In this document: one piece after another, positions 1 through 64,000 of the stretch
Layout of the letters: every line of letters begins with the position of its first letter
How positions within the stretch are numbered: position 1 is the first letter of the stretch
NCBI RefSeq assembly: GCF_011745145.1
Contig: NZ_CP050191.1
Span: forward strand, 1,836,481-1,900,480
DNA: 64,000 nt
Source of the DNA: Mycobacterium sp. DL440
Lineage (GTDB): Bacteria > Actinomycetota > Actinomycetes > Mycobacteriales > Mycobacteriaceae
Direction of reading: 5' to 3'
Translations under genes and position numbers: made by a program
Notes under the pieces: model-generated
The model's input: the letters and a program-made list of their open reading frames with translations, nothing else
Databases searched by the model: none
What the model was told of the DNA's origin: nothing

Positions 1-78
1 GGCGCACGGATCCAGCCGTGCATAGGTGTCGAGGTAGCGCTCGGCTACCGCGTCGACGGCAGTGGCGGCCCTAGCCAA
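1..78 (-). CDS. DUF885-family protein, N-terminal fragment (runs off the left edge)
   Basis: An open frame on the minus strand runs off the window edge. It starts at a TTG (76-78) that overlaps the stop codon of the upstream zinc peptidase gene. The 26 visible residues include VDAVAERYLDTYARLDP, which resembles the start of actinobacterial DUF885 proteins (putative metallopeptidase-like proteins of unknown substrate). The overlap suggests translational coupling with the peptidase. Only the beginning is visible, so the family call is a recognition by eye and tentative. Confidence 0.5.
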   Translation of the reverse strand, partial: MARAATAVDAVAERYLDTYARLDPCA

Positions 79-982
79 GGTTGTTCGCGGCGAAGGTGTC
101 GCACTTGTTCGGATCACCGGTCTGGTAACCGATGGTGAACCACTTCTGCCGCTGCTCGGAGGAACCGTGGGTCCAGGCTTCCGGGTTGACCCGGCCGGTG
201 GCCTGCTTCTGGATGCGATCATCGCCCACCGAGGAGGCCGCCGACAGGGCGTCGGTGATGTCCTTGTCGCTCAGTGGTTCCAGGAACGGCACGTCGGTAC
301 CCTCTTGCCGGGTGATCGACGCGTAATGCGCCCAGACACCGGCGTAGCAGTCGGCCTGCAGTTCGGTGCGGACGCCCGCGCCGGTGGCGCCCTCAGGGTC
401 GCGCTGGGCCCGGCCTAGGACACCCAGCAGGTCCTGCACGTGGTGGCCGAACTCGTGAGCGACGACGTACTCCTGTGCGAGGGGGCCTCCGCTGGAACCG
501 AACTGGTCGACGAGCACCTGGAAGAAGTCGGTGTCGAAGTACGCCGTCTTGTCCACGGGGCAGTAGAACGGGCCGACGTCACTGGTGGCCGGACCGCATC
601 CGGTCTGAACCTGCCCCTTGAACAGTCGTACCTGCGGACGTTTGTATCCCTTGAGCAGCTGCTGCCACACGCCGTCGACCGAGTTGCCGGTGGCGACCAC
701 TCGGCATTCGACCTTGCTGTTGGCGTCGGCGCCGGTCTTGCACTGGCTCAGGTCGAAACCCTCGCCCCCGGCCCCGCTGGTGTCTATTTGCTGCTGCTGT
801 TGAGGCATCACGGTGCCGGGGTCGACACCCAGGAACATCGCGAGCACCACGATCAACAGACCGCCGAGACCTCCGCCGATCGCGATGCCACGGCCGGGGC
901 CGCGGCCACCGCCGGAACTGGAGGTGGTGCTCGTGTCGATCTGCATACCCTCGTTGAAGGTCATCCCGTCACTCCATCGCAT
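71..982 (-). CDS. Membrane-anchored neutral zinc metallopeptidase (YpfJ/KPN_02809 family)
   Basis: A 303-residue protein with a Gly-rich N-terminus, one hydrophobic segment at about residues 33-53, a Gln-rich linker and an extracytoplasmic domain. The zinc-peptidase motif HEFGHH lies at residues 176-181, followed by the usual downstream AxELQADC-type segment (TELQADCYAGVWA) that supplies the third ligand. Length and architecture fit the YpfJ family; the M. tuberculosis counterpart at this locus is Rv2575 (from memory). The natural substrate is unknown for the family. It is divergent from the carboxylesterase gene, with only about 56 bases between the likely starts. The start ATG at 980-982 gives the full conserved N-terminus. 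Confidence 0.85.
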   Translation of the reverse strand: MRWSDGMTFNEGMQIDTSTTSSSGGGRGPGRGIAIGGGLGGLLIVVLAMFLGVDPGTVMPQQQQQIDTSGAGGEGFDLSQCKTGADANSKVECRVVATGNSVDGVWQQLLKGYKRPQVRLFKGQVQTGCGPATSDVGPFYCPVDKTAYFDTDFFQVLVDQFGSSGGPLAQEYVVAHEFGHHVQDLLGVLGRAQRDPEGATGAGVRTELQADCYAGVWAHYASITRQEGTDVPFLEPLSDKDITDALSAASSVGDDRIQKQATGRVNPEAWTHGSSEQRQKWFTIGYQTGDPNKCDTFAANNLG

Positions 983-1038
983 TCGCTGGTAGGTGCGTGC
1001 TCAACAGCCCGTTAAGCTTTTCACACTACGATTCAGAC

Positions 1039-2514
1039 GTGTCCGTCCTTGCGGAACATTCGACCATCGCCCACACCTCGCTGGGGCGGTTACGCGGCAC
1101 CCGTGAAGGCGGGGTCAGCGTTTGGCGGGGTGTCGAGTACGCCCAGCAGCCCATCGGCGCATTGCGCTTCCTGGCGCCGCAGCCCGTGGTGCCCTGGTCC
1201 GGGGTCCGCGACGCCGTGGAGCACGGCCCCTTGCCGCCGCAAGGCCGTTCCTTCGTCGGGGGAGGCCGCGACGACCCCAAGGTCCGCGACGAGGCTTGCC
1301 TGACCGTCACCGTCTGGTCTCCGGATACGAGCGGGTCGCTGCCGGTGATGGTGTGGATCCCCGGCGGCGCCTTCGTCTACGGTGCCGGCCAGTTGCAGCT
1401 CTACAACGGCTCGCGGCTGGCGGAGAACGGCAACGTGGTGGTGGTGAACGTCACCTACCGGCTCGGCGTGTTCGGCGGATTCGAACTCGGTGACCTCGGC
1501 GAGGGATTCGACGACAACCTGTGTCTGCGAGACCAGATTGCCGCGCTGCAGTGGGTGCGCGACAACATCGCCGCATTCGGCGGCGATCCCGAGCAGGTGA
1601 CGGTCTTCGGTGAATCAGCCGGTGCCACATCGGTATTGGCTCTGCTGGCCAGCCCCGCGGCCGACGGGCTGTTCGCCCGGGGCATCGCGCAGAGTCCGGC
1701 GTTGCCGCTGATCGCCGACCGGGAAGACCGGGCCCGTCAGTCGCGCCGCTTCATGCAACTGCTCGGGGTGGGGGCCGAGCAACTCAAAGTGCTGCCGCAG
1801 CGGCAGTTGCGCCGCGCCGCCGGGCAGCTGCAACTGGAAAGTGCACAGCAGACACCAACATTGGCCTACGGGCTGACCTACGGCGTCGATCTGCTGCCGT
1901 TGCACCCGGTCGCGGCGGCACACGCGGGTGCGGTGTCCGCGGTGCCGTTGATCATCGGCACGAACAGCCACGAGGCGTCGATGTTCGCCTGGGGCAAGCC
2001 GCCGATGTTGCCGACCACGTTGGCCGGCGTCGAGGACTATCTCCGCCGCCACGACCCGCAGGCCAGGGATCGGGTGCTGGCCGCCTATCCCGATTTCCCG
2101 CGCCGACGGGCACTGATCGCGTTCGGCTCCGACGTCATGTTCGGCGCACCGACCTGGGCGTTCGCCGACGCCTACAGCGCGCACGCGCCGACCCACGTGT
2201 ACCGGTTCGACCACACCACCTGGACGCTCAAGATGCTGGGGTTGGGCGCCACGCACGGCAGCGAGATCGTGCACATCCAGCACAGCTACGGGTCGTATCT
2301 GGGACGCAAGCTGCACCCGTTGGGCCGCCGGGTGCAGCCGTCGGTCGGTCGGCGGATGCAACGTACCTGGCTCGATTTCGCCCGGGCCGAGGTTGCCGAT
2401 TGGCCGGAGTACGACGTCGACCGGCGGCTGACCCGGGTGATCCGGTCCACGCGTGACGAGACCGTGGCCGATCCCGACGCGGTGCGACGCCGGGTGTGGG
2501 AAGGGCTCGGCTAG
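1039..2514 (+). CDS. Type-B carboxylesterase
   Basis: An alpha/beta hydrolase of 491 residues from the GTG at 1039. An in-frame GTG at 997 would add 14 residues that do not look conserved; neither start has a strong ribosome site. The nucleophile elbow is GESAG (residues 191-195, Ser193) and the oxyanion-hole Gly pair is in IPGGAFVYG near residue 108. A FGGDPEQVTVFGES block just before the elbow and a late THGSEIVH segment with the catalytic His are typical of the carboxylesterase/para-nitrobenzyl esterase family. No signal peptide is seen, so it is probably cytosolic. Substrate cannot be inferred. It converges on the SRPBCC gene with a 4-base overlap of the 3' ends. Confidence 0.85.
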   Translation: MSVLAEHSTIAHTSLGRLRGTREGGVSVWRGVEYAQQPIGALRFLAPQPVVPWSGVRDAVEHGPLPPQGRSFVGGGRDDPKVRDEACLTVTVWSPDTSGSLPVMVWIPGGAFVYGAGQLQLYNGSRLAENGNVVVVNVTYRLGVFGGFELGDLGEGFDDNLCLRDQIAALQWVRDNIAAFGGDPEQVTVFGESAGATSVLALLASPAADGLFARGIAQSPALPLIADREDRARQSRRFMQLLGVGAEQLKVLPQRQLRRAAGQLQLESAQQTPTLAYGLTYGVDLLPLHPVAAAHAGAVSAVPLIIGTNSHEASMFAWGKPPMLPTTLAGVEDYLRRHDPQARDRVLAAYPDFPRRRALIAFGSDVMFGAPTWAFADAYSAHAPTHVYRFDHTTWTLKMLGLGATHGSEIVHIQHSYGSYLGRKLHPLGRRVQPSVGRRMQRTWLDFARAEVADWPEYDVDRRLTRVIRSTRDETVADPDAVRRRVWEGLG

Positions 2515-3014
2515 TTGCCGTAACGCTCGTCGGTGTACCGGCGCAGGTTGTGCAGGAACCGCTGGAACAGCCACGCCATCACCGGCTGGCCCATGGTCAT
2601 CCCGAGTCGGCCGGCCAGTCCGCTGGGCTTCATGGCCATCACCCAGGTCAGGTGGCAACCGTCGGCCGTCTCCACCACGCGGTAGTCCTCGGCGAAGGCC
2701 GAGATCGCGTTCGAGGTGCTGGTGTTGAACCGGAAAGCCATGTGGGAGAAGGGTTCCCAGGCCAGGAATTCCTCCTCGCCGGTGATGTGCCCGCGCATCG
2801 TGACGGTGCGGGTGGTGCCGACCCCTCGGGGTTCGGGACTGGTCCACTCCACGTTGGTGATGACCGTCGCCCAGTGTGGCCAGCTGGTCTCGTCGCTGAG
2901 CACCTCGAACAACTGCTCGGGTGTAATGGCGAGGTCGACGGTGCTGACGAAGCGGAACGGCGCACGGTCGATGAAGTCCAACTCGACGCGTTCGCACGGG
3001 TAGGTCCGGGCCAT
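2511..3014 (-). CDS. SRPBCC (polyketide cyclase/START-like) family protein
   Basis: A 167-residue protein with the helix-grip pattern of SRPBCC proteins: an N-terminal strand (FVSTVDLAITPEQLFEVLSD), a W-P-H-W segment near residue 45, a run of beta strands and a long C-terminal helix (PVMAWLFQRFLHNLRRY). These proteins bind hydrophobic ligands in a central cavity; no ligand or enzymatic residue can be assigned here. It corresponds in position to Rv2574 of M. tuberculosis (from memory). The ATG start at 3012-3014 is the only reasonable one. Confidence 0.75.
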   Translation of the reverse strand: MARTYPCERVELDFIDRAPFRFVSTVDLAITPEQLFEVLSDETSWPHWATVITNVEWTSPEPRGVGTTRTVTMRGHITGEEEFLAWEPFSHMAFRFNTSTSNAISAFAEDYRVVETADGCHLTWVMAMKPSGLAGRLGMTMGQPVMAWLFQRFLHNLRRYTDERYGN

Positions 3015-3050
3015 GGGTAGACACCCTAGGGGAGAGTGTCTAGTGGTGGG

Positions 3051-3980
3051 TCAGCCCGGGCCGTCGCCGGCGGCCGCCAAGAGCGGGACCACGACATCGC
3101 TGATCGGGGTGGGCAGCGCATGTGCGGCCGCTTTGCGGGCGATGACGCCGTTGCGCACATCCCACTCCAGCGGACGGCCCGCCTGATGATCCGTCAGCAT
3201 CGAGGTGGTCAGGTCTTCCGGTGCCGAGGCGAGCATGCCGACGATCTCGTCGACCACCTCTTCACCCAGATCCGCGCCGTCGGCCCGGGCCACCGCCAGG
3301 CATTCGGTCAGGTAGCGCCGGGCCAGTGCGGCCACGTCGTCACGGCGGAACATCCCTGCGCGCCGGTCGGCCAGCACCATGAACCCGACCACGGCATTGA
3401 CCAGCAGCTTGCGCCAGGCGGCGCGGCGGAAATCGGGATCGTGTTCGACGGTGATCGCGGTGCCGCCCACCGCGTCGGCCACGACCGCCGCCGCCGGGGT
3501 GTCGGGCAGCACCAGCCTGGCCTCGCTGCGCAACCGCACCCAGCCGCCGGGCTGGGTCTCGGCCGAGATCCAGACTGCCGCGGGCACGACGTGGGCTTTG
3601 TCGGTGTGCCGGCTGACCGCGCTCACGCGCTCGACCTGTTCCACACCGTTCTGCAGCGCGCACACCACGGTCTTCTCGTCGCACAACCGGTCCAGCCAGA
3701 CCGCGGCCTGGGCGTTCTGGGTGTCCTTGACCGCGAGAAACACCACCTCGAGCGGACCGTCGACGGTGGCCGGATCGGTGTGGACCGGCCCGGGCAACCG
3801 GATCGGTGCGCCGTCGTCGGGCCGGACCTCGATGCCGTCGCGCGGGGTGCGTCCGCACAGCAGGACTTGCCGGCCGGCGGCGTGCAACAGCGCCGCGACG
3901 GTCGACCCGATGGCGCCCGGACCGATGACCGCGGTGGGAGAGTTCAGTGCCGCTGGGTCTTCGCGCGAGTGCTCATCCAC
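3051..3980 (-). CDS. 2-dehydropantoate 2-reductase family oxidoreductase
   Basis: A 309-residue NADPH-dependent reductase of the PanE/ApbA family. The dinucleotide-binding GPGAIGST motif is at residues 20-27, after a short N-terminal tail. The middle contains the VKDTQNAQ segment, and the C-terminal helical domain contains AWRKLLVN with the probable catalytic Lys. PanE reduces ketopantoate to pantoate for CoA synthesis. Mycobacteria often carry more than one paralogue, so this may reduce another 2-keto acid. It is divergent from aspS, with a 73-base shared upstream region. Confidence 0.75.
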   Translation of the reverse strand: MDEHSREDPAALNSPTAVIGPGAIGSTVAALLHAAGRQVLLCGRTPRDGIEVRPDDGAPIRLPGPVHTDPATVDGPLEVVFLAVKDTQNAQAAVWLDRLCDEKTVVCALQNGVEQVERVSAVSRHTDKAHVVPAAVWISAETQPGGWVRLRSEARLVLPDTPAAAVVADAVGGTAITVEHDPDFRRAAWRKLLVNAVVGFMVLADRRAGMFRRDDVAALARRYLTECLAVARADGADLGEEVVDEIVGMLASAPEDLTTSMLTDHQAGRPLEWDVRNGVIARKAAAHALPTPISDVVVPLLAAAGDGPG

Positions 3981-4053
3981 ATCGCAAAGTTACCGCCGTA
4001 GACCGACTCTCTAGACTGGTCACTCGTCCCAACCTTCTTCATGAGGAGTTTTC

Positions 4054-5877
4054 GTGCTGCGCAGTCATGCCGCCGGTTCATTGCGGGCCACGGATGCCGG
4101 TCAAACGGTCACCCTGGCGGGATGGGTGGCGCGCCGCCGTGACCACGGCGGCGTGATCTTCATCGACCTGCGCGACGGGGCTGGTGGTGGGCAAGGCGAT
4201 GGGCAGAGCGTGTCGCAGGTGGTGTTCCGCCAGGGGGATGTGCTCGCTGCCGCCCACCGGTTGCGCGCCGAGTTCTGCGTCGCTGTCACCGGTGTGGTCG
4301 AGGTGCGGCCGGAGGGCAACGAGAACCCCGACATCCCGACCGGCCAGATCGAGGTCAACGCGACGTCGCTGACGGTGCTGGGGGAGAGCGCCCCGTTGCC
4401 GTTCCAGCTCGACGAGACCGCAGGCGAGGAAGCCCGGCTCAAGTACCGCTACCTGGATTTGCGCCGCGAGGGCCCGGGCAACGCAATCCGCTTGCGCTCC
4501 AAGGTGAATGCCGCCGCACGCAACGTGCTGGCCGAGCACGACTTCGTCGAGATCGAGACGCCGACCCTGACCCGCTCGACCCCGGAGGGCGCCCGCGACT
4601 TCCTGGTGCCCGCGCGTCTGCAGCCCGGCTCGTTCTACGCGCTGCCGCAGAGCCCGCAGCTGTTCAAGCAGCTGCTCATGGTGGCCGGCATGGAGCGGTA
4701 CTACCAGATCGCCCGGTGCTACCGCGACGAGGATTTCCGTGCCGACCGCCAGCCGGAGTTCACTCAGCTGGACATGGAGCTCAGCTTCGTCGACGCCGAC
4801 GATGTCATCGCGCTCGCCGAGCAGGTTCTGAAGGCGGTCTGGTCGACGATCGGTTATGACGTGCCGCTGCCGCTGCCCCGGATCAGCTACGCCGACGCGA
4901 TGCGCCGGTTCGGCTCCGACAAGCCCGACCTGCGGTTCGGTGTCGAACTCATCGAGTGCACGGAGTACTTCAAGGACACCCCGTTCCGGGTCTTCCAGGC
5001 GCCGTATGTGGGCGCTGTCGTCATGCCCGGTGGGGCGTCGCAGCCACGCCGCACCCTTGACGGCTGGCAGGAGTTCGCCAAGCAGCGGGGTCACAAGGGG
5101 CTGGCCTACGTGCTGGTCGCGGAGGACGGCACGCTGGGCGGTCCGGTGGCGAAGAACCTCACCGACGCCGAGCGGGACGGTCTGGCCGCCCACGTCGGCG
5201 CCAAGCCGGGTGACTGCGTGTTCTTCGCGGCAGGCCCGGTCAAGCCGGCGCGTTCGCTGCTGGGCGCCACCCGCATCGAGATCGCCAAGCGCCTCGACCT
5301 GATCGACCCCGCCGCCTGGGCGTTCACCTGGGTGGTGGACTTCCCGATGTTCGAGCCCGTTGACGAGGCGACGGCCTCGGGCGACGTCGCGGTGGGTTCG
5401 GGTGCCTGGACGGCGGTGCACCACGCCTTCACCGCGCCGAAGCCCGAATCGGAGGGCAGCTTCGACAGCGATCCCGGCAACGCGTTGTCCGATGCCTACG
5501 ACATCGTCTGCAACGGCAACGAGATCGGCGGCGGCTCGATCCGTATCCACCGGCGCGACATCCAGGAGCGGGTGTTCGCGATGATGGGAATCGACCACGC
5601 CGAGGCCCAGGACAAGTTCGGATTCCTGTTGGACGCCTTCGCCTTCGGCGCTCCGCCGCACGGCGGCTTGGCCTTCGGCTGGGACCGCATCACCGCGCTG
5701 CTGGCCGGGGTCGACTCGATCCGCGAGGTGATCGCGTTCCCCAAGTCCGGCGGCGGCGTCGACCCGCTGACCGATGCCCCGGCGCCGATCACCGCGCAGC
5801 AGCGCAAGGAATCGGGGATCGACGCGAAGCCCGAGTCGAAGGCCAAGCCCGAGGACAAGCCGCAGGTGAAGGCCTAA
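4054..5877 (+). CDS. aspS: Aspartate--tRNA(Asp/Asn) ligase
   Basis: A 607-residue class IIb aminoacyl-tRNA synthetase. The N-terminal OB-fold anticodon domain is followed by motif 2 ([17 protein letters not shown], about residue 221) and motif 3 ([14 protein letters not shown], about residue 531), with the bacterial GAD-type insertion between them. Mycobacterial AspRS is usually non-discriminating and also charges tRNA(Asn) for the GatCAB route; that is family knowledge, not read from the sequence. The GTG start at 4054 has GAGGAG five bases upstream. The final 25 residues are a Lys/Glu/Pro-rich tail that is probably disordered. Confidence 0.96.
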
Positions 5878-5961
5878 CACCTCTCGGCTCTCCGTGCGCG
5901 GTTCGCCACGGCGAAGTTTGAGTCTGGAATAGAAGGCCCTACCGGAGAAGCTGGAGAAGGC

Positions 5962-6423
5962 ATGAGCGATATCGATCCGAACTTCGACAAGACCGAACTG
6001 GTCGCCGACGTGGCGGCCCTCGACAACTTCAACCGCAATGTCGTCGAGGAATTCCGGGCCAATGGCGGCAAGGTGGGCGGGCCCTTTGAGGGCGGCACGC
6101 TGCTGTTGCTGCACACCACAGGAGCCAAATCCGGTCAGCCCCGGCTGTCGCCGCTGGCCTATCTGGACATCGACGGCGCGATGCTGATCGTCGGTTCCTA
6201 CGCGGGTGGGCCCAAGGACCCCGCGTGGGTGCACAACCTGCGGGCCAACCCGCGGGCCCGGATCGAGATCGGTGTCGAGGCCTATGACGTCGTCTCGCGC
6301 GAGTTGCCCGCCGACGAGCGGGACGCCGCCTACCCGAAGATCATCGAGCGTGCCCCGGTGTTCGCCGAGTACCAGTCGAAAACCACCCGGGCCATCCCGC
6401 TTTTCGAGCTGGTTCGCGCTTAA
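5962..6423 (+). CDS. Deazaflavin (F420)-dependent nitroreductase family protein
   Basis: A 153-residue split-beta-barrel protein of the Ddn/DUF385 family that uses coenzyme F420. The core has LLLLHTTGAKSGQPRLSPLAYLDIDG (shown in pieces: HTTGAKSG at about residues 51-58), then GSYAGGPKDPAWVHNLRANP, which is the F420-binding signature of this family. Members reduce nitro compounds, quinones or other acceptors; the substrate here is unknown. It follows aspS by 84 bases and has a GGAGAAGG-type ribosome site. A strong palindromic terminator follows at 6436-6483. Confidence 0.88.
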   Translation: MSDIDPNFDKTELVADVAALDNFNRNVVEEFRANGGKVGGPFEGGTLLLLHTTGAKSGQPRLSPLAYLDIDGAMLIVGSYAGGPKDPAWVHNLRANPRARIEIGVEAYDVVSRELPADERDAAYPKIIERAPVFAEYQSKTTRAIPLFELVRA

Positions 6424-6435
6424 CTGCACGTCAAC

Positions 6436-6483
6436 TGTCACGCTGGAGTGGCAGTGGAAGTCGAGTGCCACTCCAGCCTGACA
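6436..6483. terminator. Long palindromic hairpin, probable bidirectional terminator
   Basis: The arms 6436-6453 and 6466-6483 pair over 17 of 18 positions (one C/C mismatch), with a 12-base loop. It lies 13 bases after the nitroreductase stop. On the other strand it lies just past the stop codon of thiolase-end fragment A (6490-6492), so it could end transcripts from both sides. There is no T-run. Confidence 0.7.
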
Positions 6484-6489
6484 AACCGG

Positions 6490-6564
6490 CTACGGCCGCT
6501 CGATGATGGTGGCTTTGGCCATGCCACCGCCAACACATCGTCTGCAGGCCGTAGTGCCCGCCGA
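6490..6564 (-). pseudogene. Thiolase 3'-end fragment A (decayed)
   Basis: About 75 bases on the minus strand match the last codons of the intact thiolase gene at 9821. The alignment keeps the ATIIER ending and a TAG stop (6490-6492). A 2-base deletion near 6530 breaks the frame, and upstream of about 6564 the similarity stops. It is followed by its own hairpin at 6436-6483. I read it as the oldest, displaced 3' end of the chromosomal thiolase gene, left behind by integration at that site. Confidence 0.7.
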
Positions 6565-6702
6565 ATGTAGGTTTGCGCGACGTTCCACACCAGGGCGGCC
6601 AGCGACACGCCCAGGCGAACCACGCAACAATGCCGCTGATCGTCGCGCCGTCTCACGGAACACTCACTTGCACGCCACGCCGAGAGTCGTGCCATAGCGC
6701 GT

Positions 6703-7536
6703 TCAGTCGCGGGGCTTTAGATACCGCACTGCCTTTTCCTTGGTCATGCCCCATTTTTCTTTCGGCTCGCCTTTGGCCATCGCCACCGCCCCCTCCTCGA
6801 ACATCGAGAAGTCAATCCCCATCCAGATGTGCGGAATCCTGTATGGCGGTCTAGGTTCGCCGGGCTTGGTAAATACGTGTGACTTCGCTGCTGTTTCGGT
6901 TGGGTCGGCACTCAAGAATGTGACATGACAATGCGGACTAACGCCGTTGTCTACCTGCGCAACTCGTCGATTCAAGGAGGCCAATAAGTTCATGTGGTCT
7001 TCCGGCTTGCGCGGTCGTATGTGGGCCTGTTCCTTCAGGAAATCGACGTACCCATCCTTGATCACCCGGTCAGCTCCTGACCCGTTGCCAAATGCCCCTG
7101 GCTCCGTCACCGGAAACAATGCGAAGGCGAACTTCGGCTCAACTGTACCGTCCTTTAGCGTGTTGGTGAATCCGCCAAAGAAGCGTTGATCTCCCTGGGT
7201 CCCAAGGAGATTCAAGACGAATCCGTATTTCAACGGCGCAATGTCTCGATCGAGGCGATCCTTCAGCAGCTCCATTGCGTATCTGAAATCATCTTTAAGC
7301 CCGCCGCCGCGCAACGTCTGTCGCAGCCAGTCGCCAATCGGCGTCTGGTCCCGAAGCCGTGCGATGCCGGTAAACGCCATCAGCACGCGCAGCATGTTCT
7401 CTTGCGGCGGGAAATCCATCTGTAAAAACTTGACGGACTGATCGTCAACCGTCTTGCCGGTCCGAGCGTCCGTCAGGCGGTAGTCGGCCGAGAGGTAGAT
7501 CCCCTCCGCTTTGCTCATCCCCAGGATCAGGGTCAT
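6703..7536 (-). CDS. Orphan proteasome-beta-like (Ntn hydrolase) protein
   Basis: The ATG at 7534-7536 gives 277 residues. After Met removal the chain would begin with Thr. Counting that Thr as 1, Asp17 and Arg19 (SADYRLT) fall exactly where proteasome beta subunits have D17 and R19. Lys35 (DQSVKFL) sits close to the usual K33, and a GNGSGAD stretch about two thirds along resembles the GSG/S129 region. These are what I see; a threonine-nucleophile peptidase or amidase is the inference. It is longer than PrcB mature chains and has no propeptide. No ATPase partner is nearby. GC is clearly lower than in flanking genes. The frame stays open upstream through thiolase fragment B to 7815, but the family-like start is Met at 7536. 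No good ribosome site is visible. Confidence 0.65.
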
Positions 7537-7633
7537 AACAGCACGGTAGTCGCAAAGTTCCACACCTAGTACGCGAAGGACCGGGCTATGGAAGGCACCA
7601 CCGCAGCCCGGTCCTTGGTCAATGGGTGACAAG

Positions 7634-7791
7634 CGTTCGATGATGGTGACGTTGGCCATGCCGCCGCCCTTACACATGGTCTGCAGGCCGTAGCGTCCGC
7701 CGCGCTGCTCGAGCGCATTGACCAGGGTGGTGATGATGCGCGCACCGCTGGCCCCCAGCGGGTGCCCGATCGCGATCGCCCCGACGTTGAC
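7634..7791 (-). pseudogene. Thiolase 3'-end fragment B
   Basis: The 158 bases align without gaps to 9831-9988, the 3' end of the intact thiolase gene, with 17 mismatches by hand count (about 89% identity). The frame is intact and encodes the active-site region [10 protein letters not shown] and the QTMCKGGG block, but no stop follows IIERL; the frame runs on into the proteasome-like gene. The edge at 7791 is sharp. The divergence from the resident gene argues for import from a related thiolase, not a recent local duplication. Confidence 0.8.
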
Positions 7792-7801
7792 AGCGTGCGA
7801 T

Positions 7802-8155
7802 GTGAGTACCGGCATTCTCTACCGTGCAGCACAGCGCAATGAGCATGACGATCCCGTCGACGCTGACGGCAACTTGGTGCGAGTCGGCAGCGACGGCACC
7901 GAAGTGGGCGAGATCAACGGCCTGGTGATGGGTGGCCCATCGTGGCGACCAATCAACGACCGGGGCGACATCGTGAACACCACCGGCATGGTTGGCGTTC
8001 CTGTCACCGAACCTAACGAACCGCGCCATGGTGACCTACTCGTCATTGACGGAGTGAGGTTCAAAATTCAGGGACTGCCGCAGTGGCAGACACGCGGCCT
8101 GGTGGCCACGCCTCCCAGGTTCGACTGGTGGACGATCACCTCGACAGCCAACTAG
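7802..8155 (+). CDS. Phage head-to-tail-stopper-like small protein (prophage relic)
   Basis: From the GTG at 7802 this frame gives 118 residues. The N-terminal half has [10 protein letters not shown] and the C-terminal half has [17 protein letters not shown] followed by a Trp-rich end. This order (a 'GD..ving' strand, then a strand ending in a W-containing tail) is what mycobacteriophage head-tail stopper/connector proteins look like; the assignment is by pattern only. It starts 10 bases beyond thiolase fragment B and is alone, with no other structural gene next to it. A hairpin follows at 8160-8188. Most likely a remnant of an integrated phage. Confidence 0.45.
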
Positions 8156-8159
8156 AAAC

Positions 8160-8188
8160 TTGCCGACCGAAGCGGACCCGGTCGGCAA
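8160..8188. terminator. Hairpin after the phage-like gene
   Basis: Arms TTGCCGACCG (8160-8169) and CGGTCGGCAA (8179-8188) are perfectly complementary, with a 9-base loop, and begin 5 bases after the stop codon at 8153-8155. No T-run follows, as is common in mycobacteria. Confidence 0.55.
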
Positions 8189-8391
8189 CCAAAACATCCA
8201 CCGGAGTTTGCGATGGCTCAGGTGGTTGGCGGGACTAATCCACCCGCCGCACGGCCCCGACCTGTTTGAGGATCCAGGTGCGGGACCACGGGGACTATTC
8301 ACCCCCACGCAGTGCGCCCGTCGTCGCGGTGCGCACCAACGGCCTCCCAGACTCACCTTCAAGATGGGGGGCCGTTGTCGTACGCAATACC

Positions 8392-8397
8392 TAATAT
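8392..8397 (+). promoter_or_regulatory. Candidate -10 element for a leaderless transcript
   Basis: TAATAT lies 6 bases before the ATG at 8404. If used as a -10 box, transcription would start at or within a base of the ATG, giving a leaderless mRNA, a common arrangement in mycobacteria. This would explain the absence of a Shine-Dalgarno sequence. I see no convincing -35 box at the standard spacing. Confidence 0.45.
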
Positions 8398-8403
8398 GCC
8401 TCT

Positions 8404-9516
8404 ATGAGTCAGATGGCCGAGGATGTCAGTGTCCCAACCTGGAGGGGTAGTGATCAGCCCACTGCTGATCTCCGAACCAATACGCAGCTCTTGCTAACAA
8501 CGCTTACAGACGCTTTTCGTGGGGCCGCAGACTCCAAAGTCCCAAGTCGTATGCGCGGACAAGACATCGAGATGCTGGCTGATATATTCAATGTTGGACA
8601 ATGCCGCGCTGTTAGTGATTTTACGAGTGAACTAAGTGAACTCCTCTTCAGCTCTCCACTGGAATTTCCCACTTTCAGTGCAGATGGCGGCGACGTCTAC
8701 ATGATCGAGTTTATGGAAAACTCGCTGCTAGAAGATTTCAATCGGGCAGTGTCCCATTTCTTCACCAAAGCGAGCGAGGGAAACCCACCACCAGAAGCTA
8801 ATACCCTGACCCACTATCTGCAGACATGGAACGGCCAGCTCAATTCCACAATCCAGCTAGCCGCGCAGAAAGAACACAGAGCGTCGACTAACGCTGCCCT
8901 CTACCGCTGGGCCGGTAAGCTGCAGGAGTCCAGCAGCAGGTTCAGTCAGGCACTTGATCTCGCTCAAACAGCAGCTTTTGCGCGCGAGGCCGCTAACGAG
9001 GCGGCCCAGGCTAGAGATGCAGCCCGTCGTGCAGCATCCGAAACCGGCGCCTTGATAATGGGTGCCCACTTTTGGCAGATCGCGACCGACGATAGTAAAA
9101 AAGCGTGGTATTGGACTCTGGCGGCATTCGGATCGGTAGTTGCCGTGATCGGATCGAGCATCTGGATTGCTTCAAACCTAGATGTGTCGCGATGGAAAGA
9201 AACTGTCTTTCACCTTGTCGTGGTTCTACCGATAGTGGGCGCCGCGACGTACGCCTCAAAAATCGCTCGGCATCATCGACTCCTTGCCCGATGGGCCAAG
9301 ACAGCGTCGGTCCAAATAAATTCTGTCGAGGCATTTTCAAAGCAGCTTTCCTCACCTGAGAACCGTGACAAACTGATTCTTGAAGTGGGTCGGAGCATCT
9401 TCTCGACCCCGACGTACGGCGATGATACCAAGGGTGATCAGTTGTCGGCGGTGCCAGTCGAAATACTCGATGCGCTGAAGGAAATTGCACAGAAGCTCCC
9501 CAGCCGACCCGTCTGA
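8404..9516 (+). CDS. Unrecognised two-TM protein with helical/coiled-coil N-terminal domain
   Basis: A 370-residue protein of unknown function. The first 150 residues are soluble. Residues about 155-215 are Ala/Arg/Glu-rich with heptad-like spacing (AREAANEAAQARDAARRAA), suggesting a coiled coil. Two hydrophobic segments follow near residues 235-258 and 263-283. The last 90 residues are soluble and helical. GC and codon use differ clearly from the flanking chromosome (many AAT, ATA, TTT codons), which points to recent acquisition. It is the only substantial gene in the 7792-9820 cargo segment. Such coiled-coil plus paired-TM layouts occur in phage-defence effectors, but I cannot assign a family. 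Confidence 0.75.
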   Translation: MSQMAEDVSVPTWRGSDQPTADLRTNTQLLLTTLTDAFRGAADSKVPSRMRGQDIEMLADIFNVGQCRAVSDFTSELSELLFSSPLEFPTFSADGGDVYMIEFMENSLLEDFNRAVSHFFTKASEGNPPPEANTLTHYLQTWNGQLNSTIQLAAQKEHRASTNAALYRWAGKLQESSSRFSQALDLAQTAAFAREAANEAAQARDAARRAASETGALIMGAHFWQIATDDSKKAWYWTLAAFGSVVAVIGSSIWIASNLDVSRWKETVFHLVVVLPIVGAATYASKIARHHRLLARWAKTASVQINSVEAFSKQLSSPENRDKLILEVGRSIFSTPTYGDDTKGDQLSAVPVEILDALKEIAQKLPSRPV

Positions 9517-9753
9517 TTCCCCGCGCGAAAACCGTCCTTTCCTCCTCGTCACATCAGCAGTCCTCGAAGATCGGGGCCGCTGTCGCATCTGCGGCCATTC
9601 GTCCAGGAGCTGATCAACGCCGCACATCGATGGCACTCCGCCCAGCCCGCGAAGCGATTCACGGATGACGGCCAGAAGTCGAAGTTCACTGTCGATGGTG
9701 TCGAGATCTCGCACCAGTCGAACGTAAGCCGGGGCGGCAAATACTGAGCGCAC
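9352..9753 (-). CDS. Small uncharacterised ORF, probably with a degenerate C-terminus
   Basis: The first 52 residues read like a genuine small actinobacterial/phage protein: YVRLVRDLDTIDSELRLLAV, then GVPSMCGVDQLLDEW. This is the style of short mycobacterial hypothetical proteins with an 'ELRLLA...LLDER' pattern. Beyond about residue 55 the sequence becomes Arg/Ser-rich and unlike a folded protein, and its last 55 codons lie antisense inside the 3' end of the 8404-9516 gene. I think only about 9590-9753 descends from a real gene, making this a broken fragment in the island. Confidence 0.35.
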   Translation of the reverse strand: MRSVFAAPAYVRLVRDLDTIDSELRLLAVIRESLRGLGGVPSMCGVDQLLDEWPQMRQRPRSSRTADVTRRKGRFSRGESDGSAGELLCNFLQRIEYFDWHRRQLITLGIIAVRRGREDAPTHFKNQFVTVLR

Positions 9754-9777
9754 CAGTTTTGGATACCGTGACCTGAA

Positions 9778-9814
9778 ACGTCCCAGCCCTCACACGACGG
9801 GGCTGGGACGTTTT
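9778..9814. terminator. Intrinsic terminator between the island and the thiolase gene
   Basis: Perfect 12-base arms (9778-9789 and 9800-9811) with a 10-base loop. On the plus strand the stem runs into TTTT; on the minus strand it is followed by TTTC. It sits just after the thiolase stop (9821) and can serve both the thiolase transcript and transcripts from the island. Confidence 0.85.
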
Positions 9815-9820
9815 GTGGCG

Positions 9821-11008
9821 CTAGTCCAGCCGCTCGATGATGGCGGCGTTGGCCATGCCGCCGCCCTCACACATCGTCTGCAGGCCGTAACGTCCGCCGC
9901 GCCCCTCGAGGGCATTGACCAGGGTGGTCATGATGCGGGCCCCGCTGGCGCCCAGCGGATGCCCGATCGCGATCGCGCCACCGTTGACGTTCGTCTTGCC
10001 CAGATCGGCACCGGTGTCGGCCGCCCAGGCCAGCACCACCGGCGCGAACGCCTCGTTGACCTCGAACAGGTCGATGTCCGCCAGCGTCAAACCCGCACGC
10101 GCCAAGACCTTCTCGGTGGCCGGGATGACACCGGTCAGCATGTAGAGCGGGTCCGATCCGACCACCGTGGTGGTGTGGATCCGAGCCAGCGGCTTGAGCC
10201 CGAGTTTCCGTGCCGTGGCACCGCTGGTGATCATCACCGCCGCGCTGCCGTCGGACAGCGGTGACGAGTTACCCGGGGTGATCTCCCAGTTGATCTGGGG
10301 GAACCGTGCGGCGTAGGCCTCGTTGTAGAACGCCGGCTTCAACCCGGACAGGGTCTCGACCGTCGTCCCCGGCCGGATGATCTCGTCGGTGCTCAACCCG
10401 GCGATCGGGGCTAGTTCGGCCTCGAACAATCCGTCCTTGGTGGCCCGGGCCGCTTTCTCGTGGCTGCCCGCGGAGAACTCGTCGAGCTGGGCGCGGGAGA
10501 ATCCCCATTTCGCTGCGATCAACTCGGCGCTGATCCCTTGCGGCACAAGACCTTCGGAGTAGCGCTCGGCGAAGGCCACGCCGAACGGGTCGCTGCCCGG
10601 CAATACCGAGGTACCCATCGGCACCCGCGACATGGACTCCACGCCGGCGGCGATCACGATGTCGTAGGCGCCGGCCAGCACGCCTTGGGCGGCGAAGCTG
10701 ATCGCTTGCTGGCTGCTGCCGCACTGGCGGTCGACGGTGGTCCCGGGAACGGTTTCCGGGAAGCCCGCGCCCAGCAGGGCGTTACGGGCGATGTTGACGG
10801 CCTGATCGCCGACCTGGGTGACGGCTCCGGCGATGACGTCCTCGACCAGTACCGGGTCGACGCCGGTGCGGGTGATCAGCTCCCGCAGGCTGTGGGCCAG
10901 CAGATCCGCCGGCAGGACGCCGTGCAGCGCGCCGTTGGCTTTGCCTTTGCCGATCGGGGTCCGGACCGCTCCGACGATGACTGCGTCCCGGTCTGCATAT
11001 CCGGTCAT
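9821..11008 (-). CDS. Acetyl-CoA acetyltransferase / thiolase
   Basis: A 395-residue thiolase. The nucleophilic Cys96 is in VDRQCGSSQ; His350 is in [14 protein letters not shown] and the proton-transfer Cys380 in QTMCEGGG. It condenses or cleaves acyl-CoA/ketoacyl-CoA, as in beta-oxidation or acetoacetyl-CoA synthesis; chain-length preference cannot be read. The ATG at 11006-11008 is preceded by AGGAGG seven bases away, so the longer reading from 11029 is unlikely. The divergent HxlR regulator and the repeats at 11048-11073 suggest dedicated control. Its 3' end is present in two further partial copies downstream (6490-6564, 7634-7791), marking it as an integration target. Confidence 0.93.
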   Translation of the reverse strand: MTGYADRDAVIVGAVRTPIGKGKANGALHGVLPADLLAHSLRELITRTGVDPVLVEDVIAGAVTQVGDQAVNIARNALLGAGFPETVPGTTVDRQCGSSQQAISFAAQGVLAGAYDIVIAAGVESMSRVPMGTSVLPGSDPFGVAFAERYSEGLVPQGISAELIAAKWGFSRAQLDEFSAGSHEKAARATKDGLFEAELAPIAGLSTDEIIRPGTTVETLSGLKPAFYNEAYAARFPQINWEITPGNSSPLSDGSAAVMITSGATARKLGLKPLARIHTTTVVGSDPLYMLTGVIPATEKVLARAGLTLADIDLFEVNEAFAPVVLAWAADTGADLGKTNVNGGAIAIGHPLGASGARIMTTLVNALEGRGGRYGLQTMCEGGGMANAAIIERLD

Positions 11009-11047
11009 CTTGGCCTCCTGATGCTCCACGCTGAGTATTGTGTTAAG

Positions 11048-11073
11048 TACCTAGGTATAGCACCTGGGTATAG
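11048..11073. promoter_or_regulatory. Candidate HxlR operator: palindrome plus direct repeat
   Basis: TACCTAGGTA (11048-11057) is a perfect palindrome. ACCTAGGTATAG (11049-11060) is repeated 13 bases later as ACCTGGGTATAG (11062-11073). The site lies between the divergent thiolase and HxlR genes, where a winged-helix dimer would be expected to bind. The 13-base period is close to one and a quarter helical turns. Function is inferred from position and symmetry. Confidence 0.55.
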
Positions 11074-11089
11074 TTAGAACAACTCAGAG

Positions 11090-11578
11090 ATGGGGTTTGA
11101 TTCCGTGGGAATGCTGCAGGGCAAGCTGGCCGACCGTGACACCTGGTCTGCGGTGGGGCACTGCCCGATCGAGAGGACGATGGCGTTCGCGGGCACCAAG
11201 TCGGCGATGCTGATCATGCGCGAGGCCTTCTACGGCACCACCAGGTTCGACGACTTCGCTCGCCGGGTCGGGATCACCAAGGCGGCGACCTCGGCGCGGC
11301 TGTCCGACCTGGTGGCCGCCGGGCTGCTGGCCAAGCGGCCCTATCGCGAGCCCGGTCAGCGGGAACGCGACGAGTACGTCCTCACCGAATCCGGAACGGA
11401 TTTCATGCCGGTGGTGTGGGCCATGTTCGAGTGGGGCCGCAAACATCTCGGCGACACCGGACTGCGGCTGGCCCACGACGGATGCGGGGCACTGGCCGGA
11501 GTCGAAATCCGGTGTGAGCAAGGACACCCCGTGCCGGCCGACGAACTCGTCGTCCGCTTCGAGCGTCCGACGTCGTGA
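11090..11578 (+). CDS. HxlR-family transcriptional regulator
   Basis: A 162-residue winged-helix protein. The core motif CPIERTMAFAGTKSAMLIMREAFYGTTRFDDF (in part: CPIERTM near residue 25) followed by LSDLVAAGLLAKRPY and an ERDEYVLTESG wing is diagnostic for HxlR. The C-terminus carries a His/Cys-containing stretch (DGCGALAGVEIRCEQGH) that could bind metal or respond to redox; many family members sense thiols or aldehydes through Cys. It is transcribed away from the thiolase gene, its probable target. ATG 11090 is used; an ATG at 11111 is also possible. Confidence 0.88.
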   Translation: MGFDSVGMLQGKLADRDTWSAVGHCPIERTMAFAGTKSAMLIMREAFYGTTRFDDFARRVGITKAATSARLSDLVAAGLLAKRPYREPGQRERDEYVLTESGTDFMPVVWAMFEWGRKHLGDTGLRLAHDGCGALAGVEIRCEQGHPVPADELVVRFERPTS

Positions 11579-11670
11579 CGGTAGGCACACGTGCGCTGGA
11601 GATCCTGGCGCGCAGGCCGGCGCATCCGCTGTGGGTCTTCTGGTGGGATTGAGAACGCTACTCTCGGCCC

Positions 11671-12582
11671 GTGCTGCACTTACGCGTCGTCGCGCCCACC
11701 GATCTGCGAGAGCCGATCCTGAACGTCCTCGACCGGGACCCGGGCGTCACCAATGTCGTGGTGCACGCCGGGGATGCGAGAGATCCGGCCGGAGACGAGA
11801 TCACGGCCATCGTGGTCCGGGAGGCGGCCAACGATGTGGTGGAGCGCCTTAAATCCCTTGATGTGCCGCACTCGGGGGCCATCACCCTTGAGCCACTCGA
11901 CACCGTCCTGTCCGCAGCGGCCTTTCATGCCGAGGACGCCACCGAGGGAGACGGTGCCGATGCGGTGATCTGGGACGAGTTGGTGTCGCGTACCCGCGAG
12001 GAGTCCAGCCTCAACGCGACATATCTGATGTTCCTGTGCATCGCGTGCCTGCTCGCCGCGATCGGCGTCATCACCGACTCCGCGGTCACCGTTGTCGGCG
12101 CGATGGTCGTCGGACCCGAGTTCGGGCCGCTGGCGGCGCTGGCGGTCGCGCTGGTGCAGCAGCGGATGTCGCTGGCCCGCCGGGCGGGAGTGGCGTTGCT
12201 GGTCGGCTTCCCCGTCGCAATGGCCGTCACCGCCCTCGCCACATTGGGCTTCGAAGCCCTGGGGTGGGTGTCGCTGACCAGCTTCCGCAACCTCCAGGAG
12301 GTGGATTTCATCTTCCAGGTGGGCCCCTTCTCGTTGGTGGTGGCTCTGCTCGCCGGCGCGGCCGGGATGTTGTCGCTCGTGTCGGCGAAATCCGCGGCAC
12401 TCGTGGGTGTCTTCATCTCGGTGACGACGGTTCCTGCGGCCGGTTTCGCGGTGGTCGCCGCGACGGTCGGCGAATGGGACATCGCGGCCCGGTCGGTGCT
12501 GCAGTTGGGCGTGAACCTGATGGGCATCACGATGGCGGGTGTCGTGATGCTCGCGCTCTACCGCAGATTCGCGACCCGCTGA
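11671..12582 (+). CDS. DUF389 membrane protein
   Basis: A 303-residue protein with a cytosolic N-terminal alpha/beta domain (residues 1-95) and about six transmembrane segments. The N-terminal pattern LRVVAPTDLREPILNVLDRDPGVTNVVV and the first TM block, with EESSLNATYLMFLCIACLLAAIG (cut here), match the DUF389 family (TIGR00341-like). A GAMVVGPEFGPLAALAVAL segment after it is the family's most conserved region. Transport function is suspected but unproven. The GTG start at 11671 lies 92 bases after the HxlR gene. It corresponds to Rv2571c in M. tuberculosis (from memory). Confidence 0.85.
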   Translation: MLHLRVVAPTDLREPILNVLDRDPGVTNVVVHAGDARDPAGDEITAIVVREAANDVVERLKSLDVPHSGAITLEPLDTVLSAAAFHAEDATEGDGADAVIWDELVSRTREESSLNATYLMFLCIACLLAAIGVITDSAVTVVGAMVVGPEFGPLAALAVALVQQRMSLARRAGVALLVGFPVAMAVTALATLGFEALGWVSLTSFRNLQEVDFIFQVGPFSLVVALLAGAAGMLSLVSAKSAALVGVFISVTTVPAAGFAVVAATVGEWDIAARSVLQLGVNLMGITMAGVVMLALYRRFATR

Positions 12583-12595
12583 CGCGAGGGCGCCG

Positions 12596-13315
12596 TCATA
12601 GGTGACTGATGCCCGTGGCGAGGAAGTACAGGCCGACGGCACCGGCGATCACGGCCACCACGAGGCGATGGTGGATGCCCATCCACTCGTAGATCCGCTC
12701 GACGCCGGACCTGGTGGCGGCCGGCGCGACCCAGAAACTGATGATCGGAATGATCGCCGCGAGGAAACCGACCAGATTGAACACGACCATCGCGGCCATC
12801 TGCTCGGTCACCACGGCGCCCGATGTCAGGGCGGCGGCCATCGCGGCCAGGTAGTACGGGGTGGGGAAACCGTTGATCAGGCCCAGCAGTCCGGCTGCCC
12901 ACGGCGCCTCGCCGCGCAACGCGGCCTGCATGCCGGCCGGCAGTTTCGACAGGCCCGGAACCGAGTCGTCCGTGGCTGCGGCCGGCGCCGCCCGTCGCGC
13001 GCGCACCCGCGTGACCAGGCGTTCGAGGACACCCGTGACGGACAGTACGGCGATCGCCAGCGCCACGACACCGATGCCGATCTCCAGGCTCGGAGGCATG
13101 GTGCGCCCGCCGTCGCCGCTGACGTTCTTGAACACGAACACCACCGCGGCGCCCACCGCGACATTGGCGGTGAAGGCGAACAGGAAGAAGGGGAGCAGCA
13201 ACCGTACCGGCCGTGACCGCGACAGCATGAAGGCAACGACCCCGATTCTGAGCGGATCGACCGCCGCCACAACGGCCATCACCAGCACGGTGCTCCACAT
13301 CGCCGGCGGCCACAT
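12596..13315 (-). CDS. GAP/Sap-family six-TM membrane protein
   Basis: A 239-residue membrane protein with about six hydrophobic segments. MVVAAVDPLRIGV-like N-terminus and the loop LLGLINGFPTPYYLAAMAAAL are hallmarks of the GAP family (glycopeptidolipid/sulfolipid-addressing proteins), small integral membrane proteins linked to export of mycobacterial surface lipids. Which lipid it helps export cannot be read from sequence, and no lipid synthesis genes are adjacent. It converges with the DUF389 gene, leaving 13 bases between the stops. Confidence 0.82.
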   Translation of the reverse strand: MWPPAMWSTVLVMAVVAAVDPLRIGVVAFMLSRSRPVRLLLPFFLFAFTANVAVGAAVVFVFKNVSGDGGRTMPPSLEIGIGVVALAIAVLSVTGVLERLVTRVRARRAAPAAATDDSVPGLSKLPAGMQAALRGEAPWAAGLLGLINGFPTPYYLAAMAAALTSGAVVTEQMAAMVVFNLVGFLAAIIPIISFWVAPAATRSGVERIYEWMGIHHRLVVAVIAGAVGLYFLATGISHL

Positions 13316-13436
13316 CCCTTCGCCTCGGTTACCTCAACGCTGAATTCAACCAGCGCCGGGCGAATCCGGCCGAATCCGCTGATCTGGGTGCGCCAGCAAG
13401 CCCGGATCATCGTCGGGTGCGTACCGTTCTTCACTG

Positions 13437-16148
13437 ATGGTTCTACGTGCGAACGGCTCACCGGAGTCCGCTCAGGCCACCGGTGTTGCCCTGGACACCG
13501 GTGGGCGTGGCGACGTCGACGGTATGGACGTCGACGGTGTGCTGGCCGCCTACCGCCGGTCCCGGGCCCAGCGTGCGTTGTTCGAAGTTCGGGACGACGG
13601 TTTCGGCGCCGGCTACGACGAGTTGGTCGACGCCTTGGGCAATGTTCGGCCGGCCTGGCGCGAGCTGGCCGCGGGCGTCGGCGAGCGTGGCCGTGACGGC
13701 CTGGACCGGCTGCGTGCCGTGGTGCGCGGCCTCGTCGACAACGACGGCATCACCTACATCCAGATGGATCGCCACGGGGACGTGGTCACCGACGATGACG
13801 GCACCGCGGTGCCGGGCCCCTGGCATCTTGACGCCCTGCCGCTGGTGCTCTCCGCTACGGACTGGGACTGCCTGGAATCAGGTCTGGTGCAGCGGTCCCG
13901 GCTGCTCGATGCGGTGCTGACCGATCTGTACGGCGCCCGCCGCTCGATCACCAGCGGGGTGCTGCCGGCCCGATTGTTGTTCGCCCACCCCGGCTACCTG
14001 CGGGCCGCGCGCGGCATCGTGGTGCCCGGACGTCATCAGCTGTTTCTCCATGGCTGCGACGTCAGCCGCGGCGACGACGGCGCGTTCACGGTGAATGCGG
14101 ACTGGACACAGGCACCCTCGGGTGCCGGCTACGCCTTGGCCGATCGCCGGGTCATCGTGCACGCGGCCCCCGACCTGTATGAGCGGGTCGGCCCGCGCCC
14201 CTCCTCGCCGTGGGCTCAGGCCTTGCGACTGGCGCTGCTCGACGCGGCTCCCGAGGCCGCCGAAGAGCCGATGGTCGTGGTGCTCAGCCCCGGGATCCAT
14301 TCCGAGACTGCCTTCGACCAGGCCTACCTGGCCGGGGTGCTCGGCTTCCCTTTGGTGGAGAGTGCGGATCTGGTGGTCCGGGACGGCACGTTGTGGATGC
14401 GGTCGCTGGGCACTCTCAAACGCGTCGACGTGGTGTTGCGCCGGATCGACGCCGACTATGTGGATCCGCTGGATCTGCGCCCCGATTCCCGGCTCGGCGT
14501 GGCCGGTCTGGTCGAGGCGTTGCGTCGCGGTTCGGTGACGGTGGTCAACACCTTGGGCAGCGGAATTCTGGAAAGCCCCGGTCTGGCACGGTTTCTGCCG
14601 CAGCTGGCCGAGCTGTTGCTCGACGAGAAACCCCAACTGCCGACCGCGCCGATGTACTGGGGCGGGATCGACATCGAGCGCTCCCATCTGCTCACCAAGC
14701 TGTCGTCGTTGTTGATCCGGCCGGTGAGCGGAGGCGCCACGATCGTGGGGCCGACACTGGCGACCACCGACCGCGAGGACCTGGCCGCGCGCATCGAAGC
14801 CGATCCCGCGCAGTGGGTGGGGCAGGAACTGCCCCAGTTCTCCACCGCACCAACCAATTACCGGTCCACGGGAATGTCGGCGGGCAACGTCGGTATGCGG
14901 CTGTTCACCGTGGCCCAGCGCGGCGGGTACGCGCCGATGATCGGTGGACTGGGCTACGTCGTCGCTCCCGGAAATTCTGCCTATCGAATGAACACCCTTG
15001 CCGCCAAGGATGTTTGGGTTAACAGTCCGCAACGCGTCACGGCCGAGCGCATCCCGACGGTCTCGGTCGAGCTGGTCTCCGCGGGCGCGGTACCCAGCCC
15101 GACCCGGGCGGTCAGCTCGCCGCGGGTGCTGGCCGACCTGTTCTGGATGGGCCGGTACGCCGAACGTGCCGAGGGCATGGCGCGGCTGCTCACCGTCACC
15201 CGGGAGCGCTACCACGAATACCGCTACCGCCGGGAACTCGAAGAGAGTCAGTGTGTTCCGGTGCTGCTGGCAGCGATCGGCGCGATCACCGGCACCGACA
15301 CCGGAGACGCCGCCGATGCCCACGAGATGATCGCGATCGCCCCGACCACGTTGTGGTCGGCCACCGCTGACCGGCATCGGCCGGGATCGCTTGCCCAATC
15401 GGTGGAACGGCTCGGGCTGGCCGCCCGGGCGGTCCGTGACCAGATGTCCAACGACACCTGGATGGTGCTGGCCGGTGTCGAACGTGCGGTGATCCGACCA
15501 TCGGCTGTCCCACCCCAGTCGCCCAATGTCGCAGAGGCCTACCTCGCCACCGCGCACAGCCAGACCCTGGCCGGAATGTTGGCGTTGTCCGGGGTGTCCG
15601 CGGAATCGATGGTGCAGGACGTCGGCTGGACCGTGATGGATCTCGGCAAGCGCATCGAGCGCGGGATGGCGCTGACCGCGCTGCTGCGAGCCACCTTGAC
15701 GACGGTGCGCAGTGCGTCGGCCGAACGCGCGGTGGCCGAGTCGACCCTGGTGGTCTGTGAATCTTCGGTGATCTACCGGCGGCGCAACCCGGGGCAGATC
15801 AGCGTCGCCGCGATCGCCGAACTGCTGTTGTTCGACGCCGAGAACCCCAGATCGCTGATCTACCAGTTGGAGCGCATCCGTTCGGACCTCAAGCCCCTGC
15901 CCGGAGCATCGGGCTCGTCGCGCCCGGAACGCCTGATCGACGAACTGGCCACCCGGTTGCGTCGTCTCGACCCGGCAGATCTCGAGGAGGTCGCCGCAGA
16001 CGGGGCCCGAGCCGAACTCGCCGGCCTACTCGACGGTGTGCATGCCGGCCTGCGCGATCTCTCGGGTGTCATCACCGCGGCGCACCTGTCACTGCCCGGC
16101 GGGATGCAACCGCTGTGGGGGCCCGACGAGCGGCGGGTAATGCCATGA
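13437..16148 (+). CDS. Circularly permuted ATP-grasp / alpha-E fusion protein
   Basis: A 903-residue two-part protein. Residues about 35-520 form a circularly permuted type-2 ATP-grasp domain (DUF404/DUF407), with the typical GRHQLFLHGCDVSRGDDG stretch, VVLSPG and NTLGSGILESPGL. Residues about 560-880 form an alpha-E domain (DUF403), beginning LADLFWMGRYAERAEGMARLL. Such proteins are predicted peptide or amide ligases of unknown product. The next gene overlaps by 4 bases and encodes a transglutaminase-like protein, the usual partner; a zinc peptidase follows. Counterpart of Rv2567 (from memory). A TACCGT box 9 bases before the ATG suggests a leaderless or short-leader transcript. Confidence 0.9.
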   Translation: MVLRANGSPESAQATGVALDTGGRGDVDGMDVDGVLAAYRRSRAQRALFEVRDDGFGAGYDELVDALGNVRPAWRELAAGVGERGRDGLDRLRAVVRGLVDNDGITYIQMDRHGDVVTDDDGTAVPGPWHLDALPLVLSATDWDCLESGLVQRSRLLDAVLTDLYGARRSITSGVLPARLLFAHPGYLRAARGIVVPGRHQLFLHGCDVSRGDDGAFTVNADWTQAPSGAGYALADRRVIVHAAPDLYERVGPRPSSPWAQALRLALLDAAPEAAEEPMVVVLSPGIHSETAFDQAYLAGVLGFPLVESADLVVRDGTLWMRSLGTLKRVDVVLRRIDADYVDPLDLRPDSRLGVAGLVEALRRGSVTVVNTLGSGILESPGLARFLPQLAELLLDEKPQLPTAPMYWGGIDIERSHLLTKLSSLLIRPVSGGATIVGPTLATTDREDLAARIEADPAQWVGQELPQFSTAPTNYRSTGMSAGNVGMRLFTVAQRGGYAPMIGGLGYVVAPGNSAYRMNTLAAKDVWVNSPQRVTAERIPTVSVELVSAGAVPSPTRAVSSPRVLADLFWMGRYAERAEGMARLLTVTRERYHEYRYRRELEESQCVPVLLAAIGAITGTDTGDAADAHEMIAIAPTTLWSATADRHRPGSLAQSVERLGLAARAVRDQMSNDTWMVLAGVERAVIRPSAVPPQSPNVAEAYLATAHSQTLAGMLALSGVSAESMVQDVGWTVMDLGKRIERGMALTALLRATLTTVRSASAERAVAESTLVVCESSVIYRRRNPGQISVAAIAELLLFDAENPRSLIYQLERIRSDLKPLPGASGSSRPERLIDELATRLRRLDPADLEEVAADGARAELAGLLDGVHAGLRDLSGVITAAHLSLPGGMQPLWGPDERRVMP

Positions 16149-17074
16149 CCGGGCCCAGCGAGTCGGCGGGAACCCGCTGTTACGAGATCACCCACCGCAC
16201 CGTCTATCGCTATTCCGACGATGTCACCAGCTCTTACGGGCGCGGTTTTCTCACGCCGCGTGACCTGCCGTGGCAGCGGTGCCTGTCCCACCGCCTGGTG
16301 ATCGACCCGGAGGCGGCCGACAGTTCCACCAGCCGTGACGCTTACGGCAACATCAGTTCGTATTTTCATGTCACCGACCGCCACCGCACCCTGAGCGTCA
16401 CCGGCCAATCCGTGGTAGAGGTGGATCCCTTTGCGCCTGAACATTATTCGGGCGCATCAGCCAAGGCCCCCTGGGAGTTGGCCCGCCCGATCGGCGGCGA
16501 TGGTGCGCTGGCCGCGGAGTTCACCCTCGACCTCTCACCGCCGGAGATCACTGGCGCGGTGCGCGAGTACGCCGCACCCAGTTTCGTGCCCGGACGGCCG
16601 CTGATCGAGGTGCTTCGTGAACTGACATCGAGGATCTACTCCGACTTCACCTACCGGTCGGGTTCGACGACCGTGTCCACCCAGGTGGCCGAGGTGCTGG
16701 CCGCGCGCGAGGGAGTCTGTCAGGATTTCGCCCGGCTGGCCATCGCCTGCCTGCGGGCCAACGGTCTGGCGGCAAGCTATGTCTCGGGTTACCTGGCCAC
16801 CGATCCGCCGCCCGGTAAGGAACGCATGATCGGGGTGGACGCCACGCACGCCTGGGCATCCGTCTGGACGCCGCAGAACCTCTGGATGGGAATGGATCCC
16901 ACCAACGATCAGATGGTCGACGAGCGTTACATCGTGGCCGGATTCGGCCGCGATTACGCCGACATCCCCCCGCTCCGCGGCATCATCTACACGGATTCTC
17001 TCAGCAGCGTGATCGAGGTGTCCGTCGACGTGGCGCCGTGCCCGCCGGACCGAGGACGGTTGCTGCATGCGTGA
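16145..17074 (+). CDS. Transglutaminase-like cysteine protease family protein
   Basis: A 309-residue protein. The N-terminal half is the bacterial transglutaminase-like N domain (YEITHRTVYRYSDDVTSSYG). The catalytic triad is readable: Cys near residue 191 (REGVCQDFARL), His near 235 (DATHAWASV) and Asp near 250 (WMGMDPTND). The ATG at 16145 overlaps the upstream stop (ATGA), indicating translational coupling with the ATP-grasp protein. Such pairs are predicted to make and cleave, or transfer, an isopeptide-type bond; the substrate is unknown. Counterpart of Rv2569c (from memory). Confidence 0.9.
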   Translation: MTGPSESAGTRCYEITHRTVYRYSDDVTSSYGRGFLTPRDLPWQRCLSHRLVIDPEAADSSTSRDAYGNISSYFHVTDRHRTLSVTGQSVVEVDPFAPEHYSGASAKAPWELARPIGGDGALAAEFTLDLSPPEITGAVREYAAPSFVPGRPLIEVLRELTSRIYSDFTYRSGSTTVSTQVAEVLAAREGVCQDFARLAIACLRANGLAASYVSGYLATDPPPGKERMIGVDATHAWASVWTPQNLWMGMDPTNDQMVDERYIVAGFGRDYADIPPLRGIIYTDSLSSVIEVSVDVAPCPPDRGRLLHA

Positions 17075-18092
17075 TTTCAACTGTCCCAACTGTGGACAAC
17101 GTCTGGCATTCGAGAACAGCCTGTGCCTGTCGTGCCGCAGCGCGCTCGGGTTCTCGCTCGGTGACATGGCGCTGCTGGTGATCACCGATTCCGACCAGAG
17201 CGGCCACGCCGGCGCCGTCGATGAGAATCAGTACCGACTGTGCGCGAATCTGCATCTGGCCGAATGTAATTGGCTGGTACGCATCGGTGATGATCCGTTG
17301 TGCGCGTCGTGCACGCTCACCAGGACCCGTCCCGCCGATACCGATACCGCGGCGTTGGCATCGTTCGCCGACGCCGAGCAGGCCAAGCGCCGGCTGATCG
17401 CCGAACTGCACGAGCTGAAGCTGCCGATCGTCGGCCGCGACGAGGACCCTCGGTTCGGGCTGGCTTTCGACCTGCTCTCCAGCGGGTTCGAGCAGGTGTT
17501 CACCGGCCATCACAACGGTGTCATCACCCTGGACCTGGCCGAGGGTGACGATGTACACCGCGAGCAGCTACGGATCGCGATGGACGAGCCGTACCGCACG
17601 CTGCTGGGCCACTTCCGCCACGAGATCGGTCACCACTACTTCTATCGGCTGATTGCGCCGTCGGCGGACTACCGCGCCCGGTTCACCCAACTGTTCGGGG
17701 ACGCCGACGCCGATTATCAGGCCGCGTTGGACCGCCACTACGCACAGGGTCCCCCGTCCGGGTGGGAGGACGACTTCGTCTCGTCCTACGCGACCATGCA
17801 CGCCGCCGAGGACTGGGCCGAGACCTTCGCGCACTATCTGCACATCCGCGACACCCTGGACACCGCCGCGGCTTTCGGGTTCGCCCCCGCCGGAGCGGCG
17901 TTCGGACGACGCTTTCTGGGGCCCGCCGGGTTCGACACGATCATCGAGATGTGGCTGCCGCTCGCGTGGTCGCTGAACATGGTGAACCGGTCGATGGGAC
18001 ACGACGACCTGTACCCGTTCGTGTTGGCGCCCGCGGTGTTGGAGAAGATGCGGTTCGTGCACGCAGTCGTCGACGAGGTCACTGCGGGCTGA
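17067..18092 (+). CDS. Putative zinc-binding metallopeptidase with zinc-ribbon N-terminus
   Basis: A 341-residue protein. An N-terminal zinc ribbon is formed by CPNC (residues 5-8) and CLSC (about 22-25), with further Cys pairs around residues 70-80. The peptidase motif HEIGHHYF lies at about residues 187-194, and a downstream EDWAETFAHY segment resembles the third-ligand region of gluzincins. No signal peptide, so cytosolic. The start overlaps the transglutaminase gene by 8 bases, so the three genes 13437-18092 form one coupled unit. Counterpart of Rv2568c (from memory). Confidence 0.85.
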   Translation: MRDFNCPNCGQRLAFENSLCLSCRSALGFSLGDMALLVITDSDQSGHAGAVDENQYRLCANLHLAECNWLVRIGDDPLCASCTLTRTRPADTDTAALASFADAEQAKRRLIAELHELKLPIVGRDEDPRFGLAFDLLSSGFEQVFTGHHNGVITLDLAEGDDVHREQLRIAMDEPYRTLLGHFRHEIGHHYFYRLIAPSADYRARFTQLFGDADADYQAALDRHYAQGPPSGWEDDFVSSYATMHAAEDWAETFAHYLHIRDTLDTAAAFGFAPAGAAFGRRFLGPAGFDTIIEMWLPLAWSLNMVNRSMGHDDLYPFVLAPAVLEKMRFVHAVVDEVTAG

Positions 18093-18160
18093 GTTAACAG
18101 CACCATCACGATGGTATGTCGCAACCCCGCGATCGCCGCAGGCGTTTCTAGGATCGCGGC

Positions 18161-18994
18161 GTGACTGATCGCTACGGCTCCGACATCCTGTCCCGAAACC
18201 CGCACACGCCCAAGCTGACTCGATCGACCGAACAGCCTGCGGAGAAGGGCCTGGTCGTCGAGGACGCCCAGAGTGGTTACGTGGGCGCGGTGGTGCGGAT
18301 CGAGGGTGGCCGCGTCGAGCTCGAGGACCGCCGCGGCAAGGTGCGGACTTTCCCGATGGGCCCGGGCTTTTTGATCGACGGCAAGCCGGTGAGCCTCGTG
18401 GTGCCCAAGCGGGCCGCGGCACCGGCCCGCACGGCGTCAGGATCGGTCGCGGTACCCAGGGCCAAGGCGCGGGTTGCGCTGGCCAGCCGGATCTACGTCG
18501 AGGGCCGCCATGACGCCGAGCTCGTCGAGCAGGTCTGGGGCGCTGATCTGCGCATCGAAGGCGTCGTCGTCGAATATCTGGGCGGCGTCGATGACCTGGC
18601 CGACATCGTCGCGGAGTTCGCACCCGGACCGGGCCGTCGGTTGGGCGTGCTGGTCGATCACCTGGTCACCGGGTCCAAGGAGGCGCGCATCGCCGAGGCG
18701 GTGCGGCGCGGCCCCGGCGGTGAGCACACGCTGGTGGTCGGACACCCGTTCGTCGACATCTGGCAGTCGGTCAAACCGGCCCGGCTCGGGATGAAGGCGT
18801 GGCCGACCATCCCGCGCAGTGTGGAGTGGAAGCACGGTATCTGCGACGCGCTGGGCTGGCCGCACCAGGACCAGGCCGACATCGCCCGGGCCTGGCAGCG
18901 GATCCGCGGCCAGGTACGCGACTGGAACGACCTGGAGCCCGCGCTGATCGGCCGGGTCGAGGAACTCATCGATTTCGTGACCGCACCGGCGTAG
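18161..18994 (+). CDS. DUF3097 family protein, possibly TOPRIM-like
   Basis: A 277-residue actinobacterial protein. The N-terminus (DRYGSDIL) and the block GLVVEDAQSGYVGAVV with LEDRRGKVRTFPMGPGF are family features. Residues about 108-180 read as a Rossmann-like unit beginning RIYVEGRHDAELVEQVWG and ending GVLVDHLVTGSKE; the VEGxxD start resembles TOPRIM motif 1. A later HPFVDIWQSVKP segment could supply another acidic residue. TOPRIM proteins act on nucleic acids, which would suit its place just before rarA, but this is inference. GTG start at 18161 without a strong ribosome site. Confidence 0.8.
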   Translation: MTDRYGSDILSRNPHTPKLTRSTEQPAEKGLVVEDAQSGYVGAVVRIEGGRVELEDRRGKVRTFPMGPGFLIDGKPVSLVVPKRAAAPARTASGSVAVPRAKARVALASRIYVEGRHDAELVEQVWGADLRIEGVVVEYLGGVDDLADIVAEFAPGPGRRLGVLVDHLVTGSKEARIAEAVRRGPGGEHTLVVGHPFVDIWQSVKPARLGMKAWPTIPRSVEWKHGICDALGWPHQDQADIARAWQRIRGQVRDWNDLEPALIGRVEELIDFVTAPA

Positions 18995-19024
18995 ACAGTC
19001 ATGTCAGCGTGGTAAGCAGAAGAC

Positions 19025-20374
19025 GTGTCCGACAGCTTGTTCGACGTGCCCGGTGAGCCCGCACCCGCGGGTCCCGGTGCGCCGGCCCCCGCTTCGGCGC
19101 CGCTGGCGGTGCGGATGCGCCCCGCCGGCCTCGACGAGGTCGTCGGCCAGACCCATCTTCTGCAGGCCGGTTCGCCCTTGCGCCGCCTGGTGGAGGGATC
19201 CGGCGCGGCGTCGGTGATCCTCTACGGCCCACCCGGCACCGGCAAGACCACCCTAGCTTCGCTCATCTCGCAGGCCACCGGCCGCCGGTTCGAGGCGCTC
19301 TCGGCGCTGAGCGCCGGCGTCAAGGAGGTCCGCGCGGTGTTGGAAAAGGCGCGCATTGCGCTCGTTCATCACGGCGAACAGACCGTGCTGTTCATCGACG
19401 AGGTGCACCGTTTCTCCAAGACCCAGCAGGATGCGCTGCTGGCGGCGGTGGAGAACCGGGTCGTGCTGTTGGTGGCGGCCACCACGGAGAACCCGTCGTT
19501 CTCGGTGGTCGCGCCGTTGCTGTCGCGCTCGTTGATCCTGCAGCTCCAGCCGCTGACCGCGCCGGACGTCGAGACCGTGCTGCGCCGCGCGATCACCGAC
19601 CCGCGGGGTCTGGGTGGTGCGGTCGAGGTCACCGACGAGGCCGTCGAGCTCATGGTGCAGCTCTCCGCCGGCGATGCGCGGCGGGCACTCACCGCGTTGG
19701 AGGTGGCCGGTGAAACAGCCGGAGCGCCCGGTGGCGTTGTTTCCGTCGAGACCATCGAGCAGTCGTTGGACAAGGCCGCGGTGCGGTACGACCGTGACGG
19801 TGATCAGCACTACGACGTCGTCAGCGCCTTCATCAAATCGGTGCGCGGATCCGACGTCGATGCGGCGTTGCACTACCTGGCCCGGATGCTGGTGGCGGGG
19901 GAGGACCCACGCTTCGTGGCGCGCCGGCTGATGATCCTGGCCAGCGAGGACATCGGGATGGCCGATCCCACCGCGCTGCAGACCGCGGTCGCCGCCGCCC
20001 AGACCGTGCAGCTGATCGGCATGCCCGAGGCGCAGCTGACCTTGGCGCACGCGACCGTGCACCTGGCCACCGCGCCAAAGTCCAATGCGGTCACCACGGC
20101 GCTCGGTGCGGCGATGAACGACATCCGGGCCGGCAAGGCCGGATTGGTGCCTCCGCATCTGCGGGACGGTCATTATTCGGGGGCACAGAAACTCGGCAAC
20201 GCCGTGGGCTACAAATACGCCCATGACCATCCTGATGGTGTTGTGCCGCAACAGTATCCACCAGATGAACTGGTGGGGACGGACTACTACCAGCCGACCG
20301 GACGCGGATTCGAACGCGAACTCGTGACCCGGGTCGACAAGCTGCGCGCCATCATTCGCCGCGCGCGGCGCTGA
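19025..20374 (+). CDS. rarA: Replication-associated recombination protein A (AAA+ ATPase)
   Basis: A 449-residue AAA+ protein of the RarA/MgsA/WRNIP1 family. Walker A is GPPGTGKTT at about residues 67-75, Walker B FIDEVHRF follows about 50 residues later, and TTENPSFS is the family's sensor region. The C-terminal half has the tetramerisation domain ([22 protein letters not shown]). It acts at stalled replication forks. The N-terminal 25 residues are Pro/Ala-rich. GTG start at 19025. A strong terminator follows at 20383-20422. Confidence 0.95.
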
Positions 20375-20382
20375 GCAACGAA

Positions 20383-20422
20383 AACCACGGTCCCAGTTGA
20401 ATGTTCAACCGGGACCGTGGTT
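20383..20422. terminator. Hairpin terminator between rarA and the GlsB-type gene
   Basis: AACCACGGTCCC (20383-20394) pairs perfectly with 20411-20422; an inner TTGAA/TTCAA pair extends the stem. The two flanking genes converge here, so it probably ends both transcripts. Confidence 0.85.
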
Positions 20423-20434
20423 CGGGTCAGATGG

Positions 20435-20743
20435 TCAGCGAAGCAGGCCGGACCGTCGCGTTCCCAGGATGCCGGTCTTCCGGCGTCCCATGAGTGCCGA
20501 GATCAGGGCCACACCGAGGGCGGCGACGATGACCTGCACGAGTAGTTCGAGCCAGTCGACGCCGTTGGTCGCGGTCGGGATGCCCATGGTGCGGGCCAGT
20601 GCGGTACCGATGAACGCGGAGACGATACCGACCAGGATCGTCACCAGAATGCCGATAGGTTGTCTGCCGGGGACGATCAAGCGGCCTATCACGCCGACGA
20701 CAATGCCGATCAAGATCGCGCTGATGATGCCGGTGACGGTCAT
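20435..20743 (-). CDS. GlsB/YeaQ/YmgE family small membrane protein
   Basis: A 102-residue protein with three hydrophobic segments and the Gly-rich pattern of the transglycosylase-associated / GlsB family (IISAILIGIVVGVIGRLIVPG, in part). These are stress-linked inner-membrane proteins of unclear biochemical role. It has a short basic C-terminal tail (RRKTGILGTRRSGLLR) expected in the cytosol. A GGAGGA ribosome site precedes the ATG. Convergent with rarA across a shared terminator. Confidence 0.85.
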   Translation of the reverse strand: MTVTGIISAILIGIVVGVIGRLIVPGRQPIGILVTILVGIVSAFIGTALARTMGIPTATNGVDWLELLVQVIVAALGVALISALMGRRKTGILGTRRSGLLR

Positions 20744-20831
20744 TTCTCCTCCAGGGCTCGTTGGGCACGACGAGAGATACCCAACCCCGCACCGGTGTAA
20801 ACGGGATCGTCAATTCCGATCGGTGTGCGCC

Positions 20832-21452
20832 TCAGGCCATCTCGGGTACACGCAGGTGAGCGAGCACGAGTTCGAACTCGCCGACATCGATCTGATCGGC
20901 GCTCAGGTCGCGCAGTCGGGCCGTGCGCAACGCCCTGGCCTGATCGCGGTTGTGGTCCATCGCGTCGGCACTGTCGAACGTGGCCGAGGACACCGCCCGA
21001 CCCGATCCGCGGTCGAGCATCAGGCTGGCGCTGCAGAAGCCCTCGAGGTCTTCCATCGCAGGCAAGACCGAGCTCCGGTAGAAGTCCACGGCCCGGTCGA
21101 ACAGTTCGGGGCGGGTTCGCAGCCATGTCGCCCGCACACAGGCGCCGGGCCCGGAGTACTGCTCGCGGTGAACCACCGCGATCTCCCATTCGTCGACCGT
21201 GGCGGTGCCGGCGAATATCTCCACCACTCGATGGCGCATCGGCGCTATCGCGGCGGCGCTGGCATGCATGGCCTCTTCGGACCGCCACGCCGTCGTGAGG
21301 ACACACTCTCCTGATTCCCGGTCCACCATCAGAGATAGGCCGACGCAGCCGTCGATGTCGTCGAGGGCCGGCATGACCTCATCGCGGACATGGGCGATGC
21401 CGGCGTCGATGGCCTGGGTGCGCGCCGCGATCATGGTTGAACGTGCGAACAC
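20832..21452 (-). CDS. Protein with two ABM-like (ferredoxin-fold) domains
   Basis: From the GTG at 21450-21452 (AGGAAGG about 8 bases upstream) the product is 206 residues; the longer open frame to 21710 overlaps the divergent yjbQ gene and is not coding. Two similar halves (about residues 1-95 and 100-200) each carry a 'V.P.l..i.G..' strand (MPALDDIDGCVGLSLMVDR; LPAMEDLEGFCSASLMLDR) and an 'S.a.f.s.eam' helix. This is the antibiotic-biosynthesis-monooxygenase/dimeric alpha-beta barrel fold, here as a tandem duplication. Enzymatic role unknown. Confidence 0.75.
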   Translation of the reverse strand: MFARSTMIAARTQAIDAGIAHVRDEVMPALDDIDGCVGLSLMVDRESGECVLTTAWRSEEAMHASAAAIAPMRHRVVEIFAGTATVDEWEIAVVHREQYSGPGACVRATWLRTRPELFDRAVDFYRSSVLPAMEDLEGFCSASLMLDRGSGRAVSSATFDSADAMDHNRDQARALRTARLRDLSADQIDVGEFELVLAHLRVPEMA

Positions 21453-21567
21453 GATCCACCCCTTCCTGCCAGGGCGGCGCTCCGGTGGCGCCACCGGTTC
21501 CACTCCCACCCTCCTCCGGTACGCCGCAGGTGGCAATGGGCCCGCGGGCGCCTCGTAGGCTGGGCGG

Positions 21568-21969
21568 ATGGACACCGACGTGCTCGACGTGGACACCTCG
21601 CGGCGCCGCATCGTCGATCTCACCGACGCGGTGCGGCAGTTCTGCGGGGCCCATCGTGACGGCCTGTGCAATGTGTTCGTCCCGCACGCGACCGCCGGTG
21701 TGGCCATCATCGAGACCGGTGCCGGCTCCGACGACGACCTGCTCGATACCCTGGAACGGTTGTTGCCGCGCGATGACCGCTACCGGCACAGCCACGGTTC
21801 GTTCGGCCATGGCGCCGATCACGTGCTACCTGCGCTGGTCTCGCCATCGGTGACATTGCCGGTACAGTCTGGCCGTCCGCTGCTGGGGACCTGGCAGAGC
21901 GTGGTGCTGGTCGATCTGAACCGCGACAACCCGCAGCGGTCGGTGCGCCTGAGCTTTCTGGGGGCGTGA
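21568..21969 (+). CDS. YjbQ/UPF0047 family protein
   Basis: A 133-residue protein of the YjbQ family. Conserved blocks are VFVPHATAGVAIIETG (about residues 36-51), a HSHGSFGHGADHVLPAL stretch rich in His, and SPSVTLPVQSGRPLLGTWQ. Family members have weak thiamine-phosphate synthase activity and can complement thiE mutants; the physiological role is uncertain. Length equals the family norm. It lies 129 bases upstream of alaS on the same strand. Counterpart of Rv2556c (from memory). Confidence 0.88.
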   Translation: MDTDVLDVDTSRRRIVDLTDAVRQFCGAHRDGLCNVFVPHATAGVAIIETGAGSDDDLLDTLERLLPRDDRYRHSHGSFGHGADHVLPALVSPSVTLPVQSGRPLLGTWQSVVLVDLNRDNPQRSVRLSFLGA

Positions 21970-22098
21970 CCGGCGGGCTCAGCGGCGTGCGCCTCGTCGC
22001 CTTTTCGGGGTGAACGCGCAGAACGGTAATGTAAAGCGGTCTAACTGGTGGTTGCCTGCGCAACCCCAGCCACCCACGAACACGAGGACACGAGCAAC

Positions 22099-24789
22099 GT
22101 GCAGACACACGAGATCAGGAAGCGCTTCCTCGATCATTTCGTGAAGGCGGGCCACACCGAGGTGCCCAGTGCCTCGGTGATCCTCGACGACCCCAACCTG
22201 TTGTTCGTCAACGCCGGCATGGTGCAGTTCGTGCCTTACTTCCTCGGTGCCCGCACACCGCCCTGGGACCGCGCCACCAGCGTGCAGAAGTGCATCCGGA
22301 CCCCTGACATCGACGAGGTGGGCATCACCACCCGGCACAACACCTTCTTCCAGATGGCCGGCAACTTCTCGTTCGGCGACTACTTCAAGAAGGGTGCCAT
22401 CGAGCTGGCCTGGACCCTGCTGACCAACCCGGTCAGCGAGGGCGGCTACGGATTCGACCCGGAAAGGCTGTGGGCAACGGTCTATCTGGACGACGACGAG
22501 GCGATCCGCCTGTGGCAGGAAGTCGCCGGGCTGCCGCTCGAGCGCATCCAGCGTCGCGGCATGGCCGACAACTACTGGTCGATGGGCATCCCCGGGCCGT
22601 GCGGACCGTGCTCGGAGATCTACTACGACCGCGGCCCCGAATACGGCATCGAGGGCGGGCCCGAGGCCAATGAGGACCGCTACATCGAGATCTGGAATCT
22701 CGTGTTCATGCAGAACGAGCGCGGGGAGGGCACCTCGAAGAACGACTTCGAGATCCTCGGGCCGCTGCCGCGCAAGAACATCGACACCGGCATGGGCGTC
22801 GAGCGCATCGCCTGCCTGTTGCAGGACGTGGACAACGTCTACGAGACCGACCTGGTGCGTCCGGTGATCGATCTGGTCGCCGGGATCGCCCCTCGCGGTT
22901 ACGGCGCGGGCAGCCACGAGGACGATGTCCGCTACCGCATCATCGGTGATCACAGTCGCACCGCGGCGATCATCATCGGCGACGGTGTCAGCCCCGGCAA
23001 TGAAGGCCGCGGCTACGTGCTGCGGCGGTTGCTGCGCCGCATCATCCGCGCCGCCAAGCTGCTGGGTGTCGAGGAGCCGATCATGAGCCGGCTGATGACC
23101 ACCGTGCGCGACGAGATGGGCCCGTCCTACCCGGAACTGGTCACCGACTTCGAGCGGATCCACCGAATCGCGGTGGCCGAGGAGACCGCGTTCAACCGCA
23201 CCTTGGTCGCGGGTTCGAAGCTGTTCGACGACGCCGCCTCGGCGACGCGCACCGCCGGAAAGTCCACGCTGTCCGGCAACGACGCATTTACCTTGCACGA
23301 CACCTACGGTTTCCCGATCGACCTCACCCTGGAGATGGCGGCCGAGGCCGGCCTCTCGGTCGACGAGCCGGGCTTCCGGACGTTGATGGCCGAGCAGCGT
23401 CAGCGCGCCAAGGCCGACGCCGCCGCGCGCAAGCAGGCCCACACCGATCTGTCCGCGTACCGCGAGCTGGTCGACGCCGGGCCCACCGAGTTCACCGGCT
23501 TCGACGAATTGTCCACCGAGGCACGAATTCTCGGAATCTTCGTCGACGGCAAGCGGGTGCCGGTGGTGACCCACGAGGATGTGGACGCCGAGCGCGTCGA
23601 ACTGATCCTGGACCGCACCCCGTTCTACGCCGAGGCCGGCGGCCAGATCGCCGACGAAGGCACGATTTCCGGCACTGGCGCCTCCGGAACATCCAGGGCG
23701 GCCGTCACCGATGTGCAAAAGATCGCCAAAACCCTGTGGGCACACCGCATCAACGTGGAGTCCGGAGAGTTCGTCGAGGGCGACACCGTCACCGCCGCAG
23801 TCGATGCGAAGTGGCGTCACGGTGCCACACAGGGACACTCCGGCACCCACATGGTGCACGCCGCGTTGCGACAGGTACTGGGCCCCAGCGCCGTTCAGGC
23901 AGGTTCACTGAACCGTCCCGGCTACCTCCGGTTCGACTTCAACTGGCAAGGGGCTCTGACTGAATCCCAGAGCTCCGAAATCCAAGAGGTCGCCAACGAA
24001 GCGGTGGCAGCCGACTACCAGGTGAACACCTTCGTCACCGCCTTGGACAAGGCCAAGGCGATGGGCGCGATGGCGATGTTCGGCGAGAACTATCCCGACC
24101 AGGTGCGGGTGGTCGAGATCGGCGGCCCCTTCTCACTGGAACTCTGCGGTGGTACGCACGTGCACAATTCGGCCCAGATCGGCCCGGTCACCATCCTCGG
24201 CGAATCCTCGGTCGGTTCTGGTGTGCGCCGGGTCGAGGCCTACGTCGGGCTGGAGTCCTTCCGCCATCTGGCCAAGGAACGCGCCCTGATGGCAGGACTG
24301 GCCTCGTCGCTCAAGGTGCCCTCCGAAGAGGTGCCCGCCCGGGTGGCGAACCTGGTGGAACGACTCAAGGCGGCCGAGAAGGAACTGGACAAGGCCCGGT
24401 TGGCCAACGCCCGGGCCGCCGCCGCCAATGCGGCCGCGGGTGCGGAGACCATCGGCAAGGTCCGGGTGGTCGCACAACGCATGGCCGGCGGCATGTCGGC
24501 CGGTGATCTGCGCAGCCTCGTCGGCGACATCAAGGGCAAGCTCGGTTCCGACCCGGGGGTGGTCGCGCTGATCGCCGACGGCGAGGACGACTCGGTGCCG
24601 TTCGTGGTGGCGGTCAATCCGGCCGCGCAGGATCTGGGTCTGCGCGCCAACGAACTCGTCAAGCAGTTCGGCGCGGCGGTCAACGGCCGCGGGGGCGGCA
24701 AGGCGGACATGGCACAAGGTTCCGGTAAGGGGGCGGCGGGTATCGACGCGGCGTTGGCCGCGCTGCGCGCCGAGATCGGCCGAGGCTAG
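22099..24789 (+). CDS. alaS: Alanine--tRNA ligase
   Basis: An 896-residue class II synthetase. GTG 22099 starts the conserved [18 protein letters not shown]; the extra 17 residues from 22048 are not family-like. The catalytic core is followed by the editing domain with zinc ligands in HSGTHMVHA (near residue 582) and CGGTHVHN (near 684), and a C-terminal DHHA1/oligomerisation domain rich in Ala with GKGGG-like end ([15 protein letters not shown]). It charges tRNA(Ala) and hydrolyses mischarged Ser/Gly. First gene of the alaS-ruvX-mltG-aroE block. Confidence 0.96.
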
Positions 24790-24793
24790 CCTC

Positions 24794-25312
24794 GTGTCCG
24801 ACACCGTCGACGACCGGCTACCGGACCGCCCAGGGGACGATGACCCCGGACGGGGTCGGCGTATCGGCATCGACGTCGGAACCGTTCGGATCGGTGTGGC
24901 CAGTTGCGATCCCGACGGGATCCTGGCCACCCCGGTCGAGACCGTTCAGCGGGACAAGCGGGACAGGTCGGGCAGACACCTGCGCAGACTGGTGACTTTG
25001 ATCGGCGAGTACGACGCCGTCGAGGTCGTCGTCGGACTGCCACGCACACTCGCCGACCGGGCCGGGTCCTCCGCCGTCGACGCCATCGAACTGGCGGATC
25101 TGCTGGCCCGCCGGATCGCCCCGATACCGGTGCGGTTGGCCGATGAGCGGCTCACTACTGTGTCGGCGCAGCGATCGTTGCGCGAAGCGGGGGTCCGGGC
25201 AAAGGGACAGAAGGCGATGATCGACCAAGCCGCTGCGGTTGGCATTCTGCAGAGCTGGCTGGAGCAGCGGCGTGCGGCTCTGGCTGCGCGCGGAGAGGGC
25301 ATGGATGGCTGA
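24794..25312 (+). CDS. ruvX: RuvX/YqgF family RNase H-fold nuclease
   Basis: A 172-residue RNase H-fold protein. The first catalytic Asp is in [15 protein letters not shown] (about residue 26). The acidic residue preceding VVVGLPRTL and the late [16 protein letters not shown] block complete the site. The family processes the 5' end of pre-16S rRNA and was also named a putative Holliday-junction resolvase. GTG start 24794 is 4 bases after alaS. The last residues overlap the mltG start. Confidence 0.92.
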
Positions 25313-26549
25313 GAAGTGGGGCGCCGACAAGGCCAAGCCCGAGGTGGTTGGACCACCGCGCCGCGGGCTGAGCAAGGCCGAGCGGGCCCGCAAAGCCCGC
25401 AATGACCGGAAGCGACGCGTCACCAGGGGCTTCTCTCTCACAGCGCTCATCGTGGTGGTGATCGGCGCGGTTTTCCTGGGCTCCAGGCTGTGGCACGGCA
25501 TGTCCGGATCCGCCAGCGACTACGCCGGGGACGGTGTCGCCGATGTCGTCATCCAGGTCCACGACGGCGATTCCACGACGGCGATCGCCAAGACCCTGCA
25601 GGACCAGAAGGTGGTCGCCACGATCAAGGCCTTCGTCGACGCGGCCCACAAGAACGACGCGATCTCGGCGATTCAACCCGGGTTCTACAAGCTGCGCACC
25701 GAGATCCCGGCGGCCAACGCCGTTGAGCGCCTGGCTGATCCGGAGAGCCGGGTGGGCAAGCTGACCATCCCGGAGGGTCGTCAGCTCGATGACACCGCGG
25801 ATGTCAGGACCAAGGCCATCACCGAAGGCATCTTCACGCTGATCTCGCAGGCCTCCTGCGTCGAACTCGACGGCGCGAAGCGCTGCGTACCGGTCGATGA
25901 GCTACGGGCGGCCGCGCAGACGGCGCCCGCCGCCGCCTTGGCGGTACCCGACTGGGCCGCGGGTCCGGTTGCGGCGATGCCCAACGATCACCGGCGGCTG
26001 GAGGGGCTGATCGCGCCCGGCACCTGGAATGTCGACCCGGCCGGGAAGCCGCAGGACATCCTGTCCACCCTGATCGCCGGCAGCGCCACCGTGTACACCC
26101 AGAGCGGTCTGCTCGACACTGCCGCCGCAATGCAGATGTCGCCGTATCAGATCCTCACGGTCGGATCCCTGGTGCAACGCGAGGCCAAGCCGCAGGACTT
26201 CGACAAGGTCGCCCGGGTGATCTACAACCGGCTGGCCGAACACCGCAAGCTGGAGTTCGACTCGACCGTGAACTATCCGCTGGACCGCCAGGAAGTGGCG
26301 ACCACCGATGACGACCGGGCCAAGACCACCCCGTGGAATACCTATATGAGTCAAGGGCTTCCGCAGACCCCGATCTGCTCGCCGGGCACTGACGCCCTGG
26401 CCGCGGCCGAGCATCCGGCGGCAGGGGACTGGTTGTACTTCGTGACCATCGATCTGCAGGGCACCACGTTGTTCACCCGTGACTACGACCAGCACCTGGC
26501 CAACATCGAACAGGCGCAGCACAACGGTGTCCTCGACAGTGCCAGATAG
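25305..26549 (+). CDS. mltG: Endolytic transglycosylase MltG
   Basis: A 414-residue peptidoglycan enzyme. A basic cytosolic N-terminus rich in Lys/Arg (residues 1-45) precedes a single TM segment (about 46-65: [15 protein letters not shown]). The catalytic Glu is E293 in VGSLVQREA, and FDSTVNY follows, as expected for YceG/MltG. It cuts nascent glycan strands and sets their length. The ATG at 25305 overlaps ruvX by 8 bases; the longer frame from 25239 lacks conservation. Counterpart of Rv2553c (from memory). Confidence 0.93.
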
Positions 26550-26562
26550 GCGGCCCGCCGCC

Positions 26563-27366
26563 GTGCCCGACAGCACCCGGAAAGCTGCGGTCCTCGGCTC
26601 GCCGATCACCCATTCGCGTTCGCCGCAGCTGCATCTGGCGGCCTACCGGGCGTTGGGGCTGCCGTCGTGGACCTACGAGCGCATCGAGTGCAGCGCCGAA
26701 CAACTGCCGGGCCTCGTCGGCGCCCTGGGCACGGAATGGGTCGGCCTGTCGATCACCATGCCCGGCAAGTTCGCCGCACTGGAATTCGCCGATCAGCGCA
26801 CCGAACGCGCTGAATTGGTGGGTTCGGCCAACACCCTGGTCCGGATGTCCACGGGTGGTTGGCGCGCCGACAACACCGATATCGACGGGGTAACCGGAGC
26901 GCTCGGCACGGCCGGCGAAACGGCGCTGGTCATCGGGTCCGGCGGTACGGCCCCGGCCGCTGTGGTCGCCCTGGCCGAACTCGGCGTACAGCGGATCACC
27001 ATCGTGGCGCGCGACGAGGGCAAGGCCTCGCGGCTGGTGGAGTTGGCCGGCCGGTGTGGGGCACAGAGCAGCTGGTGCGACATCGGCAGTGCGGCACTGA
27101 CCGACGCGGTGGCGACCGCGGATGCGGCCGTCAGCACCATCCCGGCTGAGGCGGCCGCCGCCTACGCGGCCACACTCGCGACGGTGCCGCGCGTGCTCGA
27201 CGCCATCTACGACCCGTGGCCCACCCCGCTGGCCCAGGCTGTCGAGGCCGCAGGCGGCGAGGTGGTCAACGGACTGCAGATGCTGCTGAACCAGGCCTTC
27301 GCTCAGGTGGAACAGTTCACCGGGATGCCCGCTCCCAAAGAGGCGATGAGAGACGCGCTGCGCTGA
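26563..27366 (+). CDS. aroE: Shikimate dehydrogenase
   Basis: A 267-residue enzyme reducing 3-dehydroshikimate with NADPH. The shikimate-binding motif is GSPITHSRSP near residue 13; catalytic Lys is in SITMPGKFAAL; NTDIDG and a VIGSGGTAPAA nucleotide-binding loop follow. The GTG at 26563 matches the usual N-terminal length. A GTG at 26539, inside the mltG 3' end, would add eight residues and is possible. Part of the run with aroC, aroK and aroB. Confidence 0.93.
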   Translation: MPDSTRKAAVLGSPITHSRSPQLHLAAYRALGLPSWTYERIECSAEQLPGLVGALGTEWVGLSITMPGKFAALEFADQRTERAELVGSANTLVRMSTGGWRADNTDIDGVTGALGTAGETALVIGSGGTAPAAVVALAELGVQRITIVARDEGKASRLVELAGRCGAQSSWCDIGSAALTDAVATADAAVSTIPAEAAAAYAATLATVPRVLDAIYDPWPTPLAQAVEAAGGEVVNGLQMLLNQAFAQVEQFTGMPAPKEAMRDALR

Positions 27367-27386
27367 GCCCGCGCCGATCCTCGTGC

Positions 27387-27441
27387 CGATTTCTACAACA
27401 AGGTTGTGGAATCGGGGGTGGCGACCTTGGTGTAGAAATCG
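27387..27441. repeat. Imperfect inverted repeat, related to a motif at 62461
   Basis: Two 20-base arms (27387-27406 and 27422-27441) are complementary except at two positions, with a 15-base loop. The right arm (27421-27441) agrees with 62461-62481 at all but two or three bases. It lies between aroE and the prepilin peptidase gene. It may be a terminator, an RNA structure, or a small dispersed palindromic repeat. Confidence 0.65.
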
Positions 27442-27512
27442 ACGAATCTCCGGGGCCGGTCAGCCCACAAGAGGTGCCAATGACCACCGTCGGTGGCCAT
27501 TAGCCTCGGTGG

Positions 27513-27938
27513 ATGGTGGTGGGGGTTACCGTCATCGCGGTCGCCTGGCTGACGGCGCTGAGTGGATACGACATCTGGCAGCGTCGGCTGCCGAATTGGC
27601 TGACCTTGCCCGGGGCTGTGCTGACCCTGATTGTGGCGGTGCTGTCGGGATACGGGGTCGCCGCCATTGTCGGGGCGGGCGGGCTGAGCGCGCCGTATCT
27701 GGTGGTCCATCTGCTGGCTCCGCGGGCCATGGGCGGCGGCGACGTCAAACTCGCGGTCGGGTTGGGCGCGATGACCGGTGCGTTCGGTGTCGATGTGTGG
27801 CTGCTGGCGGCGCTGTGCGCACCGTTGCTGACCGCGATACTGGCGCTCGGTGCGGCCGTGCGCGGTATCCGGACCGTGCCGCACGGACCGTCGATGTGTG
27901 CGGCCAGTGCCGCTGCGGTTGCCTTGGTTCTGGCCTGA
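27513..27938 (+). CDS. Prepilin peptidase (A24 family), short form
   Basis: A 141-residue integral membrane aspartic peptidase with about four TM segments. The two active-site Asp residues are D20 ([13 protein letters not shown]) and D77 in the GxGD-type motif MGGGDVKL. It lacks the N-terminal methylase domain of classical PilD, as in other actinobacterial TadV/CpaA-type peptidases. It would cleave type IV/Tad prepilins at the membrane; no pilus genes are in the window. Counterpart of Rv2551c (from memory). Confidence 0.85.
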
Positions 27939-27987
27939 CCGACCACGGATTTCGGGAGGCAAACCCCGACGTGGGAGAATGACAGCC

Positions 27988-29186
27988 GTGTTGCGATGGA
28001 CCACAGCTGGTGAATCCCACGGCCGCGCCCTGGTGGCCATGCTCGAAGGGATGGTTGCCGGCGTGCCCATCACCTCCGAGGAGATCGGGGCACAGCTCAA
28101 GCGTCGTCGCCTCGGCTACGGCCGGGGCGCCCGGATGAAGTTCGAACAGGACCAGGTCACCATGCTGGCCGGGGTGCGTCACGGCACCACCCTGGGCGGG
28201 CCGATCGCCATCGAGATCGGCAACACCGAATGGCCCAAATGGGAGACCGTGATGTCTCCGGACCCGGTCGATCCAGGTGACCTCGACGTGGCGCGCAATG
28301 CCCCGCTGACCCGTCCGCGCCCGGGGCATGCCGACTACGCGGGCATGCTCAAGTACGGCTTCGACGACGCGCGTCCGGTGCTGGAACGTGCCAGTGCCCG
28401 CGAGACCGCTGCGCGCGTGGCGGCCGGCACCGTGGCTCGCGCCTTCCTGCGGGCAGCGCTTGGTGTCGAGGTGGTCTCGCACGTCATCTCCATCGGCGCG
28501 TCAAAGCCATATGACGGGCCGCCGCCGCAGTTCTCCGACCTGGAGGCGATCGATGCGAGCCCCGTCCGAGCGTTCGACGAAGCTGCTGAAACGTCAATGA
28601 TCGCCGAGATCGAGGACGCCAAGAAGGACGGCGACACCCTCGGCGGTGTCGTCGAGGTCGTCGTCGCGGGTCTGCCGATCGGGTTGGGCTCGTTCACCAG
28701 TGGGGACAACCGTCTCGACAGCCAACTGGCCGCCGCCGTCATGGGCATCCAGGCGATCAAGGGCGTGGAGATCGGCGACGGCTTCGAGACCGCGCGACGG
28801 CGAGGCAGCGTCGCCCACGACGAGATGTACCCCGGCCCCGACGGGGTCTTGCGCTCGACCAACCGGGCCGGAGGTCTGGAAGGTGGCATGACCAACGGCC
28901 AGGCGCTGCGGGTCCGGGCCGCGATGAAGCCGATCTCGACCGTCCCTCGGGCCCTGGCCACCGTCGACATGGCCACCGGCGAAGAAGCCGTCGCCATTCA
29001 CCAGCGTTCCGACGTGTGTGCGGTGCCGGCCGCCGGTGTGGTGGTGGAGACAATGGTCGCCCTCGTGGTGGCCCGCGCCGTGCTGGAGAAGTTCGGTGGG
29101 GACTCACTGGCCGAGACCCGCGCCAACATCGACGCCTACCTGCGGGCCGTCGCCGAGCGCGAGCCGGCGGCGCAGGCACTGGGCTG

Positions 29187-29187
<1 letters not shown>
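27988..29187 (+). CDS. aroC: Chorismate synthase
   Basis: A 399-residue enzyme making chorismate from EPSP with reduced FMN. Signatures: [12 protein letters not shown] at the N-terminus, GRGARM near residue 45, [37 protein letters not shown] (in part) and [20 protein letters not shown] 27988 has GGGAGA 9 bases upstream; an ATG at 27979 is too close to it. Called aroF in M. tuberculosis. Followed directly by aroK through an ATGA overlap. Confidence 0.96.
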
Positions 29188-30963
<1,776 letters not shown>

Positions 30964-30991
30964 TCGCCCGCGCCACCTGCGCCTGAATTCT

Positions 30992-31013
30992 CCTCTGCCC
31001 GTGCGGGCAGGGG
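30992..31013. terminator. Hairpin between aroB and the convergent membrane protein gene
   Basis: A stem of about nine pairs closes on the loop GTGC at 31001-31004 (arms 30992-31000 and 31005-31013). It lies in the 54-base gap between two converging stop codons. Confidence 0.6.
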
Positions 31014-31017
31014 CTTG

Positions 31018-31587
31018 CTACTGCTTGGGCTGCTCGGGGTACTCGATGGTCTGAGTGGTGTCGTCGGCGGTCTCGGCGGCGCCGTTGGCGCTCACGGCGG
31101 CGAACACATCGGTGTCGGCGCGGTCGTCCGCGGCCAGGCCGTGGTGGCGTTGGCGGGGCTGCGGGGGAGCCTTGCGGTCCACCAGCCAGCGGCCCACGGT
31201 CACGCCGCCGACGCCGAGCAGGAACACCAGCAGCGCGGTGAACGCCGCGAAGGTGGTGATCTCGTTCAGCAGCGCATCGGTGTAGAGGCTCTTGTAGAAG
31301 ACCCCGATGAACCACGCCACCGCGCCGCTGACGACGCCGGCGAACAAGCCGGCGACCAGCCAGGTCATCGCCATGTCGGCACGACGATCCGGATCCGGAT
31401 TGGCACGTGCGTCAGACTGGCCGTCGATCAGACCCCAGATCAGCACGCCGATTCCGAACAACGTGACCAGCCCCAGACTGAACCAGGTGGCATTACCCGG
31501 CGAGGCATTGATCAGTGCTCCTTGCAATAAGCGCACGATGACCATCGCTGTTGCGAACACCACTCCGCGCAGTAACCACTTGCTCAT
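31018..31587 (-). CDS. Four-TM mycobacterial membrane protein (Rv2536-like)
   Basis: A 189-residue protein with four hydrophobic segments (about residues 5-27, 36-55, 72-95 and 108-132) and a hydrophilic C-terminal tail of about 55 residues rich in Asp, Thr and Ala. No catalytic motif is seen. Its place before pepQ matches Rv2536 of M. tuberculosis (from memory). It is transcribed against the flanking genes, and is divergent from pepQ with 33 bases between them. Function unknown. Confidence 0.8.
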   Translation of the reverse strand: MSKWLLRGVVFATAMVIVRLLQGALINASPGNATWFSLGLVTLFGIGVLIWGLIDGQSDARANPDPDRRADMAMTWLVAGLFAGVVSGAVAWFIGVFYKSLYTDALLNEITTFAAFTALLVFLLGVGGVTVGRWLVDRKAPPQPRQRHHGLAADDRADTDVFAAVSANGAAETADDTTQTIEYPEQPKQ

Positions 31588-31620
31588 GGGGGCACACTGT
31601 AGCGAGTAGCGTCAACGACC

Positions 31621-32706
31621 GTGACTATTTCCCAGCGCAGGGACCGGCTGCGGCGTCGACTGGCCGACTTGGGTCTGGACGCGATGTTGGTAACTGACCT
31701 GGTCAACGTGCGTTATCTGTCCGGATTCACGGGTTCGAACGCGGCCCTGCTGATCCTCGCCGAAGATGTCGTGCCGGTGCTGGCCACTGATGGGCGCTAC
31801 CGCACGCAGGCCGCGCAGCAGTCGCCCGACGCCGAGGTGGTCATCGAGCGGGCCTGCGGGTCGCACCTCGCCGGGCGCGCCGCCCGAGCCGGCGCCCTGC
31901 GATTGGGTTTCGAGAGCCACGTGGTGACGGTGGACGCCTACACGGCCCTGAAGAAGGCGGCCGGCGACTCGGTCGAGTGGGTACGCGCGGCCGGCACGGT
32001 GGAGGCCCTGCGGGAGGTCAAGGACGCCGGTGAGATCGCGATGCTGCGGTTGGCGTGTGAGGCCGGCGACGCCGCGCTCACCGAGCTGTTGGAACGCGGC
32101 GGTCTGCGGCCCGGCCGCACCGAACGGGAGGTCCGCAACGAGCTCGAAGCCCTGATGCTCGATCACGGCGCAGACGGGCCGTCCTTCGAGACGATCGTGG
32201 CGACGGGCGCGAATTCCGCCATCCCGCACCATCGGCCGACGGATGCGGTGCTGGCCACAGGGGACTTCGTCAAGATCGACTTCGGTGCCCTGGTGGCCGG
32301 CTACCACTCCGACATGACGCGCACGTTCGTGCTGGGCCCGGCGGCCCAGTGGCAGCGCGACGTTTATGAGCTGGTCGCCGCCGCACAGCAGGCCGGGCGC
32401 GACGCGCTGGCCCCCGGCGTTTCACTGAGCGCGGTGGACGCGGCATCGCGCCAGGTCATCGCCGATGCCGGCTACGGCGACAACTTCGGTCACGGCCTCG
32501 GTCATGGTGTCGGACTGCAGATCCACGAAGCGCCGGGAATCAATGCCGCTGCCGCCGGTACACTGCTTGCTGGCTCTGCGGTCACCGTTGAGCCTGGTGT
32601 CTACTTGCCCGATCGCGGCGGTGTCCGGATCGAGGACACCCTGGTCGTCGGAGAGGCGATACCCGACCTGCTTACCCGGTTCTCCAAGGAACTGGCCATT
32701 TTGTGA
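31621..32706 (+). CDS. pepQ: M24 family Xaa-Pro peptidase (PepQ/PepE type)
   Basis: A 361-residue pita-bread-fold metalloaminopeptidase. An N-terminal creatinase-like domain (residues 1-125) is followed by the catalytic domain. Ligands can be read: first Asp in VKIDFGALVAGYHSDMTRTF (two Asp), His in GHGLGHGVGLQIHE, then Glu in TVEPGVYLP and Glu in GVRIEDT. It cleaves X-Pro dipeptides or N-terminal X-Pro bonds. GTG start at 31621 is at the 3' side of a short intergenic region. The gene lies 24 bases before efp. Confidence 0.92.
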   Translation: MTISQRRDRLRRRLADLGLDAMLVTDLVNVRYLSGFTGSNAALLILAEDVVPVLATDGRYRTQAAQQSPDAEVVIERACGSHLAGRAARAGALRLGFESHVVTVDAYTALKKAAGDSVEWVRAAGTVEALREVKDAGEIAMLRLACEAGDAALTELLERGGLRPGRTEREVRNELEALMLDHGADGPSFETIVATGANSAIPHHRPTDAVLATGDFVKIDFGALVAGYHSDMTRTFVLGPAAQWQRDVYELVAAAQQAGRDALAPGVSLSAVDAASRQVIADAGYGDNFGHGLGHGVGLQIHEAPGINAAAAGTLLAGSAVTVEPGVYLPDRGGVRIEDTLVVGEAIPDLLTRFSKELAIL

Positions 32707-32730
32707 CAAAAGCTTAGGAGCTGCACCCTC

Positions 32731-33294
32731 ATGGCATCGACTGCCGACTTCAAGAACGGGCTTGTCCTGCAGATCGACGGACAGCTGTGGCAGATCGTCG
32801 AATTCCAGCACGTCAAGCCGGGTAAGGGCCCGGCCTTCGTGCGGACGAAGCTGAAGAACGTGGTGTCCGGCAAGGTCGTCGACAAGACCTACAACGCGGG
32901 TGTGAAGGTGGAGACCGCCACCGTGGACCGGCGCGACGCCACCTACCTGTACCGCGACGGCAACGACTTCGTCTTCATGGATTCCGAGGACTTCAATCAG
33001 CACCCGCTGTCCGAGGCACTCGTCGGCCGCTTGGCCGACTTCCTGCTGGAGAGCCTGCCGGTCCAGATCGCCTTCCACGAGTCCGCCCCGCTGTACCTTG
33101 AACTGCCGGTGTCGGTCGAGCTGCTCGTCAGCCACACCGAGCCAGGCCTACAGGGCGATCGCTCCAGCGCCGGCACCAAGCCCGCCACCATGGAGACCGG
33201 CGCCGAGATCCAGGTCCCGCTGTTCATCAACACCGGCGACAAGCTCAAGGTCGACACCCGTGATGGCAGCTACCTCGGCCGCGTGAATGGCTGA
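32731..33294 (+). CDS. efp: Elongation factor P
   Basis: A 187-residue three-domain translation factor that relieves ribosome stalling at proline runs. The KOW-like domain I ends with the loop [12 protein letters not shown], whose Lys at about residue 33 is the modifiable tip in other bacteria. Domains II and III are intact, ending [16 protein letters not shown] precedes the ATG. Confidence 0.96.
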
Positions 33295-33296
33295 CC

Positions 33297-33785
33297 ATGC
33301 CTGACCGCCGCGGTGACCGGGGCCGTCACCAGGCCCGCAAGCGTGCCGTCGATCTACTGTTCGAAGCCGAAGCCCGCGGGCTGACGGCGGAGGCGGTGGC
33401 CGATGGCCGCGCCGCGCTGGCCGAGGATCAGCCCGACGTCACGCCGCTCAATCCCTACACGGTGTCGGTGGCGCGCGGCGTCACCGAGCACGCCGCCCAC
33501 GTCGACGATCTCATCTCGGCGCACCTGCAGGGTTGGACGCTGGAACGACTGCCCGCCGTGGACCGGGCCATCCTGCGGGTGGCGGTCTGGGAATTGCTCC
33601 ATGCCGAGGACGTCCCCGAGCCGGTGGCAGTCGATGAAGCCGTCGAGCTTGCCAAAGAGTTGTCCACCGATGAATCGCCCGGGTTCGTCAACGGTGTGCT
33701 GGGCCAGGTGATGTTGGTGACCCCGCAGATCCGGGCCGCCGCCGCGGCTGTGCAAGGCGCGACCCCGGACAACTCCGAACAGTAG
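33297..33785 (+). CDS. nusB: Transcription antitermination protein NusB
   Basis: A 162-residue all-helical factor for rRNA antitermination. The Arg-rich N-terminus ([24 protein letters not shown], in part) binds boxA RNA and S10/NusE; the [14 protein letters not shown] and [27 protein letters not shown] blocks (in part) are diagnostic. It starts 2 bases after efp. The last 15 residues are a variable tail. Confidence 0.95.
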
Positions 33786-34004
33786 ATAGCTGTCCCGAAC
33801 GTCGGGCTCACCGGTGTATTCGGTGCCACGAGGACGGCCTGAGATTCGGGTCTCCGTCGCCGCGTACACCGGAAACCCCACTCGAGTGCGGCAATGACGC
33901 TGAAGGTTAAGGCCGGGCTGGCGGTACGTGTCGATTCCGCCCTGGTGGAACTCGATCACGTTGTACGCCTGCGTAGTTGAGTTGCATCGGACCTGTTCGT
34001 TGGG

Positions 34005-35492
34005 TCAACAGGCTTCCGGGGGAACGAGTAGTTCCTCGGGGTGGAAGTGGTGGTTGATGGTGTCTTGGCCGGTGTCCATCAGGGGCGGGGGATGCCAGTG
34101 GATGCGGCCGGTGTCTGGATCGACACTGGTGGTCCAGCCCAGTCCGACGAGGTGGTTGTCAGGACCGCAGCTCAGGGCGAGGGCGGGGGCGTCGGTGCGT
34201 CCGCCGTGTTGCCAGTCGGCTTCGGCGTGGTGCGCCTCGCAGTAGTCTGCCGGTGCGGTGCAACCCGGGCGGGTACATCCGCGGTCTCGGTTGTAGAGCA
34301 GGAGCCGTTGCGCTTTGGTGGCCAACCGTTTGGTGCGGGCCATGTACAGGGGCTCTGCGGTGTGGTGGTCGTAGACGATGAGGTAGTGGAAACTGTGCGA
34401 TGCCAGCCGGATGAGGTCTGTCATCGGCATCCGGATGCCCGCCCCGGTGACGGCGATACCGGCTCCGGCTTCCAGTTCGGCCAGGGTGGTGGAGACGACC
34501 ACGGTGACCGGGAGGCCGCCGTGCTGGCCAAGTCGTTTGGACATCAGTAGTTCGCGCAGCGCGGCTTTGAGTGCGTCATGGTTGCGTTGCGCCTGGGTTC
34601 GCGTGTCGCGGTCGGCGGCGGCCTGCTGCTGTTGCTGAGCTTGCTGGTCTGGCGATGTGGCGGTGGTGCGGGCAGCAGCCGCCTCGGCCTCAACGTCAGC
34701 GGCTTCGGCGTCTGGGGCGTCGGGAATGTCCAGTGGGCTGGGTGTCGGGTTGTGGACCGGTTGTGGGTCACTTGGGTTGTTGATGCCCGGTGCGCCCCAC
34801 ACGCCGGTGACCGTGGTGAGATATGACGCCGCCTCGGGATCGAGCCAGCCTTCGACATGTACCAACCCGTCGGCGTCCTGTTTGCCGATACACAGCCCAC
34901 GCAGGTGTGCTGCGACATCGGGACTGTCGCCGTCCTGGTTCAGCAGGTACAGGAGTTTGTCGGCAGCGGCCTTGAGGGTTTCGGGAGTGTCGTGGGTCGC
35001 TGCGGCCACCAGGTCCGACTCGATCTGGGCGAGTTCGGCTGGGCCGACGTACTTTTCCGCTTCCACCACCGTGCGGCGGATGATCGTGATGTGTTCGGTG
35101 TTGATCGATCCTGACCGCAGCGCTTCCGCGCATGCGGGCAGCATCGGCTCCAACGCCTCGCCGGTGAGGCCATATCGCGGCCCGAGGTCTGCGGCCGCGG
35201 CCACTCTGCGCGACGCTTCCTTGCGGCTGATGCGCATCCGGGTGGCAAGGACGTCAGTCCATGACTTTCCACCGATCTCCCGTGGACTGGTCCGGGCCAT
35301 CAGCGCCGACTGGATGCGGTGATCGACCGTCGCCTGCGCTCGGGCCTGTCGCTCGCGCTCGGACTGGATAGCCAGTAACTCCGCGGTGTCGAACCCGGTG
35401 AAATCAACGTTGACGAGCGTCGTGGTCGCTGCCAGGTGGTCGGCCAGCGCGGTCTGTACCGCGCCCCGGCTCTGCGTCAACCCGACCTTCAT
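34005..35492 (-). CDS. 13E12/DUF222 family HNH endonuclease-like protein
   Basis: A protein of 495 residues from the ATG at 35490-35492; the open frame extends to 35594 but the added residues look unconserved. The N-terminal DUF222 helical region (about 30-380) contains a low-complexity stretch rich in Ala, Thr and Gln (about 290-330). The C-terminal HNH nuclease motif is CTRPGCTAPADYCEAHH with a downstream DNH-like segment (CGPDNHLV). This family is multicopy in mycobacteria and part of REP13E12 repeats, which serve as phage-like integration sites. It lies at the left edge of the nusB-pyrR accessory interval. Confidence 0.85.
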   Translation of the reverse strand: MKVGLTQSRGAVQTALADHLAATTTLVNVDFTGFDTAELLAIQSERERQARAQATVDHRIQSALMARTSPREIGGKSWTDVLATRMRISRKEASRRVAAAADLGPRYGLTGEALEPMLPACAEALRSGSINTEHITIIRRTVVEAEKYVGPAELAQIESDLVAAATHDTPETLKAAADKLLYLLNQDGDSPDVAAHLRGLCIGKQDADGLVHVEGWLDPEAASYLTTVTGVWGAPGINNPSDPQPVHNPTPSPLDIPDAPDAEAADVEAEAAAARTTATSPDQQAQQQQQAAADRDTRTQAQRNHDALKAALRELLMSKRLGQHGGLPVTVVVSTTLAELEAGAGIAVTGAGIRMPMTDLIRLASHSFHYLIVYDHHTAEPLYMARTKRLATKAQRLLLYNRDRGCTRPGCTAPADYCEAHHAEADWQHGGRTDAPALALSCGPDNHLVGLGWTTSVDPDTGRIHWHPPPLMDTGQDTINHHFHPEELLVPPEAC

Positions 35493-35760
35493 GTTTCGAA
35501 CACTAGTGCGATTGACTGACAAGAATCCGCTCTTTGGGACCGATGTGGCCAATGTGGCCGAAGTTTTTTTGAGCCGGCCCAAACGACGTTTCAATCATCG
35601 CGATTTGTAAATTCTTGTCACGGCCGAGGTGGCGCAATGCGCGCTCGAGGGAGGGTTTCGCCAGGTACCGCACGTCAGTGGGCGGCGCAATCAGTTAACC
35701 TGCGCAAACGACAGATTCGCCGCACTGCGACACCCCTGAATCGCCGCTTACCGTGAGTTC

Positions 35761-36519
35761 GTGTCGTCGCAGCCCGAAGCCCATCCCGTATCGCTGCCGA
35801 GCCGTCGTGCGCGCGCCGATCAGGCCCGCCAGGTGGCCGACGTGCTGCGCCACCAGATCTACGAAGGCACGTATGACGGCGCGCTCCCGGCCGAGGCGGA
35901 GTTGGCCGCCGAATTCTTCGTCTCCCGCAACACCGTCCGTGAAGCACTCGCGGTCCTCAAGACCGAGGGTTTGATCGACCGCGGGACCAAGGTGGGCACG
36001 CACGTGGCGGCCCGCAAGTACGATCACGGCCTCGACGCGCTGGTGGGTCTGAAAGAGACCTTCAAGGACTACGGCGACGTACGTAACGAAGTCCGTGCCG
36101 TGCAGCGACTCTCGGCCCCGCCGGCGGTGGCCCGAAAGCTGGGACTCGAGCCGGGAACTCAAGTGGTCTTCATCGAGCGCCTGCGCTACCTCGCCGATCT
36201 ACCGCTGTCGCTGGATCTGACCTACCTGGCTCCCGAAATCGGTGAGCAGGTGATCGGCCATCCGCTGGAGAGCAACGATATCTTCGCGCTCATCGAACGG
36301 GTCAGCGGGCGCCGTCTGGGTGGGGCGAGCCTTGCCCTGGAGGCGATTTCGGCCGACCCGCATTCCGCGGCGACATTGCAGGTGCCGGCCGGATCGGCGC
36401 TGCTGATGGCCGAACGGCTGACCATCCTGGATGATGGCACGCCCGTCGATCTGGAGTACATCAGGATGCGTGGTGACCGAATCGCCATGCGCGGCAACCT
36501 TATTAGGAGAGACGTATGA
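35761..36519 (+). CDS. GntR-family (HutC/UTRA) transcriptional regulator
   Basis: A 252-residue regulator. The winged helix at about residues 25-90 includes AELAAEFFVSRNTVREALAVLKTEGL; the C-terminal UTRA ligand domain (about 105-245) ends with LEYIRMRGDRIAMRG. It is the first gene of an overlapping operon: its stop overlaps the ferredoxin start. It is therefore probably autoregulatory and responds to the compound imported or processed by the operon. GTG 35761 start. The 268 bases upstream hold no gene and should contain its operator. Confidence 0.88.
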   Translation: MSSQPEAHPVSLPSRRARADQARQVADVLRHQIYEGTYDGALPAEAELAAEFFVSRNTVREALAVLKTEGLIDRGTKVGTHVAARKYDHGLDALVGLKETFKDYGDVRNEVRAVQRLSAPPAVARKLGLEPGTQVVFIERLRYLADLPLSLDLTYLAPEIGEQVIGHPLESNDIFALIERVSGRRLGGASLALEAISADPHSAATLQVPAGSALLMAERLTILDDGTPVDLEYIRMRGDRIAMRGNLIRRDV

Positions 36520-36743
36520 CGCTGGTCAATCAACGCGCCGATGTCCCGGTGACCATCGACGAGTCCCTGTGTATCGAGGGTTGCACATTGTGCGTGGACG
36601 TCTGCCCGCTTGATTCACTGGCCATCAATCCCGAGAACGGCAAGGCCTTCATGCACGTCGACGAGTGCTGGTACTGCGGGCCCTGCGCGGCCCGCTGTCC
36701 CACCGGCGCCGTCACCGTCAACATGCCCTATCTCATCCGCTAG
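36516..36743 (+). CDS. Small dicluster 4Fe-4S ferredoxin (AprB-like)
   Basis: A 75-residue ferredoxin with eight Cys in two sets: C19, C23, C26, C30 (CX3CX2CX3CP) and C51, C54, C57, C61 (CX2CX2CX3CP), enough for two 4Fe-4S clusters. The extra residue in the first set and the DECWYCGPC spacing resemble the beta subunit of adenylylsulfate reductase (AprB), shorter here because the C-terminal extension is missing. The flavoprotein at the end of the operon is the probable electron partner. ATG overlaps the GntR stop (4 bases). Confidence 0.88.
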   Translation: MTLVNQRADVPVTIDESLCIEGCTLCVDVCPLDSLAINPENGKAFMHVDECWYCGPCAARCPTGAVTVNMPYLIR

Positions 36744-36752
36744 AGGACCCCA

Positions 36753-38183
36753 GTGAAAACAGCCCTGATCGCCCTGACCACCGGCCTGACCCTCGCCGCG
36801 GCCGGATGTTCTCTCGATTCGGCGACGAAATCCTCCGACACTGTCGATGTCGTCGTCGGCTACCAGTCCAAGACCATCAACACCGTCACCGCCGGAACCT
36901 TGTTGCGCGCCCAGGGGTACCTGGAACGCCGCCTGGCCGACATCACCACCCGCACCGGCACCAAATACAACGTGACGTGGCAGGACTACGACACCGGCGC
37001 CCCGATCACCGCACAGATGGTCGCCGAGAAGATCGACATCGGTTCCATGGGCGACTACCCGATGCTCATCAACGGATCCAAGACGCAGGCCAACGAACGC
37101 GCCAAGACCGAAATCGTGTCGGTCACCGGGTACAACCCGAAGGGCGCGCTGAACATGGTTGTGGTGGCACCGGATTCGCCGGCCAAGTCATTGACCGATC
37201 TGGCCGGTAAGAAGGTCTCGGCCAGCGTCGGATCGGCCGGCCACGGCATGCTGGTGCAAGCGCTCGGCAAGGCCGGTGTCGACGCCAAGACCGGTGTAGA
37301 GGTGCTCAACCAGCAGCCGCAGGTCGGCGCGTCGTCGCTGGAATCGGGTCAGATTCAGGCACTTTCACAGTTTGTCGCGTGGCCGGGGCTGTTGGTCCAG
37401 CAGGGCAAGGCCAAGCTGCTTTACGACGGGGCCGAGCTGAACTATCCGACCTTGCACGGCGTGGTGGTGCGCCGGGCATATGCGGCCGACCATCCGGAGG
37501 TCCTCGACGCCTTTCTTCAGGCCCAACTGGATGCCACCGACTTTCTCAACACCAAGCCGTTGGAGGCGGCCCGCCTCGTAGCCGAGGGCAGTGGGCTGCC
37601 ACAGGAGGTTGTGTACCTGTACAACGGGCCGGGCGGCACCTCGTTCGACACCACGCTCAAACCGTCGCTGGTCGACGCGCTCAAGGGCGATGTGCCGTAC
37701 CTGAAGTCGATCGACAACTTCGCCGATCTCGATGTGCCCGGTTTCGTGCAGGACGGGCCGCTGCGGGCGGCGTTCTCCGCGCGCGGCCAGGACTACGACA
37801 AGGCACTGAACTCGAAAGCCAACCCGTCGGGGCTGAGCGGTACCGACCCGGTCTGCCATAGCGCCGTCGACAATCCGGCCACCGCGGGCGAACTCTGGCT
37901 GGACGGATCGGACACCACCACGGCGGCGGCGACGCCGGTCTGCCTGCTCAAGGCGATCCGGCAGGCTGAAGGCGAGGGCAAGAAGGTCCGCGCCGCCTAC
38001 GTCGCCGATGCCGAACTGGGTACCCGGTGGTTCGCCGAGAAGTCGGTGTGGGTGCGTCTGCCCGGATCGGACGCTGAAGGCTACCTACCGTTCGGAACCG
38101 AGGCCGGCGCCGAGCGCTACACCACGGCGCACCCCGGCGCGACGATCGTCGACTACCGGCAAGCGCTGGCAGGTGCGGTGTGA
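36753..38183 (+). CDS. ABC substrate-binding lipoprotein with NosL-like C-terminal domain
   Basis: A 476-residue protein, well above the usual 310-350. The signal peptide ends in a lipobox-like LAAAGC (Cys at about residue 23). Residues 30-350 form a NitT/TauT-type binding domain for nitrate-, sulfonate- or taurine-like ligands (SMGDYPMLINGS, ASVGSAGHG). From about residue 363 the sequence follows the NosL pattern: DPVCHSAVDNP (C368) in place of the CGM motif, LWLDG, TPVCLLK (C397), VRAAYVAD, a W-x-A-E-K-S segment and a final GYLPFGTEAGAERY. NosL binds copper; copper or another metal here is inference. GTG start, 9 bases after the ferredoxin. Confidence 0.85.
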   Translation: MKTALIALTTGLTLAAAGCSLDSATKSSDTVDVVVGYQSKTINTVTAGTLLRAQGYLERRLADITTRTGTKYNVTWQDYDTGAPITAQMVAEKIDIGSMGDYPMLINGSKTQANERAKTEIVSVTGYNPKGALNMVVVAPDSPAKSLTDLAGKKVSASVGSAGHGMLVQALGKAGVDAKTGVEVLNQQPQVGASSLESGQIQALSQFVAWPGLLVQQGKAKLLYDGAELNYPTLHGVVVRRAYAADHPEVLDAFLQAQLDATDFLNTKPLEAARLVAEGSGLPQEVVYLYNGPGGTSFDTTLKPSLVDALKGDVPYLKSIDNFADLDVPGFVQDGPLRAAFSARGQDYDKALNSKANPSGLSGTDPVCHSAVDNPATAGELWLDGSDTTTAAATPVCLLKAIRQAEGEGKKVRAAYVADAELGTRWFAEKSVWVRLPGSDAEGYLPFGTEAGAERYTTAHPGATIVDYRQALAGAV

Positions 38184-39040
38184 CCACCACCGACGCCGCT
38201 CCGGCTGCGGTCAGCGACCTGCCGGCCGCGCCGGAGGGGGTGCGTACACGTCCCGCGACTTCGGTCTGGCGGCACCGCCTGGTGCGTCTGGCCTCGGTGG
38301 TCAGCGCGATTGTTTTGTGGCAGCTCTTGACCTCCAACGACGTGCGGTTAGGTCTGCGGTTCGACACTCTGCCCACTGTCACCGAAATCACTGCGGCCCT
38401 GGTGAACCGGCTGGGCACCCCGGAGTACTGGCTGGACCTCGGCCAGTCGCTGATCCGGATTCTCACCGGGTTCGGTATCGCCGCGGTGGTCGGGGTGATC
38501 ACCGGAATCCTGCTGGGACGCACCGCGTGGTTCGCCGACATCTTCGGCCCGCTGACCGAACTGGCGCGGCCGATCCCGGCGATCGCCATCGTGCCGGTGG
38601 CGATCCTGCTGTTCCCCAGCGATGAGGCGGGAATCGTGTTCATCACGTTCCTGGCGGCGTACTTCCCGATCATGGTCAGCGTCCGGCATGCGGTGCGTGC
38701 CCTACCGACCATCTGGGAGGACTCGGTCCGCACCCTGGGCGGTGGTCGCCTCGACGTACTCCGTCAGGTGGTACTGCCGGGCATCCTGCCGGGGCTGTTC
38801 GGCGGCCTCTCGGTCGGAATGGGGGTGGCCTGGATCTGCGTGATCTCGGCCGAGATGATCTCGGGCCGCCTGGGCGTGGGCTACCGCACCTGGCAGGCCT
38901 ACACGGTGCTGAACTATCCCGACGTGTTCGTCGGCATCATCACGATCGGTGTGCTCGGTTTCCTCACCGCCGCGGCGGTCGAGCTGATCGGTCGCCGGGC
39001 GACCAGGTGGCTGCCGCGTGGCGGGGAGGCGACGCGATGA
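38180..39040 (+). CDS. ABC transporter permease (NitT/TauT type)
   Basis: A 286-residue inner-membrane permease with about six TM segments and the EAA loop (AVRALPTIWEDSVRTLGGGRLDVLRQVVLPGILPG, in part; EDSVRTLGGG near residue 182). It would form the channel for the substrate delivered by the upstream lipoprotein. GTG start overlaps the previous stop by 4 bases, so expression is coupled. The N-terminal 35 residues are hydrophilic. Confidence 0.9.
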   Translation: MTTTDAAPAAVSDLPAAPEGVRTRPATSVWRHRLVRLASVVSAIVLWQLLTSNDVRLGLRFDTLPTVTEITAALVNRLGTPEYWLDLGQSLIRILTGFGIAAVVGVITGILLGRTAWFADIFGPLTELARPIPAIAIVPVAILLFPSDEAGIVFITFLAAYFPIMVSVRHAVRALPTIWEDSVRTLGGGRLDVLRQVVLPGILPGLFGGLSVGMGVAWICVISAEMISGRLGVGYRTWQAYTVLNYPDVFVGIITIGVLGFLTAAAVELIGRRATRWLPRGGEATR

Positions 39041-39786
39041 GCGCAACATTGGCCGGCACGGGAATGCGGCTGGAACTCGATCGAATCCGGCTGTCCTACA
39101 CCGGCACTCCGGTGATCGAGGACCTGAGCCTCACCGTGCAGCCCGGCGAGATCCTCGTGCTCACCGGTCCGTCGGGCTGCGGTAAGTCCACGCTGCTGCG
39201 CGCGTTGACCGGACTACTGCGGCCAGACGGCGGCCGGGTGCTGGCCGACGGCGATCCCGTCACCACCACCTCACGCGACCGCGGCATGGTGTTCCAGGAC
39301 AGCGCGCTGCTGCCGTGGCGCACGGTGCGGTCCAATATCGAACTGGCCCTGCAGTTGCGGGGAGAACCGAAAGCCGGTCGTCGGGAGCGGGCCGATCGCT
39401 GGATCGCCGAAGTCGGTCTGTCCGGATTCGCCGACTTCCTGCCGAAGAGCCTCTCCGGAGGTATGCGGCAGCGGGTCCAGCTCGCCCGCGGGCTGGCCGG
39501 TGCACCCCGTGCGGTCATGATGGACGAGCCGTTCGCCGCGCTGGACACGCAGACCCGGGCGGCCATGCAGCGGCTGCTGATCGACACCTGGAAGGCCCAT
39601 CCGACGACAATCGTGTTCGTCACCCACGACGTCGACGAGGCGCTCACACTGGGTGACCGTGTTGCCGTGCTCGGCCGCGCCGGGCAACCGTTACGCGCGC
39701 TCATCGAGGTGGGCCAGCCCCGAACCGACCATCCCGAACGATCCGCGCTGCGCGCCGAGATCATTGCCGCCCTGGAGCAACCGTGA
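39037..39786 (+). CDS. ABC transporter ATP-binding protein (NitT/TauT type)
   Basis: A 249-residue ATPase. Walker A GPSGCGKST (residues 44-52), signature LSGGMRQRVQLARGL, Walker B VMMDEPFAALD, and switch His in FVTHDVDEA are all intact. The ATG at 39037 overlaps the permease stop (ATGA); the frame upstream to 39007 is internal to the permease. The gene overlaps the flavoprotein gene by 4 bases. Confidence 0.93.
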   Translation: MSATLAGTGMRLELDRIRLSYTGTPVIEDLSLTVQPGEILVLTGPSGCGKSTLLRALTGLLRPDGGRVLADGDPVTTTSRDRGMVFQDSALLPWRTVRSNIELALQLRGEPKAGRRERADRWIAEVGLSGFADFLPKSLSGGMRQRVQLARGLAGAPRAVMMDEPFAALDTQTRAAMQRLLIDTWKAHPTTIVFVTHDVDEALTLGDRVAVLGRAGQPLRALIEVGQPRTDHPERSALRAEIIAALEQP

Positions 39787-42470
39787 CTGAACTGACCGAG
39801 ATCCCCGACGTAGACGACGCGATCCGGATCGACTGCGACGTGCTGGTGATCGGCGGCGGCACCGCGGGCACCATGGCGGCGCTGACCGCCGCCGAGAACG
39901 GTGCCCAGGTGCTGCTTTTGGAGAAAGCCCATGTTCGGCACTCCGGAGCGCTGGCCATGGGCATGGACGGCGTCAACAACGCCGTCATCCCCGGCAAGGC
40001 CGAACCCGAGGACTACGTCGCCGAGATCACGCGCGCCAACGACGGAATCGTCAACCAGCGCACCGTCTATCAGACCGCCACCCGTGGATTCGCCATGGTG
40101 CAGCGGCTGGAGCGGTACGGGGTCAAATTCGAGAAGGACGAGCACGGTGAGTACGCCGTACGGCGCGTGCACCGATCGGGCTCCTATGTGCTGCCGATGC
40201 CCGAGGGTAAGGACGTCAAGAAGGCGCTGTACCGGGTGCTGCGGCAACGGTCCATGCGCGAGAAGATCCGGATCGAGAACCGGTTGATGCCGGTACGCGT
40301 GCTCACTGATCAGGGCCGCGCGGTCGGTGCGGCCGCATTCAACACCCGTACAGGCGAATTCGTCACTGTGGCGGCGAAGGCCGTGATCCTGTCCACCGGG
40401 GCGTGCGGTCGCCTCGGGCTACCCGCGTCCGGGTATCTGTACGGCACCTACGAGAACCCGACGAACGCCGGCGACGGGTACGCCATGGCCTACCATGCCG
40501 GCGCCGAACTCTCCGGAATCGAGTGCTTCCAGGTCAATCCGCTGATCAAGGACTACAACGGCCCGGCGTGCGCGTATGTGGCCAACCCGTTCGGCGGTTA
40601 TCAGGTCAATGCGCTGGGGGAGCGGTTCGTCGACTCCGACTACTGGTCGGGTCAGATGATGGCCGAGGTCAAGGAGGAGATCGAATCGGCCCGCGGACCG
40701 ATCTACCTGAAGGTCAGCCACCTGCCCGATGAAACACTGTCCACGCTGGAGAACATCCTGCACACCACGGAACGGCCCACCCGGGGAACGTTCCACGCCA
40801 ACCGGGGGCACGACTACCGCACCCACGATATCGAGATGCACATCTCCGAGATCGGTTTGTGCTCAGGGCATTCCGCGTCGGGCGTGTGGGTGGACGAGCA
40901 TGCCCGCACCACGGTGCCCGGCCTCTACGCGGCCGGCGACCTGGCGTGTGTACCGCATAACTACATGATCGGGGCCTTCGTCTACGGCGACCTCGCCGGT
41001 GAGCATGCCGCCACGACGCTGACGGAAGTGGCTGCACCGGTTGAGCTTCCCGCCGATCAGGTGGCGCAGGCGCACGAGCTGATCTACCGCCCGCTGCGGC
41101 ACCCGAACGGCCCGCCGCAGCCGCAGGTCGAGTTCAAGCTGCGCCGGTTCGTCAACGACTATGTGGCGCCGCCGAAGACCGCCACCAAGCTTTCGATCGC
41201 GGTACAGACCTTCGAGCGCATGGCCGTCGAGGTCGAGGGTATCGGGGCGCGTACCCCGCACGAGTTGATGCGTGCCGCCGAGGTGTCCTTCATCCGTGAT
41301 TGCGCGGAGATGGCGGCCCGGTCCTCGTTGACCCGGACCGAATCCCGTTGGGGCCTCTACCACGAGCGCGCCGATCTGCCACAGCGGGACGATCAGGAGT
41401 GGCGCTACCACCTCAACCTCTACAAGGACGCCGATGGTGCCATGCAGTTCGTGAAGCGGCCCGTGGCACCGTATTTCGTCGCGGTGCCCGAGCTGGACCA
41501 CCTGACTTCGCAGGATCCCGTGACAAGAGTCGAACAACCCCACCTGCACGGCGGCCGGGCTCCGGCAGCCGAGCACTCCCGGGTCCGCCCGACCTCATCC
41601 GTGCAGCCGCCGTCACCTCGCATCGTCGCGGTGCTGGCGTTGGAGGAGCCCACACTGGAGGATCTGAACACCTACCTGACCGACCGCGACGCCGGCGTGC
41701 GCCGTACCGCGGTGGCCACCCTCGTCGAGCATCTGCCCGACGGATACCAGCCCGCGCTGGTGGCCGCCCTGGCCGACGACGACGCCGAGGTACGGCGAGA
41801 AACCGCCGATGCGGTTCGCGAACTCGTCGAGGTCCTGCCCGACCCGGCTGCTTTCGTCGACCGCTTGGACTCCTCCGACCCGGTGGTCCGCGCGGCCACG
41901 GTGTACCTGTCGAGTTCCCGGCGCGTCGGCAGCGCCCAGGCGTACCGGGCCGCGTCGACCGACGTCGATCACCGGGTTCGGATCGAGGCGGTCCGAGCGC
42001 TGGTGTCGGTCGACGACCACGCCGGGGTCGCAGTGGCCACCACCGATGAGAACCGGGAGGTGCGGATCGCCGCGGTGGGCGGCCTGGCGACGCTGCGGGC
42101 CGGCGCCGACACGGTGCGGGTGGCGTTGGACGATCCCGATCCGCTGGTGCGGGCGGCGGCGCTGGCGTCCCTCGGCGCGGTCGGATGCACCGACGACGAC
42201 GTGGTCAGCGTCGAGAAGGCGTTCACCGAATCGGCCTGGCAGATCCGCCAGGGCGCGGCGCGGGCGCTGGCCGGGGCGCTGCCCGAGGTGGCCGTCCCGA
42301 CCTTGTCACGGGCGCTCGAGGATCAGCACCTCGATGTCCGCAAGGCCGCGGTGCTGAGCCTGAGTCGGTGGGCCGATTCGGAGACGGCGGCGCGTCAGGC
42401 GCTGACCGTGGCGCTGGACGACAGTGACGCCGATGTGCGCGCCTACGCGCGGCAGGCGCTAGCTGGTTGA
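39783..42470 (+). CDS. AprA-like FAD flavoprotein fused to HEAT repeats
   Basis: An 895-residue protein. Residues 1-600 are a fumarate reductase/adenylylsulfate reductase alpha-type flavoprotein: FAD-binding GGGTAG (24-29), HSGALAMGMDGVN, and LYAAGDLACVPHNYMIGAFVYG near residue 390, all closer to AprA than to SdhA. From about residue 612 to the end are roughly nine HEAT/PBS-lyase-type repeats of about 30 residues (DRDAGVRRTAVATL, DDDAEVRRETADAV, DDPDPLVRAAALASL and so on). The repeats are expected to bind a protein partner, perhaps the ferredoxin or a substrate enzyme. Substrate unknown. GTG start coupled to the ATPase gene. Confidence 0.87.
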   Translation: MTELTEIPDVDDAIRIDCDVLVIGGGTAGTMAALTAAENGAQVLLLEKAHVRHSGALAMGMDGVNNAVIPGKAEPEDYVAEITRANDGIVNQRTVYQTATRGFAMVQRLERYGVKFEKDEHGEYAVRRVHRSGSYVLPMPEGKDVKKALYRVLRQRSMREKIRIENRLMPVRVLTDQGRAVGAAAFNTRTGEFVTVAAKAVILSTGACGRLGLPASGYLYGTYENPTNAGDGYAMAYHAGAELSGIECFQVNPLIKDYNGPACAYVANPFGGYQVNALGERFVDSDYWSGQMMAEVKEEIESARGPIYLKVSHLPDETLSTLENILHTTERPTRGTFHANRGHDYRTHDIEMHISEIGLCSGHSASGVWVDEHARTTVPGLYAAGDLACVPHNYMIGAFVYGDLAGEHAATTLTEVAAPVELPADQVAQAHELIYRPLRHPNGPPQPQVEFKLRRFVNDYVAPPKTATKLSIAVQTFERMAVEVEGIGARTPHELMRAAEVSFIRDCAEMAARSSLTRTESRWGLYHERADLPQRDDQEWRYHLNLYKDADGAMQFVKRPVAPYFVAVPELDHLTSQDPVTRVEQPHLHGGRAPAAEHSRVRPTSSVQPPSPRIVAVLALEEPTLEDLNTYLTDRDAGVRRTAVATLVEHLPDGYQPALVAALADDDAEVRRETADAVRELVEVLPDPAAFVDRLDSSDPVVRAATVYLSSSRRVGSAQAYRAASTDVDHRVRIEAVRALVSVDDHAGVAVATTDENREVRIAAVGGLATLRAGADTVRVALDDPDPLVRAAALASLGAVGCTDDDVVSVEKAFTESAWQIRQGAARALAGALPEVAVPTLSRALEDQHLDVRKAAVLSLSRWADSETAARQALTVALDDSDADVRAYARQALAG

Positions 42471-42484
42471 GCGGCACCGCCGCT
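42470..42484. terminator. Short hairpin between converging genes
   Basis: Six-base arms (42470-42475, 42479-42484) around ACC, at the junction of the flavoprotein stop and the convergent aldehyde dehydrogenase stop (42486). Weak; no T-run. Confidence 0.4.
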
Positions 42485-42485
42485 G

Positions 42486-43892
42486 TCAGAGTCCGATGTA
42501 GACCGACTTGGTATTGAAGTAGGCCTCGAGTCCCTTCTTGCCCCGCTCACCGCCCCAGCCCGACTGCTTGTGGCCACAGATCGGCATAGAGGGATCCGCC
42601 GCCAACGCGGAGTTCACCCAGATCTGGCCGCCCCGAAGGGAATTCGCAACGCGGTGGGCGCGGCTGAGGTTCTCGGTCCAGATCGCGCCGGCCAAGCCGT
42701 ACTCGGTGTCGTTGGCGGCGGAGATTGCCTCTTCTTCTTCGTCGAACGGGATCACCGACCCGACTGGCCCGAAGATCTCCTCCTTGATCAGCCGCATGTC
42801 GGGGGTGGTGTTGGTGATGATGGTGGCCTCGTAGAAGTAGCCTTTGCGATCCATCGGCTTGCCACCGGTGATCACCTCGGCGCCGCCGGCCACGCCGTCG
42901 TTGACGATGCCCTCCACACGGCTCCGCTGCTTCTCACTGATCAACGGTCCCAACACCGAGGTGGGATCCTCGTAGCCGCCCATCGGCAGCATCTGGGCGA
43001 ACGCGGCCAGACCTTCGACCACCCGGTCGTAGATCTTGCGCTGCACATAGATACGGGATGTGCAGGAACAGTTCTGGCCGGAACCGGCAAGCAACCCCAT
43101 GCCGGCGCCCATGATCGCCTTGTCGAGATTCGCATCGTCGAACATGATCAGCGGCGACTTGCCACCGAGTTCCAACGTCAGCCGCTTGAGGTTGCCTGCA
43201 GCGGCCTTGACGATCAGTCGCCCCACCTCCGTTGACCCGGTGAACGCGATCTTGTCTACGTCCGAGTGCGCGGTGAGCGCCGCGCCGGTGGTCTCGCCGT
43301 ACCCGGTGATGACATTGAGCACACCGTCGGGCAATCCTGCCTCGCGGAAGATCTCTTCGAGCTTCAGCGCGGACAGCGGGGTTTCCTCAGCCGGCTTGAG
43401 GACTGCGCTACATCCCGCAGCGAGGGCTGGGGCGACCTTGAGCATGGCGACGAAAAACGGTCCGTTCCAAGGGATGATGAGACCCACGACGCCGACCGGC
43501 TCGAGCTGGGTGAAAGTGTGATATTCCTCGAAGTGGCCGAGCAGGCCATCGGAGATGAGATTGGCCGACTCGCCGTGGATCTTGCCAACCCAACCTGCGT
43601 AGTAGATCAGCATTTCATTGGCGACCTTGATGATCTGCTGCGCAGCCATTGCGTTCATACCGTTGTCCCGCGCCTCGATCTCCGCGAGTTCCTCGGTGCG
43701 CGCCTTGATGATCTCCGCGGCGCGGAAAAGTACGTCGGCCCGGTGGGCCGCGGGCAGCTTGCGCCACACCCCTGATTCGAAGGTCTCTCGTGCCCGGGCC
43801 ACCGCGGCATCGACTGCGGCCTGATCCGAATCGGGGACCTCCGCGATCTGCTCCTCGTTGGAGGGGTTGAACACCGGGATGGAGCTGCTCAC
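42486..43892 (-). CDS. Aldehyde dehydrogenase family protein
   Basis: A 468-residue NAD(P)-dependent dehydrogenase. Catalytic Cys275 is in SGQNCSCTSRI, the general-base Glu in LELGGKSP just before, and the cofactor loop is FTGSTEVGR. GTG 43890-43892 with AAAGGA eight bases upstream is the best start; the frame upstream to 43982 is not conserved. It is the betaine/phenylacetaldehyde type of ALDH; substrate not deducible. Divergent from the LAL regulator at 44090, with a palindrome between them, so probably controlled by it. Confidence 0.9.
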   Translation of the reverse strand: MSSSIPVFNPSNEEQIAEVPDSDQAAVDAAVARARETFESGVWRKLPAAHRADVLFRAAEIIKARTEELAEIEARDNGMNAMAAQQIIKVANEMLIYYAGWVGKIHGESANLISDGLLGHFEEYHTFTQLEPVGVVGLIIPWNGPFFVAMLKVAPALAAGCSAVLKPAEETPLSALKLEEIFREAGLPDGVLNVITGYGETTGAALTAHSDVDKIAFTGSTEVGRLIVKAAAGNLKRLTLELGGKSPLIMFDDANLDKAIMGAGMGLLAGSGQNCSCTSRIYVQRKIYDRVVEGLAAFAQMLPMGGYEDPTSVLGPLISEKQRSRVEGIVNDGVAGGAEVITGGKPMDRKGYFYEATIITNTTPDMRLIKEEIFGPVGSVIPFDEEEEAISAANDTEYGLAGAIWTENLSRAHRVANSLRGGQIWVNSALAADPSMPICGHKQSGWGGERGKKGLEAYFNTKSVYIGL

Positions 43893-43992
43893 TTGATCCG
43901 TCCTTTCGCCGAGTCGCTCTGCGGGGCAGACCTGGCACGTCGATTGCGAAAACTGTCGGTCTGCGCGCGAGGCCGCGGACAAACCACCGCGA

Positions 43993-44008
43993 GCTTATGC
44001 GCGTAAGC
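43993..44008. promoter_or_regulatory. Near-perfect 16-base palindrome, candidate operator
   Basis: GCTTATGCGCGTAAGC differs from its own reverse complement at only two positions. It lies in the 197-base gap between the divergent aldehyde dehydrogenase and LuxR-type regulator genes. A dimeric helix-turn-helix protein could bind it; the adjacent regulator is the obvious candidate. Confidence 0.45.
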
Positions 44009-44089
44009 AGAAAGCGTAAAGAGGTTTCTACGACATCGAAGTTCGTCGTTACCGCTGCTAACGACCGGGCGGCGGCTTAATCTCGATGC

Positions 44090-46699
44090 GTGCGACTCGC
44101 CTGGCCGCTGACGGGGCGGTTGGAGGAGACCCGGCTGATCGACGCCGCGCTGGACTCCGCCGAACTGTCCGGGATCGTGATCTATGGCGCTGCCGGGGTC
44201 GGCAAGAGCCGTATTGCCCGTGAAGCGCTCTCGACCGTGGGCGCCAATGGCCATGAGACCCGTTGGGCGGTAGGGACATCGGCCGCCCGGGCGCTGCCAT
44301 TGGGGACGTTCGCACGGTGGGTGGGAACCTCGGACGCCGACAGTGTGGCGCTGGTCGGCCGGGTGATCGACGGTCTCACCGGGTCATCCGACGGCCGGCC
44401 GATACTGGTGTGCGTCGATGACGCGCACCTGCTCGACGGGTTGTCGGGTTTCGTGTTGCAGCAGATCGTGCAGCGCGGTGCAGCCAAGCTCCTGCTGACC
44501 GTGCGGACAGGTGCACCAGTGCCCGCCGAGGTTCTGACCGCTTGCGAGCGTGGCCGGTTCGAGCGGTTGGACCTGCAACCCTTGTCCCGCGACGAGTCAG
44601 CCCAATTGCTGACCGCCGCGCTCGGGGGCCCGATCGACGGGGAAGCAGCGCACCGGTTGTGGCGGCTGACTCGCGGCAACGTGCTCTACCTGCGCAACAT
44701 CGTCGAACAAGAAGTCACCCAGGGGCGGCTCGCTTGCGAGGATGGGTGCTGGCGGTGGACCGGAGATCCGGTGATACCGCCCGGGCTGGTCGAATTGATC
44801 GAAGCACGCATCGGTGCACTACCACCGTCGGTCAGCAAGGTCGTCGATGTGCTGGCAGTGGCCGAGCCGATCCAGCTGGATCGACTGATCGCGATCACCG
44901 ACGCCGATTCGGTGGCTGCGGCCGAGACACGTGGTCTGATCACCATCGATTCCACCGAGCGGGAGGTCAGGGTCGCCCATCCGCTGTACTCCGAGGTGAG
45001 GCGCAACCGGGTGCCAGGTTCCCGGTTGCGCCGACTGCGCGGGCTGGTGGCCACCGCGCTCGGTGACCGGGATGACCACGACTCCATGCGGGTGGTGGTA
45101 CGGCGGGCCACGCTGATGCTCGATTCGGATCTGCCGCTCGATCCCGACTTGTTGACCCGGGCCGCACAGGGTGCGGTGTGGCTTTCCGATCTGTCACTGG
45201 CCGACCGGTTGGCCCAGGGGGCGATCGAGGCCGGCGGCGGTGCAGAGGCGAATTTCATTCGGGCCCATGCTTTGTCGTGGCTGAGCCGGGGTGAGGAATC
45301 GGACGCGGTGCTCGACGCCATCGAGACCGCCGACCTCACCGACGACGGACGGGCCCGGCTGGCCTTCCTGCGGGCGTCCAACATGTTGTGGGCCCTGGCC
45401 GACCCGGCCGGCGCCAAGCGGCATGTCGATGATGCGGCGGCGGGCATCCCGGCGTCCGCCCGTGGCTGTACCGACGCGTTCTACACGGTGTACTGGGCCG
45501 CGATGGGTGATCCGGAACAGGCCTGGGCCGCATTCAGCCGGCTGGACCTGGAAGCGCTGCCTGCCATCGTGGGCGCGGTGACCGCGTGGGCCGTGGCGGC
45601 GTCATGCGGCGACGCGGGCCGCACCGACGAGGCCGTGGCAGCCGCCCAAGTCGGCTACCGCATCACGGACGGCTCCTTCGATGCGGCCCACACGCGGTTC
45701 GTCATCGCCGACGCACATATCGGTGCGCTGTTGCTGGCCGGGCGGATCCGCGAGGCACGCGAGGAGGCCGAGCGGCTCAGCCGGCAGGCCGCCGACCTGC
45801 CCGGCGCGGCACAGCTGTTCGGCATGGCGCTAATGGGTCGCACCGCGGCGTGGGCCGGACAGCTCGGCGACGCGGCGGAACTGCTGGATCCGGCGGTCGA
45901 AATGATGCGGGCAGCGGGGGAGACGAACGGATTCGGCTATCGCTTTCACCTGCCCAGGGCCACTGCACTGGCGATCAGCGGTTTGTCCGATGACCATTCG
46001 CTGGTCGAACTCGACGAATGTCGGCATCCCAGTTGGCACTACCTCGCCTACGAGCACGCCCTGGTGCGGGCCTGGGTCGCTGCGACCCAGGGGGCGATAT
46101 CGGAGGCCGTCGACATCGCGCTCGATGCCGCCGACACCGCCGGGGCCAACCGTCAATTCGCGGCCGAGGTGTTGTGCCTGCAGACCGCGGCACAGTTCGG
46201 CGATCATTCCGGCACCCGGCGGCTCGACGCGTTGACCGGTCTCGTGGAGGGGCCGCGAGTCGGTGCCGCTGCTGCGCTGTGCCGGGCCCTGGCCCACGAC
46301 GACGGTGACGGGTTGGCAGAGGCATCAACAGAATTCGAGGGGCTCGGCGATCTGGTGGCAGCGGCCGACGCGGCCGGTCGTGCGGCGGTGGCGTATCGAC
46401 GCAAGGACATGCGCGGGTCGGCCCTGGCAGCGGCGACGCGGGCCACCGCACTGGCCGAAGCATGCGGTGGAGCGGCCACACCGGCGTTGCTCACCGCTGC
46501 CGAACGTCTGCCCTTGACGGACCGGGAACGCGAGATCGCGATGCTGATCGGCGCTGGGTTGTCCAGCCGGGCGATTGCCGACCGGCTACACCTTTCGGTC
46601 CGCACCGTCGAGGGGCACATCTACCGCGCGATGGCGAAAACCGCGGTGTCAACCAGGGCCGAGCTGATCGCGCTGCTGCCCCGACGGCACCGCCGCTGA
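44090..46699 (+). CDS. LuxR-family LAL-type ATPase transcriptional regulator
   Basis: An 869-residue protein of the large ATP-binding LuxR (LAL) class. The N-terminal NTPase has Walker A GAAGVGKS (33-40) and Walker B ILVCVDDAHLLDG near residue 105. A long helical middle, probably TPR-like, spans about 300-790. The C-terminal LuxR helix-turn-helix (LTDREREIAMLIGAGLSSRAIADRLHLSVRTVEGHI, shown in part) is at about 808-860. GTG start at 44090 directly after a short leader. It likely controls the divergent aldehyde dehydrogenase; inducer unknown. Confidence 0.9.
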   Translation: MRLAWPLTGRLEETRLIDAALDSAELSGIVIYGAAGVGKSRIAREALSTVGANGHETRWAVGTSAARALPLGTFARWVGTSDADSVALVGRVIDGLTGSSDGRPILVCVDDAHLLDGLSGFVLQQIVQRGAAKLLLTVRTGAPVPAEVLTACERGRFERLDLQPLSRDESAQLLTAALGGPIDGEAAHRLWRLTRGNVLYLRNIVEQEVTQGRLACEDGCWRWTGDPVIPPGLVELIEARIGALPPSVSKVVDVLAVAEPIQLDRLIAITDADSVAAAETRGLITIDSTEREVRVAHPLYSEVRRNRVPGSRLRRLRGLVATALGDRDDHDSMRVVVRRATLMLDSDLPLDPDLLTRAAQGAVWLSDLSLADRLAQGAIEAGGGAEANFIRAHALSWLSRGEESDAVLDAIETADLTDDGRARLAFLRASNMLWALADPAGAKRHVDDAAAGIPASARGCTDAFYTVYWAAMGDPEQAWAAFSRLDLEALPAIVGAVTAWAVAASCGDAGRTDEAVAAAQVGYRITDGSFDAAHTRFVIADAHIGALLLAGRIREAREEAERLSRQAADLPGAAQLFGMALMGRTAAWAGQLGDAAELLDPAVEMMRAAGETNGFGYRFHLPRATALAISGLSDDHSLVELDECRHPSWHYLAYEHALVRAWVAATQGAISEAVDIALDAADTAGANRQFAAEVLCLQTAAQFGDHSGTRRLDALTGLVEGPRVGAAAALCRALAHDDGDGLAEASTEFEGLGDLVAAADAAGRAAVAYRRKDMRGSALAAATRATALAEACGGAATPALLTAAERLPLTDREREIAMLIGAGLSSRAIADRLHLSVRTVEGHIYRAMAKTAVSTRAELIALLPRRHRR

Positions 46700-46753
46700 T
46701 TCGGGTACCGGGGTACTCACTCTGGTCGGGCGAAACCGTCGCATCCTGGATCG

Positions 46754-46957
46754 ATGGCCGACGAGGGCGACTTGCATGAACGGGCGCTGCGGCAGCTGCC
46801 GTTGCCGTACTCGCTGGCATTGCGGTTGCGCGACGCCGGCGTGGCACGTGAGTTGGTGTGCGAGTACCTCAGTGTCGAGGAATCCGCGCTCGATGGCATC
46901 TACCGGATCGCTGAAGCCAAAATGGCCGCGGCACTGCAGTCAACTGCGAAATCCTGA
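46754..46957 (+). CDS. Small conserved mycobacterial protein, helical
   Basis: A 67-residue protein, 54 bases after the LAL regulator. It reads as a compact helical unit (LHERALRQLPLPYSLALRLR, then GVARELVCEYLSVEESALDG). This composition, without low complexity and with a clear hydrophobic rhythm, is unlike the random frames around it. I recall similar short hypothetical proteins in mycobacteria but no function. The LPLPYSLALRLRDAG stretch resembles the non-catalytic helices of sigma-factor-like small proteins only loosely. Confidence 0.65.
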   Translation: MADEGDLHERALRQLPLPYSLALRLRDAGVARELVCEYLSVEESALDGIYRIAEAKMAAALQSTAKS

Positions 46958-46984
46958 ACCGCTGGTGCTGTCTCGACCAGAGGA

Positions 46985-48220
46985 CTACAAATCCAGCGCC
47001 TGATACGTGCGACGCACGAATCGGGGTTGTGCCATCTGAAGTTTCGCCGTCGAGGTGTTGCCGCTGACGGCGGCCGCATCCACCGAGAGATTCGGATGGT
47101 TCTGGATCAGGTAGATCAGGATCAGATCTGCCGACGGATCGGCCTGCCACCAGGTGCCGTAGGCGCCGGGCCAACTGAAAGTGCCCAATCCACCCGGGCC
47201 GAACAACTGGCGTGACTTCGCCGGATCGGTCACCACCGACAGGTTGAGGCCGAAGCCCCGGCCCACCCAGAACGGTGCCCCGAGGAACTGGTACTGCTTC
47301 TGTTCGGGGGTGAGCCGGTCGGTACGCATCACCCGTACCGATTCCTCGGACAGCACGCGCACCCCGTCGACCGTCCCGCCGGCCAACAACATCCTGGCGA
47401 ACTTCAAATAGTCGTCGGCGGTGGAGAACAACCCTGCTCCGCCCGTGCAGAACGGGGGATCGGTGATCGGCGCCGGCCCCATCACATCGTGGTTCAAGGT
47501 GTTGTCGGCGGTCAGCTGGTACATCGTCGCCGCCCGTCGCCGGCCGGCCGCGTCGACCGAGAACCCGGTGTCGACCATGCCCAGCGGCGCGAAGACCCGT
47601 TCAGACAGCACCTGGGCCAGCGGCTTGCCCTCGATCCGGGACAGCGCGATCCCGAGCACGTCGGTGGAGTGGCTGTAGGTGAGGCGTTCACCCGGCTGAT
47701 GGGCCAACGGCAGCTTGGCCACCTCGCCCAGCCAGCGGTCCTGGTCCTGGCGCAGCGACAGCTTGCCGTAGGCCGATGCCAGCGGGCCCAGGACCGAGAA
47801 CACATAGGCCAGGCCGCTGCGATGGGTCATCAGGTCGTCGAACGTGATGGGCCGCCGCGCAGGCTCGGTGAGGTCCAGAGGGCCGCGCGTCTCGCGCAGC
47901 ACACGCATGCCGGCCAGTTCGGGCAGCCATTTCGTGACCGGCTCGTTCAGCGCGAACTTGCCCTCCTCCACCAGCGTCATCGCCGCGGCCACCGTGACGG
48001 GCTTCGTCATGGAGGCGATCCGGAAGATGGTGTCGGGCTGCATCGGCAGCCCCGCGTCCACGTCGCGGTGGCCCAGGGCATTGACCTGGAGGATCCGGCC
48101 CGCCTGCCACACCAGAGTCACCGCACCGGCGAGCAGACCGGCGTCGATGGCCTCACGGATGGACGATTGATTGCCGTCGAGGTTCACCCGCGCCAGCCTA
48201 TCCAGCGGCGCCGACGCCAT
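46985..48220 (-). CDS. Beta-lactamase-fold serine hydrolase (class C / EstB-like)
   Basis: A 411-residue protein of the beta-lactamase-related family. The nucleophile motif SMTK is at residues 70-73 (FRIASMTKPVT). The second motif is YSHSTD near residue 183, where Tyr replaces the usual YxN pattern as in EstB-type esterases. A late GPGGLGTFSWPGAYGTWW segment takes the place of the KTG box. No signal peptide, so a cytosolic esterase or peptidase is likelier than a resistance enzyme. It is 19 bases downstream of the AraC-type regulator on the same strand, probably co-transcribed with it. Confidence 0.87.
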   Translation of the reverse strand: MASAPLDRLARVNLDGNQSSIREAIDAGLLAGAVTLVWQAGRILQVNALGHRDVDAGLPMQPDTIFRIASMTKPVTVAAAMTLVEEGKFALNEPVTKWLPELAGMRVLRETRGPLDLTEPARRPITFDDLMTHRSGLAYVFSVLGPLASAYGKLSLRQDQDRWLGEVAKLPLAHQPGERLTYSHSTDVLGIALSRIEGKPLAQVLSERVFAPLGMVDTGFSVDAAGRRRAATMYQLTADNTLNHDVMGPAPITDPPFCTGGAGLFSTADDYLKFARMLLAGGTVDGVRVLSEESVRVMRTDRLTPEQKQYQFLGAPFWVGRGFGLNLSVVTDPAKSRQLFGPGGLGTFSWPGAYGTWWQADPSADLILIYLIQNHPNLSVDAAAVSGNTSTAKLQMAQPRFVRRTYQALDL

Positions 48221-48238
48221 CCGCGCTGCCTCCGTGCG

Positions 48239-49327
48239 TCACCGGCGACGCCAGCGCCGGCGCGCCCTGACCACGCTCGACCAGTCCTGGTACCCGAGCC
48301 GGCGGGCGATCTCGTAATGCGGGATCAAGCGGTCACGTAGGAGATTGTCAGCGACGCTCCTGCGCACCTCGTCCAAAACTGCCCGATAGGTGGTGCCCTC
48401 CCGCTCGAGGTGCCGGCGCAATGTCCGCGACGCGTAGTGCAGGTGCAGCGCGACGTCGTCCAGCGTGAGGTCGAGAGACGACTGGTCGAGTAGATGTGCG
48501 CGCACCTGCGCGGCGACACCGGTTCGGTGTAACCGCTCGGCGCGGATACGGTCGCAGTGGGCGACCATGAGCCGGGTCGTGTGCGCGTTTGCCATCGGCG
48601 GCGCCAGGTCGAGATATCCGGCGTCGTAGACGATCTCGTTACGGGCGCATCCGAATGACACCGGAACCCGGAAGTAATCCCGGTAGACATCCGGGTCGCC
48701 CGTCACCAGATCCGCCGGGAAGGCGAATCTGATCTCGCGCAACGGGACCGCGTCGACGTCGGGGAATGTGTCGTGCTGAATCTGCATGACCGCGGTCAGA
48801 TCACGTTCGATGACGAACCTCCGGATACCCTCGGGCATGTCACCGGCATCGAAGGCCAGGACGTAGTGGTCATCGTCGATGCGGGCCGTCATGGTCGAGA
48901 AGGCGAAAGTCAGCATCGCGTAGTACAAGCCTCGGTGGACCGTGTCCCGCACGCTGGCCGACGCGGCCAGGAGATAGCCCAGATAGCCGTACGCGGTCAA
49001 GTGGTAGCGGCTGCCCAGTTCCACCCCCGAACCTGGATTGTCGGCCGAAACAGCGGCCAGGTTGCGGATCACCGCCAGTTCCTGGCTGGCCTCGACGACG
49101 GTGTCTGCGTCATCCAACGCGGTGACGTCCAGGTGCGAGCCGGCCAGCGCCGACTCGGCCGGGAACCCGCGCTGTGCCGCCCACTCGCACATGATCGCGA
49201 CCGAAACAGCTGTGCGCGGGTGGTCCCAGGGGTCCGTCATGGCCGCTATGACCCGGTTGGTCGACTGCAGGGCCGGGGAGCCGGGGAGGGCGTCCTGATC
49301 TGCGGGTTCAGTGGCGACAGAGGTCAT
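48239..49327 (-). CDS. AraC-family transcriptional regulator
   Basis: A protein of 362 residues from the ATG at 49325-49327; a start at 49363 would add 12. The N-terminal ligand domain is of the long Arabinose-binding-like type found in OruR-related regulators. The C-terminal AraC helix-turn-helix pair spans about 275-360: LTLDDVALHLHYASRTLRRHLEREGTTYRAVLDEVRR (in part) then ARRLGYQDWSSVVRARRRW. It is divergent from the NDMA alcohol dehydrogenase operon, its likely target, with an inverted repeat between. Confidence 0.88.
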   Translation of the reverse strand: MTSVATEPADQDALPGSPALQSTNRVIAAMTDPWDHPRTAVSVAIMCEWAAQRGFPAESALAGSHLDVTALDDADTVVEASQELAVIRNLAAVSADNPGSGVELGSRYHLTAYGYLGYLLAASASVRDTVHRGLYYAMLTFAFSTMTARIDDDHYVLAFDAGDMPEGIRRFVIERDLTAVMQIQHDTFPDVDAVPLREIRFAFPADLVTGDPDVYRDYFRVPVSFGCARNEIVYDAGYLDLAPPMANAHTTRLMVAHCDRIRAERLHRTGVAAQVRAHLLDQSSLDLTLDDVALHLHYASRTLRRHLEREGTTYRAVLDEVRRSVADNLLRDRLIPHYEIARRLGYQDWSSVVRARRRWRRR

Positions 49328-49465
49328 GCCGGCCAGTTTTGCCGACCCGCGAGACCCGGTCAACGGGCTCAGAATCCGCCAAAATGGCCGGAAATGTCGA
49401 GTTGTGGCCGGGGCGGCCCTGTCCTTGGACGAGCCACCGCTCTACGGTTCGGGATAGTGATTCAC

Positions 49466-49484
49466 ATCTCAGTCCGTCTGAGAT
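49466..49484. promoter_or_regulatory. Inverted repeat upstream of the alcohol dehydrogenase
   Basis: ATCTCAG (49466-49472) and CTGAGAT (49478-49484) form a perfect 7-base inverted repeat with a 5-base centre. It lies 31 bases before the GTG at 49516, in the divergent gap with the AraC regulator. It could be an operator or a leader hairpin. Confidence 0.45.
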
Positions 49485-49515
49485 TGTGTCCGGCGGCACG
49501 CAAAGAGGGGCTCTG

Positions 49516-50643
49516 GTGAAAGTAAAGGCTGCTGTCGTCGAGGAGGTCGGCGCACCCTGGACGATCTGCGAGGTTGACCTGGGAGACCCGGTCGCCGGGG
49601 AGGTTCAGGTGAAATTGGCTGCGTCGGGCCTGTGCCATTCGGACGCGCACGTTGTCGCCGGCAGCAGTCCGGTGCCGTTCATGCCGGTTCTCGGTGGGCA
49701 TGAGGGCGCCGGTGTCATCACCAAGGTCGGCCCCGGTGTCACCGGGCTGGAACAAGGCGATCACGTGGTACTCGCCTTCATACCGGCATGCGGCACTTGT
49801 CCGTCGTGCGCGAGCGGTCTGCAGAACCTGTGCGACGAGGGAGCCGGGCTGCTGACCGGGCAGGCTGTCTCGGACAAGAGTTACCGGGTGACCCGCGATG
49901 GCCGGCCGGTCATCCAGATGTGCCTGCTCGGCACCTTCGCGCCGTACGTCACGGTGAGCCAGACCTCGGTCGTCAAGATCGAGAAGGACGTGCCATTGGA
50001 GGTGGCCGCGCTGCTGGGCTGCGGTGTCTCGACCGGTTGGGGCTCGGCAACCGAGATCGGTGACACCCGTCCGGGCGACACCGCCGTGGTGATGGGCATC
50101 GGCGGCGTCGGGATCAACGCAGTGCAGGGCGCGCGGTTCGCGGGTGCCCGGTTCGTCGTCGCGATCGACCCGGTCGACTTCAAACGAAAGAAGGCGCTCG
50201 AATTCGGCGCCACCCACACATTCGCCTCGGTGGCGGACGCCGCTGCCGAGCTGCCCGACCTCACCTGGGGAGCGATGGCCCAGGTCTCGATCATCACCGT
50301 CGGTGAGATCAAAGGCGAACACATCCAGCAGGCGCTCAGCCTCACGGGTAAGGGCGGACAGGTAATCGTCACGGGCATGGGCGATTTCACCCAGTCGACC
50401 GTCGACCTCAACCTGTTCGAGCTGACCCTGCTGCAGAAGCGGGTCCAAGGCGCGGTGTTCGGCGGTGTCGGGCCCCGCACCCAGATCCCCAGGCTGCTCG
50501 CTCTCTACCGCTCGGGCAATCTCAAGCTCGACGAGCTGGTCACCACCCGCTACCGCCTGGAAGACATCAATCAGGGCTACCGGGACATGTTCGACGGCAA
50601 GAACCTTCGCGGTCTCGTCGTCTACTCCGACGCCGACTACTGA
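49516..50643 (+). CDS. NDMA-dependent alcohol dehydrogenase
   Basis: A 375-residue zinc MDR dehydrogenase of the actinobacterial NDMA-dependent class, in which NADH stays tightly bound and a mycofactocin-type or artificial carrier re-oxidises it. Catalytic zinc ligands: C40 (GLCHSD), H62/E63 (GGHEGAG); structural zinc: C92, C95, C98, C106. The nucleotide loop is VMGIGGVGINAVQGA. GTG 49516 has AAAGAGGGG upstream, and the frame before it is non-conserved. No mycofactocin genes are in the window. It precedes an aldehyde dehydrogenase, so alcohol to aldehyde to acid is the likely route. Confidence 0.88.
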   Translation: MKVKAAVVEEVGAPWTICEVDLGDPVAGEVQVKLAASGLCHSDAHVVAGSSPVPFMPVLGGHEGAGVITKVGPGVTGLEQGDHVVLAFIPACGTCPSCASGLQNLCDEGAGLLTGQAVSDKSYRVTRDGRPVIQMCLLGTFAPYVTVSQTSVVKIEKDVPLEVAALLGCGVSTGWGSATEIGDTRPGDTAVVMGIGGVGINAVQGARFAGARFVVAIDPVDFKRKKALEFGATHTFASVADAAAELPDLTWGAMAQVSIITVGEIKGEHIQQALSLTGKGGQVIVTGMGDFTQSTVDLNLFELTLLQKRVQGAVFGGVGPRTQIPRLLALYRSGNLKLDELVTTRYRLEDINQGYRDMFDGKNLRGLVVYSDADY

Positions 50644-50662
50644 ACCGACCCAAGGGGCACTG

Positions 50663-52075
50663 ATGCAGATCCAGGACCGCAACTACATCGACGGCAAGTG
50701 GGCAGTCTCGAGTGGTACCACCCGCATACCCGTCATCAACCCGGCAAACGACGAGGTGATCGCCGAGGTCGTGGCGGGCACCAATGCAGATGTCGACGCG
50801 GCCGTCGCCGCCGCCCGGGCCGCATTTCCGGCGTGGTCGGCAACGCCGGTGGGCGAGCGGGCCGATTACCTCACCGCGATCGCCGGCAAGTTGGCCGAAC
50901 GGTCCGAGGACGTGGCACGCACCATCTCCTCCGAGATGGGTTGCCCCATCACGATTTCGCGGGCCATCCAGCTAGGGCTGCCGCTCAACAGTTTCGCCGA
51001 GGCCGCCAACGTCGTGCGCGCGTACGGGTTCGAGAGCGAGTACCGGGGATCGACGATCGTGCGGGAGCCGTTCGGCGTACTGGGTGCGATCACGCCCTGG
51101 AACTACCCCCTGCACCAGATCGCGCTGAAGGTCGCCTACGGATTGGCCGCGGGAAACGCCGTGGTCGTCAAACCCAGCGAGGTGACGCCGCTGTGCGCGC
51201 TCGCGCTGACCGAGATCATCGACGAGATCGGCCTGCCCCCAGGCGTGTTCAACCTGGTGTTCGGCACCGGGGCGGATGTCGGTGAGGCGATCGCCGGGCA
51301 TGACGACGTCGACATCGTCAGCTTCACCGGGTCGACGCGGGCCGGCCGGCGCGTACAGGAAGTCGCCGCACGCACCGTCAAGCGCGTGTCGCTGGAGCTC
51401 GGGGGCAAGAGCCCCAACATCATTCTCGATGACGCCGACCTGAAATCGGTCGTGCCCGCATCGGTCAAGACGATGATGCTCAACTCCGGGCAGACCTGCT
51501 CGGCGTTGACCCGCATGATCGTCCCACGCGACAGGCTGGCCGAGGTGGAGGCGCTCGCGAAGGCAACTGCCGATGCACTGCCGGTGGGCGATCCGAGCGA
51601 CGAGGGGACCGCACTGGGCCCGCTGTCGTCCCGGGCGCAGCAGGAACGGGTGCTCGGCCACATCCGCACAGCGATGGCCGAAGGCGCACGCCTCGTCACC
51701 GGCGGGGAGTCCGCAACCGACGCGTCCGGTGCCTTCGTACGGCCGACCGTTTTCTCCGATGTCACCGAGGACATGACGATCCACCGGGAAGAGGTTTTCG
51801 GCCCGGTCCTCGCGATCGAGGCCTACGACTCCGAGGACGACGCGGTACGGATCGCGAACGCAACGGATTACGGCCTGGCCGGTGCGGTCTGGTCTGCCTC
51901 ACCGCAGCGTGCCGAGAGCATCGCGCGCCGGATCCGCGCCGGCCAGGTGCAGATCAATGCGGGCGCCTTCAACGCCAATGCCCCGTTCGGCGGGTACAAG
52001 CAGTCGGGCAACGGGCGCGAGGCCGGTGTCTACGGGCTCGAGGAATTCCTCGAGATCAAGTCGATTCAGCGGTGA
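50663..52075 (+). CDS. Aldehyde dehydrogenase family protein
   Basis: A 470-residue enzyme. Catalytic Cys279 is in NSGQTCSALTRM, Glu in LELGGKSPN, and the cofactor loop in FTGSTRAGR. ATG 50663 follows AAGGGG at good spacing and lies 20 bases after the alcohol dehydrogenase; the open frame before it overlaps that gene and is not coding. Likely oxidises the aldehyde made by the preceding enzyme. Confidence 0.92.
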   Translation: MQIQDRNYIDGKWAVSSGTTRIPVINPANDEVIAEVVAGTNADVDAAVAAARAAFPAWSATPVGERADYLTAIAGKLAERSEDVARTISSEMGCPITISRAIQLGLPLNSFAEAANVVRAYGFESEYRGSTIVREPFGVLGAITPWNYPLHQIALKVAYGLAAGNAVVVKPSEVTPLCALALTEIIDEIGLPPGVFNLVFGTGADVGEAIAGHDDVDIVSFTGSTRAGRRVQEVAARTVKRVSLELGGKSPNIILDDADLKSVVPASVKTMMLNSGQTCSALTRMIVPRDRLAEVEALAKATADALPVGDPSDEGTALGPLSSRAQQERVLGHIRTAMAEGARLVTGGESATDASGAFVRPTVFSDVTEDMTIHREEVFGPVLAIEAYDSEDDAVRIANATDYGLAGAVWSASPQRAESIARRIRAGQVQINAGAFNANAPFGGYKQSGNGREAGVYGLEEFLEIKSIQR

Positions 52076-52170
52076 CCTGACCGGCCGGGTTGTCACGGAT
52101 TCGAGATGGCCTGACCCTGCGGGTGGGTGATACTTCTCGGGCGAACAGCGCGCGGCGTGAGAAGAGGCAG

Positions 52171-53517
52171 ATGACCCAGCAGGACCAGATCGACGGTGAA
52201 CCGAGCTCCGTCGCGACTCCGGAGGCCAACCCCATGAAGCGGGTGGCGTTCGCCAGTTTCGTCGGCACCGCGATCGAGTTCTACGACTTCTACATCTACG
52301 GCACCGCTGCCGCCCTGATCTTTCCCCACGTGTTCTTCCCGAACATGGGGCCGACGATGGCGACGATCTCCTCGTTGGGGACCTTCGCGGTCGCCTTCCT
52401 GTCCCGCCCGATCGGTGCCGCGGTGTTCGGCCATTTCGGAGATCGATTGGGCCGCAAGAAAACTCTGATCGCGACGCTGCTGATCATGGGTCTGTCGACC
52501 GTCTGCGTCGGTTTGGTGCCCAGCGCAGCGACCATCGGCGTCGCCGCGCCGATCATCCTGCTGGCGCTGCGACTGCTGCAGGGCTTCGCGGTAGGCGGGG
52601 AATGGGCGGGTTCGGCGCTGCTGAGCGCCGAGTACGCGCCCGTCGGCAAGCGCGGCAGGTACGGGATGTTCACGCAGCTCGGTGCCGGCGCCGGGCTGGC
52701 CGTGAGCAACCTGGTGGTCTTCGTGGTCAGTGTGACCATCGGCGAGAAGAGCGCGGTCTTCCTGGACTGGGGCTGGCGGCTGCCGTTCCTGTTCAGCGCG
52801 GTGCTGCTGATCGTGGCGCTCTATGTGCGGTTGAGCATCGACGAGACGCCGGTCTTCGCCCGGGAGCAGGTGGCCGGTGGCGTGCCCAAGGCGCCGCTGC
52901 GCGAACTGTTCCGGACCCAGACCCGACAGGTTGCGCTCGCGGCGGGCTGCATGGTCGGCATCTTCACCATGAGCTTTCTGGGCGGCACCTACCTGATGAG
53001 TTACGCCAGCACCCGCATCGGACACCCGCGCAGCCTGATCCTCGGTGTCGGTGTGCTGGCCGGCGTCGCGCTGATGATCTTCTCGGCGATCTCGGCGCTG
53101 CTGTGCGACCGGTACGGTCGGCGGCGCGTCATTCTCGCCGGCTTCGGGCTCGCCCTGCCATGGGCGTTCGTGGTGATGCCGCTGATCGACTCCGGTTCAC
53201 CGGTGGGCTTCGCCGTGGCGATCGCCGGGATCTTCTGCATCTTCGGGATCTCCTACGGGCCGATCGCCTCGTTCCTGCCTGAGATCTTCGCCACCCGCTA
53301 CCGCTACACCGGCGCCGGCCTCGCGTTCAATCTGGCCGGCATCGTGGGTGGGGCGATTCCGCCGTTGGTCGCCGGAGTTCTGGTGGCCACGCTGGGTAGC
53401 TGGGCTGTTGGAGCGATGATGGCGGCGTTCGTCGTCGTCAGCATCGTCTCGACCGTGCTGTTGCCCGAGACAAAGGGAACCGAATTGGACGCCGTCATGA
53501 GTGACTCTGCGAGGTGA
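52171..53517 (+). CDS. MFS transporter of the metabolite:proton symporter type
   Basis: A 448-residue protein with 12 predicted TM segments. Family signs are ASFVGTAIEFYDFYIYGTAAAL (in part) in TM1, the GHFGDRLGRKKTL loop between TM2 and TM3, and LLQGFAVGGEWAGSALLSAEYAP. This is the MHS branch (shikimate, citrate, proline/betaine type) of the major facilitator superfamily. It likely imports the alcohol or acid metabolised by the adjacent dehydrogenases. ATG 52171 with AGAGG upstream is preferred to 52090. Confidence 0.88.
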   Translation: MTQQDQIDGEPSSVATPEANPMKRVAFASFVGTAIEFYDFYIYGTAAALIFPHVFFPNMGPTMATISSLGTFAVAFLSRPIGAAVFGHFGDRLGRKKTLIATLLIMGLSTVCVGLVPSAATIGVAAPIILLALRLLQGFAVGGEWAGSALLSAEYAPVGKRGRYGMFTQLGAGAGLAVSNLVVFVVSVTIGEKSAVFLDWGWRLPFLFSAVLLIVALYVRLSIDETPVFAREQVAGGVPKAPLRELFRTQTRQVALAAGCMVGIFTMSFLGGTYLMSYASTRIGHPRSLILGVGVLAGVALMIFSAISALLCDRYGRRRVILAGFGLALPWAFVVMPLIDSGSPVGFAVAIAGIFCIFGISYGPIASFLPEIFATRYRYTGAGLAFNLAGIVGGAIPPLVAGVLVATLGSWAVGAMMAAFVVVSIVSTVLLPETKGTELDAVMSDSAR

Positions 53518-53546
53518 CCGTGGCGGGCCGCAGATGTGCGGCCTGC

Positions 53547-53618
53547 TAAGCTGCCCTGCAGTTCGACGTCCTTTAACGATCCGTCCCGAGAGGCGGAGAA
53601 GGAGGTCAGGGTCACCTT
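53547..53618 (+). promoter_or_regulatory. pyr operon promoter -10 and PyrR-binding leader RNA
   Basis: TAAGCT (53547-53552) fits a -10 box. About 30 bases downstream, GTCCCGAGAGGC (53583-53594) matches the core of the PyrR recognition loop. It is directly followed by the Shine-Dalgarno AAGGAGG (53599-53605), 13 bases before the pyrR ATG. In M. smegmatis PyrR represses translation from such a leader when uridine nucleotides are high (established); the arrangement here is the same. No antiterminator/terminator pair is seen. Confidence 0.8.
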
Positions 53619-54176
53619 ATGGGCTCTTCAAGTGCCGACCGGGAATTGTTGTCTGCGGCGGACGTCGGCCGCACCGTTTCCCGGATCGCCCATCAGATCA
53701 TCGAAAAGACCGCTCTCGACGATCCCGCCGAACGTGAGCGGGTCGTTCTCCTGGGTATCCCCACGCGCGGTGTGACACTCGCCAGGCGCTTGGCCGCCAA
53801 GATCAACGAGTTCGCCGATGTGGCGTTGCCGGTGGGTGCGTTGGATATCACGCTCTACCGCGATGACCTCAACTTCAAGCCGCCGCGACCGCTGGCGGCA
53901 ACGTCGATCCCGGCCGGCGGCATCGATGACGCCGTGGTCATCCTCGTCGACGACGTCCTGTACTCCGGTCGCTCGGTGCGCTCGGCGCTGGATGCGTTGC
54001 GCGACATCGGCCGTCCGCGGGTGGTGCAGCTGGCGGTGCTGGTCGACCGCGGTCATCGGGAGCTGCCGGTGCGGGCCGATTACGTCGGCAAGAACGTGCC
54101 GACCTCGCGCACCGAGAGTGTCCACGTGCTGCTGTCCGAGGATGACGACCGTGACGGGGTGGTGATTTCGAAATGA
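53619..54176 (+). CDS. pyrR: Bifunctional pyr operon regulator / uracil phosphoribosyltransferase
   Basis: A 185-residue PRT-fold protein. The PRPP loop is [21 protein letters not shown] (in part; DDVLYSGRS near residue 110), and an Arg-rich [18 protein letters not shown] helix takes part in RNA binding. It senses UMP/UTP and binds the leader just upstream. First gene of pyrR-pyrB-pyrC-...-pyrF. Confidence 0.95.
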
Positions 54177-54204
54177 CGAACGCTTGCGTGAGGAATCGAC
54201 CGCT

Positions 54205-55161
54205 ATGACGACACGTCATCTCCTGTCGGCGCAGGACCTCACCCGGGATGACGCGACGGCGATCCTCGACGACGCCGACCGCTTCCGCGAGGCGCTGCTG
54301 GGCCGCGAGGTCAAGAAGCTGCCGACGTTGCGCGGCCGCACCGTCATCACGATGTTCTACGAGAACTCCACCCGTACCCGGGTCTCGTTCGAGGTCGCAG
54401 GCAAGTGGATGAGCGCCGACGTGATCAACGTCAGCTCGTCGGGATCCTCGGTGGCCAAAGGGGAGTCGCTGCGCGATACCGCATTGACCCTGCGCGCCGC
54501 CGGCGCCGACGCCCTGATCATCCGCCACCCCGCCTCGGGCGCCGCGCAACAGCTCGCGGAGTGGACCGCCGAGGACGGGGGCGGGGGGCCCAGCGTGATC
54601 AACGCCGGCGACGGCACCCATGAGCATCCGACCCAGGCCCTGCTCGACGCCTTGACCATCCGCCAGCGGCTGGGCTCGATCGAGGGCAGGCGCGTGGTGA
54701 TCGTCGGCGACGTGCTGCACAGCCGCGTGGCCCGGTCGAACGTATCCCTGCTGGCCACCCTGGGTGCCGAGGTGGTGCTGGTGGCGCCACCGACGCTGCT
54801 GCCGGTCGGGGTGTCCGGCTGGCCGGTCACGGTGTCGCACGACCTCGACGCCGAACTGCCCGCTGCCGATGCGGTGTTGATGCTGCGGGTCCAGGCCGAG
54901 CGGATGAACGGTGCGTTCTTCCCGTCCGCGCGTGAGTACTCGGTGCGCTACGGGTTGTCGGAGAAGCGTCAGGCCATGCTGCCCGGCAACGCCGTGGTGC
55001 TGCACCCCGGCCCGATGCTGCGCGGTATGGAGATCGCGTTCCCGGTTGCCGATTCTTCGCAATCGGCTGTTCTGCAACAGGTTTCAAATGGTGTCCATGT
55101 GCGGATGGCGGTGCTGTTCCATCTGCTGGTGGGTGCGGATCGAGAGGCGATCAGCGTATGA
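54205..55161 (+). CDS. pyrB: Aspartate carbamoyltransferase catalytic subunit
   Basis: A 318-residue ATCase. Carbamoyl-phosphate site STRTRVSFE near residue 55; [12 protein letters not shown] (about 133-144) and the late [11 protein letters not shown] are intact. No pyrI is present, as in other mycobacteria. ATG 54205 is used; the frame from 54184 adds seven unconserved residues. It overlaps pyrC by 4 bases. Confidence 0.95.
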
Positions 55162-56519
55162 CGAGACACATCGCAGACTCGAATCCGCCGGTGCTCATCC
55201 GCGGTGTCCGCCTCTACGGTGAGGGCGACGCGCTCGACGTGTTGGTCGCCGACGGGCAGCTCGTGGAAATTGGACCGGGGATCGGTTCCGATGCACCCAA
55301 GGGTGCCGAGGTGGTCGAAGCCGCCGGCCAGCTGCTGTTGCCGGGCTTCGTCGACCTGCACACCCATCTGCGCGAGCCGGGTCGCGAGTACGCCGAGGAC
55401 ATCGAAACCGGTTCGGCGGCAGCAGCTCTCGGTGGGTACACCGCGGTGTTCGCGATGGCCAACACTGATCCGGTCGCCGATTCCGCGGTGGTCACCGACC
55501 ACGTGTGGAATCGCGGCCAGCAGGTGGGCCTGGTCGACGTGCACCCAGTCGGTGCGGTCACCGTCGGTCTCAAGGGCAAGCAGCTCACCGAGATGGGCCT
55601 GATGGCCGACGGTGTCGGTCAGGTACGGATGTTCTCCGACGATGGTCTGTGCGTCGATGATCCGCTGGTGATGCGGCGGGCGCTCGAATACGCCACCGGT
55701 CTCGGAGTGCTCATCGCCCAGCACGCCGAAGAGCCGCGGCTGACCGTCGGTGCGGTCGCCCATGAAGGGCCCAACGCCGCCCGGCTGGGCCTGGCCGGGT
55801 GGCCACGCTCGGCCGAAGAGTCGATCGTGGCCCGTGACGCGATCCTGGCCCGCGATGCCGGTGCTCGGGTGCACATCTGCCACGCGTCCACCGCGGGCAC
55901 TGTGGAATTGCTGAAATGGGCCAAGGCGCAGGGTATTTCGATCACCGCCGAGGTCACCCCGCACCACCTGCTGCTCGACGACGGTCGGCTGGCCAGCTAC
56001 GACGGACGCAACCGCGTCAACCCGCCGTTGCGGGAGGACAGCGATGCCGAGGCACTGCGCCAGGCGCTGGCCGACGGGGTGATCGACTGCGTCGCCACCG
56101 ATCACGCGCCGCATGCCGAGCACGAGAAGTGCTGTGAATTCTCGGTCGCCCGTCCGGGCATGCTCGGCCTGCAGACCGCTCTGTCGGTGGTGGCCGAGAC
56201 CATGGTGCGGCCCGGCCTGCTGACCTGGCGCGGCGTGGCCAAGGTGATGAGCGAGGCCCCCGCGGCCATCGTCGGGCTGCCCGATCAGGGCCGGCCGCTG
56301 GAAGTGGGCGAGCCTGCCAACCTCACGGTGATCGATCCCGATGCGACCTGGACGGTCGAAGGCGACGGGCTGGCCAGCCGGTCGGACAACACGCCCTTCG
56401 AATCGATGACGCTGCCCGCGACGGTGACCGCCACATTGCTGCGGGGCAAGATCACCGCACTCGACGGGAAGTGTCCTTCAGCGGGCAGAGGCGCGACGAC
56501 CCGGGGATCGGCGCCGTGA
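55158..56519 (+). CDS. pyrC: Dihydroorotase
   Basis: A 453-residue type I dihydroorotase. Zinc-binding HTH is in [17 protein letters not shown]; later metal ligands include His in HICHAS, and Asp in [14 protein letters not shown]. It forms dihydroorotate from carbamoyl aspartate. About 15 residues at the C-terminus ([14 protein letters not shown]) exceed the M. tuberculosis protein; this tail arises where the gene runs into the next start (GTGA overlap). ATG 55158 overlaps pyrB. Confidence 0.94.
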
Positions 56520-57016
56520 ACACTCCCACGCTGATCGCGTCGCTGATCCTGGCCGGCCTGCTGGCCGTGCTGATCGCGTTCCTGATCCGCCAGATGATGC
56601 GCGGCTGGTTGCATCGCGCACAGCGCCAGGCTGAACTGATCGGCACCCTGCCGCCCCTGCCCGAGACCGTCAGCGCATCGATCATTCCGCCGATGAAGGG
56701 CATGTACGTCGGCAGCACCGTGGTGCCGCATTGGAACGACAAGGTGGCCGCCGGCAGCCTTGGCTTTCGGGCCAAGGCCGTGCTGACCCGCTACCCCGAG
56801 GGAATCATGTTGCAGCGCAGCGGGGCCGGCCCGGTCTGGATCCCCGCCGAGTCGGTCACCGCTATCAGGACCGAGCGTGGAATCGCAGGCAAGGCACTGA
56901 CTTACGACGGAATCCTGGCCATCAGGTGGCGGCTGCCTTCGGGCACCGAGATCGATACCGGGTTCCGCGCCGACAATCGCGCAGAGTACGACCGCTGGCT
57001 GGAGGAAGAGGCATGA
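56516..57016 (+). CDS. Single-TM protein with PH-like domain (Rv1382-like)
   Basis: A 166-residue protein. One TM segment near the N-terminus (about residues 6-26: [17 protein letters not shown]) and a cytosolic beta-rich domain ([50 protein letters not shown]). It lies between pyrC and carA in all mycobacteria I recall (Rv1382). The GTG at 56516 and the downstream ATGA overlap with carA show tight coupling. Function unknown; a link to membrane-proximal control of carbamoyl phosphate supply is only a guess. Confidence 0.85.
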
Positions 57017-58145
57017 CGAACAATCGAAATGACAGGGCGGTCCTGGTACTCGAGGACGGGCGCGTCTTCACGGGTACGACCTTCGGAGCAGTCGGGCAGA
57101 CCCTCGGGGAAGCGGTGTTCTCCACCGGCATGTCGGGCTACCAGGAAACGCTCACCGATCCCAGCTATCACGGCCAGATCGTGGTCGCCACCGCACCGCA
57201 GATCGGCAACACCGGGTGGAACTCCGAGGACGGCGAGAGCCGCGACGACAGAATCTGGGTGGCCGGTTACGCCGTGCGTGATCCCTCGCCGCGAGCATCG
57301 AACTGGCGCGCCAGTGGGACGCTCGACGACGAGTTGATCCGCCAGGGCATCGTGGGCATCGCGGGGATCGACACCCGGGCGGTGGTGCGCCACCTGCGCA
57401 CCCGCGGTTCGATGAAGGCCGGGTTGTTTTCGGGATCGGCCTTGGCAGGGACCGACGAGCTGGTGGCTCGCGTGCTGGACCAGCCCTCGATGCTGGGCGC
57501 GGATCTGGCGGGGCAGGTCAGCACGCAGAGTTCCTACGTTGTGGAACCGGAAGGCGGCCACAGGTTTACGGTCGCGGCAGTCGACCTGGGTATCAAGACC
57601 AACACGCCGCGCAACTTCGCGCGGCGCGGGATTCGCAGCCACGTGCTGCCGTCATCGGTGAACTTCGATCAGATCGCCGACCTCAAGCCGGACGGGGTGT
57701 TCCTGTCCAACGGCCCCGGTGATCCGGCCACCGCCGACCACATCGTCGCGGTGACCCGTGAGGTGCTCGGCGCCGGAATCCCGTTGTTCGGCATCTGCTT
57801 CGGCAACCAGATCCTGGGCCGCGCCCTGGGCCGGTCCACCTACAAGATGGTGTTCGGCCACCGCGGTATCAACATCCCGGTCATCGACCACATCACCGGG
57901 CGGGTGGCGATCACCGCCCAGAACCACGGGTTCGCGCTGGAGGGTGAGGCGGGGGAGAAATTCGACACCCCCTTCGGCACTGGCGAGGTCAGCCATACCT
58001 GCGCCAACGACGGTGTGGTGGAAGGCATCCGGCTGGCTGATGGCCGGGCGTTCTCGGTCCAGTACCACCCGGAAGCCGCGGCCGGCCCGCATGACGCGGA
58101 ATACCTGTTCGACCAGTTCGTCGACCTGATGGCAGGAGAGAAGTA

Positions 58146-58146
<1 letters not shown>
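57013..58146 (+). CDS. carA: Carbamoyl-phosphate synthase small subunit
   Basis: A 377-residue glutaminase subunit. The class I glutamine amidotransferase domain has nucleophile Cys at about residue 262 ([11 protein letters not shown]) and the His/Glu pair in [12 protein letters not shown]. It supplies ammonia to CarB for arginine and pyrimidine synthesis. ATG 57013 overlaps the previous stop; the longer frame from 56731 overlaps that gene and is not real. Confidence 0.95.
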
Positions 58147-61499
<3,353 letters not shown>

Positions 61500-61501
61500 C
61501 C

Positions 61502-62329
61502 ATGGACGCTTTCGGGCAACGGCTGGCCGACGCGGTGTCGGAGCGGGGGCCCCTGTGCCCCGGCATCGACCCGCATCCCGAACTGCTGCGGGCATGGGAT
61601 CTGTCCACCGACGCCGACGGTCTGGCGGCGTTCAGTGACATCTGCGTGACGGCGTTCGCCGGATTCGCGATGGTCAAGCCGCAGGTGGCGTTCTTCGAGG
61701 CCTACGGCTCAGCGGGTTTCGCGGTGCTGGAACGCACGATGGCGGCGCTGCGCGAGGCCGGGGTGCTGGTGCTGGCCGACGCCAAGCGGGGGGATATCGG
61801 CTCGACGATGGCCGCCTATGCAACGGCATGGGCCGGTGACTCACCGTTGGCGGCCGACGCGGTGACCGCATCGCCGTATCTGGGTTTCGGGTCGTTGCAG
61901 CCATTGCTGGACACCGCAGCGGCCCACGGCCGCGGGGTGTTCGTGCTGGCCGCCACCTCCAATCCTGAGGGGCCCAGCGTGCAGCGGGCCATGGCCGGGT
62001 CGCGGACCGTCGCCCAGTCCGTCGTCGACGATGTGGCCAGCGTAAATCGGCTCGCTGCGAATCGGACCGCAGCTCACTTCACTGGATCGGTGGGTGTGGT
62101 GGTCGGGGCGACGGTCACCGACCTGCCGGATCTCAGCGCGCTGGGTGGGCCGGTGTTGGTGCCCGGTGTCGGCGCCCAGGGTGGGCGTGCCGACGCGCTG
62201 GGCGGGTTCGGGGGCGCCCAATTGGTGCTGCCCGCGGTGTCGCGTGAGGTGCTGCGGGCGGGCCCTGTGGTGGCCGATCTGCGTGCGGCGGCCGAACGCC
62301 TGCGCGACGCGGTCGCCTACCTCGCCTGA
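61502..62329 (+). CDS. pyrF: Orotidine 5'-phosphate decarboxylase (long, mycobacterial type)
   Basis: A 275-residue TIM-barrel enzyme. The catalytic cluster is [12 protein letters not shown] near residue 94, in the D-x-K-x-x-D order. It yields UMP, the effector sensed by PyrR. ATG 61502 starts 3 bases after carB. pyrD and pyrE are not in the window. A terminator hairpin follows at 62378-62405. Confidence 0.95.
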
Positions 62330-62377
62330 GGGCGTATCCGGCCCATCGTGCGGCCGCAAGTCAAAGTGAAAACGAAA

Positions 62378-62405
62378 AGGGCGATCCGCCGTGGCGGACC
62401 GCCCT
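62378..62405 (+). terminator. Terminator after pyrF
   Basis: Thirteen-base arms (62378-62390, 62393-62405) pair with one mismatch, preceded by an A-rich stretch and followed by CTTCG. Ends the pyr operon. Confidence 0.75.
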
Positions 62406-62449
62406 CTTCGTGATGTTGGCGCGCGGTTTTCCACGCCTTGGTAGTGCTC

Positions 62450-62481
62450 GTCGCGCTAGCGCGACCTAGGTGTAGAAACCG
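62450..62481. repeat. Perfect palindrome next to a motif shared with 27421-27441
   Basis: GTCGCGCTAGCGCGAC (62450-62465) is a perfect 16-base palindrome. The overlapping 62461-62481 repeats the right arm of the inverted repeat at 27387-27441 with two or three changes. No gene covers it. It may be a dispersed small repeat or a protein-binding site. Confidence 0.55.
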
Positions 62482-62556
62482 GTGAGCCGGTCGAGAAGTG
62501 ATTGAGCGCAATCAATTTGGTTCAAGGCGCTGCCAGATACGGTGCGGCGCACCGGG

Positions 62557-63075
62557 TCACAGCGGAATCCAGACTCCGAAGAACCAGAATCCCCATCCGT
62601 TGAAGTCCGGATTGAAGAGGGGGCTCACCCACCTGCCGTTGTAATTGAACGGCTGGTGGTCGAACCTGCCCTGGTCCATCCCGCGCCAGGACAGATCGGG
62701 CGGTGGCGCGCCCCAGTGCCCGCCGCGGTCATCGGGTCCGCCATGGTCGCCTGGCCAGCCAGGTCCGCCAGGTCCTCGGTCACCGGGTCCACCTGGTCCA
62801 CCGGGGCCACCGGGGCCGCGGTCACCGGGTCCGCCGGGGCCGCGGTCACCAGGTCCGCCAGGTCCGCCGGGTCCTCGGTCACCGGGTCCGCCAGGTCCAC
62901 CTGGGCCGTGGTCGCCCGGCCCTCCTGGTCCACCGGGTCCGCCGGGGCCCTGGCAATTGCCGAAGCCGCACGGCGGTCCGGGTTGGGCAACCGCTACGCC
63001 CGCTCCGGCCGCCAAAGTGGCGGTTCCGAGCGCTATGGCGAGGGCAGAAGCGCAGGTCAAGCGCTTGATGTTCAT
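62557..63075 (-). CDS. Secreted GPG-repeat (collagen-like) protein
   Basis: A 172-residue protein. A clear signal peptide (about residues 1-30, ending VAVAQ) precedes a stretch of about 80 residues made of Gly-Pro-Gly triplets punctuated by Asp-Arg or Asp-His (GPGGPGGPGDR units of variable length). The C-terminal domain is aromatic (RWVSPLFNPDFNGWGFWF). Repeat number is likely variable between strains. Gly-X-Y-like chains in bacteria can form triple helices, but the phase shifts at each DR/DH argue against one long helix. Located where M. tuberculosis has a PE/PPE pair (from memory). Confidence 0.85.
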   Translation of the reverse strand: MNIKRLTCASALAIALGTATLAAGAGVAVAQPGPPCGFGNCQGPGGPGGPGGPGDHGPGGPGGPGDRGPGGPGGPGDRGPGGPGDRGPGGPGGPGGPGDRGPGGPGWPGDHGGPDDRGGHWGAPPPDLSWRGMDQGRFDHQPFNYNGRWVSPLFNPDFNGWGFWFFGVWIPL

Positions 63076-63565
63076 GTCCAGCTTCCCTTCGGGGGTAATG
63101 GATACCCGACCTGGGCAAGGCTATTTAGCCAAGCTGTGTAATCGCTATGCGGCAACTGGGCAAGGGTTAGGCACCGTGTGCACGCGTCGTCGTTTGACGT
63201 GCGCGTCACCGGTTCCGACACGCCCGACACGCCGTGACCAGCGAAAACTTTTTTTACCCGCCGGTAATCGCAGGTTCGGGGGCCGTTGCCGCGAGTATCG
63301 GGCGCCTTCGGCATTAGCTGCCGGTTCCTCGAAAACCATTGACTTGCAGGAATATCCGGCCCGGCGGCCTGTCCGCGTCGGTGCTGGGCGGCGGTTTCGG
63401 GGGAAAACCGGGGGTCGCCGGAGTGCACTACACGCTGGGCTTTTAGCGCCGTAACCAGGGGGTGGGGTTAGCGTTTGTCAGCCTGCGTGGGTACGGTCGT
63501 CGTCGCTGGCTGGTTTGCACTCCAGCCGTACAAAACAAGTGATGGCCGAAGAGAAATCGCCAGGA
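63076..63565. other. Intergenic region, about 490 bases without a gene
   Basis: Between the divergent GPG-repeat gene and mihF. I see a T7 run near 63250 and several short G-rich tracts, but no coding frame with recognisable sequence and no clear riboswitch. It should contain promoters for both flanking genes. Confidence 0.5.
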
Positions 63566-63578
63566 GACGGAGGAAACC

Positions 63579-63893
63579 GTGGCCCTTCCCCAGTTGACCG
63601 ACGAACAGCGCGCGGCAGCGTTGGAGAAGGCTGCTGCCGCACGTCGAGCGCGAGCCGAGCTCAAGGATCGGCTCAAGCGTGGCGGCACCAACCTCAAGCA
63701 GGTGCTCACCGACGCCGAGACCGATGAGGTCTTGGGCAAGATGAAGGTTTCCGCGCTGCTCGAAGCCCTGCCCAAGGTGGGCAAGGTCAAGGCACAGGAG
63801 ATCATGACCGAGCTGGAGATCGCTCCGACCCGCCGTCTGCGCGGCCTCGGTGATCGTCAGCGCAAGGCCCTCCTGGAGAAGTTCGACCAGTAG
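63579..63893 (+). CDS. mihF: Mycobacterial integration host factor
   Basis: A 104-residue basic nucleoid protein specific to actinobacteria. LPQLTDEQRAAALEKAAAARRARAELK (in part) forms the N-terminal helix; LEALPKVGKVKAQEIM and RRLRGLGDRQRKALLEKF make the helix-two-turn-helix DNA-binding part. It bends DNA and supports phage L5 integrase. GTG 63579 has GGAGG 5 bases upstream. Confidence 0.95.
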   Translation: MALPQLTDEQRAAALEKAAAARRARAELKDRLKRGGTNLKQVLTDAETDEVLGKMKVSALLEALPKVGKVKAQEIMTELEIAPTRRLRGLGDRQRKALLEKFDQ

Positions 63894-63904
63894 AGGTTCC
63901 CGCA

Positions 63905-64000
63905 TTGAGCGCTGGTAGGGGGGTCGGACAACACACAGCGACGGCTCCGGTCGTCGTGTTGTCCGGCCCCTCCGCCGTCGGGAAGTCCACCGTGGTCCGT
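63905..64000 (+). CDS. gmk: Guanylate kinase, N-terminal fragment (runs off the right edge)
   Basis: From a TTG at 63905 (AGAGG eight bases upstream) 32 codons are visible. They end in the P-loop region VVLSGPSAVGKSTVVR, the start of guanylate kinase in mycobacteria. It follows mihF as in M. tuberculosis. The rest of the enzyme lies outside the window. Confidence 0.88.
   Translation, partial: MSAGRGVGQHTATAPVVVLSGPSAVGKSTVVR

Follow-up and report, generated by a model that had tools for sequence, protein, structure and literature searches.

The window, the 64,000-nucleotide stretch of Mycobacterium sp. DL440 DNA analysed in this work, contains a six-gene operon that may form a self-contained module for the import and reduction of a sulfonate-type sulfur compound, probably releasing sulfite by flavin-N5 chemistry. 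We put this sequence-based reading forward as a serious but tentative possibility. Reductive handling of an imported compound, in line with the cytosolic redox processing proposed in the initial annotation, still appears to be the best description of the operon.

All six genes lie on the + strand, and each junction is overlapping or 9 bp apart: in order, a 4-bp overlap, a 9-bp gap, a 4-bp overlap, an overlap of 34 bp (4 bp if the ATPase starts at ATG 39037) and a 4-bp overlap. The near-touching or overlapping arrangement first described at 35761-42470 was found in full, and Pfam and NCBIfam confirmed the six domain calls (Table 1). Of the 80 actinobacterial loci, 6 were too short to judge and 74 begin 4.2 kb or more ahead of the flavoprotein; in 71 of these 74 the genes retain their order and strand and lie less than 300 bp apart, and in the other three (L085, L091 and L105) a larger gap lies inside the operon. 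The arrangement is therefore selected rather than due to chance, and the importer and the AprAB-like redox pair are indeed kept together. Three features were absent from the initial annotation: the C-terminal HEAT repeats of the flavoprotein, the NosL-like end of the substrate-binding protein (SBP) and a conserved upstream element. The label 'undescribed' is justified for the function, as our literature search for the six-gene operon found no paper on it. NCBIfam models of the flavoprotein do exist, however, under a name that its residues do not bear out. One apparent lead, PMC13352529, was in its accessible part a false match to 'apramycin'; that of PMC4505118 names SsuD-type genes, not the six-gene operon.

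Table 1. Features of the operon and of its upstream region, in window coordinates
Feature	Position	Strand	Basis or remark
Upstream direct repeat 1, GGTGGCGCAAT	35628-35638	+	sequence pattern
CCAGGTACC between the upstream repeats	35661-35669	+	sequence pattern
Upstream direct repeat 2, GGCGGCGCAAT	35681-35691	+	53 bp from repeat 1, in register
Whole upstream element	35628-35691	+	repeat spacing conserved among relatives
Candidate -10 box TACCGT, just 5' of the GntR GTG start	35749-35754	+	read by eye
GntR-family regulator with UTRA ligand domain, 252 aa	35761-36519	+	Pfam UTRA 105.5 bits, GntR 55.4 bits
2x[4Fe-4S] dicluster ferredoxin, AprB/PAPSR-beta-like, 75 aa, Trp52 in CWYC	36516-36743	+	Fer4 families
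SBP, 476 aa, probable lipoprotein (by eye), NMT1/SsuA-TauA domain	36753-38183	+	Pfam/NCBIfam, profile, fold
NosL-like C-terminal domain of SBP, residues ~373-466	37869-38150	+	PF05573, weak match
Permease, SsuC/TauC/NtrB type	38180-39040	+	PF00528, 62.8 bits
ATPase, start 39007 or ATG 39037	39007-39786	+	PF00005, 118.6 bits
FAD flavoprotein, 895 aa, AprA/PAPSR-alpha-like (residues ~1-575) with HEAT fusion	39783-42470	+	NCBIfam, solved relatives
HEAT-repeat C-terminal part of flavoprotein	41616-42467	+	HEAT_2, 88.8 bits

The flavoprotein belongs to NCBIfam NF010374 (PRK13800; 1705.5 bits, cut-off 1196) and NF006131 (PRK08275; 880.6 bits, cut-off 587), both named 'fumarate reductase/succinate dehydrogenase flavoprotein subunit'. 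At an E-value of 1e-30 it matches 6234 of the 7999 candidate proteins scored, some of which may fall outside the family. The succinate dehydrogenase/fumarate reductase (SDH/FRD) model TIGR01812 gives 159.4 bits, below its cut-off of 567.3, and QVNPL or QINPL stands, in the five members aligned, at the place of the QFHPT motif, which we take to be an SDH/FRD feature and which is present in the genome's own L-aspartate oxidase. With neither an HPT motif nor an Arg at the place of AprA Arg317, the residues lend no support to the function in the family name; an SDH or fumarate reductase identity was rejected on these grounds together with the score. The nearest solved relative is the alpha subunit of a PAPS reductase (8a8o_A, E 3e-62), followed by AprA.

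Residue conservation across 89 sequences indicates what is shared with AprA. Asn74 and His398 of AprA, direct contacts to the sulfate of APS, correspond to Asn65 and His363 in 89/89, and the L-aspartate oxidase used as a control has His at the second place and Leu at the first. Six other places, those of Arg265, Trp234, Arg317, Leu278, Gly274 and Tyr95, are replaced in all 89. At the sulfo group, Arg265 and Trp234 give way to Leu254 and Tyr223 (89/89); in the adenine clamp, Met292 occupies the Arg317 place (89/89; a smaller alignment puts a gap there, Arg being absent in both) and Ala (86) or Thr (3) that of Leu278. Among the seven AMP-side residues that the accessible part of PMC2211403 names, six are replaced and His446 is kept. 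A comparison with the AprA substrate ligands, which had been suggested earlier, thus upholds the 'AprA-like' label where the fold and some active-site places (Asn74, His398 and His446) are concerned, but not for APS binding. A dissimilatory APS reductase identity was rejected on the Arg265, Trp234, Arg317 and Leu278 places and on the score against the AprA model TIGR02061 (140.9 bits, cut-off 641.75). So was a PAPS reductase identity, the places of Arg121 and Ser122 of the Methanothermococcus enzyme MtPAPSR, proposed 3'-phosphate contacts, being taken by Tyr135 and Val136 (89/89 each). The AF2 model has a poorly predicted catalytic part (mean pLDDT 59.7) and was left out of the active-site comparison; it shows helical repeats from residue 612 on. 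This HEAT part is probably an assembly or docking surface. Of 17 annotated plasmid loci, 16 encode it as a gene of its own and one is the fused actinobacterial form; the relatives with a stand-alone HEAT gene come from plasmids in Proteobacteria and Cyanobacteria. The fused actinobacterial clade (12 rows) has a support of 100/100 in our tree, which we use for this clade only because L023, AfAprA and MtPAPSR have very long branches.

The ferredoxin looks like a shortened AprB or PAPSR beta subunit. All 84 relatives found keep eight Cys, the pattern CWxC..C...CP and a terminal P[YF]L[LIM][RK], and we take CWxC to hold the electron-transfer Trp-B48 of AprB. The score against the AprB model TIGR02060 is 30.4 bits (cut-off 135.65), and in a plain search the solved relatives include AprB and MtPAPSR beta, ranked below several polyferredoxins. 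The initial proposal of a ferredoxin serving as electron carrier needs correcting: with CWxC in 84/84, the protein looks more like an enzyme's beta subunit than like a free-standing carrier. These features bear on a first alternative, in which the importer takes up a sulfonate and the flavoenzyme acts on the carbon skeleton, by reduction or oxidation as in fumarate and urocanate reductases, the C-S bond being broken elsewhere. The fold family holds many flavoenzymes with carbon substrates, the E-C-F-Q-x-N-P stretch aligns with E-F-V-Q-F-H-P of the genome's own L-aspartate oxidase, and AprA Arg265 and Arg317 are absent. However, the HPT motif is absent as well, the equivalent of AprA Asn74 is kept in 89/89 and is Leu in the control, and a beta-like ferredoxin is a feature of AprB and PAPSR. 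We regard this alternative as rather unlikely.

The importer resembles sulfonate transporters. The best NCBIfam match of the SBP is the SsuA family (TIGR01728; 124.6 bits, below the cut-off of 163.5), and a profile search against solved sequences gave four matches, all SsuA or TauA; one of them, 3e4r, carries the molecule name 'nitrate transport protein' and a title naming SsuA. For the permease, the NtrB, SaoP, SsuC and TauC models all match below cut-off, and the ATPase is closest to the taurine ATPase model (208.8 bits, below the cut-off of 357). In the AF2 model of the SBP (mean pLDDT 85.7), the nearest folds are SsuA and TauA, with CmpA/CmpC, NrtA and Thi5 scoring close. According to the accessible part of PMC6906117, TauA grips the sulfonate via the side chain of Gln30 and main-chain contacts from Gly61, Gly79 and Thr132. 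In 81 SBPs (that of the window and 80 of the 84 found, L053, L058, L105 and L121 being left out for length), the glycines correspond to G82 (81/81) and G100 (78/81, Ala in 3), and the Thr132 place is Ala162 (78/81, Thr in 3), adjoining Ser161 (81/81). Gln30 presumably pairs with Q38 (81/81), a pairing that follows a motif position and not the alignment itself. All 81 have Asn134 and His235 in place of the TauA amine ligands Glu106 and Asp205. SBP sequence, fold and ligand residues thus favour a sulfonate as the import substrate, which would sharpen the organosulfur, organonitrogen or oxyanion compound of the initial annotation. Because residues after 356 are barely covered, the fold search is uninformative for the NosL-like part. 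The latter matches PF05573 only when the C-terminal piece of the window SBP is scanned alone (17.6 bits, E 0.005, below the cut-off of 24). Among eight further SBPs, the five non-actinobacterial ones match (E 1e-6 to 0.11), only L124 above cut-off (29.3 bits), and none of the three actinobacterial ones does.

It might be argued that the importer carries another ligand of NMT1-type proteins, such as a nitrate-like oxyanion, an organonitrogen compound or a thiamine precursor, and that the enzyme is its reductase. Proteins of this type take many ligands, the close CmpA/CmpC, NrtA and Thi5 folds fit this idea, and one relative, in Aquabacterium, has ammonium transporter and GlnK genes downstream. 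Against it stand the SsuA/TauA identity of all four solved matches, the SsuA family as best NCBIfam match and the conserved sulfonate-holding residues; we consider this explanation unlikely, a shade more so than the preceding one.

Few sulfur genes adjoin the operon. None of the ten flanking window proteins scanned is an ATP sulfurylase, a sulfite reductase or a Qmo component, as was originally remarked. When the neighbours in 79 actinobacterial loci were clustered, 114 recurrent clusters emerged beyond the four main operon clusters; the ten scanned comprise a beta-lactamase family, an Orn/Lys/Arg decarboxylase, three pyrimidine-pathway genes, one pyrR-like gene, and GNAT, NusB, NAD-epimerase-like and acyl-CoA dehydrogenase clusters. 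FMN monooxygenase (LLM) genes occur in 5 of 80 loci, and since these loci sum to 1.6 Mb and the genome itself has 46 matches in 6.4 Mb, there is no enrichment near the operon. In a cyanobacterial relative the regulator is a LysR protein fused to an NMT1 domain; this domain matches the operon SBP of 76 among the 77 actinobacterial loci in which one was identified. Beside the operon are genes for FdxA and FNR in a Methylobacterium relative, and for FdxA and a large FAD oxidoreductase in one from Acidithiobacillus; these are likely electron donors. The 17 annotated plasmid loci include four with TauE/SafE genes and three with YeiH-type exporter genes nearby; such neighbours count in favour of the sulfonate module, as do the LysR-NMT1 fusion and the donor genes, but would also suit a module that guards against, or recycles, sulfite or other toxic sulfur species without feeding sulfur assimilation. 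This role is improbable, as an importer is odd for detoxification, and among the 80 actinobacterial loci TauE homologues are absent and YeiH is present in one. An assimilatory APS or PAPS reductase with a sulfate importer is highly improbable despite the kinship with the Methanothermococcus enzyme (PMC10322725, accessible part), given the replacement in 89/89 of the Arg317, Arg265, Trp234, Leu278 and MtPAPSR Arg121/Ser122 places, the TIGR02061 score and the three PF01507 (CysH/CysD family) proteins already in the genome.

Upstream of the operon, the two direct repeats are spaced by 53 or 54 bp, in register, in 49 of the 74 upstream regions examined; in the window's own genome the pattern matches there and at two unlike places. 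A known RNA family was ruled out, as an Rfam scan of 35400-35900 gave no match. Boxes like TACCGT recur, on a by-eye reading, at the same place upstream of the relatives' operons. The best NCBIfam match of the GntR-UTRA regulator is PhnF (101.1 bits, below the cut-off of 156.8), and the protein probably senses the substrate or product.

Returning to sulfonate reduction, the scheme that we infer from gene order, protein families and residue conservation, including its substrate class, direction, N5 chemistry, sulfite product and sensing step, would run as follows. The SBP would capture the compound via its SO3 head, and the permease and ATPase would bring it in. A two-subunit enzyme of the AprAB/PAPS-reductase line, composed of the flavoprotein and the beta-like ferredoxin, would reduce it in the cytosol; the electrons would come from a cellular NAD(P)H-ferredoxin system and reach FAD by way of the two [4Fe-4S] clusters and Trp52. 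The flavin N5 would most likely attack the sulfur, the organic part departing where AMP does in APS reductase, and the sulfite freed would enter assimilation. The enzyme pair may represent an unrecognised route for sulfur release, because it is related to APS reductase but has a different active site. It is tempting to speculate, with less confidence than for the module itself, that it exemplifies a widespread O2-independent 'reductive desulfonase' of actinobacteria, proteobacteria and cyanobacteria, now filed as fumarate reductase: an AprAB-related flavin/Fe-S enzyme with its own sulfonate importer that would have kept the direct sulfo-contacts of APS reductase, while its AMP pocket would for the most part have been remade around an organic sulfonate (or S-, N- or O-sulfo) leaving group. 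If so, common actinobacteria, rhizobia, Burkholderia kin and cyanobacteria would have a ferredoxin-driven reductive route that adds a new branch to sulfur assimilation. Such a route would also illustrate how an enzyme resembling APS reductase can be turned to another leaving group, and many proteins would need a corrected function name.

Among known systems, MtPAPSR of Methanothermococcus thermolithotrophicus (8a8o) has the closest solved alpha subunit, and the operon shares a short eight-Cys ferredoxin containing CWxC with the PAPSR-like L037 and L038. However, the MtPAPSR residues Arg237, Arg276, Trp206 and loop Arg121 and Ser122 are not kept, the ten flanking proteins include no ATP sulfurylase or APS kinase, and the operon adds the HEAT part and the importer. 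AprAB shares the FAD fold, the 2x[4Fe-4S] partner, the Asn74, His398 and His446 equivalents and CWxC, but differs in six of the seven AMP-side residues and in Trp234, and neither Qmo nor Sat is found among the same ten proteins. The likeness to the isethionate reductase IsrBHDK of Rhodobacter capsulatus, described in the accessible part of PMC11423573 as using metal clusters to free sulfite from a sulfonate that has been imported, is functional only: that enzyme is nitrogenase-like with a radical SAM enzyme, and we claim no sequence kinship. SsuABC and TauABC are the nearest importers by sequence and SBP fold, with the sulfonate-holding residues kept, although the operon SBP adds a putative NosL-like domain and lacks the taurine amine ligands. 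In Escherichia coli, imported sulfonates are desulfonated by the oxygenases SsuD and TauD (PMC6906117, accessible part), whereas the partner of the importer described here is an Fe-S flavoenzyme.

The six genes form one operon: all are on the plus strand, four of the five junctions overlap and the remaining one is a 9-bp gap, much as the initial annotation had described. They encode, in order, a GntR-UTRA regulator, a 75-aa ferredoxin with two [4Fe-4S] clusters, an SsuA/NMT1-type binding protein (SBP), a permease, an ATPase and an 895-aa FAD-binding flavoprotein with C-terminal HEAT repeats. On one flank are genes for EF-P, NusB and a DUF222 protein, the last between nusB and the operon; the other flank carries genes for an aldehyde dehydrogenase and a regulator of LuxR type. 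The earlier claim that sulfate-reduction genes are missing alongside also held, as a domain scan of the 10 flanking proteins found none. A literature search that took in few subscription journals and no bioRxiv preprints found no paper on the operon.

Features of the operon and of related loci
Feature	Locus	Position	Strand	Remarks
Six-gene operon	window	35761-42470	+	gene calls and Pfam/NCBIfam domains
Repeat pair GGYGGCGCAAT	window	35628-35691		53 bp apart, upstream of operon
DUF222 protein	window	34005-35594	opposite to operon	
LysR-NMT1 fusion	L124	6307-8343		Pfam in L124; homologues in L131, L138
1153-aa FAD oxidoreductase	L134, Acidithiobacillus caldus pTcM1	10324-13785		sole match Pyr_redox_2; adjoins FdxA and flavoprotein cluster
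Second SsuA-like gene	L088	~19032-19700		
Second SsuA-like gene	L091	~19444-20334		
Second SsuA-like gene	L096	~18285-19160		

The DL440 genome, of which the window spans bases 1836481-1900480, lies near Mycolicibacterium septicum and its relatives, with 95% flavoprotein identity. Of the 587 encoded relatives from a genome scan, the 80 top-ranked are all actinobacterial by their titles. The order of all six genes is kept, with gaps below 300 bp, in 71 of the 74 loci that extend upstream by 4.2 kb or more; the other three (L085, L091 and L105) have larger internal gaps (1.5-4.8 kb), perhaps insertions. Presence is patchy, as there are 15 matches in 61 genomes of DL440 and relatives (14 above cut-off), confined to one of 22 genera, and 15 at E 1e-80 in a phylum sample of 396 genomes (12 above the PRK08275 cut-off). 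In one genome (G031), the flavoprotein gene is split into two open pieces (L022 and L024), one with an in-frame TAA, and is perhaps decaying. Three Nocardia loci carry another SsuA-like gene, 6-8 kb past the operon on its downstream side.

Between the two upstream repeats sits CAGGT or CTGGT, and the pair recurs at 53 or 54 bp in 49 of 74 upstream regions. The 6.38-Mb single-contig DL440 genome has the full pair only there, two other matches being unlike it. In three cyanobacterial plasmids (L124, L131 and L138), the neighbouring regulator is a LysR protein fused to an NMT1 domain. It matches the operon SBP by tblastn in 76 of 77 actinobacterial loci with an identified SBP, as if the regulator sensed the imported ligand itself.

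The plasmid collection contains 54 records that match the flavoprotein at E 1e-30: 48 span over half of the query with at least 54% identity, five are partial, and one, from Ilyobacter (24% identity), carries an APS reductase annotation. Nineteen regions were retrieved, 17 with gene annotation (L128 and L130 are without). A ferredoxin is present in all 17, a separate HEAT gene in 16 (the form is fused in Tsukamurella), all three importer genes in 14 and a DUF971/GBBH-like or Mrp/NBP35 gene in 12, absences being soft given how incomplete the collection's gene tables are. These families are associated with Fe-S assembly; one Mrp protein has a FeS_assembly_P domain (Pfam).

TauE/SafE genes lie near four of these 17 loci and YeiH-type genes near three. 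The Acinetobacter copy has a TSUP gene ~7 kb away, that of Cupriavidus adjoins acyl-CoA-dehydrogenase-like, NtaA/DmoA-like and SsuA-type genes, and that of Sinorhizobium adjoins LLM genes. Weighing against a sulfur context, comparable genes are absent from the actinobacterial flanks apart from a few loci. The DL440 genome encodes three PF01507 proteins; its SsuD-like proteins reach at most 440 bits, under the cut-off of 518. It therefore probably has other means of assimilating sulfate and some sulfonates. Sequence comparison and the ligand residues support a sulfonate as the putative substrate of the importer.

Solved relatives of the ferredoxin include AprB and PAPSR-beta; polyferredoxins outscore both. 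Relatives were found at 84 of 88 loci, those missing being mostly on cut contigs, and all 84 have eight Cys, the motif CWxC..C...CP and the fixed C-terminus P[YF]L[LIM][RK]. The ferredoxins of the PAPSR-like loci L037 and L038 have CWDC at the matching aligned place. Published work names an electron-transfer Trp in AprB (Trp-B48, PMC2211403) and in MtPAPSR, the PAPS reductase of Methanothermococcus thermolithotrophicus (Trp42, PMC10322725). We take the CWxC Trp as their putative counterpart and read the ferredoxin as a shortened beta subunit. Some relatives have likely donors as neighbours: in Methylobacterium FdxA and FNR, in Acidithiobacillus FdxA and the FAD oxidoreductase. These suggest that electrons flow towards the flavoprotein.

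The flavoprotein matches PRK13800, named fumarate reductase/succinate dehydrogenase, with 1705.5 bits (cut-off 1196, NCBIfam). A succinate/fumarate pocket is nevertheless excluded, as QVNPL replaces the QFHPT of the DL440 L-aspartate oxidase and the Arg317 place has no Arg (a gap in a smaller alignment versus Met in the larger). The closest solved relatives are MtPAPSR alpha, then AprA. Residue roles published in PMC2211403 and PMC10322725 were projected onto 89 mutually non-independent family members (window and 88 loci) aligned with AprA and MtPAPSR. In the former source, Asn74 contacts sulfate O1, His398, the presumed acid, contacts O2, and His446 lies near phosphate/ribose. The comparison of FAD-side residues with AprA ligands, proposed in the initial annotation, gave a divided answer: Asn74 (Asn65), His398 (His363) and His446 (His392) are retained in 89/89, while Arg265, Trp234, Arg317, Gly274 and Tyr95 are everywhere exchanged for Leu254, Tyr223, Met292, Cys263 and Glu81. 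The Val273 place is Ala or Ser and the Leu278 place Ala or Thr. These replacements are no alignment artefact, because three uncharacterised actinobacterial AprA/PAPSR-like proteins (L037-L039) retain Arg265, Trp234 and Arg317 in that alignment; with the further replacements, they exclude an APS/PAPS pocket. The single control, the L-aspartate oxidase of DL440 (L002, smaller alignment), has Leu at the Asn74 place versus His at that of His398, so Asn74, unlike His398, distinguishes the AprA side of the superfamily. A distant same-genus relative (L023, genome G033) has neither residue, with a ferredoxin nearby.

We tentatively propose that the flavin N5 attacks the substrate, with release of sulfite. 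In the alignment, the flavin neighbourhood keeps the two direct sulfo-contacts of AprA within a lining that is new and invariant; the third contact, mediated by water (Arg265, Trp234), is lost throughout the family. There is good support for a two-subunit, AprAB-like reductase whose pocket is new.
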